Notes under the pieces: generated by a model | What the model was told of the DNA's origin: nothing | The model's input: only the letters and a program-made list of their open reading frames with translations | The model's database searches: none | Shown here: positions 1-64,000 of the stretch, in pieces | Numbering within the stretch: the first letter of the stretch is position 1 | How the letters are laid out: each line of letters opens with the position of its first letter | Source of the DNA: Polytrichum commune | Lineage: Eukaryota; Streptophyta; Polytrichopsida; Polytrichales; Polytrichaceae | Assembly (NCBI GenBank): GCA_950295325.1 | Contig: OX485808.1 | Coordinates: forward strand, 36,414,527 to 36,478,526 | Direction: 5' to 3' | Length of the DNA: 64,000 bases | Made by a program: the position numbers and the translations under genes

Positions 1-583
1 TTAGCGAATGGGTTAAGGAGGAATCTAGTTCCAACTAGTTATGTACTCCCGAGTCTAAGCTAGATCGACAAGCTAAGTTACTACTAGTTAGTGAGGATGG
101 TTAATTAGACTAATTAGTTAGGCTAGAGGGTTAGGCTAGTTGGGTTAGGCTAGTTGGTTTAGTGCTTGCATTATGAGATGAAGTTGGGAAGGATTTGTGA
201 GGGACTTGTGGAAGAGGAGGTAATGTTAAGTTATATAAGTGTTTTTCAACACTTGTATTAAAACTTATGTGCCTCATGGAATCAACACATCATAGCCTCA
301 GCGAGGTGTCATGCACCAGTGAAGAATCGATAGCCAAAACCAAAGTTGCAAGGGAGAAATCATTGAAGGCATGCGTGAGAAAGGCAGTGGGGTGGACTCT
401 GGAAAAAGCCAAAGATGTGTCTATGCACGAGGTCATGATAAAATGTCATGATTTGAATTAAGTTAGAAACTCATCAAGGTAGAACGTACATCCCATATTA
501 CCACAAGTTGTTATGTTTCACATGTGATCTCCAAACCTATTACCCGGACTAGGACGCTTAAGGGTGGTAGGTTTGGCCTCACA
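1..583 (+). mobile_element. LTR retrotransposon LTR, 3' part (cut by window start)
   Basis: This is the 3' part of the LTR family seen complete at 1679-3717 and 5292-6736. It ends in the shared sequence GTTTGGCCTCACA at 583, just after a block (about 540-570) present in all three copies. It sits inside the MULE gene: the reading frame of the transposase resumes at 584. The 5' end and the left target duplication lie outside the window. The duplication would be expected to read TAAGA, the five bases after 583. It is probably a solo LTR, since no internal retroelement region follows. Confidence 0.85.
267..461 (+). other. Short ORF conserved in the LTR family, copy 1
   Basis: A 64-codon ORF near the LTR 3' end. 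It shares the core KSLKACVRKAVGWTLEKAKD with the ORFs at 3302-3514 and 6416-6604. It is preceded by a short imperfect hairpin (TAAGTGTTTTTCAACACTT). Its function is unknown. It could be the start of a gag reading frame, a leader peptide, or chance. Confidence 0.35.
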
Positions 584-1673
584 TAAGACAATACCTTCGT
601 GTTGTCTGTTTCGAACAAACCCAAAAGCCTTGCACTGTACTCCACACCAGTAATGTGTGAGGACATCCCTAGTGAGGTGATAGATGGGCCAATCCATGCG
701 TCTTCCAACGAACCGTTCTTTTGTTGAATTTAATATGCTCTTCAAGTTTGAGTGGTACGACTCAATGGCAACATTAGTATTTTGGCCCGCATGAGGTATC
801 CTCTTTGCCCCAACACACCACATGGCTGCTTTTGCACTCCAATTGTCATTCATGTATCTCCTGAAAGTAGCTAACCGCGGTCTTGTGTTCGTACTGAATT
901 CGAGTTGTTGCAGAGCCCAGTCTATAGGATCGTCGTCGACACCACATCCCTTGCCATACATTACATCACCAACCATCTGGAGAACTGTGGCACGTTCTCC
1001 AACTGTGGAAATCTTCTTCACAACAATTTCTGCCCACACCTTCCGAATGTGCCAAAGGCAGAGGAAGATCTTGGCCGCAGGCCATACATGCCTGCACATG
1101 GAAATGAATGTAAAAATCCCAACCCTACGACACACTGTTCAATGTGAATGACATGTTCAGGCATTGGTGATACCTCAATGTGTTGATTTCAGCTTGTGCG
1201 TTGTCAACTATGATGGATGAAGGAGACCAAGTTGCGTTGTTTTTGGCAACTCTGTTGTGAAGCGCTTGAAGCACAGTTATGAGATCTTGTTCACGAGTCC
1301 GTGATATGGCGAAGAATGCCACAGGTATGTCATTCCTCCAATCATCAAAAACCATAACGGTATATAGGGGATACTGACACAAACAAGTTAAACGCATGGT
1401 GAAACCAACATGTACATAAATAGGTGAATCTTACAACAAATAAAATATAGGGATATATATATATATATATATGGCTCTCCGTATACAATGAAGGACATGC
1501 ATATATACTAAATGACATGAGTATACTAGCTTTGACATTCAGATATCATGAAGGACATGATTAAACAGTCAGAGAAGAAGGGTTCAGTGTCTAACCCGTG
1601 TTTGGGAGGTCCCAAATGTTGCGTCAATTGAGAGTGCGTTGTTGTTACCGAATTTTTCCATCATTTCAAGTTG

Positions 1674-3722
1674 CCATTTGTGAGCCCAAAAGGGTGCCCA
1701 CATTTAGTCTTAGACCCTTGAAACGTTAGTTGATGCACTTTGAAGTAGCATGTTACTTCACAAAAATATAAAAAGAGTGAAATGTTAGTCTTAGAAGTAC
1801 CATGTTGTAAGAGGCTAGGATGTGAGTTGTTATTGTGTTTTTACCTTCGGAAGGATTTGAGTGAATGAGGATAGGTAAGGAGAACTTGGATTGAGTAGTT
1901 AGTGAGTAGGCTAGTACAAATGGATGGAGACAACCAAAGTGACTCAAGAGGCAAGTGCATTCGAATTGGGATGAATGGAGGATCACATGGAGCGCACAAG
2001 TGGACCACCTCATCATGGCCACTTAATGGGGAAGGCCCAAGGAAGAATGCAAGGTGGAGGATAAGCAAATTCTCAAAGCACCAATCAAATCACGAGTTAA
2101 GCATCGTGGTTTGAATTAAGTGGTGAGCGACGATTTGGGAAAGTAAGGGGAGAAAGTTATGGCGGCGGAAAGCGAAGGAGGCTAAGTTTGGGTTGAAGCA
2201 TCCCAAGTTTGGTAAAGTGTGGTAGGTAGAAAGCCAAGGCTAGTTAAATGTTCGAATTAGGATCCTTGTTGATCATTTGAGGGAGGAAGGCTTAGAAGAT
2301 AGGATTGGCGCCTACTAAGTAGGAGGAAATCTCAAGGGCTTATCGTGAGCCTTGAGGGTGCTCACCCCCTCAAGCTTACTATATAATCCCTCATTCTTCC
2401 CTCACTCATCCTCTCTTTCCTTTGTGCTCCAAGGCACCCCACGAGTTATAAGTGTGGGTATGGGAAGCCATATTGGAGCACATGTGTGTGCTTAGTTTTT
2501 AGTTTGAGAGCCAAGGCTTGTTAGCCTTGAAGAGGGCTTGACCTCTTGGTAGAATTAGTGTTGACGTGAAGGATTTTAAAGTTAATTCATGATTCCAATT
2601 TGTGGTACTTTAAGTTCATGTTTTGAATACACGTGGTTGCAAGTTCCATGTTTAAGAGTTGAGCACTTGATGTTGTGATGAGTGCAAAAATATACTTGTG
2701 TGGATTAGTTAGTCTTAGTGAAGTTAGGAAATTCTCTCTCCCCCTCTCCTCTCTAGGATTTTAGGATTTTAGGATTAGAGAATAATTGTGTGATTAGAAA
2801 GGGGTTGTTAGTAGAATTAGGGAAATTAGATAGGAAGATTAGTTAAGGGCTTGAATAATTAGTGAGGTAGTTGGGGATTACAACTACAAAGTTGTGGGTT
2901 TATGAAGGAGCTGGGTTTATGAAGGAGCTGGGTTTGTTTAGTTAGAAAGTAAAGAGCTGGGTTTATGAAGGAGCTAGGTTTATGTAATTAGAAAGTAAAG
3001 AGATGGGTTCATGAAGGAGCTTAGTAGATAGCCTACCTAATTAGCTCATAGACAAGTAGTTAGTTACATTATGTTAGTTAGTGTTATGTGTGGCTTTCAC
3101 AAGTAAATGTATTTGAGATTGACTATAGAGAATAGTGTTTTTTTTAACACTTGCATCCTCTCTTTAAAAATAAACCACGTGCACAAATTAATGGAGAATG
3201 TGGAGCACTCTCGCGATGGCAAGACAAAGGAAGCAAAGACCAAAGGTGCGAGGGAGAGATTGACATAAGTCACATAAGTATTTCTTAATACTTAAAGGCT
3301 TATGTACGGTATGGAGACACCAAGTGAGACCTCTTATAGTAGCGATACGGAATACACAAGTGATAGTTCAAGTGGTAGTATAGAGTCAACGGCACGGACT
3401 CCATTTAGGAGAGGGATATCCTTAAGGGCTTGTGTAGCTAAAGCGGCCGGATGGACGTTAGAAGCAAACAAAGACAAAATAGCACCCGAGCATAAGGAGG
3501 TTAAAATAACATAGTTAACTTGTGCATTCTCCACATACGTATTGAAATTGTACATTGAGTTGTTAAAAATGAAATTCCAGTTAAATCCAAGACCACTTGA
3601 AGGGTGAACCTTGCACTATGGACTCATCCAAGTCCAAATCCAATACCGCGGAGGAATGTGAGCCCAAACCCACTACTCGGACTACGGACGCTTAAGGGTG
3701 GGGGGTTTGGCCTCACACCATT
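1674..3722 (+). mobile_element. Solo LTR with 5-bp target duplication CCATT
   Basis: The LTR spans 1679-3717 (2,039 bp). It begins TGTGAGCCCAAAA, ends GTTTGGCCTCACA, and is flanked by CCATT at 1674-1678 and 3718-3722. A TATA-like TATATAATCC lies at about 2380, followed by a pyrimidine-rich stretch and a block shared with the LTR at 5292-6736, the likely U3/R boundary. Joining the flanks restores the MULE reading frame, so it is a solo LTR left by LTR-LTR recombination. Short GGAGCTGGGTTTATGAA repeats at about 2905-3020 account for part of its extra length over the other copy. Confidence 0.93.
3302..3514 (+). other. Short ORF conserved in the LTR family, copy 2
   Basis: A 70-codon ORF at the same place in the LTR as the other two copies. 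The C-terminal half (ISLRACVAKAAGWTLEANKD) aligns with them without a frameshift, although the surrounding DNA has diverged. The N-terminal half is Ser/Thr-rich. Confidence 0.35.
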
Positions 3723-4432
3723 CAGTTTGTATTCCAATAGTGAAGGGAGCTTCACTCTGAGTAGAAGAGTTCAAATCCATTAGTGAGTGTTCCTGATAGT
3801 AGAAGACATTGTCAGGATTTTCTGCTGTCCATATACGAACGCTGATCGCATCGGAATGATGCTTCATCCATAGTTCTTCCGCACGCTTGTGAACAATATT
3901 CCTCACATCTGAAGGCAACAAGAGTGTATCACGAATGACAGGTCCATTAGCCAAAGCCAATTCTCTGACCTCTTTAGTGTGTTGTTGCATTATCTGTGCA
4001 GGAGATAGCCCAAAGGCGTGCATTTTAGCGATTTTGTATTTCATGTCTTCTGAGATACCAGCACCTAACGCATACCGGAACCCACTAACCATTGATCCAT
4101 GGCAATGTTCGCCACGTGTATTGAAGTGCATGGTGTTCTCATAAATCAACATGCACAAAGAGGGATCGAGATATGATTGTTTCGCCACAAAACAGCGTAA
4201 ACAACCTCTTTTAATGGAGAAACCACCAAGATTTTTCCCCACACGATTAATCTTGGCACCGGTTGATTTGGTTACAGGGAATGCGTCATACTCAGGTATG
4301 ACCTTCTTCCATTTTTTGGGTTTAGCATGGTTCTTTTTAGTCCTTCGTTTCTGGGTGGATTTCAGGAGGGTTTGCATGTCCTCTGGGACAACATCAGACT
4401 TGTCTTCCGGCCCAAAATTGCATCGATATCTG

Positions 4433-5248
4433 CTTGTCACCAGGGTTGTCTATTGTGTCGTAACGGAGGCTAATCCCGACAGAATGTCGTGGCGTCACGA
4501 CACGTATCTGTCACGACATTATGCCGGATGCCGTCTTTATCCTGACGAACTTGAATTTTATCGTATTTTTTTGTGTAATTACATTACCCCAATCAGGACA
4601 CGTAGGATTTACGATGTCCACGTATGGTGCCATGTCAGCAAAGTAGAGGTAAAGTGGAAAAAAAATTACTAGCGCCCGTCCCCCCCCCCCCTAATCCGAA
4701 CCCGCCCCCCCCCCCCCCAACCCATCCGAACCCCCTCCCCCCCTATCCGACCCCCCCCCCCTCCCATCCGAACCCGGCCCCCCCTAATTCGAACCCCCTC
4801 CCCCCCATCCGAACCCCCTCCCCCCTAATCCGAACCCCAATCCGGCCCCCATCCGTACCCCATCCGGCCTCCATCCGGCCCCCATCCGGCCCTCCATCCG
4901 GCGTTCCCCCCGTCCGCATCCGTTCCCGCCCCCGTTCCCGTCCCCGTCCGCTCCGTTCCCCTCCCCCCCACACCCTCATTTGTCATATTTTACTACTTTG
5001 ATTTTAACAGAATGATAAACACAAAGGCAAAATGATTTACCTGGCAAGGGAAATATGCACATCCACGTCGGATTTTTCTGCCACATTGGATGCCACCTTG
5101 GCAAAAAGGTAAGTATTTTACCCACCCTACTAGCTTTCCCCTAGTATGACCCTACGTGGACCCTATTATGTTGTGACGGAGGGGTCCGCCCCGACACGAC
5201 ACGTCATGACGGTGGCAGGACGTCGCGATAGACAACCCTGCTTGTTAC
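4433..5248. mobile_element. Non-autonomous hAT element, 800 bp, 8-bp target duplication
   Basis: The element is 4441-5240, with terminal inverted repeats CAGGGTTGTCTAT at both ends. It is flanked by CTTGTCAC (4433-4440) and CTTGTTAC (5241-5248), an 8-bp duplication with one change. TIRs starting CAGGG and an 8-bp duplication are typical of hAT. It has no transposase. It lies inside the MULE exon that continues at 4432, so it inserted into that gene. Confidence 0.88.
4674..4975. repeat. C-rich low-complexity array inside the hAT element
   Basis: About 300 bp of runs of C alternating with units like CCATCCGAACCCC. The proline-rich or glycine-rich reading frames across it come from composition and are not counted as genes. 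Long C runs may be mis-sized in the assembly. Confidence 0.85.
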
Positions 5249-6048
5249 ACAACCCAACAATGAAAAAAAGGTTGTAAACCTTGACTAATGTTGTGAGCCC
5301 AAAATGTTGCCCACATGTGTACTTAACCCTTTGAAACCATTAGAAGTTATGTTTTGATGTTTTATGATTATTCACAAAAATATAAAAAGAGTGAGGCTTG
5401 AGTGAAGTTATGTTTAGGCCTTAGGCTTGTGTGGAGTGGTTGATTAGAAGTTTAGCGGTGTGAAGAAAGTTCCTTAGTTAGGTGAGCGTAGTGTGTGGTG
5501 AACCAAGGGTAGCTCCTTGAGTTAAATATTTGAATTAGGATCTATGTTGTTGGTTTAAGAGTTAAAGGCTTAAAGGATAGGATGAGAGCCTACAAAGTAG
5601 GAAAGGATCAAAAGGCTTATCTTGAGCCTTGGGGGTGCTCACCTCCTCCCTTTCACCTCACTATATAACACTCACTCTTCCCTCTCTCTCTCTCTTTCTT
5701 TCGTGCTCCTTGGCACCCCATGTATTATAAGTGTGGGTGTGTGGGAAGCAAGAGAGGAGCACGTATGTGTGCAAGGTTTCAAGTTGAAAAACCAAGACTA
5801 ATTAGTCTTGAAGTTAGCTTCATATAGTTGGATGTGGTCTTGGATTTAAGGTGTTTAAGAAACAAGAGTTTAGCTCATAATGTTCAACAACTAGCATTTA
5901 GATTTATAGTATTTAGATTTATAGTGTTTAGGCTTATGGTGTTTAGAGTTATAATATTTAAACTTATGGCATCTAGATTTATAACATTTAGATTGATGTG
6001 GGATTATTAGCACTTGATTTCTGTGGGTTTAGCCTAAGGCTGAGTTCG

Positions 6049-6180
6049 GCCAGCTGCTACTGTCGGGCTTTGAACTAAGATTGCCAGCTGCTACTGCCGG
6101 GCTTCGAACTGAGACTGGCCAGCTGCTACTGCCGGGCTTCGAACTAAGACAGGCCAGCTGCTGTGTTGGGTTTTTGAGCT
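6049..6180 (+). repeat. 36-bp tandem repeat inside the LTR
   Basis: About 3.5 tandem copies of a 36-bp unit starting GCCAGCTGCTACTG, followed by CGGGCTTCGAACT. The last copy is degenerate. The array is absent from the LTR at 1679-3717, so it expanded in this copy. Confidence 0.85.
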
Positions 6181-6415
6181 GGGTCGACCAACTAAGTTAA
6201 GGCCGAGTTTAAGTTGGGTTTGTTAGTTAGGCTAGTTAAGTTAGGCTAGTTAATAGGCTAGTTAGTTAGGCTAGATAATTAGGCTACTTGGGTCAAACTA
6301 GTTGGGCTAGTAGAAGCATTAAGGTGTGAACTTGGGGAGGAGTTGTGAGGGAGTTGTGGACAAGGGGGCAATGATAAGTTATGTAAGTATTTTTTAACAC
6401 TTGTACTAACGACTT

Positions 6416-6604
6416 ATGTGCCTCATGGAATCAACAAACCATAGCCTCAACGAGGTGTCATGCACTAGTGAAGAATCGCCAGCCAGGACCAAGTTTGCAA
6501 GAGGGAAATCCTTGAGGACATGTGTGGCGAAGGCGGTGGGGTGGACTCTTGAGAAAGCCAAGGATGTACCTATGAAAGAGGATCACACTAATAAAACGTC
6601 ATGA
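6416..6604 (+). other. Short ORF conserved in the LTR family, copy 3
   Basis: A 62-codon ORF at the corresponding LTR position. Its start (MCLMEST) and core (KSLRTCVAKAVGWTLEKAKD) match the copy at 267-461 closely and the copy at 3302-3514 more distantly. A hairpin-like TAAGTATTTTTTAACACTT precedes it. Confidence 0.35.
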
Positions 6605-7243
6605 CTTGAAGTAAGTTGTGAGTCCATCAAGGTAGAACATATATTCCATGTTACTACAAGTTTTTATGTTACACATGTGATATCCAAACCCATTACCCGG
6701 ACTAGGACGCTTAAGGGTGTTGGGTTTGGCCTCACAAATGTTGAAGGACATTGATCACTATATGAAGGATATACAACAGAGAATGAAGGACAATGTGGAA
6801 TTCGTGGATAACAAGTTGAGTTATTAGACAGTGCACCATTGCTAAACACTATCAGGAGCCAATGACAATGGAAGAGGATAATGGAAGAAATCTGACCTTA
6901 CTACAAGTGCAGGACTGTAAGCCCGGGGTGATCTCAACGAGTTTGGTAAGTTTCGCCTAATGACCTCAGCGTTGAATCTGCATGGATAGAGAGTGTGATT
7001 TTGCTCGCCTAAGATGAAATCGTCTAACCTATCCCAAAGAATGAATGCCATTCTTGAACCTTTGTGTCTACCCTTCCCATGGGTGACATGATCTATCCAC
7101 ACCAAGTCCTCCATCCTAAACTCGCCAGGGGGAAGATGTTGAATGCTCTCTCGCAAAGCCATAAGAATATCAACTTGTTGGACCCGGAATGCTGGCGGGT
7201 CAGTATGCTCTAAGGCGTTTTGTGCTGTTGATGATGAAGCCAT

Positions 7244-8220
7244 GGGTACTTTACACTGCATTGGTTTGGAAACCCTAAATCTTATACCTCCATCAGCTCT
7301 AAGTGAACAAAGACGTCCAAGTTGTGCTAAAGCCAACTGAGGTATGTGTATACAGTATGTGAGGGAGGATGTTGCAACAATCAATGCGATGGCATTTGGT
7401 TGACAAGAGTGTGTGGATCAAGAGGAAGGCGCACATCTGGGATCTGTCAAAATTTACACACTCACCATCTCTAAACCCTAATGTTTATTGTGTGTGTGGG
7501 AAGATGCTGCAACAATCTATGCGATGTCATTCGGTTGACAACAGTGTGTTGATCAAGAGGAAGGCGCACATATGGGATCTATCTAAATTCACAAGCAAAC
7601 CATGATCGAACCCTAATGTGTATTGTGTAAGCCAAGGAAAGTGTTGCAACGTTCAATGCGATGTCATTCGGTTGACAAGAGTGTGTTGATCAAGAGGAAG
7701 GCGCACATCTGGGATCTATCAAAATTCACACGCAAACCATGATCGAACCCTAATGTGTATTGTGTAAGCAAGGGAAAGTGTTGCAACGTTCAATGCGATG
7801 TCATTCGGTTGACAAGAGTGTGTGGATCAAGAGGAAGGAGCACATCTGGGATCACCCAAACTCTGTCACACTCGCCGCCCCGGAACCCTAATTTTTCATA
7901 TCTGAGATCCATGTTTCCTGGAAGTACATGGAAGTGTAGGACGTTAACGTGAATGACTTTAACTGTGTTTGGTAGACAGCCCTGTGCATGGTGGCATCCT
8001 CCATCATCCGTGATGGACGGAACAATGTTTTCATCCATGTCGAACCAGCCAGCTCCGTTGACGGGCGGGCAAGGCTTTTTTCCCTGGGAGTTGCCCCCTA
8101 CAAGTTCGTAGGGGGTACTTTAGCGTCCACCGTCACCTTTGGCCTACACCCACGTCTCTCCCTTTATTCCCCTCTTTTCGGCAAAAGACAATGGTGACAA
8201 TTCCCCCTTTGAATTTGGAC
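7244..8220 (-). promoter_or_regulatory. Region upstream of the MULE gene, with a possible small upstream exon
   Basis: This is 5' of the proposed MULE start and is largely made of a 136-bp tandem repeat. A minus-strand reading frame at 7790-8038 starts MDENIVPSITDDGG and runs into the last repeat unit. It could be an upstream exon of the MULE gene or unrelated. I do not recognise it. No clear TATA box or terminal inverted repeat of a MULE element was found here. Confidence 0.3.
7360..7900. repeat. 136-bp tandem repeat, four copies
   Basis: Four head-to-tail copies with AATGCGATG at 7383, 7518, 7654 and 7792, a spacing of 135-138 bp. All share a core that includes GAAGGCGCACATCTGGGATC or a close variant. 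Outer copies have diverged more than the middle two, as expected for growth by unequal exchange. Confidence 0.85.
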
Positions 8221-8887
8221 AAGATTCACATTGTTTGTGAAGTAAGCGGGCCTAATTATATTACTTATCTTAATCAAACACCTATATTGGAGTGGTATGT
8301 GGTTAAGCGTGGATTTAAGAACGGACACTGAAAAGGGCATCATGTGTTTTAAAAAAGGTCAAACTATGTGTTCAAAAGATATATGTTAATCATTCTAGTT
8401 CATTAGTCAACATGATTGGGGTGACCTATATGATCGTTGAACAAAATAAACAAATCCCTACTTTGATAATGAATATATAAGATATTCAAATGAGCTCCAG
8501 AAACTATGAGGAAGAAAAGGCTACAACCTCAATTTGGATTTGCTAAGATCATTTTGCACTATTCAAGTGTTTAATGTTCTAGGAGAAGTGGGAAATTTTA
8601 AAACATGTGAGTATACTAGAGGTTGTGTGGAATCATTTGAGCACTAATGCACATTCATTTTGTGGGCTAGGTACCAAATGTACATTACTAAAACAACCTT
8701 TCTGAGACCGTCTTGATGTACTTCTAGTCCCATAAGCCATTTGACTTCCCGGACCTTAATAGTAATTCCAATTCATTAGAATGATCCTTTAATTTGACCA
8801 TATATAATTTGGGTTGGGAGTTGGTTGTTTTGCATACAAAACTTTCCATGTTCGGTGTATGCTTGGAGTCGGTGTGAGTTCTCATCA
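8221..8887. repeat. Dispersed repeat, second copy at 60345-60762
   Basis: From about 8465 to 8885 this matches 60345-60762 in the same orientation with scattered changes, for example CTACAACCTCAATTTGGATT in both. Neither copy has a convincing coding frame. The first 240 bases (8221-8460) show nothing I can assign. Confidence 0.8.
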
Positions 8888-8917
8888 CACTATTCACACA
8901 CCATTTGCAGAGAACAC

Positions 8918-9456
8918 TTAGGGCCGCTTTACACTTAGAGGCCGGGCCAATTCGTTGTGTAAGAGGCTTGAAATCCTCATTTGTGATTGGTCAAAAGGCT
9001 CAAATCGGCCCCAACCCCTTTACATCTAGAGGCCGGGCCGATTTGGTGGTATGATTTTTTAAATTAAAAAATGTATGTTATGACACGGCCCGAGCTCGTT
9101 GAATTGGGTGCACCCAAAATGGAAGGCCAATTCTTGGCCTAGAGGCCAATGTCATATTCCACTAAAAAAATCTTCTTAAATAAAGTATAATTTTTTAAAG
9201 TGAACTAGATCCATTGGATTATGTGGAATCTAAAGGCTCTATCTTAGATTATGCTACATCCGTTGGATTAGGCTAATTTTTTTGAATCAGCTTGGCTTCT
9301 TGGCCCGAGGGCCTTTACATATGGGAAAATTGGCCCCCGGTATAATCTTATTATAATGTGTAGTAGAGGCCGGCCTCCAACCCAAAAAAGGCTGAAATTT
9401 TGTGCAATCGGCCTCAAGGGAAATTGGCCCGGCCTCTAGGTGTAAAGCGGCCCTTA
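8918..9456. mobile_element. Tourist-like (PIF/Harbinger) MITE, 533 bp
   Basis: The element is 8921-9453, with inverted termini of about 33 bp beginning GGGCCGCTTTACAC and continuing AGAGGCCGGGCCAATT. It is flanked by TTA on both sides. A TTA duplication and GGG-rich termini are typical of Tourist-like MITEs. Copy B of the host repeat lacks it, showing GCGGTTATAAC at the same place, so the insertion site is confirmed by comparison. Confidence 0.9.
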
Positions 9457-11459
9457 TAATGAACGTTTGTTTCCTTCAAAATTGAATGTGTTGATGGAAA
9501 AGAAGAGACTCAGCTATCTTCTTAAATGTATCTTAAGAAAGAAAGAGATAATTCTTTTTTCATACATAATTGCAAGTTTCCACAAAGAAACGATGATGAG
9601 GATGAGAAGAGGTGAACTTGGTGAAAGAAACCATATTTTCATGTTTCATCAAATACTGCGACAATTTCTTGTGTGTGCCGTGTCTTGAGTGCAAAAACTT
9701 CCCTGTACTGAGTAATTGACATGCATCAAAGACCCAGACTCAGCTATAACAAAATCCTCGGATATTTCATGCAGATAACTCCATTGATTGAATGCACATG
9801 CTTGTGATAATGTATGATTTGCTAAACAAGCTACGCCGTTTATGGTATTTAGTGTCATGTACACTTTTTGCGAAGGGCCTAAACTAGATGCTTAGTGGTC
9901 TCAAAATGTCACACCCGCCAATTGTCAATATGATTTCCATTTGTTAACATAAGTAAAATATTTAAGTGAAAAAATATGTACATTTTGACATTAAGAGTAG
10001 CACACTGGGATACGTTAGATGATAATCTTGCAAATTTAGTATGAAAGAGGAAGATGTTTTTGAGCGTGTTAATGGCAAGTGTCATTTGTGTAAACTTTAG
10101 TCAACTTGTAAACCATTGTGTAACATGTGCATGCACATCATAACACTATTGAATATGCTCATGTCAAGATATTAGTAAGCGCACTTGAACGCCAAGTGTC
10201 ATGAGTTGACACTTATGATGAAGGTGTTAATCATCAACATAACCTAGGATATGCCTCAAAAAAAAACAAATGACACTAAATACCATAAATAGTGTAGTAC
10301 ACTAATACATGCAATACACTTGCCTTTGCAATTAGGTTACCCCTTTACACATGCAAATTACCTTCGGTGAAAACCACTTTACAAAAAGCTTCTAACTTTG
10401 TTTATTCATCTATATGACACCCACATTAGAAATAAGTACTATTGTATTAGTTTACTGTGGTAGAAAATACTGAAAATAGTGTAGAATGTGGATATATTAG
10501 TGTGGGCCAACCTAATTGCAGATATCAGTGCACTAGACCACTTTGATGGCATTTATCTGTTGGCTTCCCTGCACAAGATTTGAATGTTCCTGGCATTTGA
10601 TGGGGGTTTGGGAACTTTGGTTGTGGAGGTCTTGTTGCTGTGAACAATAGGTATATATTAAAAAAAAGGCACTCTGTTACTACACATACACTAAAATCGT
10701 CCTATTAGTACATTGGGCTAGAGTAATTATCTAGACCAATCACATTAGTTTTGAAATTCCATGCTATATCATGCTATTCCATGGATATACCATGCTATAT
10801 CTCTTAGTTTGAAATTCGTGTGGCTTAAAAAATCACATCATGAATTCATTGTCCAGAATTATAGACAAAAACAAAAGAAGGGGGGAAAAGAGAGTTGGGC
10901 ATTATTTACAAATGACATGATTGAAAGCCTAACTTCAAATTTGAAGTCCCAATCACAGGTAGAGTGGATTTGTGGAAGCTTAAAATTGGTAGGGTAACTC
11001 TATCAACTTTTGGTGGGTCCACACTCTAGAAGAATGTGACTAGTATTGGGAGCCATAAATTTTTATGCTGTAAAATTTATCAATTTAAAAATTCAATATG
11101 CCTCATAATAGACGGAAGCCCTTATGGTGGCCCCCAATGGCCCACTCCTTCGGGAGGCCTTGGGGCTACCTTGGGCTTGTCTGGCCAAACTTCCAAAGGC
11201 TCACCCCCACTCATGCTTTGCTCTTTATGCCCGAGGTAGCTTTGAGGCAAGTAGGGCACACTTACTAAGATATTTGCCATACCATTACTCAAATGCATGC
11301 TCTCTCTTCTCTTTCTATTTCTAAGTATTTCAATGCAGGGAGACTTAGAATTAGTTTGGCCAACTGTAGATTCCAGCATCCTAGTTCTTTGTGCCCAAAT
11401 CTTATATGGCAATCAGCTACGCCCATGGAACAAACGAGACCTTGAGTAATGTTAAGGCT

Positions 11460-13535
11460 CAAGACTGACAATTCCCCCCCCCCCTAAAAAATAGAAACAT
11501 GTGTGTGGCCAATGACATGGTTTTTTTTTTTTTATTGATATCAAAGAAATTGAAGGGGCCTCGAAATAGTGGCGCCACATAATATGACATTGTGAGTTCA
11601 ATACAATGTAGGTTGTTATAAATCCATGAAATTGACATTGTATTATTGCTAAGGTACCATGGTATGGATCATATATTACACTTGTCTATGGTTTTGTAAT
11701 AAGAAGAAATCATGTTGTTCTTGAGTGCAAATCTATTTTTGTGTAAGTATTGTTTTGTATTGTGGATTTCTAAAATTTCTTAAAGGCTAATTTGCATTGC
11801 GATGAATTATTGGCTTTATCTTTTGAGATGGCTTCTAAATTGAGCCAAAGTTTGGCCTTAGTTCGACAACTAACTAGACTTAACCATGTGTGCTGGACAA
11901 TCATGGGGCATAGCACTCTGTGGACAAGCTACTTGTTAATTTATAACACGATTTATAATAAGCACATGGTACATGAAAATGACTCACCTCAGCCTTTAAA
12001 GTAATTGGAAGGTACTAAAAATTATGCACAATTAGAAAAATACATAATTAAATGGGTTGTTTAATTGCTTGTCACCAAGATAATATCCCTCAAAAAAGTA
12101 TACCCTTGCTAAGTGTTTGCCTTGGGGGTGGTTGTGACAATATGTCTAATGTATGTGGGTGTTATTTTCTTTTTTTCATGTTCTCCAACTTTTTCCAATG
12201 AGAGTTACTCAAAAAACCATATATCACAATAACAAATCACTAATAGAGCATCAACAGAACTTAGATTGAAAATTGGACCTCCCCTTCATATAGTGATGGT
12301 CATCGGAAGTGCATGTTTGTTGATTCCTTAACTAAATACGCAGTGAGATCCTTGGGGTTGTGTTCACAGTGAGTAAGGAAAAGTTTATAAATTTGGAAGA
12401 CTTAACCTCATAATATCCTTTTATACAAACCCCTACATATTGAGTGTTTTAAATTGTATATTTACTTATTATGTATGATAATGATTCTAACTCCTTAGTC
12501 TCGAAGATGGCCGATCCAAGGTTTTTTTAATGTTGATATGGTGTATTTGAGCTACATACTTCCATGTTGAGCTAATTGTGTATGATCCTATCTAAAACAA
12601 TTCCATTCTTCAAGTGCACTTCTTGAATCTGCTGATTACTTACTGTAATTGAGCAGTTATGTTCAAACACTCAATAAGGGTTTTCTTCAAAGCTCATATT
12701 TAAGCAAATATGAACACATTCATCAAAACCTAAACTTTTTGGTTGCCTTTAATTTTATAGGCGGATCCGTCAATAGACTTTTACTATACTTGATTTTGTG
12801 GGAGATGTATGGATCCTCTATAATTATTTGAATGAATCGCTATCAAAATATGATGGAAAAACTGAAATATTGATTTTTTTGAAGTTAAATGAGGTGCACA
12901 AGCATATTAAAGCAAACAACTCTTGATCCCTACAAAGATTTAAGTGAAAGTGATTCAAAATTATATACTAACTTTGAGTTTTGTGAAAAATATCATAAAG
13001 TGTTTTAAAGGACTTATTGTTTACAAAACCAAGCAATGTATGTTTTCAAAATCAATTAAAAACAATAAACATATTTTGGAATACAATGCAAGTGGTGTGC
13101 GAGTAGGTGATGTTGAACAAGTCATTGTCTTATATCTATATAAACTGTGATAAAAATTACATCAAACTTTTTATTTTTTATGATGCCTGCAAGTTTCATA
13201 TTCAACAAACATGTAACAAAATTCCAAGTTCAACATGTTTAAGGTTATGAAATTTACATCCAACCCCAAATTTAGCCATTTTGCTTTTGAGCATTACTTT
13301 TGATGATAAGTTAGGAAGTTGGACTTAGTCCAATTATACTTAAAGTATCGGCTTCAACTCATAAGTCTTTTTCAACTCTTAAATCAAATTCAGACTAAGA
13401 AAGGGTTTACACATAGATTTTTTGGTCCACTACAACAACAACGAAAATTGGGAACTTGAGGTGATTTGCACTTCATGGGTGTTGGAAACTCAAGTCCAAG
13501 ACTAAAGTGATTCACGCATTGTAAGTGTTGGCAAT
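11460..13535. other. Non-coding interval absent from repeat copy B
   Basis: About 2.1 kb with no supported gene. It begins beside a C run at 11475-11487 and contains a T run at 11520-11533 and generally AT-rich sequence. Copy B passes directly from the equivalent of 11455 to the equivalent of 13540. This is therefore either an insertion in A or a deletion in B. I found no clear terminal repeats. Confidence 0.5.
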
Positions 13536-13719
13536 GGCGAGTTAGCCTTAAATTCGGCCTTCCAAAGACAGGTGCATCAAACATCCATAATAGTCAATAC
13601 TAAACAATGTGGTTGTAGTATTTTCTTATTGCCGGTGCAACTTACAGACAGTACAGACAGTGTACAGACAGTGGGTGCAGACAGTGGGCGGCAAATTCGA
13701 GGGGTTGGTGGTAACCCTA

Positions 13720-14737
13720 ACCTCAACCAGAGTCCGGGGAGTTTTTTACCAAAATCGGTAGATTTCCGATCTTTTATGAAAAGATTCGGATTTTTTATTT
13801 TTTGATCGGAAGCTACCTAAATCCAATTTTTTTTGTCGGTTAAATTCCGATATTTAACTTTCTCATTCGGTAATTTTCCGATTTTGTGAATTTCAATTCG
13901 GTATGTTTCCGAAGATTTGTATTGTACGTCGGATTTGTTTTTTTTTAATATTAAAAAAAATTGGTATTATGCTTTTAAATGGGCGAATTTGAATAAAGAC
14001 AGACTACAGAAATAAGCATTTCGATGGGTAAGCTCTGAATCAAGACAGCTGCAGAAATAAGCATTTCGATGGGTAAGCTTTGATCAAGACAGCTGCAGAA
14101 ATAAGCTTTTCGATGGGTAAGCTCTGAATCAAGACAGCTGCAGAAATAAGCATTTCGATGGGTAAGCTTTGATCAAGACAACTGCAGAAATAAGCATTAC
14201 AGACTGCAGAAATAAGCATTTCGATGGATAAGCTCTGAATCAAAACAGACTGCAAAAATAAGCATTACAGACTGCAGAAATAAGCGTTTCGATGGGTAAG
14301 CTCTGAATCAAGACAGCTGCAGAAATAAGCCTTACAGACTGCAGAAATAAGCATTTCGATGGGTAAGCTCTGAATCAAGACAACCTGCACGCATGCACCT
14401 CAAGCTTGCCAAACATGGAAGGTTTTGTAAGAAACTCCCTACCAAACTCATTTGAATTAAAGCATAACTCTATTACCCTAGTAAATTTTTCCGCCCTATC
14501 CCTAATCCCTTCGGCTACTTGCCTAAAATTTAAAAATTGGCTCGGTAAATATCCTAAAATATGATGCCTCAACCGGCTATATTGCCGATATTTTCTCATT
14601 TCAACCGGTCAATTTCCGACCTTTCTAATTTTAAGTCGGTACCTCGTCCGAATCATTGCAAATTCATTCAGAAATCTTCAAAAAAATTCGGCTAGCTCGT
14701 AACTAAAGTTCGGTACTCCCCGTTCATTGACCTCAAC
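13720..14737. mobile_element. Non-autonomous hAT-like element, 1,002 bp
   Basis: The element is 13728-14729. Its ends are CAGAGTCCGGGGAGT and, inverted, CAATGAACGGGGAGT (11 of 15 match). The flanks are ACCTCAAC at 13720-13727 and 14730-14737, a perfect 8-bp duplication. Many short TTCCGAT/TCGG motifs fill both subterminal regions, as in hAT elements where transposase binds subterminal repeats. Copy B has an uninterrupted site at about 29270. It contains no transposase. Confidence 0.85.
13990..14390. repeat. About 49-bp tandem repeat inside the hAT-like element
   Basis: About eight partly deleted copies of a unit containing CAGAAATAAGCATTTCGATG, then GGTAAGCTCTGAATCAAGA. The unit length varies because some copies lack the middle part. 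Confidence 0.85.
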
Positions 14738-15126
14738 ACGAGGTCTACATATATAATAGCAAGAGACCTGCACTTGGACCTCGACCCAAGGAAGGCGTAA
14801 CTGTTGGTAACTGTTGAGTTTCAGCTAATTAGGCTTGGGATCCGGGTTCCATAGTTGACTTAGAGTACGTTTCCATGTAGGCTAGTTGCCCACCGCATTT
14901 TAGAAAATAATGGGTTGGAGGTGTTCTCATGTATTTAAGCACAATCATATTCTAGCATATACAATTGTGTCAAACATTATAATATACTTCATGGTGGTAA
15001 ACATTGTAATATATTTCATTAGCATTATCAATTTCTAGGTGTTGGTGGTAACCCTACACTCTACACGAGGCCTACATAATGCAAATTTGGAGCAGGAGAC
15101 TTGCACTTGGACCTGGACCCAAGGAA

Positions 15127-16538
15127 GGCGTAACCACCGAATTTTTTTTCACTTTTTAATGGGAGGTGAAATGGCTATGTTGATGTTATTTTACATTTCA
15201 ATTTCGGCTATGTGAAGAGATTAAATTGTAAATATTGCGATGAAATGTGTGGTAGAATAAAATTTCTGCTATCTTGAAATGGCCATAGAGAATTGCAAAT
15301 GCGATACTTGTTTGAATGGCTTTTGGAACTTTAGCTAAGTGAAAAAATATATATATATTGCAAGGTCACTATTGGAGCAGGAAAATGCAGCAGTTTATAT
15401 GCGAAATTACATCCCACACATCGTTGCAAAAACAAATTAGGAGGAAACCACTTCTTTATTCAAAATGGCATGCATTGCCAATAAGCCATGTGAGACGTAG
15501 GCTCTTAAAAGTAGAAAGTTATATAAGTTCCTTGTCTTGTGAATAGTAATGAAGAAGTCGGGAAAACCCCCTAAATCTTTCATGATATGCAAATCAAACA
15601 CCTAGTGCATATTGGCCATGCTTCCGCTTTCCAGCTCTCCAGTTTGAAACGAACTCTTTGTATAGGAACGATGTCAATTTGTAGTGTTTTTGTGCGAACA
15701 TTGTTTTAGCAAGAGGCAAATGTACAGTTAAGCGGTTGCGGAGTTTGTTCTTCAAAAAAGAAACATTGGAAAATGTTCTTTTGTCTTCTATCCTCCCAAG
15801 AACCAACAAAATGGGATGCAATGAGACAAAGTTAGTAAGAAGCCAACATGCATTCACAAACATGAATACACAAAGAATGAGAAATTTAAATGAAGTAATT
15901 TTTTTCAAAATATAACCCCTTACCTGGATCATCGCAATTTATGCGAGCTTACATAACTTAGGAAACATATCCTTTAAAGGGCTAGATTGCACCAAGGCAC
16001 ACCATAGGTAGGTTACGGGATGAATGTGTATGTCCATAGCCCTCACTGCACGAGGAGTGTTATTCACCACAGCCACGGCAAACCAATGGAACTGCCAATC
16101 AAGTGCCATTCCACTCAACATTGTTGGACTTGTATCATAAACATGTGGAGCACTAGAGATATCCCTGGTGTGACCATATGTTTGCTTCAAAGTGTTCATG
16201 TACCCTATGAGTTTGTCCTCATGCCCTGGCTCAAGCCAAAATTGAGGATATACAATGGATAGTGCATCCATTACCTCACTAGGGGGGAACCTATCATTTA
16301 ATTCCATGACTATCATGGCTTCATCATCTGCAAGCAAAAAACCGAGGCTAAAGGCGAAATGAGGTTGGAGGCGGGAGGCGGGGGCGGCAAATCCCAACTG
16401 TGAGCGATTTGATTAGGGTAGATTTAGGCGATTTAATTAGGGCTAGATTCGATTATTATAATTGGGATTTTTGTACCATCATTTAGGTTATAGCATTGAG
16501 TGCGAATAATCGCCCAAATAAAATTCGGTGGGCGTAAT
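15127..16538 (-). mobile_element. hAT element, 1,396 bp, with a partial transposase
   Basis: The element is 15135-16530, with termini CACCGAATTTT and AAAATTCGGTG. The flanks are GGCGTAAC (15127-15134) and GGCGTAAT (16531-16538), an 8-bp duplication with one change. Other copies of the host repeat have the uninterrupted GGCGTAACTGTTGG. It encodes only the C-terminal part of a hAT transposase, so it is an internally deleted derivative. Confidence 0.87.
15594..16397 (-). pseudogene. hAT transposase, C-terminal fragment
   Basis: Two minus-strand exons. The upstream one (about 16310-15945) includes MELNDRFPPSEVMDALSIVY and YPQFWLEPGHEDKL. The downstream one (about 15830-15594) includes EDKRTFSNVSFLKNKLRNRL and ends in TAA. 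The second block resembles the hAT dimerisation region near the end of these transposases, with the usual ER/KTFS..SF.K.KLRNRL pattern. An AT-rich intron of roughly 100 bp separates them. The N-terminal zinc finger and catalytic core are missing, because the sequence reaches the element terminus too soon. A non-functional relic is the simplest reading. Confidence 0.7.
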
Positions 16539-16845
16539 TGTTGGTAACTATTGAGCTTCATCTAAATAGACTTGGGATCCAAGTCCTATAGTTGACTTAC
16601 AGTGAATTTCCATGTGGGTTGCTCGCTCACTAGATACTAGAAAAAAATAGGTCGGAGGTTTTCTCATGTACTTAAGGGCAAGCTGTCTTCCAACCACATT
16701 AAGGCGGTTTGCTAGACTGTGAAGGGTTGTGGACATGGGTTGTTAAGCTTTCATGCATCCACTAAAGAATCTTTAACCTACAAGTGTTGGTCACTGAAGG
16801 TTTTGAAGATCAATTTTAGAAAGAGGAGGAGATTTGAACCAATGT

Positions 16846-17060
16846 TCGGGAAGTTTTTGGGCATAGTCAGTCAAGATCCTAGTGATTTTAAATCTAGCAT
16901 GTTGCATGTTGACATCTTCCGGTTTTTCTTTATTCATTTGAGGTATATTCTATAGATTCCTCTAAAACAATCGATAATTCTACGGGAGTCTCCAACTTCA
17001 ACGAGTTATTTTTCAAACTCAACCAGTTCATCTATAATTGACCACCGGTTCTTCTCGGAC
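16846..17060. repeat. Dispersed MITE-like repeat F, copy 1
   Basis: A block starting near TTTTTGGGCATAGTCAGTCA and ending near CCACCGGTTCTTCTC. It recurs inverted at 32769-32970, truncated at 42807-42880, as a short version at 47876-48010 and as a composite at 62006-62470. Ends resemble TCGGGGAGAT in the better copies. Confidence 0.6.
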
Positions 17061-17430
17061 ATAGGTTTGAACCTAGAGGAGGAGGTTAGTAGGTGGGCCC
17101 GGGTTTGAGAAGATGGGAAGTAACTAATTGACACATTCAAACCCTACCCCACCACATACCCTCTACATTTGGGGTAGGTTTGTCCATATTCACACTAGTA
17201 TCTGGCAGGTGATTGGCATGCATGAAAACTCACCCTTAGCCGACCCATTTGGCATATGGAGACTAGAATCCAAATTTGTTGATGGTGTTGTGTTTACCTC
17301 ACCATATAGCCCTAGCACATGGGCATAGAATCGGCCACTTAGGGCCCCGCCATGGCGGTAGGTGCCACCCAGGCTGTGTTTGCCGCCAGGCCCAAGGTTG
17401 TGGGGTATGGGGCAGTAGCATGCACCGCCT

Positions 17431-18710
17431 GGTGAGGCCCTAGGGAACAACTTTTACTTTAAATGTAAACCATATGGGGGTTTTCATTGAATTTTTTTTT
17501 ACTGTTTCATAGAGACAGGTTGCGGCAGGAATAGAAAGCCGGACTAGCGCTCATTTGTTGCTGGTATGCCACACAATTTGAGGATTTAGGGTCTCTTTTA
17601 TTTTGTTAATTTTTGGCAACACTTCAACAAAAATTTGTGTAGGATAGTCCATTAGATTTGTTGCAATTGTAGCAACAATGAGTGAAAGAGAATTCGGGCG
17701 TTTAGGGTCACATGAAGGTCATAATAGTATCGCAAATGTCAGCCCATCCTCTGTTAGAGGTACATCCTCGCCAATGGTCGTTTTTGGAGCCATGCCCCCC
17801 AATTATTTTTCAACTTGTGGAGGCTCTAAAATCAAAGGGAAAGAAGAGGGTTGTGCCAACACGAATAGATGTACCAGTAGGGGATAGGCGGTCTATGTAG
17901 CTATTAGGGACATCATTGACTTGTACGAGGAGGAGTAAACTTGCGAGAAGATGATATAGGCGATAAGTCCACATGGTTTGACTATGCATGACAACAATCA
18001 TTCATTTGTTTGATTGTTGTGGGGTTGATATTCTTTGCCATAAGGAACATATCCTTGAATCGGTGCATAAATTCGTGGGTGCATACACCCTTGTTAGCCC
18101 CCTTAACAATCTTGATCATTTTTCAATTCTAACTAGGGTCACGAGCGCTAACCCTTCGCATTCCGCCATGCCAATGATTAGCTCCTCATACCGCAGACCT
18201 TATAGTTCATAGGAGGGGAACCAACCCTCCTACTTTGCTTTCGGAACTCACCCCTTAATCGGTAATCAATTCTTAGATGTGGACTTTCATCCATGAAAGT
18301 CCAATCTTATGTTGATCATCGCATTGCCGGAGCAACTCTATAACAACCCGGACCACACTAGACAATTATGCCCTCACATTGGGCCAAAGCCCATGATAAG
18401 TATGCAAAGGTCTATGAACAATATTCAATATGTGAGCTTCTGAATTTTGCGTTTGGCAACTTACATTGTGGATTAACTAATCCTTCATGTATTAATGTGC
18501 ATCTGACAGTTTCGTGAATGCACTTGTGATCAATTCAAAAGGAATTAGTAAACTTGGGGTGGTTTGCCGGTTTGATGTTGTATTAGACCATGCTACAACA
18601 ATTATTTGAGTGTAAGCTGACTTCAATTTGGGTTGTCTTTTTGAAGCCGTTCAGTAGATGAAGCCAAAAGCAAGCAATGAGTTTCAAAGCTCAATCTCAA
18701 CAAGTCCCAT
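17431..18710. other. No supported gene
   Basis: Between repeat copies A and B. It contains only short open frames (for example 17678-17887, starting MSEREFGRLG) with no recognisable domain and no splice-supported extension. I see no terminal repeats either. Confidence 0.5.
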
Positions 18711-19413
18711 TCACACACCAATTGCAGAGAGCGGTTATAACAACAAGTTTTTTTTAAAAAAAAATAAAAAATAAAAAAATCAATGTGATGATGGAAAAGA
18801 AGAGAACCAGCTATCTTCTTAAATATATCTTAAGAAAGAAAGAGATAGTTCTTTTTGCATACATAATTGCAAGATTCCACAAAGAAATGATGATGAGGAT
18901 GAGAAGAAGTGAACTTGGTGAAAGAAACCATATTTTCATGTGTCATCAATTACTGCAACAATTTATTGTGTGTACCGTATCTTGAGTGCGAAAACTTCCA
19001 CACGACCAAGTAATTGACATGCATCAAAGACCCAGACTCCGCTATAACAAGGCTCGCAGATATTTCATGCAGATAACTCCTTTGATTGAATGCACATGCT
19101 TGTGATAATGTATAATATGCTAAACAAGCTACATCATTTATGGTATTTAGTGTCACGTGCACTTTTTGCGAAGGGCCTAAACTAGATGCCTACAGGTCTC
19201 AGAATGTCACACCCGCCAATTGTCAATATGATTTCCATTTGTTAACATAAGTAAATTTTTAGAGTAAAAAAATATGTGCTTTTTGACATTAAGCGGGATA
19301 TGTTAGATGATAATCTTGAATTTTTGGTTTCCAAGGGGAAGATTTTTTTTTTAGCGTGTTAATGGCAAGTGCCATGTGTTTACATTTTAGTATGCAAGAT
19401 GAAGATAATCTTA
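18711..19413. repeat. Long dispersed repeat copy B, left part
   Basis: Aligns with copy A from about 8890 onward (CATTCACACACCA, then TTGCAGAGA) without the MITE found there. It contains an A-rich stretch at 18750-18780. It continues into the 477-bp segment that is duplicated on both sides of the LINE. Confidence 0.8.
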
Positions 19414-19890
19414 AGCATACTAATGGCAAGTTACACTTGTGTACACTTTAGTCAACTTGTACCCCATTGTGTAACATATGCATCCACATCATAACACTAT
19501 TGAACATGCTCATGTCAAGATATTAGGAAGTGCACTTGAACGCCAAGTGTCATGAGTTGAAACTTATGGTGAGGGTGTTAATCATCAACATAACCTAAGA
19601 TATGCCTCAAAATACAGCAAGTGACACTAAATACCATAAATAGTGTAGTATATTGATACATGCAATACAATTGCCTTTGCAAATAGGTTGCCTCTTTACA
19701 CATGCCAATTACCTTGGGTGAAAACCACTTAAAAAACCCTTGTAACTTTGTTTATTCATATATATGGCACCCACATTTGAAATAAGTACTATAATTGTAT
19801 TAGTTTACTGTGGTAGAAAATACTGAAAATAGTGTAGAATGTCGATATATTAGTGTGGGCCAACCTAATTGCAGATATCAATGCACTAGA
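19414..19890. repeat. Left copy of a 477-bp direct duplication flanking the LINE
   Basis: Bases 19414-19890 match 27745-28221 at a constant offset of 8,331 with two differences seen (ACTGTGG/ACTATGG and ATCAATGC/ATCAGTGC). Repeat copy A shows the ancestral base at both sites, so each flank gained one change. Beyond its edges, the left side continues only to the left and the right side only to the right of the host repeat, as for a target site duplication. Confidence 0.9.
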
Positions 19891-20057
19891 AAAGAAAAGA
19901 AAAAGAAAAGAAAAGAAAAAATAACGCCCGTATTTTCACACGAGCATGACTACGAGCCCGTTGGCCTCATACTAATCACGGGTTCCGTGATGTAGTATGT
20001 GGTTTTATGCCTCCGTTAGGAGGTGGGCTCTGGTGGTTCCCTACAAGTTCATTTTGA

Positions 20058-23000
20058 TTAAGGTGGGGGTACGGGTGGTTGTTTATTGTCGAGTTTTCTT
20101 TTATTGAGTACCAAGTACGTGAGGTATTTAATAGCGTTTTGGTGTATGTCTTTCATGAGTTTTTTGATGTTAGATTTAGGGATTTTTAAGTCCGTTAGTT
20201 TTTGGATGGAGTGTTCGTGTATGGCTCCTCGTACTCCTGCAATGATTGTTATAACGGGGTTGGTTTTCCAACCCTTGTTGTGGATGTCGTGATTTAGTGG
20301 GTCGTATTTGGCGTGTTTCTGTGCAATGGCCTGTTCAGGGAATCTGTCATGGCAGTAAGTGAATTCGATAAATTGTACTGTGTGGTTGGATGATGGTAAT
20401 ATGGGTAGAGTGATATGATTTGGGGCACCGATCAAGCATAAGATGTCAGGTCTGAGTTTAGCTTGACATTGACATGGCTTTTGGGGGCATGTACATGCTA
20501 ATAACCAGTCTGGTACTGTGGTTTCTTGTGGCTGGTTGTTGAGATGTCCGGCATTGGTTCTTGTGAGGAACCGTGTATGTTTGTTTGCTTGTAATGTTTG
20601 TGTGATCAGATGTACTGCTTTGTTATGTCTTGCGATTCGGAGACCTTTTAAGTATGGGTGTTCGCATATTGATAGCAAGTGCGGCCACGTGTCTCTCTCA
20701 TTTATGTGGCAAAGTGTGCAGTTGGGGTTTGGGTGTGTGAGGGGCCAAAAAATACTTTTTCTATGGTTGCCCATATATTGAGCGTATCTAAATTTTAATG
20801 TTTGGGTGATTTGGGTATCTGGTATTTGGTCATTATTCCAAAAGTGATTGGAGAGTTTTTGGTTTATTTGGGTGTTGGAGAGCCATTTATCTACGTATGG
20901 GAATTTATTTATGGCTAGGGCTGTTTCTAAGTCGTCGTGTGCTTTTGTTATGAATGTGCGTAAGTTGCGGATGGCTCCGTCGTGTGTGCCTGTGGGGCAG
21001 CTGGCAAGCCAGTAGGGGGTGGGGCGGGCGATGTGGATGTGTGGGGTTTGTTCTGGTTTTTCTAAGTTATTCCCTTCATTTGCTAGGTCATCGGCTAGTT
21101 CATTTCCGGTGATGCCTGTGTGCGCTCGGACTTTATGTATGTGGATTTTGTGGGGGGTCCAGTAAATCTTCCTTACTATGGCGGCTATAAGTAGTTTGTC
21201 GGGGTGGTGGTGTTGTGATGTTGGGTGTTGTATGTGGTTATTTATGAGGTATATGCTGTTGAGGCTGTCGGTAAATATGTGTGTTTCTGTTTGTGTGATT
21301 TTTATGTTTTTGATAGCGAGGAGTATGGCATATAGTTCGGCTCTAAGTATATTTTGATAGCCTGGTAATCGTTTTGCTATTCGGGTGTTATTATTGGGGC
21401 TATATACTCCCGATCCTGCAGTATTGCCCACAATTTGTCCTTCTGAGTTTTTTGTGGGGGGGATGAAGGATCCGTCTGTGTATACGCATTGTTGTGGGGG
21501 GAATTTGGGGGGGGGGGGTGGGTGTATGTATAGGTATTTGGTATTGGTATGGTGGTGTGATTATTAGTGTGTGGTATATTTACTTTGGGGGTATTTTTCC
21601 ATAAATTGGAGAGTTTAACTTTATAGTGTGTAAGGTTGGGCTTAATGGGGTGGGTGTCTATATGTGTGTTAGTTATGTGTTGCAAGATTTGTTTTAATGT
21701 GTGCGGTGTTCGGACGTTTGGACTTAATGTTACTTGGTTGTGTATACAAATGATTGATGTGAGTTCCGGTTCGTCGTATTGGTAGTATGTTGGCCACTCG
21801 GGTGTAGGTTTATATTTTATGGTGTGTGGTGGTATGGTTGCCATGACGTGTATGTCGGGTTTTGTGGCAAGTGGGAGGTTTTGTGTTGTCCAGTCTTTAT
21901 GGTTGGCTATTAGGATGGTAACTGTTTTGGGGTCTTCCTTGGCGGCCATTCTGGCCCAGTGGATGGCTTCTAACGTTGTGTTGTAGTCCGTGGGGAAAGC
22001 TAGTCCTATCCCTGTCCATTTAGAGGATTTTGCGTGACCTAGTGAGCCGAATATTATGTCTCGGTTATGTGGGGAGTGGTATTGTGTTATTTGAATGGGG
22101 CATGTGAGGGGGGATGAGTAGTAAGTGTGTGTGATTTGGAAAGTTGTGATGAGTGTTTTGATGATTTCAGGGTGGAGTGTTTGATGTAGGTTTTGCGGTT
22201 GAATTGTCTTTGATTTTTTCTTGGGAAGTATAGTGACGTATCTTTGGAGGAGCCATAGTACTTCGGTTTCAAAATCTTGTGGAGGTGGGTGAAGGAAGTT
22301 AGTTAAATGTTGGTGTTTGTATTGTGTGAATTGGCTCCAAAGCCATTGTAGTCTATCTATATTAATGGAGGCGATGTGGTTTCCATTTTGATCATATACA
22401 CTGGCTACTGAGGTATTTATTTGGATAGTGGGTTTATTAACTAGGATGTCTTTGTCCGGGTTACATTCCTGGGTGGAGGTTGTAAGGTTGGTGATTTTTA
22501 GTGGTGGTTGGATGAATTTCATATCCTTAGTTTGGACATGTGAGAGGTAGTTGGCGTATGTTTTGGCCATTGTTTGTTCTAGTAGGGTGTTATTGTATTG
22601 TGTTATGGCTAGTAGGTTGTGGTCAAGTAGGATATTATCCGGGTGTAGAAGGTCTTCTTCCTTGCGCCATTGTTGTATGGTATTGTTCGTGTTTTGCCAT
22701 AGGCATAAGTATGATTTATTAATGGCTTGCGCACCCCACTTATCTTTTCTAGTGGTGGTTTTTTCCTTTATTATTTTGTGTATGGCTCGACCTAATGGCG
22801 GGTCTAGTTGTTGTATGTTTGTTAGGTTTGTTGGTGGCGGTGGTTGTATGGTGTTTTGGGGCGTGTGAGGTTGTGAGTGTGGGAATAGAGTTTGTGCTTG
22901 ATGTAGTGCCGCTTTGATAATTTTGGGGGCATGTTTGTATATAGTGCGGAATTCTTCCGGTGTGAGTATGGCATTAGTGGTCTTATTTTGAATTTGTAGG

Positions 23001-26000
23001 AGGGTTGTAATACCATATGTATATAATTTATCGAGGAATTTTTGGGATTGTGTTTTGGATTCTTCTGTTAAGTTGGCATATGTAGGGGTAGATTTCCATT
23101 TTAGTTTGAGTTGGGTTTGTTTTATGGGGAATGCTTTGCTTGCGGTGGTTATGTGTATCTCGTATTCTTTGTTCAATAAGAAGAGCGTGCGGGCTATGGG
23201 TGATCTTGAGCAGGCTTGTTGTTTTAGTTTCGGTAGATGTAGGGAGCCCCCGTATTTGGCTGTGATATATTTAGTTAGGCCTTGATATATGATGCCCAGT
23301 TGACCTTGGTCGTTAAGAGCTTGTAGCAATTGTTGGCCTATGCAATGTATGTAGTCCGGTAATAAAGAGGTGGCGTTTATACCAAAATTTTCGTGGGAGA
23401 GGTGGGTAAGGATATTGGTTGTGCTTCTAGGCATTTTACATGCCTCTTTAGTGATTTTGCTAATTATTTTGTCGAGTTTTTTGATATCTGGTTTTGAGAA
23501 GGGTACCGCATAGTACGCGTATGCAATGCGGGGCTTAATAACGGTATCGAGGATTTGTATTTTTTGTTTTAAGCTGGCCGGGGAGTTAGCAAGTAGTTGT
23601 CCTTGTTGTTTGGCTTTCTTTAATGTAATTTCTTTTTGTAAATTCCATTTAAGTGAGGGGACTAATTGGATGCCTAAGTACGTGTAGGGTTCGTTTTGTG
23701 TAAGAGTTGGAAAGTTCTTGTTTTTGTATGTGATGTGTTGTGATTGGATAAAGGCTTTGAAAGTGTTTGGGTTTAGTTTTGACTTATTGGGGCAACCTGT
23801 AATAGCACACTTGGCTAGATTAAGGTCCATGTGTGCCCATTCTGCAAATTTTTGTAATTTAGTGATTTGGGGTTGTATGTTCTGTATTGTATCGGATAGG
23901 ATGGCTAAGTCGTCGGCATATGCTGACGTGGTACACGATGATGGGGATGTGCTAAAGTGATAACCCTTGTTATATTTTTCTAGCCAACGCAGGAGCGGTT
24001 CTAAAAAGATAATAAAAAGATATGGACTAAGGGTGTCGCCCTGGATGGTGCCCCGGCTAATGTTAATTGGAGGTGTTGTGCCAAAGTGGCTCCCCGTGAA
24101 TGAGGTGGTAGAATCTCTGTATATATTGCCTATGATTTCGATTGCATCTGTAGGATATCCGAGATCTTCCATGAGTGCTAATAGTCTGGCATGATCAATA
24201 GATCCGAATGCGTTTCTAAAGTCTATGTATGTGATATATATGTCTTTGTTTATGAGTTTGGCATCTTCAAGGGAGGCTAGGATCATCTGAATTTGTCGGG
24301 AGGTATTTCTTTGTGGGCGAAAGCCTTCCTGGCTGAAGTGTAGCAATCTGTGCTGTTCGCCATAACTGGTGAGGAGAGTTGTAATAGTGCTGGTATAGAG
24401 CTTATAGATTGTATTTGCGAGTGCGATTGGCCTGTAGTTGGCCAGTTGGGTGGGGTCTTCTTTTTTGTGTAAGAGAATGGTTTTACTGTGTTTCCACTGT
24501 GTTGGAATTTCTCTTTGTTTATAACAGTGGTGAAAGAATATGTATATTAGGTCGTGGCATTGTGGAGGTAATGTTTTAATTATATCGTTGGGAATATTGT
24601 CTGGTCCGGGGGCTTTCCCTTTGGTTAGTCTTTTTACGCATTTGTCGTAAGTTGCTCTAGTAAATTGTGTGGTAATTTTTGTGTTTTACGGTCCTCTTTT
24701 TTCTAGTATTATACCGTCTTGCGTGTGCCATGGGTATTTGCGGATTGCACACATACATGTGTCTGGGTGGTCTATTGTGTCTTCGCAGTTGGGGGCCTGA
24801 CGTTGAAATGACGATTGTTGGGTGCGATATATTTCGTGGGCTATATCCGAGGGGTTGGTTAGTATGGTTCCCTGTGGGTTTTGTATGCAGTCTAGGGAAT
24901 TTTCGGTTGTTGGTTGGAATATCTTTTTGTGGATGGATTTAGGTTTAGTATTGAGTAGAGTGCGATATTTTTTTATGGTAGTTTTGATGTTGAGCATGGC
25001 TTGTTTGGCGGTAATTTTGTATGCTTCGTTTTTTGCTGTTTTGCCTATAGTGGCTAACGTTTCTATCCATTGCGTTTGTTCGGTGTGGTTAGTAGGGGGT
25101 GGAGGAATGTGAATATTTAAAGGTGAGAGTAATGTTATTATGTCTGGGTGGTTTTGAAGTTGTGTGTGGGGGTATTGACATGCCACGTGGATGGCTTTGC
25201 GGATGTTATGGTGTGTCTTAAGGTGGGATTTCCATCTTTTTTGTTGTTGTCTAGGGAGGAATCCTCCTTGTAGTTTGGCTCTGTGTGGGAGTGGGGGTGT
25301 TGGTTGGGACATGCATGTTTGTTCTATGCATGTGCTAAGGGAGCTTATTATTTCTTGGAAGCGGTCTTTGGCTTCTTGCCATTGTTGGTGTGTGAATTGT
25401 TCTTGTTTCAGAATGCTTGTGAGGTTGGTTATTGCGAGGTTTTGTTTGTCGAGGAATGTAGTGTATAAGGTCTGTAGGTTAGTTTCTGACATAGGGTAGG
25501 TGATTCGGGGGCTGGGACTAGGGGTTGGTGTTGTTTTGATGATAACGCTATTGGGGGCTAAAATTAATTGTACCGGGTAGTGATCGGAGTTTTGGTTGAG
25601 GTTGGTGATTGTGTGGCTTTGTAGTGTATTATGATTTGGGATGTTAGTGTAAAAACCGTCAATGAGGCTTGTTAGTGTGTAGTTATGTCCTCCTTGTCTT
25701 GTATGACTTGCTTGGTTGTGGATTATGTTGAGACCTATGCTTTGGGTGAATCTAGCCCATTCGTAGTCATTTGGGTTAGGGGGGGATGTCATCCCGTTGG
25801 ATGATCGTCCTTTTAGTAGTATGTCTCTGTTAAAGTCTCCGGCAAGGATGATGTGAGATGTTGGGTGTTTTGTGGTTAGAGTTTGGATTTGGGTTTGGAT
25901 TTCTTGCACTAAGTGCAAGTCTTGAGGGTGTGTGGGCATATACATATTTATGAGGAGTATGGGGGTGATTGGTTTATTTTTTATCATGATAATTTGTAGA

Positions 26001-27112
26001 TATGATGATATTGTGCTTGGGGTGGGGATCTTGGTTATGTTTTCATTTGTGTGGATGGCTTTTGGTATCATGATAAGTGTGCCTCCTCTGGCTTTGTTGG
26101 TTTCGGAGTATCTGTTTGGTTGTTGGATAATGTTATTTGAGTTGTTATATATGATTTTATAGTTTTGGAGTTTTCTATCTATGTAAGATGTGGATTTGAA
26201 TTTGTGGATTTTGGTTTCTTGGATAAGGATGACATGTGGGTCCTTGTGTAGTGTTTGTGTGAGTTCTAGTATGCCGGGGAGGCTGGTATTGATGCATCCT
26301 GCATTCCAAGTTATGATTTTTAGTTGTGACGTAGAGTGTGTGTCGTCGATTGTGGTGGTGTGTGGAGTGTGGGTGCTTTGTGGCGGGTTTATGTTCGGGT
26401 GGTATCCTATGATTGGATGGGTGCATTTAGTAAGTTCTTGTAGGATTTGTGGGGATATGTGTGGTAGTTCGTTTTTCAAGGTGGTTATATTTGTGGTTTC
26501 ACCTTTAGCTATTTTTGTGTTGATATGTGTGTAAGGTTGAGCTATGGTGGTGGCCTTTGGGTTGTGGGTGGGGTTGGTTTTTAAGGGGATGTGTGGTTGT
26601 GTGTTATTGGAAAGTTTGTGTATATTCCGTAGTAGGGTATGACCTATCGGGTCCATGCCGGTTATCATGCGTTGGTTGCATATTTGTGGTAGAGGGTTAT
26701 ATGTTATTATGAGGACATATATTTGGAGGTGGATTGGGTATTTTGAGAGTAGTGACTTGTGTTTTTGGAGATGGGATAGTTCATGGTTAAGGATGTTTTG
26801 TGTGCCATGTGTTAGGTGGGGTGTGAATAGGCTTTCTAGGTGTGTGTAGCGAGGTTTGAACGATGTTGTATTAGGTATGAAATATTGCTTTTGTCTTTGT
26901 TTGTATTCTAAGGGGAGGTTTTGGGTGATGTTTGAAAGTGGACCCGGGTTGGGATGCATGTCTCCACCAAGTAGGATGATTTTGGAGTTGTTCCATGTGT
27001 AGTAGTGGATGGGTATGTATTTGGGGGATTTTAGATGTTTGTGAGATATGTAGTAAATGTAGCCTATGTGGGTTATGTGTTGAATGGGTGGTGGTGTTGT
27101 GGCGTATGTCAT
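20058..27112 (-). pseudogene. LINE ORF2 polyprotein (2A-like, APE, RT, RNase H, CCHC, REL-like)
   Basis: About 2,350 codons, much longer than usual LINE ORF2s. From ATG at 27112: a 2A-like GGDMHPNPGP at residues 49-58; an APE endonuclease with ITWNAG (266-271), IQET (297-300), AGDFN and NSDHYP; in-frame TAA at 24686-24688; RT with GKAPGPDNIPN, then ITYIDFRNAF and the YADD box at 23909-23920; about 600 unassigned residues; a frameshift near a 12-base C run (plus-strand G run 21507-21518). The next frame (21431-20058, numbered from its first Met) has RNase H with Glu32 and Asp55, the YTDGSF Asp just upstream, C238-x2-C241-x9-H251-x4-C256, and RPD327-329 with FIEFT (354-358) and KHAKY (372-376). 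It copies element RNA into DNA at a nicked target. Confidence 0.88.
26939..26983 (-). other. 2A-like peptide motif at the ORF2 N-terminus
   Basis: Residues 44-58 read KIILLGGDMHPNPGP, a hydrophobic run followed by D-x-H-x-NPGP. The 2A consensus is D-x-E-x-NPGP, where the ribosome skips the last Gly-Pro bond. Related motifs at the same N-terminal place are known from animal and trypanosome APE-type LINEs. The His in place of Glu may weaken activity. If active, it would release a 57-residue leader from the polyprotein. Confidence 0.6.
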
Positions 27113-27425
27113 TTGTGAGAAACATGGAGTGGGAGTGGGAGTGGGATTGCTTATGTTGTGTGGGTGGGAGTGATTATGGTATGGGTTGGTGATAGAATTT
27201 TTTGGGTTTGGGTGGTTTATATTGTTTCAGTATGGTGTGTGTTGTGGTGTGTTATGTGTGATTAGAGTGGTGGAGGGGACCCATAACATTGAGATGATAA
27301 TGGCATAGAAGAGGCTAGTAGTGAATGTTTTAGTGCATGTGCACTTTTTATTTATATATACAAATATAATATATAGGAGACAAATGTTGTATGTAATCAT
27401 CGACCTTGTAGATGCTATGGGGTTG

Positions 27426-27744
27426 CTATTCATTTTGGGAATTTGGGCCTTTGTGGTAACTTGATGGGGAGTGCCTATAGTGACTAGTGTTGAAGCTCGG
27501 GGGCGCTAGTTGTGGCGTGTTGGTGTTGTCCGTTGGGTTGTGTGGCATGTGTGGGAGTCGTGCGGGGAGGGGGGGCTCCGGTAAGGTGGCGGCGATTGTT
27601 TGCATGATGTTGTGGATGCGGTGATTCGATTGTTGAAACTCCATGGCCATTGCACTCATGATGTTGTGGATGTTGGCCGCGTGGGATTTGAGTGTTTCCG
27701 TGGATGCCTCGATTCTCGCGTCCGTGTTGTGGTTAATGGTTAAT
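27426..27744 (-). pseudogene. LINE ORF1, 5'-truncated
   Basis: The frame is open from the element edge at 27744 to the stop at 27426. The apparent Met at 27749 belongs to the duplicated flank, so the true start is lost. The visible part has a heptad-like region (about 27720-27600: RIEASTETLKSHAANIHNIM) that may form a coiled coil. A Pro/Ser-rich tail follows. LINE ORF1 proteins are usually RNA-binding chaperones, but no zinc knuckle or RRM is seen in what remains. Confidence 0.5.
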
Positions 27745-28221
27745 AGCATACTAATGGCAAGTTACACTTGTGTACACTTTAGTCAACTTGTACCCCATTG
27801 TGTAACATATGCATCCACATCATAACACTATTGAACATGCTCATGTCAAGATATTAGGAAGTGCACTTGAACGCCAAGTGTCATGAGTTGAAACTTATGG
27901 TGAGGGTGTTAATCATCAACATAACCTAAGATATGCCTCAAAATACAGCAAGTGACACTAAATACCATAAATAGTGTAGTATATTGATACATGCAATACA
28001 ATTGCCTTTGCAAATAGGTTGCCTCTTTACACATGCCAATTACCTTGGGTGAAAACCACTTAAAAAACCCTTGTAACTTTGTTTATTCATATATATGGCA
28101 CCCACATTTGAAATAAGTACTATAATTGTATTAGTTTACTATGGTAGAAAATACTGAAAATAGTGTAGAATGTCGATATATTAGTGTGGGCCAACCTAAT
28201 TGCAGATATCAGTGCACTAGA
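27745..28221. repeat. Right copy of the 477-bp direct duplication flanking the LINE
   Basis: Pairs with 19414-19890 (constant offset 8,331). At its right edge the sequence continues as in repeat copy A (ACCACTTTGATGGCATTTAT), whereas the left copy gives way to the LINE tail. Confidence 0.9.
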
Positions 28222-31200
28222 CCACTTTGATGGCATTTATCTGTTGTCTCCCATGCACAAAATTTGCATGTGTGGTGGCATTTGACAGTGGGCTAGAGTA
28301 ATTATCTATACCAATCACATTAGTTCTGAACCCATGCTATATCTCTTAGTTTGAAATTCGTGTGGCTTAAAAAATCACATCATGAATTCATTGTCCAGAA
28401 TTATAGACAAAAACAAAAGAAGGGGGAAAAAGAGAGTTGGGCATTATTTAAAAATGACATGATTGAAAGCCTAACTTCAAATTTGAAGTCCCAATCACAG
28501 GTAGAGTGGATTTGGGGAAGCTTAAAATTGGTAGGGTAACTCTGTCAACTTTTGGTGGGTCCACACTCTGGAAGCATGAGACTAGTATTGGGAGCCACAA
28601 AATTTTATGCTGTAAAAATTATCAATTTAAAAATACCATATGCCTCAGGACAGACGGAAGCCCTTATGATGGCCCCAATGGCCCACTCATTCAAGAGGCC
28701 TTGGGGCTACCTTGGGCTTGTTTGGCCAAAGGCTCACCCCCACTCATGCTCTACTCTTTATACAACGAGGTAGCTTTGAGGCAAGTAAGGCACACATACT
28801 CGGATGTTTGCCATAACATCACTCAAATGCATTCTCCTTCTCTTCTCTTTCTAATTCTAAGTAGTGCAATGCAGGGGACTCATATTCAGTTTGGCTAGTT
28901 GTAGATTCCAACATCCTAGCTCTTTGTGCCCAAATCTTATGTGGCAATCTGCCTGGCCCACGGAACAAATGAGAGACTTTCAGTAATGTTAAGGCCCTTG
29001 CCTCCAAGGAACCAGTGTACATGTTGTTTTGCCCCAGCCTGAATTCAGCCTTCCAAAAATAGTTGCGTCAAACATCATCATATACTTCATGATGTTAAAT
29101 GATAATCATGGTTTCTTTTTTAGTAAAATAGTCTATACTAAACAATGTGGTTGTAGATACATTGTTCCTTATTGCCGGTGCAACTTACAAACATAAATGT
29201 GTGCAGACAGTGGGTGCGGGAAAATGTGTGCAGACAATGTGCGGCAATTTCTAGATGTTGGTGGTAACCCTAAACTCTACACGAGGCCTACATAATGCCA
29301 ATCTGGAGCAGGAGGCCTGCACTTGGACTTGGACCCAAGGAAGGCGTGCAGTTAGTAACTGTTGAGGGGTTGATCACACCAACCAATTTAAACACCATCT
29401 GTCGGCATCTCCGGCTTTAATAGCGTGAAAAGTGGTGGACCAACATTATTTATGAACATAATCCCCAACAATTTCATGGTTGATACCGGGCGGAAAGTTT
29501 GGTGTGATTGAGGCATGAGCTTCATCTAATTTGGCTTGGGATCTGGGTCCCATAGTTCAATAAGGGCTGGTTTACACTATGGACCATGAAGTGGGACCAT
29601 GAAGAGGGTTTGTATCAATGGTCTGAGTTCAAGGTCCAATTTCCATGGTTTGACTTCTTAGAAAATCAATTTTGAAAGCCTTGGGTCCCTCACTAGGTGT
29701 AAACTAAATGTGGACCAAGAATAATGACCATGCACCAAAAAGTGCATGTGCTGATTTTTTTAATATATGCCCAAAAAGGGCAATTTTGAAAAAATAAAAA
29801 TAAAAATTCAAGTATGCTCATTCTCTTGTCTTCTTATGGGCTTTACTTGTCTTGGCTTCTTGTTAAATGTGTCAAAGATATGGCTTGCAATTCTTCTCAC
29901 AACATTTTTTACAAAAAGAAATGAGCAATTTAGTTTGTACATGTTAAATGTAATTTACATGTGACATGTACCTTGTGTTGTACATTGAGCATTATTTGCA
30001 ACCCGCTTCACCATGTGTACTCAAATTCTTGAGTTCTAGATGTCTCACATTGTTTGATGAAACATGTGGGAGCAAGTTTAAGGGATAGGGCATGAAAGAA
30101 ATGGTATGTCTCATGGGCTATGATATGATCTAGGCACTTAGAGGGTGGATTTGCCTCTCAAAATTCATTACATCACTTAGATGTTGAAAATTGTGCCTTG
30201 TGAGCCTTACGTAGTGAGAAGAGTTGTATATAAAGCCCCCCCAAAAAATTTCATTGAAAAATTTATTATAGCGGCATTTCTTTGCCAAGGGCCCTTGCGT
30301 TTTCCTACCAGACCACCTCAATCGCCTCCCTTACGGGAAAACCCATTGGACCATTATCAATGTATTAATTAGGCCTTAAAATATGTCTTTTGGGGACCTG
30401 GACCTCCATGGTCACTCTACCATTTTTTCTTTGATGTAAACCAAAGTGGTCCCAGGACGAGCTTAGTAGCTAATCAACGCTCTTGTAGTGCCCCGGGACG
30501 ACTTCCTCGTCCATAGTGTAAATTGGCCCTTAGTGTCGACTTCCATGTAGGTCGCTTGTCCACTAGATTCCAAAAAAATAATGGGTCGGAGGTGTTCTCG
30601 TGTACTTAAGCGAAAACCGGCATCCAACTATATTATGGCAATTTGTTAGACTAAGGAGGGTTGTGGACATGGGCTTTAAGACTTCCATGCATCCATGAAA
30701 GAATCTTCAACCTACAAATTTTGATCACCGAAGGTTTTTAGGATTAGTTTTAGGAGGAGGAAGAGGTCTTAATTTGGAGGAGGAGGTGAGTAGGTGGGCG
30801 TGGATTTGAGAAGATGGGAGTAGCTACTTGGCGCATGTGAACCTTACCCCACCAAATTCCCTTTACATTTGGACAAGTTTGTTCCTTAGGATGAGTTTTC
30901 ATGTAGGCCACTTGCCCACTAGATTCTAGATAATAGATGGTCGGAGGTGTTCACATGTAGTTCAGCACACCCCGCTATCCAACCACATTATGGTGGTCTA
31001 CTAGAATGTGGAGGGCCATGAAGACAAACATGTAGACTTGCATGTGTCCGCTAAAGAATATTCAACTTTCAAGTGCCAGTCATTGAAAGATTAAGACCGG
31101 TTGAAGACTCATAAAAAACCAAGGTTGGTCTAGACCTCCATCCTTGATAACCGGGAGGGGGAGGTTAGAAGGTGGACCCGGGTTTCAGAAGATGGGAGGT

Positions 31201-31400
31201 AGCTAGTTGGCACATACGAACCCTACCCCACCATATTCCCTCGACATTTGGGCGGGTTTGTCCTTATTCACACTAAAATCTGGTAGGCGACCGGCCTACA
31301 TGGAAACTCACCCTTAGCCGACCCATTTGGCATCTGGAGACTGGAATCCAGTTTTGTCGATGGTGGGCAGTTTACCTCACCATAGCCACAGTATTCTGTC
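28222..31400. repeat. Long dispersed repeat copy B, right part
   Basis: Continues the copy-B repeat after the LINE. It matches 10540-11450, then 13545-13720, 14740-15130, 16540-16830 and 17100-17340 of copy A in order, without the two hAT elements. About 950 bases (29570-30530) have no counterpart in A. That part includes CCATGAAGTGGGACCATGAAG-like sequence and the complement of similar words near 30400-30480, perhaps another insertion. No gene is supported. Confidence 0.7.
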
Positions 31401-31465
31401 AGCATCACTTGACTTAGTTGCCAGTGTATTCTCTCGCCATCGCGAACGTACTTTGTAGGCATTGC

Positions 31466-31898
31466 TTAGGGCGTCCCCAGCAGCCTCGCCACAGGGCATG
31501 CCAACGCCAAAAATGGGGCATCCCGGGTTCTTAGGTGGCGGTACCGGCATAAATTGATCCCCACCAATGTCCGGTCCGGCATAATTTAGAAGCGGCCCGG
31601 GTATAGTAAAGGCCTTCCAACGCCATAAATGGTTCATATGGCGGCCCTCCTCCGGCCCGCCAAGAGATTACTTTAATATCAAATACTCCGATATCCTACT
31701 TTATCCCATGTCAGATAATAGGTGTCGTTGTCTTATTGATTGCTTCCTAATTATACCGGGGGTATGCCTAGGCTTTGGTGGGCTCTGACTCAAGATGAGC
31801 GGCCCCGCCCAAGATGGAGGGCTCCCCAAACACCCTAAACACCATATAATACATTATTTTTGGCGGGTTGCTTACTATCTCTCCTGGGGATGCCCTTA
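31466..31898. mobile_element. Tourist-like MITE, 427 bp, copy 1
   Basis: The element is 31469-31895. The ends are GGGCGTCCCCAGCAG and, inverted, GGGCATCCCCAGGAG. It is flanked by TTA at 31466-31468 and 31896-31898. Its reverse complement recurs at 32100-32526 with the same length. Confidence 0.9.
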
Positions 31899-31949
31899 AT
31901 AGTGGCAGTGGGTTCTGTTGCCATAATCAAAGCGCTTTGTCGGCATGAC

Positions 31950-32712
31950 TTAGGGCCACTTTACACCTAGAGGCCGGGCCAATTCCCCTTGAGGCTGATT
32001 GCATGAAATTTCAGCCCCTTTTGGGTTGGAGGCCAATCTCAACTATACATTATAATAAGAGTATAATGTGGGTCAATTTTTTCATATGTAAAGGCCTTAG
32101 GGCATCCCCAGGAGAGATAGTAAGCAACCCGCCAAAAATAATGTATTATATGGTGTTTAGGGTGTTTGGGGAGCCCTCCATCTTGGGCGGGGCCGCTCAT
32201 CTTGAGTCAGAGCCCACCAAAGCCTAGGCATACCCCCGGTATAATTAGGAAGCAATCAATAAGACAACGACACCTATTATTTGACATGGGATAAAGTAGG
32301 ATATCGGAGTATCTGATATTAAAGTAATCTCTTGGCGGGCCGGAGGAGGGCCGCCATATGAACCATTTATGGCGTTGGAAGGCCTTTACTATACCCGGGC
32401 CGCTTCTAAATTATGCCGGACCGGACATTGGTGGGGATCAATTTATGCCGGTACCGCCACCTAAGAACCCGGGATGCCCCATTTTTGGCGTTGGCATGCC
32501 CTATGGCGAGGCTGCTGGGGACGCCCTTAGAGTCAAGAAGCTACGCCGATTCAATAAATCTAGCATAATCCAACTGATCTAGTATAATATAACATAGAGC
32601 CGTTCATATTTCCACATAATCCAATGGATATAGTTCGTTGAAAAAAGCATATTTTATTAAGAAAAGTTTTTTCTAATTGAAATGTGGTATTGGCCCCGAG
32701 GCCAAGAATTGC
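31950..32712. mobile_element. Tourist-like MITE (family of 8921-9453), truncated and interrupted
   Basis: Begins GGGCCACTTTACACCTAGAG at 31953 after TTA. It follows the reverse complement of the element at 8921-9453, is split by the 427-bp MITE at 32100-32526, and stops at about 32712 (GGCCAAGAATTGCC) without its second terminus. The element is therefore older than the nested insertion. Confidence 0.8.
32097..32529. mobile_element. Tourist-like MITE, 427 bp, copy 2 (inverted)
   Basis: The element is 32100-32526, flanked by TTA at 32097-32099 and 32527-32529. It is the reverse complement of 31469-31895 at equal length and with few differences. It inserted into the older MITE that starts at 31953, whose sequence resumes at 32530. 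Confidence 0.9.
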
Positions 32713-33700
32713 CATTAGTGTACACAAATGAAACTTGCCATTAGTATGCTCAAGAACTACGTCCAAGAAGAACCGGCGGTTAGTTACAGATGAACCGGTT
32801 GCGTTCGAGAAATAACCGGTTGAAGTTGGAGACTTCAAGAGAATTACCGATCATTTTGGAGGAATCTATAGAATATACCTCAAATGAATGAAGCAAAAGC
32901 GGAAGATGTCAACATGTAACTGGTTGTATTTAAAATCACTAGGATCTTGATTGACTATGCCCAACAACTTCCCAGGCACAACTCAAGAATATCTTCCTCT
33001 TCTATACGAAAATGTGGAGACATGGCACTTGCCATTAGTATGCTTAGAAATATCTTCCCGTTGCATACTAAAACGCAAGACTATCTAAAGTACTACTCTA
33101 AATGCCATACTGTAAATATATTCTCACATAAAGAAGTAACTTATGTTGACAAATATAATCATATTGGTGATTAGTGGGTGTGGCACTTTGAGACCTCTAG
33201 ACGACCTCTGGGCATCTATTTTAAGCCCTTTGCAAATAGTGGATGCTACTTTAAATACCATAAATACTGCAATGATCTGGCTTGAAGTGTGGAAAAACAG
33301 AATATGTTACGGAAGTTATGGGAGACTCAGACACTTCTGTCGGCATGTAAGTTAAGTTGGACGGAGGCCTTTGAAAAGTCAAGGCCAGGAGGTACCAGTG
33401 CCCAACATTCCCTATGCCACCATGCCCACTTGGACTTGGCAATATTTATTTTATTTCTTATTTCTTTTTGCACAAATTGAAGGCTTACTAATGTCTTGGC
33501 ATGAGTACGTTCAACAATGTTATAAAGTGTATGCCTATGTTACACAATGGTCTACAACTTGACTAAAGTGTACACAAATGACAGTTGCCACTAGTATGCT
33601 CAAGAAGAATATCTTCCTCTTGTATATTAAAATGTAAAGACATGACGCTTGTCATTATTACGCTCAAAAGGTTAGACCCTTTACATGACACTAAATACCA
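32713..33700. repeat. Mosaic of repeat pieces, no gene
   Basis: Contains several inverted or direct pieces of words seen in repeats A and B, such as GCCATTAGTATGCTCAAGAA at about 32730 and variants at 33020 and 33580. It also contains an inverted copy of repeat F (32769-32970). Short frames here are not conserved. Confidence 0.6.
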
Positions 33701-35430
33701 CAAACGGTGTAGTTTGAAATTTGTGTGAATCCCACAATTTGTTATTCTAGAAGATTGATTTGGACAATTTTTTTTAATTTTATGCTACTTTTGTCCTTTA
33801 ACTAACATTCAAGGTGTTGGTGGAAAGTCTTTGAGAAGAATAGAAGAAGATCCGGGGTCTTTTGCCCACACTATATCCAGCTCGATTGATTATACCCACA
33901 TTGATATCCATGCAAATTGTCCACCCACACTAATAGACGATTTAGTGCAGTGGTGTGGCAACGACGAAGTCGTGGGTTGCAAAATTCTATCAGGAAGAGG
34001 TTCTGTTATCATGTGGAGTCATCTTGCTTCGGGCAAATGAATGGATGACAAGTCGTTGTGATTTCATCCACAAATGGTCATGTAATCCAAACACACCTAA
34101 TATGTGTAAGATCACATTTGTGGAACCAAAGTGCATGTGATATCAAGGAGTTTTGTAGTGTTAACACAGATGCATGATAAAAGAGAATTAGTGCAACGTG
34201 ATGTTAGTAAAAAGCATATGACATTATGGAATAACACAAATTCAACATTGCAATAATGACAATAAATACAATGATGACAAGTGATCCGTGTGAGCGTGTG
34301 GTTTGAATTCTTTGGTGGTTTATTTTAATGTCAAAACCCGTGATATATATGGGAATGTAAAGGTGACAACAAGGAGTGAAATTTCTATTGGGAACACCCA
34401 TTCCCTAGGGTTTCGGGATATAAAAGGAGTAACGTAAAGGAGGTCCATATTACGGAGTATAGAGCATATCGGTGTGCACGTGGACTTGGCAAATTGCAAT
34501 GAGTCATCAAGCCCTAGGCAGCTCATGTGGGGTACGTAGTACGCCAAGTCCACATGTATTATTTCCACTTGGCTTAAGTTCCACGCAAACTCATAGACTA
34601 TTCAAGTGGCATAACTAAGATAGTGATGTAACATTCATGGCGGCTTGAATCCTGTAAAATGTAAGATATTATATTACATATGTTGAAATTTGAGCTGGAC
34701 CGAATCCTCAAAGAAGCCAAGTCTGGGACGGACCACCGCCCACAATTATGTGTGCCACCATAATCAGCTATTCCGATACTGGAGCCCATTCACTCGGCAA
34801 ATTGCAGTTTATTGAGCCATAGCCACCGCCACCATTTCCGCTTGCTTGCTGCTGGTCACTCCTTCCTCCTCTTGCCATGAACATGTTCATGATCATGTTC
34901 ATGCAGATTGATCCAGTATTGTAGCGCAACACGCCACACGCCACACCAAGCAGCTTGTGGGATGTGAGGAGTTAGTGACACGGGTGCGTGGATGTGGTGT
35001 TCATGAGGTTTGCTCTGTGTCGCAGCAAGCACGTACTTAGGCTTATGGCTCCGGGATTGCGGTACAGTTGGGCTTTGATCGCCATCGGGGGAGGTTCTGC
35101 TAACTCCCCTTCCAAAACCGTGGGTGCGGGGGAAGTCGTGTGTTGTGTGTTGGGTTGGAAATAGTGGCGAGAAGGATCGAGAAGGATCCGGGATTGTCTG
35201 GGCCATGTTATGAGATGCTTTGTGATTGTTGTAGCATGTGGTGGCATGGGGTTGGATTCGTGGCGCAGGTGTGGGTCTTGGTGAGGGGAGGGGGTAGCTT
35301 GACGCTATTTGTGAATCTGTGATGTAGGTGCCATGCGTTTTGGTGATGGAGGGTGTGTGGGTGGTTTGCAGTGGGTTTGTGAAAGTGGGGAGCAATTTTC
35401 TGCAAGCAAGAAGAGTGTGTGAAGAGATTG
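33701..35430. other. No supported gene
   Basis: AT-rich to mixed sequence. A short inverted repeat (GTGGACTTGGCA near 34481 with its complement near 34543) is present. Overlapping frames on both strands at 34860-35460 come from biased composition and show no domain. Confidence 0.45.
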
Positions 35431-35436
35431 GCGCAC

Positions 35437-35520
35437 AAACAGGTGATGAGTACGACAATCTGTTCAAGGTAGTGTTGATAGGAGACTCCGTAGTCAGGAA
35501 GTGTGATCCACGTGTAACGA
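35437..35520 (+). pseudogene. Rab (RabA/Rab11-like) GTPase first-exon fragment
   Basis: The plus strand encodes DEYDNLFKVVLIGDSVVRK, matching the start of plant RabA/Rab11 proteins up to the P-loop. The loop GDSGVGKS of the family here reads GDSVVRKC, so the nucleotide-binding Gly and Ser are lost. The similarity ends soon after. The upstream 500 bases could contain the old promoter or leader. It is a captured or decayed fragment, not a working GTPase. Confidence 0.65.
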
Positions 35521-35593
35521 GTTTTGCGTGGAGTCCAAATCGCCGATTGGTGTACAGTTTGCCACTCGCTCCATCCAGGTATTGTCTCCCCTG

Positions 35594-36560
35594 TATTAAG
35601 ACTTTGTCAAAATATCAGCAATTTGTAACGTTGTTGGAATATATTCAAGGTCTATGACCTTATCCTGAAACTGATCTCGTATAAAGTGAGATTGGATGTC
35701 CATGTGCTTAGTACGCTTGTAAAATTCAAGGTTCTTCACACGACGTATAGCAGACTGATTATCACTACGAATCAATGTTGGGTTGGTGAGGTTGACACCG
35801 AAAGTCCCGAGCAATCGCCTGACCCAGACAGCTTCTTCCGTGGCTGCACAAGCTGCAATGTATTATGCTTTTGTAGTACTTACAGCTGTGCACTTTTGCG
35901 ATTGTGAGATCCAAACAATTAAGCTGTCCTAGAGATTGAACAAATATCTTGTTCGTGACATGCCGCTATCAATGTCACCTCGGTAGTCCCAGTTGCAATA
36001 ACGTGCAAGTATAGGTGCACAAACACATTGTTTATATATCAAATCGTAATCGGCTGTCCCTTTGAGATAATGAAAAGTTCGTTTGATAGCTGTCCAGTGC
36101 ATCTGTCAAGGACATTCGGCATTTTTAGCTAGAGTGTGCACAGTGTCTGGGCAACTGAACACGGATGCAAACATTAGGTAGTCAACGGCTTCCTTATAGG
36201 TAACTAAAATTGGTGCATTGCATTCAGAGTCATTTGATTGCATGGACGAATGAACGTGAGGGCCAGCAAGTGTTGAAACGGGGTTGCAATCTATCATGTG
36301 AAACCGTTTGAGCACTTCATTGATATATCTTGTCTGGTGAAGAAAAACGATCCCTGCTTCTTTGCGATGCATGACTTTTGAAACCAACATAATAGTCACC
36401 ATCTCCTCTGGTGGCGAACGTTGTCCTCATGGAATTTAACTTAATTATTGGAGAGCACGTGTCGCTGTATTTAGACTTATCAATGTGTCCTGAAGACTTA
36501 TATTTCACCTTAAAACCCCATTTTCTTTTGAGAGCGAAGGAAAACATGGGAAAACTCACA
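35594..36560 (-). pseudogene. Copia-type retrotransposon fragment (RT end and RNase H)
   Basis: Minus strand. At about 36530-36420 lie KWGFKVKYKSSGHIDK and KLNSMRTTFA, with the intervening part of the RT palm deleted. At 36402-36106 are RYINEVLKRFHMIDCNPVST and TVHTLAKNAECP. At 35900-35594 are the copia RNase H end IRSDNQSAIRRVKN, KHMDIQSHFIRD and the closing ADILTKS. Frames are broken by stops and shifts. No LTRs were found beside it. It is an old relic of a Ty1/copia element. Confidence 0.85.
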
Positions 36561-36660
36561 GGGTGCCCTCTCTTGTGAATCGAACTTGCCGTTCCAAAAA
36601 AGGTAAACTTGGTGAGTTGGTGGCCGACGCACAAGTATGGTGGCCTCATATCGTTGCTCA

Positions 36661-38018
36661 TCTACATTACACATCTATATTTACGTTATACATAATAAGG
36701 CTAAAGTTTTGAAACAATCACTACAAGGACATGGGTTATGCTGAGATTTGGACTATGTGCTCAAAATACAAACACCATGTTAGGTTGAATTGTTAATGGA
36801 ATTTGGGAGGGCTGCTGTGATCAGTTATAGAGGAAAGGAAGGTTGACTTGACTTACTATTACTCATTCAATGTCTAGTGTTAACATTGAAGGTGTTTATT
36901 AACTTCAATGTTTTGTTAAACACCCACAATATTAAAATTCCAATTGTTGATTCTTCCAGAGTTGTTTTGAATGGTTAAATAAAGGAATTTGATTTATTTG
37001 CTCTTTGTAGTTGTCAATCACATTGTTGATAACAAGGGTTATGCTCATATTTTCTTGTTGGCTATGATTCTCAATGCGTTAGGGATAAGAGTGGGTTTGT
37101 GGTTGTGATGAACAGTGAATTCTTGTTGAAGTTCCACTTCAATTTCACCACCTGATAGGTTATATTGTTCTCATCTTTTGTCCCTCCAAACTTGAATTTG
37201 ACAACATTTTGATTAGTAATGATTTTATTGAGGCCATAGTAATTTGATGTGGATATTTTAAATTTTTGAAATTATTCACATACAAGAAACAAATCATTAG
37301 ACTTTATAAATTTGAACTTGGAATTTTTATGTCTTATAATTGTGGTGAACAAAGCAATACTCTGATTTATGTGTCACACATAGCTTTATGTGCTTTCTTA
37401 TACATGTTTTAGGTTTACAAGACATAGTAAGTAGATTTGAAAAATTCTCTACAAAGTTTGGATAAGCAAGGAATTTTATATCGTATCCACTTAGGAAGAG
37501 CTTATTTGCACCTCATGATACTCCAACCGTATTGGGTGTGCACAATAAAATGGTATTTGTCTCATGCTGGACGTCATTCAGTCTATAGTAATTTAGTGAT
37601 ACATAAAGCACCTAAATTTGCAAGGGATTAAGCATGTTATTCATCTTGGGCTCATTCTTATGTTGTAGACATGAAACTGTGACAATGCAATGTTATGTAT
37701 TGTATATTGCAAACCCAAATTGTCAATAAATGCCATGTGATGATTCATAGTGAAATTCAGGGTTGACATATTAGTTCAATGTACACTATCAAGTTATGTG
37801 TTAATTTAAGATGTTGATATGCTAGGTGTGTTCCATATAAAGTATTGTTTGAAAACAACACAACAATGACACCAAGTGGGCATCAAACATAAAAAAAGTC
37901 TAGCAATATGTATACAAATTATGCCAAATGATGTTGTCTTTTCCTTTGTGTGATGTGGCATTGAATTTGTGGATGCGACGTGACTCTAATTCTTACCCTT
38001 TTTTTGTTTTATATGCAG
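36661..38018. other. Region upstream of the NLR gene, no coding gene seen
   Basis: About 1.35 kb of AT-rich sequence. A polypyrimidine tract and TATGCAG at 38012-38018 form an acceptor just before the NLR start codon. An untranslated 5' exon therefore probably lies in this region, but I cannot place its donor. Confidence 0.4.
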
Positions 38019-38021
38019 GAT

Positions 38022-41000
38022 ATGATGGCTAATCAATCCAATATCTTGGGGCTTTGTATATTCAACATTGACTACATACAACAAATTGTGCATGAGGGGG
38101 GTGCCAAGTTTGCATTGAATCAACGCCAATGCACATGTCTTGCACAAACGCTCAAAAAATTCACAAGAACCATAGAAATTATTTTCTCCCGTACAAATGA
38201 GTTTCTTAGCAGTTGTGACTTGCTCTTGAAGGAGTTGTTTCTAGTTATTGAAAGGGCCAAGTTGTTGGTACAAGAGTGTTATGGTGAGAAATGGTGGCAT
38301 GTAGCATTGCTCCAAATCCACAATGAAGAGGCGTTCCAAGACTTGTTCATGGATCTCAAATCTTGTCATGATGATATTTATCAACATTTAAAAGGCCAAT
38401 GTGTTGGACAGTTCGACCAATTTCAAGATGATTTGAGTTTTTCACTAAGCACCATGAGTGAATCGGGAGTTGAAGATCATCTCGAATTGGTGAGGCGATT
38501 ACAAGCAACTGTAGAACCCACACATTCATCCTCTAAGAACAAGGCCGCTAGCGAAGAGTCAACGATTGCGGCATACTTGTTGAAAAGATATGACAATCAA
38601 GGAAACTATGTGAATGGTGGACAACATGTGGAGGTTGATGCACGATTGGGTTGGCAAGGCTCAAGCCCACTTGGAGAAGGTGCGTGTGGCCATGTAGAGA
38701 AAACAAGTTGGTTTGGTTTGCCTTGTGCAAAGAAGGTTCAAATTTTGGGTGATATGGAAGATGGGGACAAAAACTTCAAGAAAGAGGTAGGCATACTTGC
38801 AAGTGCCAATCACCCAAATGTCGTGAAATTCATATGTTGTGGCCGAAAGCTAGAGAAACGCAAATGTTTCATTGCTATGGAGCTTCTAGACACAAGCTTG
38901 GAGGCATTGATGGAGGAGGTATCAAATGGCGGAACAAAAACACCCTTCCCAATTCAAGTAGCTATGGACATCATCTTACAAATCGCGAAGGGCATGAGTT
39001 ATCTACATGAGAAGAAAATTGCACATCGGGATTTAAAACCTGCCAATGTATTGGTGCATAAAATCATGGTGGACGAATTGCACAAGGACAACTATGTGAA
39101 TGTGAAGTTGGCCGACTTTGGACTTTCAAAAACGGATGCGCATAGCAACATTTCTGAGAAATTAAGCCAAGGTATTGGGACGAGGTTGTATAAAGCACCT
39201 GAGCTATTCCACTACACCAACCAAAAGACAAAGAACACGATGTCTTTCGCATTGGAAAAAGTGAATGCACATGAAGCCGATGTATATAGTTTTGGTGTGA
39301 TGTGTGCAACTATACTCTCAGGAAACCAACCATTTGAAGGCAATGGTCATGATCTTCCTACAAGGCTAAGGTCAGGTGAGAGGCCATGGGTGCCTGATGA
39401 TTGTCCCAAAGCTTTGGTGTCCTTGATCAAGGAATGTTGGTCATTAGACCGAACAAAGAGACCCAAGTTCAAGGAGATTTGCACAACATTAAAAGAATTG
39501 AGAAGTTCCATTTTACGGGGAAATGTTGCACTTAGAAATCAAAAGCTGGAAAATGAGACAACCTTGTTTCAAAGGGTTTCAAATTTGCCTCAGGACGTCA
39601 TGTATTTGTGCAAACGCTTTTGGAGGGCACCAAATTTGGAGGGGAAAGAAGCTAATGAGGCCCAACATACAAGTCAAATTCATACCAAGGTATTAATCCT
39701 ACCAATATATTAAATGGTTTAGAAATTAGTTCACATCAACTTTCAAATAGGCTAACAAATATAATCAATTTATCTTGTTGTATCCATTTTCATCAAATAT
39801 TGGATCCAAATACAAATTTGAAATCTTATTAAAAGAAAAAGCGTATTCTTTTAAATGAGATAATCAAGGTACTTTGGTAGCACTCATAGAAATCACACTC
39901 TTTTGCATTTATTGTAACTTACATGTCAAAGCAATATCTAATATCAAATTTTTTATGTATGGGGTTTTCAGCTTTTTGCACCATTGTCATGGGCAAACCG
40001 AATACTTCCATCACAAGTGCGGTCCACACATTCATTACCGTCACTCCCGGTTCACTTTGTCAATATTGATAAGAAAATCTCAAACGTGTTATTTCAACTA
40101 GAATCCAATCAAATTCTAGGCATCGTCGGGATGGGTGGAAGTGGAAAGACCACTTTGACAAAGGCCATTCTTCATCGTGTGCATCAAGACTTTGAAGCAA
40201 CAAGCTTTGTGGCAAATATGAGAGACTCCAAAAACATCTTGGATATACAAAGACAATTGTTGGAGGATCTCAAGTGCAAGAAACCCATAAAGATTGTTGA
40301 AGAGGGGTTTAAGTACCTACAAGAGATATTTGAGAGGAAAAAAGTTTTTGTTGTCTTTGATGATGTTGCCTCTCAAGAACAACTCCATGGGCTAGTTTCA
40401 TCTAAGTGGAAGTTTGCTAACGGTAGCAAGATCATTGCCACAAGCCGAAATTGGCAAGACTTAAAAACAACTTGTATCTCACACAATGGAAAGATGGACA
40501 TGGAGTTATTGGAGGAAGATCAAGCAAAGGAGCTATTCTACAAGCATGCATTCTTACAACAACAACCTCAAGGGCCGCAATTTGAAATAGTTGCCAACAA
40601 AGTCATCGAAGCATGTGGTGGTTTGCCTTTGAGCTTGGAAGTATTGGGAGGTTATTTGTGTGGAGTTCAAAGGCTTAGGGTATGGCAACAAGCATTGCGA
40701 AGATTACAGAGGGGACAATGCCTTGGTGGTAGTTGGGACAACGAAAGGATATGGAGAACGTTGAGGATAAGCTACGATAATTTGGATGAAGAAGAGAAAA
40801 ACATGTTTTTGGACATTGCTTGTTTTTTTTGTAGGGATGTTCTCAAGCAAGGGATGGAAGAAGAGAAGGCGTTGAAAATATGGGATTGTGATGATAGTAA
40901 CACACATTCTGCACTTTTGAATCTCATGGACCGAAGTCTTGTGTGAATGGATTCGGATGGGATGTTGACAATGCATGATCATTTACGTGACATGGGACGT

Positions 41001-42806
41001 ATGATAGCATGCAAAGAACATATTGGAGGACAAAGAATTTGGAATTTGGATGAGTTTGAGCCCACCAAATCTAATGCGAGCATGGTAAATGAATATATCC
41101 ATCATCTTTGTCTAGTGTCATAATCATAAAGCGTCCAATTTTGATGAAATTGAGTTTGCACTTATAAGATTCTTTGTAGAAATAATATAAGGAAGTAAAT
41201 GTTTATGTTTGAAGGTTTTTTCATCAATTGAGAGAATATGAAAAAATCCATACACTTAAAAGAGTGCTGTAAACAATGATTCATGGCATGGTTGATGCAG
41301 ATGATGCAAAACGTGGAAGGTCTTCATGTGGCTGGATCTCATTGTAATTATGATATGATTACAAGTTTGGATATGGCAAACATAAGGCTCTTGCATATCA
41401 ACAATTGTGTGAGTTTCGATTACTTTTACAAAGCAATGAAAAATGCGAATAAATTGAGGTGGATGCGGATAAGCATGAGCTTTAGCCCATATAGATGTGA
41501 AGAAATTGAAGAGCTGCAACCATCATTTTCCATTTCATTCAAACAATTGCGTGTGTTCGAAATGGAGAGGTTTGTGCATTTGCAACAATTTCCACTTGAA
41601 ATTGGAACCCTTAAGATGTTACAATACCTTACCTTAGTTGATTGTAAGGCATTGGAATTCATACCGGAGACATTGGGCAACTTGACTTCATTGGTGACAT
41701 TGGACTTGTATGGATGCTCGAGCTTGAGGGAAGTACCAAAGACATTGGGCAACTTGACTTCATTGGTGACATTGGACTTGTATGGATGCTCGAGCTTGAG
41801 GGAAGTACCAAAGACATTGGGCAACTTGACTTCATTGGTGACATTGGACTTGCAAAGTTGCTGGAGGTTGGAGGAAGTACTGGAGACATTGGGCAACTTG
41901 ACTTCATTGGTGACATTGGACTTGCAAAATTGCTCGAGCTTGAAGGAAGTACCGGAGACATTGGGCAACTTGACTTCATTGGTGACATTGGACTTGAGTT
42001 GGTGCTCGAGCTTGAAGGAAGTACCGGAGACATTGGGCAACTTGACTTCATTGGTGACATTGGACTTGAGTCGGTGCTCGAGCTTGAAGGAAGTACCAGA
42101 GACATTGGGCAACTTGACTTCATTGGTGACATTGGACTTGCAAAGTTGCTGGAGGTTGGAGGAAGTACCGGAGACATTGGGCAACTTGACTTCATTGGTG
42201 ACATTGGACTTGAGTGGTTGCTCGAGCTTGAAGGAAGTACCGGAGACATTGGGCAATTTAATTTCATTGGTTACATTGAAATTGAATGGTTGCTCGAGCT
42301 TGAAGGAAGTACCGGAAACATTGGGCAACTTGACTTCATTGGTGACATTGGACTTGAGTTGGTGCTCGAGCTTGAAGGAAGTACCGGAGACATTGGGCAA
42401 CTTGACGTCATTGGTGACATTGGACTTGAGTCGGTGCTCGAGCTTGAAGGAAGTACCGGAGACATTGGGCAACTTGACTTCATTGGTGACATTGGACTTG
42501 CAAAATTGCTCGAGCTTGAAGGAAGTACCGGAGACATTGGGCAATTTGACTTCATTGGTGACATTGGACTTGAGTTGGTGCTTGAGCTTGAAGGAAGTAC
42601 CGGAGACATTGGGCAACTTGACTTCATTGGTGACATTGAACTTGCGTGATTGCTCGAGCTTGAAGGAGATACCGCAGACATTCGGCAACTTGACACCATT
42701 GGTGACATTGGACTTGCAATGGTGCACGAGCTTGAAGAACGTACCGGAGACATTGGGCAACTTGAATGGGTTCTCGAGCTTGAATCGATGGAATCTATGG
42801 ACTTAA
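38022..42806 (+). pseudogene. Kinase-NB-ARC-LRR immune receptor (PNL type), one internal stop
   Basis: Exons 38022-39689, 39972-41084 and 41301-42806 join in phase 0 with GT-AG introns, giving about 1,428 codons. Residues 1-150 form a helical region (ERAKLLVQEC, EKWWHVAL) resembling the HeLo/DUF1221-type bundle of plant MLKL proteins. The kinase follows: LGEGACGHV, CAKKV, HRDLKPANVL, ADFGLSK, APELF. NB-ARC has GMGGSGKTTL, VFVVFDDV, GSKIIATSRN, CGGLPLSLEVLGG and FLDIACFF. TGA at 40944-40946 interrupts the frame just before MLTMHDHLRDMG (MHD motif), and the frame then stays open. The LRR exon has 15 uniform repeats and ends abruptly beside repeat F. Such receptors sense pathogens and act inside the cell. 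This allele is probably broken or truncated. Confidence 0.88.
41667..42746 (+). repeat. 72-bp tandem array encoding 15 LRRs
   Basis: Fifteen 72-bp units encode ETLGNLTSLVTLDL, then ~C~SLKEVP (24 residues), followed by a partial sixteenth. Variation is mostly at two or three solvent-facing positions (YG, QS, QN, SW, SR, SG, NG). Blocks SW-SR and QS-C-WRLEEV recur out of order, as unequal crossing-over produces. Because 72 is divisible by three, several other frames on both strands are also open. Those frames are artefacts. Confidence 0.95.
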
Positions 42807-42891
42807 CCGAAAGATCAAGACATGTAATTGGCTGGACTTGAAAACACTAGAATTTTGACCGAAATAATCTCCCTGGACACTGATTTGTATG
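42807..42891 (-). repeat. Partial repeat F at the end of the LRR exon
   Basis: The sequence around ACATGTAATTGGCTGGACTT matches one arm of the repeat at 62275-62470 and the inverted copy at 32890-32970. The LRR frame stops at its edge, so the NLR 3' end was probably replaced by this repeat. Confidence 0.6.
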
Positions 42892-42895
42892 TACA

Positions 42896-42919
42896 GGGTG
42901 CAAGCATGGTAAAGTGGAC
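42896..42919 (+). repeat. Left terminal inverted repeat of the 17-kb element
   Basis: Pairs with 59836-59859 in inverted orientation with one mismatch (fourth base). A second short block with similar content lies about 20 bases further in on each side. Confidence 0.85.
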
Positions 42920-43559
42920 AATCTTTGATCCTTGCACCCATTCATTGTAAGTGAATTCACCACTTGTTGATATCATGGGAACGCGGGAGGGAACATGGGA
43001 AAACAAAAAGGAAACCATATGGAACATGGACCTTTATTCCACTCTATGTCACATAAAGTATCCATATGTTTATTATAAGCGTACTTTAAGTTATATGCTT
43101 TCAAGATCCAGTGGTTTCAAAATGGAAAGATCCCAAGTTTAATGATGACCGGGTGAAGCTCTACAATTAATGAATAATTATAGCCTTCTTAAATATGTGG
43201 GAATCACGTGGCATCCATGTAAGAGGAGGTGGGTAAGGGCGGGTTAAGGGGATGGGCGCGGGATGAATCCCGAGATGGATGACATCAATACCACAATGCT
43301 TGCAAGATGCCCGCCCATGCTTGCAAGACGTCGAGGCTGCTGGCTCCTCACTCCACCACCTCATGTGCCGTTGAAGCGATTAGGGTTCCAGTAGATCTTG
43401 TCTGTAGCACAAGTTTCGGCTAGCTTAGGGTTTAGGGTGCACTTTGAGGACGAAGGAGCAGATTCAAATGGAGGTATGCAGCTCTAACCTAAATTTTTGC
43501 ATTTGCATGACATCTTTGTTTCTCTGTGAACATTGTTGTTCAAAATTTTCTTTGTTAAC

Positions 43560-46500
43560 ATGGCACCAAGGGCACGCGTCCAAAGATTGAAAGTTGAGGG
43601 TAATGGTTTGTCATCAAGAGAAGCTGAGAAAATTCGAGTTGCTACTCTTGTTCTTGAGAGGGAAAGTTGGACAGTTGATGATTTTGCAAAGAATCTTGGT
43701 GTGAGAGACTATGGGCTTGATACTTCGAGAGATTTAGGTGCAGATGTAGGAATTGACAATGATGCTATTATCGCATATTTTGGGCCTCGAGGTGACCAAG
43801 GGTGGAGGTTGGATTCAAACTACTTGTCACAGGAGGATATTTGTGATTGTAGAAGGCAAAGTCAGCTTGTGTATGGTCATTTGCCATCAAATGGGTTCTA
43901 CTTGGCCACATTTTTGCGAGCATGGCTAGCTGAGAAGAACAACCACAAAGTTAACTGGGCCAAGTTTGCTTATGATGCTACCAAACGCCAGGTGACTCTA
44001 AGGAAAAATGTAGAGAACAAGAAGATGAAAGTTGAGTCTGGAGATGCAACACCAACCTCCTCCAAACAAAGCAGTTTCTCTGATTGGATAGACAATAAGG
44101 TATTCATTCTAAACATTCGAACAAGTTTGTTGTTGCAAGTCTCTGAATAGGGTTTAGGGTTGCAAGTCTTTGGAAAAATGTGAATCATCATGTATGCATG
44201 TCGGACAAGTGGTATGTCCAAGAGGTTTACTTGGATTTGATTGCAGGTAGGTATTTCGGAGCTCTTGTTGTGGTGATCTGATTTCTTGTGGTGTCTTGCC
44301 GGTCAGCAAGAACAAGAAGTTATGCGTAGTATTGCGGAGCTCCTATTTGGTATTTTTGTGTTCTCTTGCTCGTCTTGTGGTGATCTGCAACAAGGTAGTT
44401 GTGTTTTGTTTTCTGGAAACTTGTCTTGCATGCATTACCCAACTTTTCGCGGATAGATAGCTGCCAATATTGCAAGAGAACGTGTTGCAGATAGATAGCT
44501 GCGACAGGGTAGTGCATGTATTTGTTTTCTGGAGAGTTGGCTTGCGATGTCCAAGTCTGTTAAGTAAGATAGATAGATAGATAGGTAGTGGTGGCAACTT
44601 ACAAGGTAGTAGTGGTTTTTGGTTGCTGGAGAGTTGCCATTGATAGTAGCTTGTACATTTTTGTCTCTGGTGGGCAACATACTTGTAAGTGAACATATGT
44701 GTATAAATGAAGAATCAGTAGTGACAATTTACAACATTTGTGTATGAGTGTTGAAAGATGCGGAGATTTTGTCTTGGGTGGGGCAAGTTTACTTTGCGTA
44801 TAGTTCTTGGACATTGGATCGATGGTTGGGCATTCGAAGGAGAGGTCAAATGGTAGATCCTGTGACCTAAATAACTGATATGGAACTGGTTCCCGACGAG
44901 GTAACATCTATACTCATTGCAAAGAAATGTAATCCCTTCCCAAAATTAGACAGCCTGCTTCTGCAATGTGGACTAGAGTACACACTCTGCTTTCTGAGGA
45001 CAGAACTAAATCTGCATGGTTTTCTTCTAGAACTGATGGATCCGAGTGTGGGAACTTGTCTTTACCAAGCAAGTCGACACCTGTAACTTGCGGTAGTATT
45101 CCCTCTGCAACTGAGACTTGAATACACCGAAATTGCTGGATTAGTAGTTGTGGGATCTGAATCTAGCATGCATTGATAGATAACTGTGATAGAGTAGTGT
45201 TTTTTTTTTGAAGATTTGTCATGCATTACCGATTTCCACATAGATATAACATAGCTGTGACAAGGTAGTAGTGTTTGATTTCTGAATGGGAGAGGTGCAT
45301 GCATTCCCAATTTGCAGATAGATATACAACTTTGACAGCTTGATAGTTAGTGCAAGTCCATGACAAGAATAAGTGTTCCTTCTAAGGGGTGGTTTGACAG
45401 GGTATATTATTTGGCTATGAATTGATGTTTGTGCTGAATTCCAGCTTTCAACATTTGTGTAGCAACACTCCAATAATTCATCATTCAATCACCACCCAAA
45501 TTTCAAATTTCTGCAGTTAGATAGCTGTGACTTTGTTGTGGTTTTTTGGTTTTTCTGGAGAGTTGTCATGCGTTACCCAGAGCTGAATTTTTTGCAAAAA
45601 GATAGGTGTGACAAGGTAGTGTTTTGTTGTTTCCGTAGAGTTCCCATTACACAAATTTCAAATCTTGCAAATAGATAGTTGTGACAAGGTAGTGGGTGTT
45701 GGTAGAGAGTTGCCATGCATTAGCGATTTGCAGTTAGATATAATATAGCTGCTACAAGGTAGTGGTGTTTGTTTTCTGGTGACTTGCCTTACATTACTCA
45801 AATTTTGAAGGTAGATAGCTGTGGCAAGGAAAGTGGTTGTATTGTGTTTGGAAAGTTGCCATCACCCAAAATCTGGCAGGTAGATAGCTGTGACAAGATA
45901 GTGGATTTTGATTCAGGAGAGTTGCCGTTACACCCATATTTTGCAAATAGATAGCTGTCACAAGGGATTGGCTTTTGTTTCCCAAGAGTTGCCGGTACCC
46001 AAATTGGATATTCAGCAGATAGATAACTGTGAGAGAGTAGTGTACTTTTTTTGAAGATTTGTCATGCATTACCGATTTCCACATAGACATAGCATAGCTG
46101 TGACAGGGTAGTAGTGTTTGGGGTATTTCCAGGACCTGTCACTATGGTATGCATGAGGACCATGACTAACTTTGGGCTGCTTTTGTCTAGGGCATGGACA
46201 TTGCGCAAGAAGATGATGCCAGTTGTTTCATAACTGGTTCCAGGTGTGCAACAATTTTTCTTCCTCACCAGTTGCCGAGAGCACGCGCTTTGCTCGCTCA
46301 AGCAGAAGAAGAAAATCTATTTGCGTCCAAAAAACGGACGACCTTGAATGACAATGAGGTCGACAATAGGCAGCGTGTGGCGGATCTTGCTGCTGAGAAG
46401 AGATTCATCGCAAGAGAAGAATCTGACATTAATTCTACTTACTGTGCAAGTCTCCACCAGATTTCAAGGTATCACATAGAAATTTCGGAGGCAGAAGAGA

Positions 46501-48700
46501 AAGCACGATCATTGGTAATGACTGCAACTCCTGAGCAGCTGCAGGCAGTTCGCGCCGATGTTTTAAAGATCACTAACCAGTTGAAACTAGCAGAAAGGGA
46601 CTCCGACTTGCAGAAATATTTGCTTGACAGGATGCGTAGCAAATTGGAGACTACAGAAAAAAACCTGGAGGAAGAATCCACGAAGCTTGTAGAAGTGAGC
46701 TCAAAATTGCTTGACTTTGATCACGGTCAGGAATGTAATAAGCTCTGGATCAGTGCCTTAAAGGAGCAAATACAACAAATGTCAGAGGGGCAAGGTGTAA
46801 CAGGACGTCCTGTGCCAATGGATGAAACAGATGAGTTACCAGCAGGATCCGATGCTGTGTTGTTTGTGCGTCCATGCCCTGTGTGCGGGAAGTTCTTTAG
46901 TAGGAAGTCTTTTTGTGTCACTAGTTGCGGTTGCATGTACCATCCTTTCTGTTTGGGAGCGCATTTGGAAATATTCAAGAACTCAGTTTGTGCAGGCCGT
47001 TCTTGTGGTAAGTTATTTGAGGATGGCATGATCGAGCTCTTTGGCTACCACCAACGTAGGATTGCTCTGAAGAAGCCTAAGGTCGAGAGGGGTCACAGTC
47101 GGCATCGAAGTTTGACACCTGATTCAACGAACACCAGACCAAGTAAGTTACTCCCCAATTATGTACACAACCCCTCCATTGTAGGCTATTGACATGGATG
47201 TTCTTTCCTATTCCTCATTTGTTGTTAATTTTGGACACTTGCTTATGAGACAACATTGGCATTTCTAGTCCGCAACACTTGATTATAGTTTTGGCACTTG
47301 CTACTATATCGTGTCAATTTCCTATAATATGCAACACTTGGTTTTAGTCGGTAGCACTTGCTACTATATTATGTGAATTTTCTATAATATGTAGCACTTG
47401 CTTAAAGTCGCTAGCACTTGCTACTATATTGTGTCAATTTTCTATAGTATATAGCACTTGCTCTTAGTCCCTAGCACTTGCTACTATATTGTGTCAATTT
47501 ACTATAGTATGTAGCACTTGGTTTTAGTTGCCTCGCTGGCTAATATTTAATTGCACTTTGCTATTTTCATTTCTACTTGCCATATTCTAAAAGCACTAGC
47601 AATCGCTTACTTGCACTTTGGATTCCATGATACAACTGGGATTTCTTGAAACCCACTAGAGCCACTATGATACTTCTTGCAGTTCTTCCGAGGCACTTTC
47701 AACAATGTTGTATAACTTGTTGTTGGAAGTGGAACTTTCTCTGTTATTTCCCATCACTGGAGGGTAAACATGTCTGGTTATGCTTTAAAACCTCCCCAAT
47801 CACTGCCTTCAACTGCTTCAACCAGTTCATATGTAAGCAGCAGCAGTCAGTCGGTTTGTTTGTTCATCACAGTGATCGGGGAGATTTTTGGGCATGATCG
47901 GTAATGTTCCTGCAATGATCGGTAATGTTCCTGCAGTCGTGAACTTCAACCGGTTATTTCTCAAACTCAACTGTTTCATTTGTAACTAACTGCCGGTTCT
48001 CCCCAATCATTGTTGCTGACTGTTGATTTTCTTTTCACATTTTTTGGCAGAGTGCAATAGTGACGATGTAGTAGGGATTGATGATGAAATGGCACCCGAA
48101 GAAGCAGTTGATGGGGGTGAAGGTCATGCACTCTTTGGAGTAAGACCAGCTGTTGGGGATGCACCCATTTTGCAGTTGCAAGGTACTGAAATCTCAATAG
48201 CAAATCCAGAAGTTGTTACAAATTTGGTTGAAAAACTTCATGATTCAGGAAATCATGTGGTACCGCCTTCCATTGATCATCAATTATCGTCCACTGGTAT
48301 CTTGAATGCAATCCATGCTGCAAATGCCGAACTGAGCACCCAAGCAAACTGCACAAACCCCCAGCTGTGCCCAGCAGTGCCTCCAATTAGTGACACTGGA
48401 ATCAATTGTACTGCACCAAGCAGTCCTGCATCTATTGTAATGGGAGAACAATCAATTGAAGGAGGGGAGAACATGATAAAGACACATTTGACTAACGAGG
48501 AAGTCAAACTTTGGTTAGCCAAGGGTCAATATGTTCCACCAATTGAAAAAACACATGCTACAGTTGAAAAAAAACGTGGCAGGCCCCCTGGTTCTACGAA
48601 GAAAATGCCTGCCTCCAGGGTCGGTGGTTACGAGAGAGGCATGCAAATGCTAGAGGAGCGTGCGAAGGGTATATTGGGACGCACTATAACAAGAGGGTGA
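43560..48700 (+). CDS. Coiled-coil, RING-like zinc finger, AT-hook protein of the element
   Basis: Exons 43560-44099, 46191-47142 and 48051-48700 join in consistent phase with GT-AG introns to give about 713 residues. The N-terminal 180 residues are unassigned (MAPRARVQRL; WTVDDFAKNLGV). Exon 2 has a long charged helical region (QLKLAERDSDLQ, KLETTEKNLEEES), likely a coiled coil. A Cys/His cluster follows: CPVCGKFF, SFCVTSCGCMYHPFCL, CAGRSCGKLF, a RING- or PHD-like zinc site. The acidic exon 3 ends with KKRGRPPGSTKK, an AT-hook core (RGRPP) that binds the DNA minor groove. It lies convergent to the transposase gene inside the same termini. It might aid DNA binding or act as a ubiquitin/SUMO ligase, but neither is shown. 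The start codon choice is tentative. Confidence 0.75.
44380..46130. repeat. Degenerate ~70-bp satellite in intron 1
   Basis: About 15-20 irregular copies of a unit with GATAGATAGCTGTGACAAGG, then TAGTGGTGTTTG and GGAGAGTTGCCATGC. Clear copies occur at about 45520, 45595, 45668, 45810, 45875 and 45945. A small GATA microsatellite sits at 44565-44584. The array nearly fills this 2.1-kb intron. Confidence 0.8.
47240..47530. repeat. 60-bp tandem repeat in intron 2
   Basis: GCACTTGCTACTATAT recurs at 47294, 47354, 47414 and 47474, an exact 60-bp period. Weaker edge copies lie on both sides. AGCACTTG also recurs midway in each unit, so the array has a roughly 30-bp sub-period. Confidence 0.9.
47876..48010. 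mobile_element. Short MITE-like copy of repeat F in intron 2
   Basis: Ends TGATCGGGGAGAT and, inverted, TGATTGGGGAGAACC. The interior has the CAACCGGTTATTTCTCAAACTCAAC block of the family in shortened form (no more than part of it is quoted here). A direct 19-base repeat (GATCGGTAATGTTCCTGCA) occurs near 47897 and 47917. The target duplication is unclear. Confidence 0.55.
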
Positions 48701-50879
48701 GAGTAATCTTTGAGATATTTCTTTGTGATTTTCGAAGCGTTTCTTTGAGTAATCTTTGAGTCCATTGTTGGAAAACATATATTATTCTTTAACTTACAGT
48801 GTATTGTGATTTTTCATGTGCAGCAAGTCCAAGAATATATGACAATGAGGCATTAGGGGACTCGATATTTTGTTTTTATCATTATCTATAGCAACAACAA
48901 CCGAAATTTTATATCTGGCTGTCAGCAGCTACGGTTGTGTATGAAAGTTAGCCATCTACAACAGATCATCAAACTTGGATAGAAAGACCATGGACCATCA
49001 AATTCATCATCATGCCTCCAGTAGTCGGCATTGTCTATGGCTCTTGCAGCCACAATTTCTGCGCCATTTGATGGCAATAGACAAAAAATTAAAGTTGTAA
49101 GGAACTTCAGAACTCACATCTTTTATGAGTTTCACACTTTCCAGCTTGGCTTCAGCTACTAGCTTCATCTTGACATTTTCTAGGTAGCTGTGTTTTTACT
49201 CTTCCTGCATAGGGTTTTTAGAACAGACCACTCCCATAGGTGGGCAGACATAAAAATTTAAAGTAGTCAAACAACCAGGTTGATTTTCATCATAAGTTCA
49301 AAGTCCCCGTGTAATCTCCCATTTTGTGTTAACACTGTCTACAGAATATAGGTTTGTACACATCTGCACAGAGTGCTGAACCCTAAACCCTGCTCCACAA
49401 ATCGTTGACAGGAGGAAGAGGAACTAAACTTAAGATCCAGGTAATGTGCATTTTCCCCAATATATGTTGGAGCTCAACCTAGAAATGAGAAGTTAAGCAT
49501 CAAGCTGGTCGTTCGAAAACAAGAGGCAGCCTCTCCCACCAAGAATCTGGATGCCAAGTTTTCAACATTACCCAACAAATGACCCCTAGTGCAAGCAGTT
49601 CTTGCAGCCCGGAAGTGCACAACATGTAATTAAAGAACATGCAAAGAAGCTTGATTTGGAGATTCTTCAGATTTGGGGGAAGAACATGAGCTAAACGTGC
49701 ACAAGAGCATTGCATACAGAGAAAAGGAAATCCAGGCCTCTACCACACCCACACTTCTCCCCCGCTTCAGTAGCTATCAATTGGGCCAGCATGCTCTTGG
49801 GTGGCAAAGACTCAACCAATTCGCACCAAGTGTCACTAAGATTGCAGAGTGCTGCTGAAATCGGTTTGGATAATTTCACTGCAACACAAGTCTCACAGAA
49901 ACTCCAATTCTACTATTCCGAGCTTCAACTTCCTTGGATGGCGCATCCCAACTGGGCAAACAAGGAAAATTAGCATCTAGAGTAAAGTGAGACACGGAGA
50001 AGACCGCAAGGTCACTCACAAAATGGTCGCCTCTTTCTCTACCTCTCGGTGACTCCTCATGTGTGGTTAGATGCATATAGCTCAGACTCTCATTCCACTG
50101 GAAAATCACGCTCTGCAAGAAGATTCATGGTATAGTTTTGTTATCTTGGGAAGCCAATTCTGGGGCACATGCTCTCTGTAAAGAGCTTCTCATTTAATAG
50201 ACTCAATTGCAATCCTCTCCCTCGCCCTTCCACCTTCTACACATCTACACATCTCCATGCCAAGATTGCAAATTTAGGAAGACCAACAATGGTGACACTG
50301 AAGTGCAGTGAGGTTTGTCTTTGTAATTTAGTGAATGCGAGCCTTGTACAATAAAAATGCACATTGCATATCCACACTAAGTTAGGCCGTCATCTGTTTT
50401 GAAATGCTACAACAATCACTGCATTTTCAAGATATTCAAGACACTGCACTTATTTCTCAAATGGGAAGTTAGAATATATTGTAAGGTAACATTTGTGCAC
50501 TTGAGCTTCCTGAGTCGGATCCTTACAAAGAATGCATTGCAGTGAGCCTATGCACAACCAAAATCTACAACAAAATGAGAGATTACTATCTAGTGAACCA
50601 GATCATGGATCAATAACAAAGTTATTCACCTACAACCTGTAAACCTGTGCTCTCCTTCACCTACAACCTGTAAACCTGTAGCAACATGCAAAGAAACTAG
50701 TGTAAGCATTTATGAAACTACAAGGTTAAGATAGGATACAAGCATACTAGAAACTGAATTAATCAATTACACTTTTGAATATGCAACCGGAACTTGTAGA
50801 AAATAAAAGTAGAACATGTCAAATTGAAAGAAGGTCATCACCTCAATTCACGTATCTTTGTATTGCCACACCGATTACG
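48701..50879. other. Intergenic region between the two convergent element genes
   Basis: About 2.2 kb, where both genes should terminate. AATAAA-like signals appear, for example AATAAAAATG near 50350. Short frames at 49500-49980 on both strands show no domain. No separate gene is supported. Confidence 0.45.
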
Positions 50880-53800
50880 TTATGAGATGATGTTGCTCAT
50901 GCAATCGAGAGCATTCAACACCACACTTCTGACTTCTGATGACATGCCATATCTTTGAAGGCCCTTCTTGGCATATGTTGGTAACATTAGAAAATCAGAA
51001 CATATTACGTGGTGCGAACAAGCATAAGCTGGTCTGTCTTTGAGAATTTCATACATCACATTTGGGCCCCTTCGTCCACTCGATATTCTTGAATAGTAAA
51101 ATCCTCTTACTAGCATATCACCTTTAGACCATGTATTCCCCCAATCGTCAACAAAGGTTTCAGGATTACTATAAAGGACTCTATCACATAGAATAACAAA
51201 AAAAGGGTCCCCTTTTTCAACACCATCGCACATTACAGCGACATTAAATCCGACTTCTACTTTACTTGCCTCTTCCTCAAGGTCAATGTTATCATCATCA
51301 TTTTCTGCAGCTTCCAATACATCGTCTTCATTTTGTGAATCAAATTCCTCTTCGAGATTGTCCTCTTCAATATGTTCAGCAATTCCTTCTGAAGCAACAT
51401 CGACAATTGAGGCAGCATGGCATGGGGCATTCATTGCAACTTGTCGAACCTACCAATGTACATTGACAGAATATCATGAGTTCATGAACAACGTGGCAAG
51501 AGATTGACTCCTAGGCCCACTTAATCAATATTTTGGAGCCACAAAGAAATAAAGGAAGTACTTGGAATAGTGTAGTATAATACCTCTGTTAAAACCTTTG
51601 GTGACAGTGTCACGAGCTTCCACTCCTTCACGTGTGATGTTTGAAGGCACAATTCACTATTATCATCCATGCATTCTTTGCAGAAGCAAGCGAGATGTCT
51701 AACCTTCAAAAGAGTGATGTCTCGATGTGAAACAGATACAACAGAATGTAATGATCGAACACCTTCAAAGTAGCTGCAGTCATATTTGTGTCGGCGGTCT
51801 ACACCTTCTATCAGGTGGAAGAACCGCACAACATCTCTTCTTGCAATCCTGTAATCTTTGAGCCCATTGCGTACAACTGCTTCGCTAGTTTGTCTACTCT
51901 TGCAAAATGCTACCACATCTGCAGCATTATGGAGTTTAGGAGTTTCCATCTTCATTTGTTCCTTTTGAATTGATTGTTTCAAGATAGCTCCTGCACCATC
52001 ATGCACCCCTTTTCCATGTCCCGATCCAAAAAAAGACCAAACCATTTGGCAACCATTTGGAAGTACTAAATCCTCCCTGGTTCGTTGTTGATACCTATTG
52101 CAATTTGAAAGAATTTAAGTAAGGTAATGAATCTGTAAATGATTACCACATACCCCAAGCATATACCTCTAAAAATTATTGTGCCTTGAATGAATGAAAA
52201 ATAACAACAATAAGCTAAAGTATACTTACATGGCAACTTGGTACATTGTCTTCCTGGACTTAAATTGTGCAGCACAACCGTCACTCCACACAATATGTTG
52301 GTCGTACACCAAACCACGGCCTCGAAGATTTCTCCAGTGCAAGTCAAAACAGTGCCGTACAAAAAGTACATCATGATTCATATCATCAGACATGTAGTAA
52401 TGATACTCTGTGATAAGCTTACTTGCGCCAGAATTAGGATTTTGGATGTATTCTTCATTCCACCGGTAGAAAACATGCACTAGTATTGTTAGTTGAACCG
52501 AAGAGAAATGCATCTCTTGGATTTCGTTCCATTCCGCGAACGAATAATTCTCGGCGAAATCAACAACTGATACTACTGAGGAAGGCGGGAATGTGGCCAG
52601 GCACACCCGGTATTGCTCTGCTTCCCACTGAGCGACAAAATTATGTGTGATGAACTTGGTCAGTCGAGGTGTAAGGTAACTTAGGAACTGTCTAGCTAGG
52701 GTATACTTGTACTGTAATCGAAGTACTAAGTACTCTTTCCCTGCCCTTGTCTTACCACCTTTCACTTTTTGGTAACAATTCCATTGCATCAAGCTCTTGC
52801 TATCTCCACTCAACTCTAAAGGACAATTAACTAGCATATCAACGCCACATTGACCACATTGTCCCATGAGACAATCCAATTTGTGCCATCCATCTTCCTG
52901 CATAGGGCAGAGTACCGACATCCACATATCTGTCAATCCTCCAAAATGTGTTGTATGAGCTGCACAGACTCCATGTACCCCACCTTCGCAGACATCGCAA
53001 GTACATGCACAATTAACACCATGCATACCTTTTGCCGCTGATCTCATATTGTTCCAACCATGAAGTAGCTCCAAAATCTCGACATGTTGCTTGCAGGCAC
53101 AAGTGTTTCTTTCTCTTAACCTTCTCACATAATATGGTTTGAGTTGCTCAAAAGCTCTCAATCCAACTTTCAGAGATGGATGGTGCGTTTTGAACCGAAC
53201 GTAGAAGTCCAACTGCAAGTGCAAATGAATGTGAGAATATGAGAGAGTAAGTATGTTTGTGGTTCACAACACATGATAGTACTTCAATAGGCTAACAAGT
53301 GACCCCAACACTTACTTAGACGGAGATTCACTTTGTCAATATACGCGAAACGAGTAAGTGCAATTTCCACTAAAGTAGACAATCAATATGAAATGAAAGT
53401 GAATATGTCACTTGATATTACAAAGCATGGTGTAGCTAGTGCTGGCCTACTCCAGCAAGTGATAGTGCAAAATGAGTAAGTGCAATTTCCACTAAAGTAG
53501 ACGATCAATATGAAGTGAAAGTGAATATGTCACTTGATATTACAGAGCATGGTCTAGCTAGTGCTAGCCTACTCCAGCAAGTGATTGTGCACATTTACAA
53601 TTGATAAAAAAAAATTGACTGTAAGATGTTGAAATGGAAAGTGAGGAAATCAATCATAAAGTGCAAGTGCAACATCTTGATTACAAGTAAGTGAAAAAAC
53701 AGTGCTTGAAATTGATAGCAATATTATGTCTAGCATGACACGCATTTATTCATTCCGCAAGTGGAAACAAATAAATGCACATGGTGTATCTACTTTGGAA

Positions 53801-54845
53801 GGGTCACTATTCACAAACATTCAAGTAGATGTCCAACAAGAGGGTAAACGAGGAACTCATTGGCAAGTTAGGGAGTAACCTGAGATTCTTGAAGATAATG
53901 CTTCGGATGCTCATTGAACTGCCACGGTCCTGTTCTTTGGTATAGAATGTCTTTCGATATAGGGGAGATTGTTGTTGCTGTATCCCAAAAACTCACAATC
54001 TTTTGTCGATCATCTTCACTAACACGGTCATTTCTGGTTTTTCTTGGTATTCCGCCCCAAAATTTCTCGCCAACATCATCAATGTATGCCCTTCGAACTA
54101 CAGCTTTCCTCAAAGCATGTCTTGTTGCTTTTAAGGTGCGTGCCAAGAACAATTGACTAGGACCATTAGTAGGGGACGCAACTGCTGATAGCAATGCATT
54201 TCTGTACATGGAATTTTCAGTGGATTTGTTTGCCACCATTTGGCTGTAGGCTTGTTGGACACTACTCACGAGTTTTAGTTTTTCTTCGGTTGCTTTAGTT
54301 TCCTTCATAAAACTGGGAAGCAATCCTATGATTCGTTCGTCTTCTGCAAACCGCCTGAGCACATCTTTCTTCTCAACGACTGTAAGCCCAGTGGACCGGG
54401 AGTTTAGTCGATGCACAAGCTCCTCTACAATTGAGGCACACTTCCTCCACCTCCGAACACGATTATTTTCATAGGGGTTGTCAACTCCAACAATGGTAGC
54501 ATTTTCAGCAATACTTTGTTTTCTTTGTTCCTCACGCATCCGTTTTTTGGATTGTATGTCATCATTTCTTGTTTTTTCTCTACACCAAATGAGCATAAAA
54601 CAATGTAATATTGTTAATATTTTGAGTTGAAGTGTTACCATCAAAACTATTGAATACTTGCTTACATGACAAAGACCATGAAATGCCAAAATAAATTGGA
54701 TATTCAAAGGGAGTGAGTATATGGCAGAAGAGAAACTGTACCTTTCAACTTCATCTTCTTGTCGATATAGACGTTGTTCCGCTTTCTCTGCAACCAAGTC
54801 CCGTCGTTGGGCAGCAGATAGTCGTTTATTCTTGTTGTTTCCCAT
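50880..54845 (-). CDS. DDD-type transposase candidate (Sola-like)
   Basis: Five minus-strand exons join in phase with GT-AG introns: 54845-54742, 54579-53880, 53212-52230, 52076-51584 and 51449-50880, about 949 residues. The N-terminus is basic (MGNNKNKRLSAAQRRDL) and helical. Exon 3 has a Cys/His-rich zone (NTCACKQHVEIL; VNCACTCDVCEGG; CGQCG), then SVVDFAENYSF and VWSDGCAAQFKSRK. Exon 4 opens into FFGSGHGKGVHDGAGAILKQ. The three Asp in these blocks form a plausible D..D..D triad. Exon 5 has a BAH-like segment (GDPFFVILCDRV; FVDDWGNTWSKGDML). The SDG..QFK and HGKG..DG pair is common in uncharacterised eukaryotic transposases. It would excise and insert the surrounding element. No frame breaks are seen. 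Confidence 0.75.
53352..53595. repeat. 122-bp direct duplication in transposase intron 2
   Basis: Two tandem copies begin at 53352 and 53474 (GAGTAAGTGCAATTTCCACT), differing at a few bases. Both contain GAATATGTCACTTGATATTA. Confidence 0.9.
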
Positions 54846-57800
54846 TTTATGAACCCCTTCACAAGAAAACAGATGACTAAGACCTCTTTACTTAGGTGGA
54901 TAGTAGGAGACTCGGTGTCCAGTGAATACGGCTGAGGACATTCCTGGTCAAGCATCAAACATAACGATGAATGTACTTGCAGCTTTATGAGCTAAATAAC
55001 TGTGTGACTTACAAAGAGAAGTAACCGGAAATTGGTAAAAAGACCTCTACGACTTCATAGAGCAGTTGTTCACATCTCCATCAGCAACTCACAGCAACTG
55101 ACTTCGAATTCACCAAAATATGCATCAAATTGAACTTGTCCTCAAAATATCGAGTTTAGTGTCCAAAACATGAGACTTCTTAGATTGTTGCATTGTTGCG
55201 CGGTTGGCAGCTGCAGCTCAAAATTGTACAGGATGAGCCTGTCAACATAATTGTATAGCAAGTCACTGCAATTCAGCTAATTGATCACCAAAGTTTCCAC
55301 CAAACCTATCTCACCTCTCTTCGTCATCTATGTCCACCAATGACATTTATTTACACCTGTGTGGAGGTCACCTCATAGATTGACGGATGAATACGGCAAC
55401 TCACATCCTCAACTACCAGAACATTCCAAGAACATCCTGTTAGCTTATATGCAGACCTTAAAAGTCCTGCAGTTGTCATAGGATGATCATATGTATGTAA
55501 TGACCCCTCAAATCGACCTCTCTAGTCTCACAGTAGGAGCAAACAACAGATTATCTACGTGTGGCAACATGCACTTACCTGCTGCTTGCCAGAAATTAGG
55601 TAGCACTGCAAGCTCCACATACAAAGTTGAATGTACATATGTTCAATCAGTAATACCATTCTAGAACTAATTCAAGAATTGCTTGCCCATACTTTCCAAA
55701 TAGGATGAAATTGCACATAGGATAACAGTCACATAGCCTAAGTGGACATGCTCTTCATGCATTTCAGACACATCCTAGACTGCTGTAAATACTTTGAAAT
55801 ATTAAATTATGTTATGCTGTAGATATCAAAATCAATACATTTCAGTTTCAGAATTGACGATTCGAAAATGAAACACCTGCGTACAAGAAAAATATGAGGA
55901 AATATAAACTAGCCTTTACTGTTCTGTTGAATGCAAATTTCCTTAGAGAGGAGGTTCACTCACTATTTGGATCCCAAGCAAAAAAAGCCGAGCCTCTGCA
56001 TATAATCTATAAGTATATTCTAAGGATTGAAGGTTCTCTATTCAGGGTCACATCAATTCAACCATTGATATGATAATGAATTGGAGTACTAGTATATCTA
56101 GTGAACTGGGATACTATCTCGGCCTTCGATTATTTATTTGACATACCCATCTCTTTGGTGTGTGTCACCGTTACAGGTAAATGTAAAATTTGTTCCGTTA
56201 TGTACTGGCTGCAGGGGGACTAAGAGCTACAGGCATTATAACTTGATCTGGCTCAAAGCACGATACAACAACATATGAACTGCTGAGATCAGCTCCAGCA
56301 GGACAAAAGCTAGAAAATGTGAAACTTGTGGCTTAGAAATTCACATCACGACTTTCATACTCTATGGGTAATTTTCCTCGATCAACAGCATAAATGAAAA
56401 CTTGCTACCAATTTATCTGTGCCTTTGATCATGTGAACATCAGTGAGTGTACATTGTAATAATCTTGAACGGTGACATGACTTACTTTACCCGTTGGAGA
56501 AACTCCATTCACTGAAACAGTACGCCAATGGCAGCTCCAACTCCTCTTCGAACCATCCTGAAAACGAAACAAGTATTGGAATTAACCCTTAGGTCCCTTT
56601 CTCCTTCAAAGGATCGGGCAACTGCAACTCCTCTTCGAACCATTTTGAAAATGAAAACAAGGTTTGGAATTTACCCTTAGATCCCTTTGTCCTTCAAAGG
56701 ATCGATTAGCCTCAGTATGAACAACCAGAAAATTTGTGCGAGTAGTTTGTAAACCCGATTCTCATGCTAGGGTGCGTTAGAATGGCCGGGGTCTGCTCCA
56801 ATTAGGATATTAATTCTCTTGATCAGAAAGTTTAATACCAGCAAGTAGGTTATTTCATGAGATGTGTGCAATAGCTGCACAAAGGCCTCTAAATTTGTCC
56901 TCTACATTTTGTCTTTTTAACCATATTTTGAGCTTTCAAATTTTGGAATCAAGTTGAACATCTTTTGAATTCTCAAAGTGTCCTTCGTAAATTTACTCAA
57001 AGAATTGTGTGCTTTCCATACTTCAATAAGCACACGGGTGTTCAAAAGCATTCAAGACTGATGTTTTAATAAGGCATGCCTACCTCATCAGGATACTTAA
57101 TACTTAAATTCACAATCTAATCATGCTGGACAGTAGACACCTCTGACAATTATTTGACCATCTCTAAATACAAAAAAATGGAATCTCCACACCATGCGAA
57201 TCTAACATTTCCATCTCCACACAACTGACCTAAATTCTCAACCATGAGGCTTGAAACAAGGGATCCCATCAATCCAGTAGATGTCCAAGAAAAATTGTGC
57301 ATTTAAATGAAGGAGCCTACCCTACCACAGTTGCTTGAGATTTCCCTAAATGACTTAAAGCATCCATACCAGGTGGAATGAAAACTATATCACCCCAGCC
57401 TGTCTCCTCCTCATTGCTCTGCACAAACCAAAAAAATTATGGGTTTACCCACGATTCCAGCATAATTTGAAATTACTCTACTTGAAAATGCAGAACCTTC
57501 AGAAACTTTAAATAAAGCTTGTGGAGGCCCGATATGTCAACATCCTAACATTTTCTTTCCAACATATTGAAACATCTTGCAATACTACGGACATGCGCAG
57601 GCACAGGAAATACATATCTTTGAGTATAACAATGTCACATATATCACTGTCACTTTGATGGTTTGAAACCATAACTTGGAGATAATTTCAATATTATCCC
57701 TATAACCATTTCTCATATATTCTACTCTAGTCTGTCAGGGCCCACTACATAAAAAGACAATTGGAAGTAAGAAGTGGTCTACACACACAAATATGACTTT

Positions 57801-58900
57801 CATCATAACAGAGTGGCAAATGTACCTCCATCCTCAAAACATCCTCAAAGCTGCCCACCTGCCAGACGAAACCAATATATATTCTTCAAGACAGGCTCTC
57901 AAATGCAAATTGAATGCAAAGACGATGACAAAGAGAAACAAATGATGGGCTAAGGGTTTGGCCAGTATCAAATAGCAAGGATCGAATCCACATACAATCC
58001 AGTCTAGTTCCTAAAACACTAAGTTAGCCTGGCCAGCCACATTTAGCTTCAAAAGAAGTTGACTTGGGTGAAAGACATAGTGTCCAGATACTCTTGGTTC
58101 AACGTCTACTATATACATGGGAGCTTCATTGTAGTGATCAATAGTAGGAAAACCCACAAATAGCATCAAAAGGATAGGAATTGATTGATGCAGCTACTGA
58201 GAATACATGCGGATTTTGTGACTGAAGCACACTAGTAAAGTAGATGTAACAAAATATATCAAAACAAAGACAACACACCTGTATATCTGTATTGACCCTT
58301 AATGCAGGGTTAACTCTTTGCTGTTGTTTAAAAGCACACTTTAGTGCACTTTCTAGATCCTCCTGTAAGAAGACAATTAAACATAAGGACGGTATATACA
58401 GAGCTGCATTCTCGATCATATAACCCGCAACCCCACTGGAACCCCAAACCAAACACAGCCAACTGGAAAACTCCAAAGAATTGATGATGACATCTACTTA
58501 TCTTACAACAGCCTCAACATAATCATCACTGCAGATTACAATAAATCGACCATAAAATCCATTCCTTGCCATTCCTAACACGAAACTAGACAAATCCCAA
58601 GATCCAACCCTATGTGCTGCTACAATGTAGGAAAAATATCTCAACCTTCCAAAGACCGGGAGAGCAGCTCTTCCGGATCGGATTTTGAAACTCACCCCTC
58701 GATCTGCATATAGTGGATGTGACAGTCTCTACCTGTCTGAGACTGAGAAAGACACGATCGTTTCGTTCCGCTTGCCACGATTTGTTGGTCGCCTCACCTC
58801 CGGTGCAGCTCCTTGGTGTAGCTCCTCCAGTGCGGCTCATGCGGCTCCTCCGGGTCCCTAGGGTTATCACGAACTGAGTCCTTCAATATCTACATATTAA
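54846..58900 (-). other. Upstream part of the 17-kb element, possible third spliced gene
   Basis: About 4 kb before the transposase start. Short minus-strand segments bounded by good acceptor and donor sites are seen: DLESALKCAFKQQQ with RVNPALRVNTDIQ (about 58363-58279), VGSFEDVLRMEV (about 57859-57826), and SNEEETGWGDIVFIPPGMDA (about 57420-57361). One more may lie at about 56567-56490. They could be small exons of a third gene or a captured host gene. I do not recognise the protein and cannot confirm phase across all joins. Confidence 0.3.
56531..56706. repeat. 87-bp tandem duplication
   Basis: CTCCTCTTCGAACCAT is followed by GAAAA and CCTTCAAAGGATCG in two adjacent copies about 87 bp apart. 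It overlaps one of the possible small exons. Confidence 0.8.
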
Positions 58901-59835
58901 GGAGTGATTGTTCTTGTTGGTGTCACTTGCGGCAAGCAGAAGATACTTACTTAGAAGTCTCTCATCTTCGGACTCACATCACTACTCAACTTCTGGAGAG
59001 CCAAACCCTAGTCACAAACTTCACCGTTGGCAAAGTGAAACTCCACCCACATCAGTGCTTGGGAGAGCCCCAAACCCTAGCCACAACTTAGGACTTCAAC
59101 GTCGGGAGAGTCAAACCCTACCCATGACGGGAGAGTCAAACCCTACTCACATCATTATTTGTTGACCAACCCCACCCTAAACCTAGCTCCCATTACATAG
59201 CATCCCAAGTTGGTTGCTTTTCCTCGATCCCCCCGATCATCTCACTTGCATTCCTAGTGCTCCTTGCATTAGAACTAGTGGATCAAGCACTTTGTTCCAG
59301 CTTTGGTCAAAATTTGACTATGTAATGTTAAATTTTTTCTTGCAAATATATTGTAATTTAATTTATCATGACCTCCGTGTATATGACACTATGACAATTC
59401 TACAAAAAATGAACAAAAAATATTTAATTAACCCTTAAAATGGTACGCATAAGTATAGTTGTCAAATTTGTGTTTCATGCAGGCATTTCATACATTGAAA
59501 TGAATGGTTTTGTAGATTTTTTCTAACAAATATGTGCATATAAGTATTTTCTAGGTCATCATACAAAATTAATTATTTAATATGTTGTTATGAGATTACT
59601 TATATGTCACTTTCAACCACTTGCAAATCCTGACATCTTTGCGTAGGTGTTGAAAAATGACATATAGATATTCTAAAACACATGTTTTCTTCACTTTTCT
59701 TTCGCTCATTTGATTCTTATACAAGTGTACTATAAGAACAACATTTCTATATTCATAGAAGAATCACACTTATATTTAATAATGGTCACTTTCCAAAGGC
59801 ACCTCCAAATTTACATTGAGCGGAGCACTTTTTTG
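58901..59835. other. Right inner part of the 17-kb element, no gene
   Basis: Contains short repeated words (GGGAGAGTCAAACCCTACCC at about 59103 and 59129, with variants near 58997 and 59070), then AT-rich sequence to the terminal repeat. The possible promoter of the minus-strand genes may lie here. Confidence 0.45.
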
Positions 59836-59859
59836 GTCCACTTTACCATGCTTGCCCCC
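59836..59859 (-). repeat. Right terminal inverted repeat of the 17-kb element
   Basis: Reads GTCCACTTTACCATGCTTGC followed by CCCC on the plus strand, the complement of 42896-42919 with one mismatch. It is followed by TACA. Confidence 0.85.
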
Positions 59860-59865
59860 TACAAA

Positions 59866-60001
59866 AAACTCTCTCTAAACTAATATCCTTGGGACCGGCC
59901 GGAAGATATTAGTTTGTGAAGGATATTAGTTTACACAAATTATATGGGGGGTAACAAATACGGGGCATGTGCCCGCATATTAGTTTAGACAGAGTTTACT
60001 G
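59866..60001. mobile_element. Small hAT-like MITE, left end damaged
   Basis: Arms AACTCTCTCTAAACTAATAT (from about 59867) and ATATTAGTTTAGACAGAGTT with TACTG (to 60001) form an inverted repeat. The right end inverted, CAGTAAACTCTGTCTAAAC, resembles a widespread plant hAT-MITE terminus. The matching CAGTA is missing at the left, next to the end of the 17-kb element. Confidence 0.6.
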
Positions 60002-60344
60002 TATTTTGGGTCTGGTTGAGGTGAGTGCAAGATGCCGTCAAGAATCACGTTGTTGCCCAAGGTCAGAGTCAAATACTGTGAGAAACTTAGGGTTTTGTCA
60101 TCAACAAGCGACCGCAAGCACCGAATGCCCCAAGTGATCCGCCTATCGTCATGTTACTGATAAATTGTAAAATCATTTACACACATACAACCCTTTTCTA
60201 TTTTTGAAGAAATCAAATACCTCAAAGGTGGAGTTAACAGCTAGCTTGTTCTCATTTAGAAGTCGGGAAACATGTGAGTTGATCTTGTTGGAAATGTAGG
60301 CTGTTCACTCGATGCTGCATGTGCAACAGAAGAAACAAATCTCC

Positions 60345-60905
60345 GCTTTGATAATGAATAAGATGTTCATACGAGCTCCAGAAACTATGAGGAAAAATGG
60401 CTACAACCTCAATTTGGATTTGCTAAGATCAATTTATACTATTCAGTTTTTTAATGTTCTAGGAGAAGTGGGAAGTTTTAAAACTTGTGAGTATACTAGA
60501 AGTTGTGTGGAATGATTTGAGCACCAATGTGCATTTATTGTGTAGGCCAGGTACCAAGCGTCCATTACAAAAAAAGGGTTTTTGACACCATCTTCATGTA
60601 CTTCTAGTCCCATAAGTCATTTGGCTTCTTGGACCTTAACAACAATTCCAAATCATTAGAGTGAGTCTTTAATTTGAACATAGTTTAGGTTGGAAGTTAG
60701 TTGTTTTGCATACAAAACTTTCCATGTTCAGTAAGTTTCCAGTGCATGCTTGGAATCAATGCAGAGTTCTCATTGAAGAACTTTGTATACTGCTTCTCCA
60801 AGGACCAATGTCGTTCGTTTAAACCTCCACACTGACTCCAAGCATGTGCTAAAAATTTATCGAACATCAAAATTTTCGTATGCAAAACAACCAACTCCCG
60901 ATTAA
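60345..60905. repeat. Dispersed repeat (copy of 8465-8885) ending in a fold-back
   Basis: 60345-60762 matches 8465-8885. At its right end, GTTGTTTTGCATACAAAACT (60697) returns inverted at about 60875-60898, and words around GTGCATGCTTGGAATCAATG return inverted at about 60828-60850. A hairpin of some 200 bp is possible. The copy at 8465 has one arm only. Confidence 0.75.
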
Positions 60906-61729
60906 AATACCAGTTGAAATCAACAATAACTCTACTGGCTTAACAAAGACAACATGCTCCAGCTTACATTGCCATAATATAGTCTCAGGACGTGAACCAT
61001 GAATGTGGAATTCGTGACATATTTGAGCCTAATGAGCCATGTGCGGTCTCAAGGACGGCAGTGGAGGAGGGATGGATTGTGGAGTCCACCTCATTACAAC
61101 CCTCCCACTTTGCAAATCGAACCCCCTGTTGGTAACACCTTCACAAAGCAAGCAATTGTAGACAAATAGTTGAACCCAAAGCTTTTAAGAAGAGTTCCAC
61201 ACTTACCAACAAAGCAATCAAATTGACACCCCGTTGTGTGATCCCTGGTTCAACACCAAAATATCAAGTTAGATGTATTTTGCCATGTGACATATCCGTA
61301 TTGGTCAAGACCATGCTCAATCCGTCATGGAAACTAGCTTTCAACACTTGGAAGTGTTGAACCAAACATCCCTCTACGGTAATCAGAAACTAAAATGAAA
61401 TATATTAAAATAATTCACACATGCAGCAATAGCCCAAATGGTAGCCACCAATTCGACCATGGGCCATCTACAACAATAAGTTGTTCCTGTAAGTGCGTCC
61501 ATGTCTTGAGTTTCTTCTGAGTACTGATCTCCATAGGAGGTGGGAAGACTCGTGCAAATTGTTGTATGCACAAGGAAACCAGGAGAGATAAGACAAACAC
61601 CTCGAGTAGAAAAGCAATATTTGATTACTTGGAAGAAGAAAATACAATACAATTTTTCTTTGTGCGTGGATAGATCTGAGACAACTTGGGTAATTGTTCT
61701 GCATAAATTTTGGGCAGGGGGCAGAAAAT
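60906..61729. other. No supported gene
   Basis: Minus-strand frames at 61383-61730 continue beyond the aldolase fragment but show no convincing aldolase sequence. They may be an old intron or flank. The rest is unassigned. Confidence 0.4.
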
Positions 61730-61985
61730 AAACCGACCTTTTGCAACGCTCGGCAAGGGCCATCCAAGCCTTGAGTTGAGTTTTCTCCATCAGTGCCATC
61801 AATGGGCTGAAGGCCAGTGTCCACTTTGATCCCGGGCAAGATGCCTTGCTCCTTAACAATGTCCACAAAAGGCACTCCTACCTGCCATTACTGAAGCAGG
61901 GTGTCGTCAAACATAATTGTGTCACTAATGTACTGCACCCACCATAGAGAATTCAAAACTTGAGTACCATTCCAGACAACATCCC
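61730..61985 (-). pseudogene. Class I fructose-bisphosphate aldolase fragment
   Basis: The minus strand encodes YISDTIMFDDTLLQ, then a stop (TAA), then PFVDIVKEQGILPGIKVDTG and GTDGENSTQGLDG. These match consecutive blocks of plant class I aldolase, an enzyme of glycolysis and the Calvin cycle. One extra C at about 61760 shifts the frame from LAERCK, which is still visible in the neighbouring frame. With one stop, one shift and missing flanks it is a relic. The catalytic Lys lies outside the fragment. Confidence 0.8.
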
Positions 61986-62005
61986 AGGCATATTTTGATC
62001 CCCAT

Positions 62006-62470
62006 CTACAAATGGGGAGATCTGACTGCTGGTTCCAGATGGGCTGCTTCGGGGAGATTTAGGGCACGAACGGTCGAGATGCGAGCGTTTCCAAGCCCAA
62101 CCGGGTTGCGTGTAGATGTCTTTGGGTTTTCCTCTCTTCATTCAATTAGGTATAATCTATGGATTCCTGTAAAATGATCAGCCATTTGCCTAAAGTCTTG
62201 AACTTGAATCGGTCATATCTCAAACCCAACCGGCCCATCTGTTACTAGCAGCCAGATCTCCCCATTCGTAGGGCTGGTTGAGTTTGAGAAACGACCGGTT
62301 CAAATTCAAGAATCTAGGCAAAGTGTCGATCGTTTTAAAGAAATCTACAGGATGCACCTTAAATTAATAATGGAAACCCGAAAGGTATCAACATGTAACC
62401 AGTTGGACTCGGAAACACTTGGATCTTGACAACTGATTGTGCCCAAAACCTCCCCGGAAACTGATCTCCA
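62006..62470. repeat. Composite of inverted repeat-F copies
   Basis: A repeat-F unit (about 62049-62270, ends TCGGGGAGATTTA and, inverted, CGAATGGGGAGAT) is followed directly by a second in inverse orientation (about 62272-62465). A short inverted piece of the end lies before it (62006-62045). The two arms could fold over about 200 bp. It inserted into the aldolase-derived region. Confidence 0.65.
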
Positions 62471-62479
62471 TCTCGGGTT

Positions 62480-62580
62480 TACATAAGAGCTTTAGGTGCA
62501 GGAACCATTGTCTTATCAGACATAATTAGGTCACTAACATATTGCACCCCCTACCCACCATAAAGAATTTGAACTTGAGT
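62480..62580 (-). pseudogene. Second, more decayed copy of the aldolase-flank segment
   Basis: CAGACATAATTAGGTCACTAA and the following 60 bases parallel 61905-61970 (CAAACATAATTGTGTCACTAA), so part of the aldolase fragment exists twice around repeat F. No open frame of use remains. Confidence 0.5.
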
Positions 62581-62929
62581 ACCACATTAAGACGCTTTGG
62601 TCTGTATTCACCATTAAGGATCAACCTCGCGATGACGGCTCCATTCTATATGAACGACTTTAAATGCTTCTAAAGAACTAATGACTTGCTATTTCACAAA
62701 GAGCCATAGCAACATGCTTGGAAAGAAGGAAGGCAATGGGAGGAATCCATTGATCAGAACATTTGTGTTTAGAATAGAAAAAAATTATGTTTTCAAATGT
62801 CGATGGTTTTTCAATTCAAAGCATTTTACCTAAAGCAAGGGTCACCATCCAAATCCAAACCTCCCTAGGTATTTAATTTTTCACTTTTAGAAATTTACTT
62901 AATTTCCGGGGAGTGCTATCTTGTGAGCG

Positions 62930-62985
62930 GTGAGCAGTGAGCGGTGAGCGATGAGCGGTAATTTGTGAGCGGTGAAGAAAACAAA
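62930..62985. repeat. Minisatellite of GTGAGCG-type units
   Basis: GAGCGGTGAGCAGTGAGCGG and following GTGAGCGATGAGCGG form about seven 7-8 bp units. Similar words (GTGAGCATGCGAGCGTG) recur near 63152. Confidence 0.8.
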
Positions 62986-63199
62986 ATATTTGGTAATAGG
63001 ACCCCGAGTATCCTATAACCGTGGTCTAAAGAAATAATTTTTTAGGGTTCAATAATAAGAAGATTGGGGAGGACAAATAATATGAATGCTAGATTGCAAG
63101 TAGTGAGCAATGCAAAAGACCAATATGTACACGACTTGGGGTTGCTAGTATGTGAGCATGCGAGCGTGAACATGTGAGCCTTCAATTTTATCCCGGTTA

Positions 63200-63600
63200 T
63201 GGTTTGTAAATCCGTTGGGGGCCTATGACTGTGGAATTACATGTAAGGGTCTATAGTCCAAATGAACAACAAATGAGAATGTTGCTATAACAATTTTGTA
63301 CTAAAAATGAACTAATATACATTCAACTGTTGAGATAATAATAATGTAATTGGAGACAATGTGTAAGCAAACTCATGTTGAAAACAAGTGTAGCATGTTA
63401 GAATGTTTCACTATAATACACATCAATGTAAAATTTAAATACATCATAACACCATCATGAGGGTGACATTTACGAAGTCCCAAACATAAAGAACAACAAA
63501 AGTGGATTGTAGATATAAATCGGGTAGTAGATTAAAATTGTTGAAGTTATTGGAAATCAAATTTCAAAAATCAAAAATCAAAAATCAAATCATGAATACA
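63200..63600. other. AT-rich stretch, no gene
   Basis: Nothing assignable. A short TCAAAAATC repeat lies at about 63566-63590. Confidence 0.4.
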
Positions 63601-63603
63601 AAC

Positions 63604-64000
63604 TTAAATATCGTCGGACTCAGATGCACTGAGTTCAAAATAAGCACATACTCTAGTATCGTAATATCTACGAGGTGAAGGTGAAATTGAAGATGAAGTA
63701 GATGAAGCATTAGCATAAGCTTCAGCTAAAGCCTCAGCATACACAGGGAGGCTTTGAGGACTAAGAGAGGGGCTTCTCAATAATCCATGGTGCCGATAAA
63801 ATGACGAGATTTGTATCGGCGATGGATTCATCCAACTAAAAACAACAAACCATGTATTAGAATATGTAACAACAAATTAGAATACAAAATCTAGAATTTG
63901 CAATTGAAGTTGTTGAGAAAAAAACAATGAAAAAACTTACTCACATAAGTTAAGAAGTGCGGCGTCTTCTATTGGAGTATCATCATCAAAGTCCATACCA
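63604..64000 (-). CDS. Unassigned partial gene at the window edge
   Basis: Minus strand. The last exon is about 63831-63604 (PSPIQISSFYRHHGLL; SASESDDI, then stop), rich in Ser and Pro. An upstream exon entering from beyond 64000 reads MDFDDDTPIEDAALLNL up to a possible donor (GTGAGT) at about 63944. The intron between would be about 110 bp. The join phase is uncertain. I do not recognise the protein. An acidic start like this occurs in several plant transposon-associated ORFs, but that is no proof. Confidence 0.35.

Follow-up and report, generated by a model that had tools for sequence, protein, structure and literature searches.

The genome of the moss Polytrichum commune very likely contains a Dualen/RandI-like LINE in which an APE endonuclease and an R2-like restriction-like endonuclease (REL) are encoded together. 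Two reservations accompany this conclusion: the reverse transcriptase (RT) tree contained no Dualen sequences, and the REL fold is unconfirmed. A LINE normally has a single endonuclease, APE having presumably taken the place of REL. Elements with both enzymes represent a living intermediate of the REL-to-APE change and are known mainly from green algae; the expanded, apparently recently active moss family places this arrangement in land plants. A dual-endonuclease LINE had been proposed in a first-pass annotation made from the sequence alone, and the proposal is supported by Pfam matches, the C-terminal similarity to R2, the invariance of key residues, selection on both nucleases and an RT lying outside moss L1.

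Structure of the window copy

The window is the whole 64,000-nucleotide stretch that was analysed. The following features of the LINE copy and its borders were recognised.

19414..19890, no strand: probable target-site duplication of about 477 bp, on the element's 3' side; 475 of 478 positions match 27745-28222
19891..27744, minus strand: 5'-truncated copy of the dual-endonuclease LINE, delimited by the flanking duplication and by alignment to longer copies
19891-19925, minus strand: (TTTTC)n 3' tail of the copy
20058..20453, minus strand: probable restriction-like endonuclease, with RPD (20453-20442), IEF (FIEFT, 20372-20358), K..KY (KHAKY, 20318-20304) and VRG (20240-20226)
20466..20495, minus strand: additional C-x-C-x5-C-x-C knuckle located after RHN and before RPD; R2 lacks it, and it is invariant in both moss families
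20622..20639, minus strand: RHN motif, common to R2 proteins; R2Bm gives the top PDB matches of the profile
20664..20720, minus strand: CCHC zinc finger, C-x2-C-x9-H-x4-C (CTLC..H..C)
21070..21491, minus strand: RNase H (Pfam PF00075, 1e-16)
21500..21525, minus strand: frame change at a C-run in ORF2
21860..22276, minus strand: PCIF1_WW-family (cap methyltransferase family) domain, with AFPTD in place of NPPF (Pfam PF12237, 4e-8)
23662..24463, minus strand: reverse transcriptase with QGD and YADD (Pfam PF00078, RVT_1, 7e-35); R2 gives the top PDB matches
24686..24688, minus strand: in-frame stop codon, absent from intact relatives
25574..26314, minus strand: APE endonuclease with ITWN, QETK, AGDFN, DGFYTN and SDHYP (Pfam PF14529, 3.5e-9; PF03372, 3e-7)
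26939..26968, minus strand: 2A-like motif GGDMHPNPGP near the ORF2 start (motif only)
27427..27743, minus strand: C-terminal remnant of ORF1, reading like the ORF1 end of copy L037
27745..28221, no strand: probable target-site duplication on the element's 5' side

The near-perfect direct repeat of about 477 bp that flanks the LINE is most readily interpreted as a target-site duplication, and it sets the borders of the element. The copy, which is 95% identical to L037, begins within the C-terminal end of ORF1 and is thus truncated at its 5' side. A full element length of 7.85 kb was considered and rejected, as this is the size of a truncated copy and untruncated relatives measure about 11.9 kb. 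All motifs named in the first-pass annotation lie where it had placed them, and its APE, RT and RNase H assignments were confirmed by Pfam. Two points needed correction: ORF2 of this copy is not a single open frame, as it carries the stop codon and the frame change, and the copy is 5'-truncated. In untruncated relatives ORF2 is one intact frame of 2305-2422 aa.

Copies and families in the moss genome

The moss identity of the host is also indicated by its LEAFY gene, which is closest to structure 4bhk (FLORICAULA/LEAFY homolog 1 of Physcomitrella), at about 80% as judged by eye from the alignment, and by a kinase-NB-ARC-LRR gene in the window. The part of the window copy that runs from RNase H to REL was used as a query against 408 Mb of the genome, in seven large contigs. 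At least 89 good copies were detected, distributed on all seven, and therefore the LINE is neither a chance product nor an assembly chimera. The untruncated relatives, referred to as family A, are about 11.9 kb long and comprise an ORF1 of 1300-1500 aa, a 2A-like motif and a single intact ORF2. Three copies (L031, L033 and L035) share 99% mutual identity over approximately 11.9 kb, and such nearly identical siblings indicate recent movement. In copies read at their 3' end the tail is (TTTTC)n and not poly(A). No Pfam match was obtained for ORF1 in three proteins, most of whose length was checked.

A search with Pfam PCIF1_WW revealed a further group of long ORFs, family B, in which L058 and L059 have intact ORF2 frames of 2912 and 2625 aa with the same domain order as family A. 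The two families are about 42% identical, and RPD/KPD, FIEFTY, K..KY, the CCHC finger and the extra C-x-C-x5-C-x-C knuckle are all retained in family B. Scanning of viral contigs and phages found no relatives there.

Domains of ORF2 upstream of the C-terminus

The APE assignment rests on two Pfam models above their cut-offs and on the presence of the catalytic motifs (ITWNAG at 26314-26297, AGDFN at 25843-25829, SDHYP at about 25588-25574); in the RT, YADD occupies 23920-23909, and the RNase H sequence named in the first-pass annotation lies at 21482-21072. No zf-RVT match was found by Pfam in the ORF2 proteins of the LINE. The 2A-like motif reads GDIHPNPGP or GDIELNPGP in relatives, and canonical forms (GDIETNPGP, GDIEPNPGP) occur in family B. 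A 2A-type break ahead of ORF2 is likely, its activity being inferred from the motif only.

The domain located between RT and RNase H was unexpected for LINE biology. PCIF1_WW exceeds the Pfam cut-off in the window copy (4e-8) and in family B (up to 2.9e-12), and falls just under it in three other family A proteins. The assignment depends on Pfam, as PDB searches returned nothing relevant, either for a single sequence or for a profile built from four rows. NPPF is the catalytic motif of the PCIF1 methyltransferase family; the corresponding position reads AFPTD, AHPPN, AHPHN or AHPHT in the sequences read, which include the window copy and L058-L064. A structural or RNA-binding role is probably a better explanation of this domain than catalysis, although any role is inferred. 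The literature searched contains no report of PCIF1 in retrotransposons.

Lineage of the reverse transcriptase

The moss RT scored 138, 127 and 90 bits against R2 structures, 75 against human L1 and 58-82 against moss L1 copies. With group II introns as the root of the tree, the LINE family formed a branch of its own (100/100), and R2, moss L1 and an RTE sequence also formed separate branches. Placement within either moss L1 subgroup was rejected by AU tests (p 0.0003 and 0.0006), which did not reject sisterhood to L1 as a whole (p 0.10) or sisterhood to R2. The RT of the LINE family thus lies outside moss L1. According to the first-pass annotation, an RT grouping inside plant L1 would have counted against the dual-endonuclease reading; this outcome was not met.

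As a separate observation, the plasmid record NZ_CP104070.1 (L057) contains a plant-type RTE reverse transcriptase interrupted by stop codons, and this sequence in a bacterial record is likely a contamination.

The R2-like C-terminus

The order of motifs in the C-terminal region (CCHC, RHN, RPD, IEFT, K..KY) is that of R2-type restriction-like endonucleases. When a C-terminal profile was compared with 177,635 PDB sequences, the two best matches were R2Bm, colinear over the CCHC-RHN segment, at an E value of about 0.7. Profile-profile comparison with three R2 endonuclease regions gave P 3.9e-5, with none of 300 column shuffles reaching the same score (37 against a maximum of 23.6), and P 1.1e-5 when families A and B were combined. 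For the core that follows RHN, family A alone yielded a weak profile match, equalled by 20 of 300 shuffles; with family B added, the match was in the correct register (P 0.0048) and only 1 of 200 shuffles was as good.

A PD-E-K..KY pattern derived from R2 is present in R2Bm, R2Tg and all three family A proteins tested, as well as, by alignment, in both family B proteins. It appeared in 0-1 of 400,000 shuffles and was not found in a moss L1 (L052). The pattern was composed from R2 and the moss LINE, so the LINE was in view when it was made. The residues PD...E...K..KY are invariant between families A and B, and the Asp of the R2Bm KPD corresponds to the residue given as Ala in PDB entry 8ibw. 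A structure prediction, which the first-pass annotation had named as a check, was carried out on the C-terminal 232 residues of the window copy with single-sequence AF2; the model (pLDDT 31) was too poor for a fold search and gives no fold. The C-terminal domain is likely an R2-like REL, a conclusion drawn from the motifs, the colinearity with R2 and the invariance, whereas the PD-(D/E)XK fold lacks structural confirmation and cleavage is inferred. The REL had originally been read by eye from motif spacing; it is now supported by the colinearity, the invariant PD/E/K residues, the shuffles and purifying selection.

Selection on both nucleases

The active sites of both nucleases are conserved. 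Between three family A copies, dN/dS reached 0.14-0.17 for APE, 0.07-0.13 for REL, about 0.03 for CCHC-RHN and 0.04-0.08 for RT and RNase H, so that the values for APE and REL are within or somewhat above those of the RT and RNase H. Both APE and REL are under purifying selection. The two nucleases have been kept by selection over a long divergence, with families only 42% identical and intact frames in both; therefore, both are probably needed.

Proposed mechanism of insertion

The duplications flanking the copies differ in size: 477 bp at the window copy, about 17 bp at L045 and 12 bp at L044. At several other junctions no target-site duplication was found within 0.4-3 kb, and this is true of most junctions examined. 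Giant duplications as a general property of the copies were accordingly rejected.

The inferred mechanism is target-primed reverse transcription. At its full size of about 11.9 kb, the element has two ORFs and a (TTTTC)n tail. It would yield two proteins: one from ORF1 and, beyond a probable 2A-type break, a very large one from ORF2 that contains APE, RT, the PCIF1-family domain, RNase H, the CCHC finger and the R2-like REL. One endonuclease, most simply APE, would nick the first strand, the T-rich tail of the RNA would pair with the primer, RT would copy the RNA and RNase H would remove it. The REL, placed by the zinc finger, would then make the second nick at a loosely set distance, so that an insertion could have no duplication at all or one measuring hundreds of bp. 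The variable size of the duplications may thus be due to a nick distance that varies between two different nucleases, which is an inference, as is the division of labour itself. Which nuclease cuts which strand becomes testable in a plant group with working gene targeting.

A bolder reading may be formulated, though the balance of evidence falls slightly short of it. It posits that dual-endonuclease LINEs have a land-plant branch, which has expanded in one moss to hundreds of copies, and that both nucleases take part in insertion, so that the duplication may be absent or reach nearly 500 bp. Such a branch would have captured, between RT and RNase H, a domain of the PCIF1 family (the mRNA-cap adenosine methyltransferase family) with a changed catalytic motif, possibly serving as a reader of the cap or RNA 5' end.

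Alternative explanations

The alternative that survives best, although it is unlikely, is an APE LINE in which the C-terminal domain has retained just the R2-like zinc finger and RHN region, for binding DNA or RNA, and the PD-(D/E)XK core does not cleave. In its favour, profile similarity is strong only at CCHC-RHN and weak elsewhere, some copies have RPN or KPG in place of RPD, and no confident fold is available. Against it, PD, E and K..KY do not vary between the two families, whose overall identity is only 42%, the dN/dS of the REL is low (0.07-0.13), and motif order and spacing are as in R2.

It is very unlikely that the LINE is a plant L1 whose C-terminal zinc-finger domain was acquired independently and resembles R2 by convergence. 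Sisterhood of the LINE family to L1 was not rejected (p 0.10), and RNase H may also occur in plant L1 elements according to the literature. However, placement inside moss L1 was rejected (p 3e-4 and 6e-4), the RT scores R2 above moss L1, QGD replaces the QGC of L1, and zf-RVT, which adjoins L1 RTs, is missing.

Chance resemblance of motifs or an assembly or annotation artefact, suggested by the fact that the motif was first matched by eye, is all but excluded by the shuffle controls, by the occurrence of intact frames in both families and by the copy number, which is at least 89 across seven contigs.

Comparison with known elements

For the preferred reading, a Dualen/RandI-like element, the closest known counterparts are the Dualen/RandI LINEs. 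Dualen encodes both APE and REL (PMC3636483, PMC4640811) and occurs across core-Reinhardtinia algae (PMC8226300); LINE/Dualen has also been annotated in cryptophytes, by repeat annotation (PMC12747079). A review of plant LINEs lists RandI families only from green algae, with non-poly(A) tails such as (CTATTT)n and paired SINEs ending in (CTTT)n (PMC3747384). The moss LINE shares with Dualen/RandI the presence of APE, REL, RT and RNase H in one element, as well as a non-poly(A) repeat tail. Dualen/RandI has been described from Chlamydomonas and its relatives, whereas the host here is a land plant. The first-pass annotation knew of no land-plant or charophyte case, and no land-plant case is reported in the literature searched, which did not cover Repbase. 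The PCIF1-family domain, the 2A-like motif, the ORF1 of 1300-1500 aa and the length of 11.9 kb characterize the moss LINE; no Dualen sequences were included in the comparison.

The best PDB match of the moss RT is R2 (R2Bm 8gh6/8ibw, R2Tg 9dou, 9nl2, 9nl3), and both proteins have CCHC, RHN, [KR]PD[IL], D/E, K..KY and RG in the same order. Beyond R2, the moss LINE has APE, RNase H, the PCIF1-like domain and the CxC-x5-CxC knuckle, and its ORF2 is more than twice as long. In the R2 clade the REL is the sole endonuclease and insertion occurs into 28S rDNA, whereas the moss LINE, which has APE too, is scattered across all seven large contigs and its flanks vary; the flanks seen gave no sign of a fixed, R2-like target site.

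Plant L1, represented by moss copies L048-L054 of the same genome, shares APE and RT with the dual-endonuclease LINE, and L052 reads as an APE-RT L1. Moss L1 belongs to another RT lineage and is characterized by a QGC motif, no REL pattern (L052) and a zf-RVT match just downstream of the RT (C1:49042598, C1:47510639), in contrast to the dual-endonuclease LINE, which has QGD and no zf-RVT.

Genomic surroundings of the window copy

Diverged direct repeats (74-84%) at 17063-17188 and 30764-30888, 13.7 kb apart, together with inverted pieces, surround the LINE and could be traces of an older element into which it nested. Farther along, the plus strand of the window at 37965-42806 encodes, in consecutive frames, a protein kinase, NB-ARC and near-identical tandem LRR repeats, that is, a kinase-NBS-LRR resistance gene; kinase-NB-ARC-LRR genes are a class known from mosses.

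Follow-up and report, generated by a model that had tools for sequence, protein, structure and literature searches.

The window analyzed here, 64,000 nucleotides of contig OX485808.1 from the moss Polytrichum commune, raises the question of whether positions 42892 to 59863 form one mobile element and, if so, of which kind and with what cargo. On the evidence of the sequence, this stretch is probably a single cut-and-paste DNA transposon of approximately 17 kb, of the Sola kind, with the 3' end of a Tic22 gene inside. The left terminal inverted repeat (TIR) occupies positions 42896 to 42919 on the plus strand (24 bp, GGGTGCAAGCATGGTAAAGTGGAC), and the right TIR occupies positions 59836 to 59859 on the minus strand (24 bp). 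The two differ at 1 of 24 positions, and their similarity ends sharply directly after this stretch. The unstranded tetranucleotide TACA lies directly outside both TIRs, at 42892 to 42895 and 59860 to 59863, and is presumed to be the 4-bp target site duplication of this single insertion. The TIRs point outward and enclose both of the genes described below. These termini, with one mismatch and flanking TACA, had been proposed in a sequence-only reading of the locus, and they are confirmed at the level of individual bases. The left TIR and the next 20 bases can form a possible hairpin with a 9-bp stem (z = -2.64; 3 of 200 shuffles fold equally well); the right TIR gave no comparable hairpin (z = -0.79).

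The ends might instead belong to two separate insertions or be a chance pair, in which case the enclosed genes would belong to the host or to other elements; we regard this as improbable. No inverted 24-bp pair with at most one mismatch was found in 60 first-order Markov simulations. The real window, however, contains at least 500 overlapping inverted 24-mer pairs, which come from other repeats, and 17 distinct inverted pairs of at least 20 bp fill it, so that an inverted pair by itself is not special here. This abundance, the repeat-rich flanks on both sides, and the lack of a second copy of the terminus within the window (no further match with up to 7 mismatches) would suit a chance origin. 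The TACA match by itself is modest evidence, because 3 of the 17 pairs have, no more than 5 bases from the outer end, a direct repeat of at least 4 bp (TGCA, CTTAG, and TACA), against approximately 0.5 expected (0.005, the probability that two 4-mers are equal, × 17 pairs × 6 offsets). What distinguishes the pair of the element is that its similarity stops sharply, that its ends face outward on either side of two open genes, and that the 4-mers at its edges are equal; these features argue against chance, as do the 23 of 24 bases in common and the transposase-like core of the larger enclosed frame.

Several other repeats and genes were observed in the window outside the element. A fold-back structure with 429-bp arms (31468 to 31896 and 32099 to 32527) carries a CTTAG repeat two bases in from each outer end, and the 99% identity of its arms indicates that it is young. 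A LINE on the minus strand (20058 to 27226) has its endonuclease, reverse transcriptase, and RNase H distributed over three frames; its reverse transcriptase frame also matches PCIF1_WW (E = 4.1e-8), an unusual cargo or domain. The remains of a MULE transposase are located at 518 to 1430 on the minus strand, with the Pfam MULE match (E = 1.6e-6) in 1128 to 1430. On the left flank, kinase, NB-ARC, and LRR frames follow one another in a row (37965 to 42806), the last of them stopping 85 bp short of the left TACA; genes of the kinase-NBS-LRR type are typical of mosses. The LRR frame (41280 to 42806, plus strand) consists of many near-identical repeat units, and the opposite strand is also open over 458 amino acids.

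The right edge of the element adjoins a small inverted-repeat element of 140 bp (59862 to 60001), which may be of the Tc1/mariner kind, to judge from its TA and its end sequence. Its arms (59860 to 59886 and 59977 to 60003) give 27-nt inverted ends with 89% identity and TA on both sides, and no second copy of it was found within the window. The right TACA is shared between the two elements; i.e., its TA and CA double as the TA of the small element and the first two bases of that element. When the flanks of the large element are joined over a single TACA, the small element becomes whole and its end is unbroken, which fits the view that the small element is the older of the two and that the large one inserted at its edge.

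Between the TIRs, the minus strand encodes the candidate transposase (50880 to 54845), a spliced open frame of 955 amino acids in five exons (54742 to 54845, 53880 to 54579, 52230 to 53212, 51584 to 52094, and 50880 to 51449) that are separated by GT-AG introns. The gene models of this and of the second gene, gene B, are predictions drawn by eye from the sequence. In the seven long exons of both genes, the coding frame has no internal stops, compared with 10 to 25 in each of the other two frames. The earlier description of a spliced transposase candidate with an unbroken frame thus stands, whereas its length is 955 and not 949 residues. By eye, a plausible core of Asp486, Asp579, and Asp628 was recognized with the spacing D(92)D(48)D, in the context WSDG...HGKG...HDG. 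Asp486 is in VVDFAENY, Asp579 is in VWSDGCAAQF, and Asp628 is in GHGKGVHDGAGA; the hydrophobic surroundings of these residues suggest that they may be the three catalytic aspartates. The protein also has Cys-rich stretches at positions 336, 387, and 729. Similar motifs are presumably present in uncharacterized animal proteins, which offers a lead to possible relatives.

Searches with the 955-residue protein detected no significant relative and no known transposase domain in Pfam or PHROGs, and nothing significant in NCBIfam (one match, E = 0.11). The middle part of the protein, from exons 3 and 4, gave nothing significant in the PDB (two matches, E = 0.28 and 0.41), exon 3 gave no tblastn match in plasmids, and scans for related loci in viral contigs and genome contigs detected none. 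The motif WSDG..Q..HGKG was not found in viral contigs; its single match in genome contigs (L001, Bacillus) was rejected as chance, since stops interrupt the frame that contains the motif and no tblastn E value was better than 3.1. The collections searched for relatives contain no plant genomes, and the absence of a plant element from viral, bacterial, and plasmid collections is expected. AlphaFold predictions made without relatives, for exon 3 alone and for exons 3 and 4 read through, gave no usable fold (pLDDT of 33 and 34), and a literature search on the words of the transposase motif found no match.

These searches bear on the class of the element. The element could be a genuine transposon with this structure and yet belong to another or a new superfamily rather than to Sola, a reading that we judge distinctly unlikely. 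The lack of matches to known domains would agree with it, but the silence of Pfam says little, as Pfam may contain no Sola model. The duplication of Sola3 elements is TTAA, which TACA does not fit. Neither does TACA, the duplication at this one insertion, fit the AT-rich AWWT that is described for Sola2 in the available text of PMC3627910. On the other hand, 4-bp duplications and a D/D/D core are the features stated for Sola in PMC10741241, as far as its accessible text goes; there, Sola elements are mostly 2 to 9 kb in length, with some of more than 15 kb, and have TIRs of 11 to 1124 bp. Sola1 is moreover known in a moss, Physcomitrella (PMC9033089, PMC10741241; accessible portions). The element is probably Sola-like, an assignment that was made from the description of Sola, by the 4-bp duplication, the D/D/D core recognized by eye, and the absence of a known transposase domain. 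Further likenesses to the Sola elements in the cited portions of these sources are the length of the presumed transposase (888 amino acids in Sola2; PMC3627910), short TIRs within the range given above, a size of more than 15 kb, as in some Sola elements, and the presence of extra genes.

Gene B (43560 to 48700, plus strand) is convergent with the transposase gene, and both frames are open. It is composed of three exons (43560 to 44099, 46191 to 47142, and 48051 to 48700) that form a spliced open frame of 713 amino acids (714 codons with the stop counted). A RING-like Cys/His cluster and the AT-hook-like sequence KRGRPPGS were recognized by eye, and both are under the Pfam cut-off (E = 2 and 0.84, respectively). 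Gene B may be an accessory gene, perhaps one that encodes a DNA-binding protein. The earlier description of a complete DNA transposon with a 4-bp target duplication and two intact, convergent, spliced genes fits the sequence. By contrast, its size of 17 kb, its plant host, and its second gene, which had been put forward as notable, are ordinary for Sola according to the available text of PMC10741241, PMC9033089, PMC12477816, and PMC3627910. Two further exon groups drawn by eye at 48.9 to 49.9 kb on the minus strand matched no Pfam family. A short dispersed repeat has several copies in the window (47914 to 48000, 32769 to 32855, 16970 to 17052, and 62277 to 62334), one of which is in an intron of gene B.

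The right arm of the element contains a piece of host sequence that had been missed previously. Three exons on the minus strand (58279 to 58362, 57826 to 57858, and 57317 to 57418, the last including the stop) correspond to the C-terminus of plant Tic22, the product of a nuclear gene for chloroplast protein import, and still have introns between them (57317 to 58362). When joined, they match residues 184 to 241 of the 244 in the Pfam profile PF04278 (E = 1.2e-11; score, 44.9; cut-off, 23 bits). The piece represents the C-terminal end only; its splice edges follow the consensus, and its introns are intact, so that a capture would have been from DNA and not from a spliced messenger. The three exons were selected by visual inspection, and their small size prevents detection in unspliced frames or by a codon-usage scan. 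A search of the PDB with the Tic22 fragment alone returned only Tic22 chains, with nonsignificant E values of 1.1 and 1.3. The exons were absent from a codon-usage exon scan, a weak negative in that the background included the right arm that was scanned. A candidate first exon of 36 codons (58733 to 58840, minus strand) joins the Tic22 exons in frame to give 108 amino acids (E = 1e-12 for Tic22), and a Tic22 chimera with this upstream exon is possible; the PDB search with this longer frame gave nothing at E values of up to 10. No Tic22 was detected in a read-through of the minus strand from 58364 to 64000, but the method is insensitive to short exons, and this negative is weak because the Tic22 exons already identified likewise escaped it.

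Host gene sequence between TIRs, as observed here for the Tic22 exons, is the mark of Pack-TYPE transposons, and the arrangement resembles a Pack-type capture in which the capturing element is itself Sola-like and apparently autonomous. An origin of the piece other than capture by this element, either inside another element nested in it or as an older pseudogene that belonged to the locus, is in our estimate somewhat unlikely. The right arm (54.9 to 59.8 kb) is poor in coding sequence and contains an 88-bp tandem duplication, and stray gene pieces also occur outside the element, both of which would be in keeping with such an origin. The stray piece, at 61.7 to 61.9 kb in the right flank, is a lone class I fructose-bisphosphate aldolase exon with splice sites (61738 to 61881, minus strand; Pfam E = 2.4e-11), and a read-through scan of this flank detected no further aldolase stretches. 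Against this origin, the 25 longest of the 79 inverted pairs include none that clearly bounds an insert around 57.3 to 58.4 kb, and the Tic22 exons and their splice sites are unbroken.

In the preferred reading, the 955-residue protein would bind the 24-bp ends, excise the element, and join it to a target with a 4-bp stagger, here TACA at the edge of the older small element; the 3' end of a host Tic22 gene, introns included, would have come between the ends at some time. The most far-reaching version, in which an autonomous transposon of the Sola type or of a new superfamily captured the intron-bearing Tic22 end and offers it as a new chimeric gene, spliced in frame to an upstream exon that the element itself supplies, is tentative and, taken as a whole, unlikely. 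The known system with the closest cargo is the Pack-TYPE transposons (Pack-MULE, Pack-CACTA, and others; PMC8903248), which likewise have host exons and introns between their TIRs. In the available text of PMC8903248, the elements described as capturing host genes belong to the common plant TIR superfamilies (MULE, CACTA, hAT, PIF/Harbinger, and Mariner), and most of them lack a transposase; those Pack-TYPE elements are nonautonomous, whereas the transposase gene of the moss element is apparently intact. The name "Sola" is absent from the accessible portions of that source and of the review PMC13317346. Sola2 elements carry captured Fanzor1 genes (PMC3627910), and the giant elements of Ectocarpus (PMC12477816), which include Sola-1 as well as EnSpm and KDZ elements, also exceed 10 kb; these giants are from a brown alga, and their size is ascribed in the cited portion of that source chiefly to nested insertions. 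The moss element differs from the Sola elements of these accessible accounts in carrying a piece of a host plastid-import gene, and we found no report of such capture by an autonomous Sola-like element, a "Pack-Sola," in the literature searched, as far as the available texts extend. Large Sola elements, Sola elements in moss, and Sola elements with extra genes are already known, so that the novelty lies in the Tic22 cargo. If this reading is true, an intact element of Sola-like type that carries host sequence would extend gene shuffling to another kind of transposon and to bryophytes, and it would provide a testable case of capture by an autonomous element itself.
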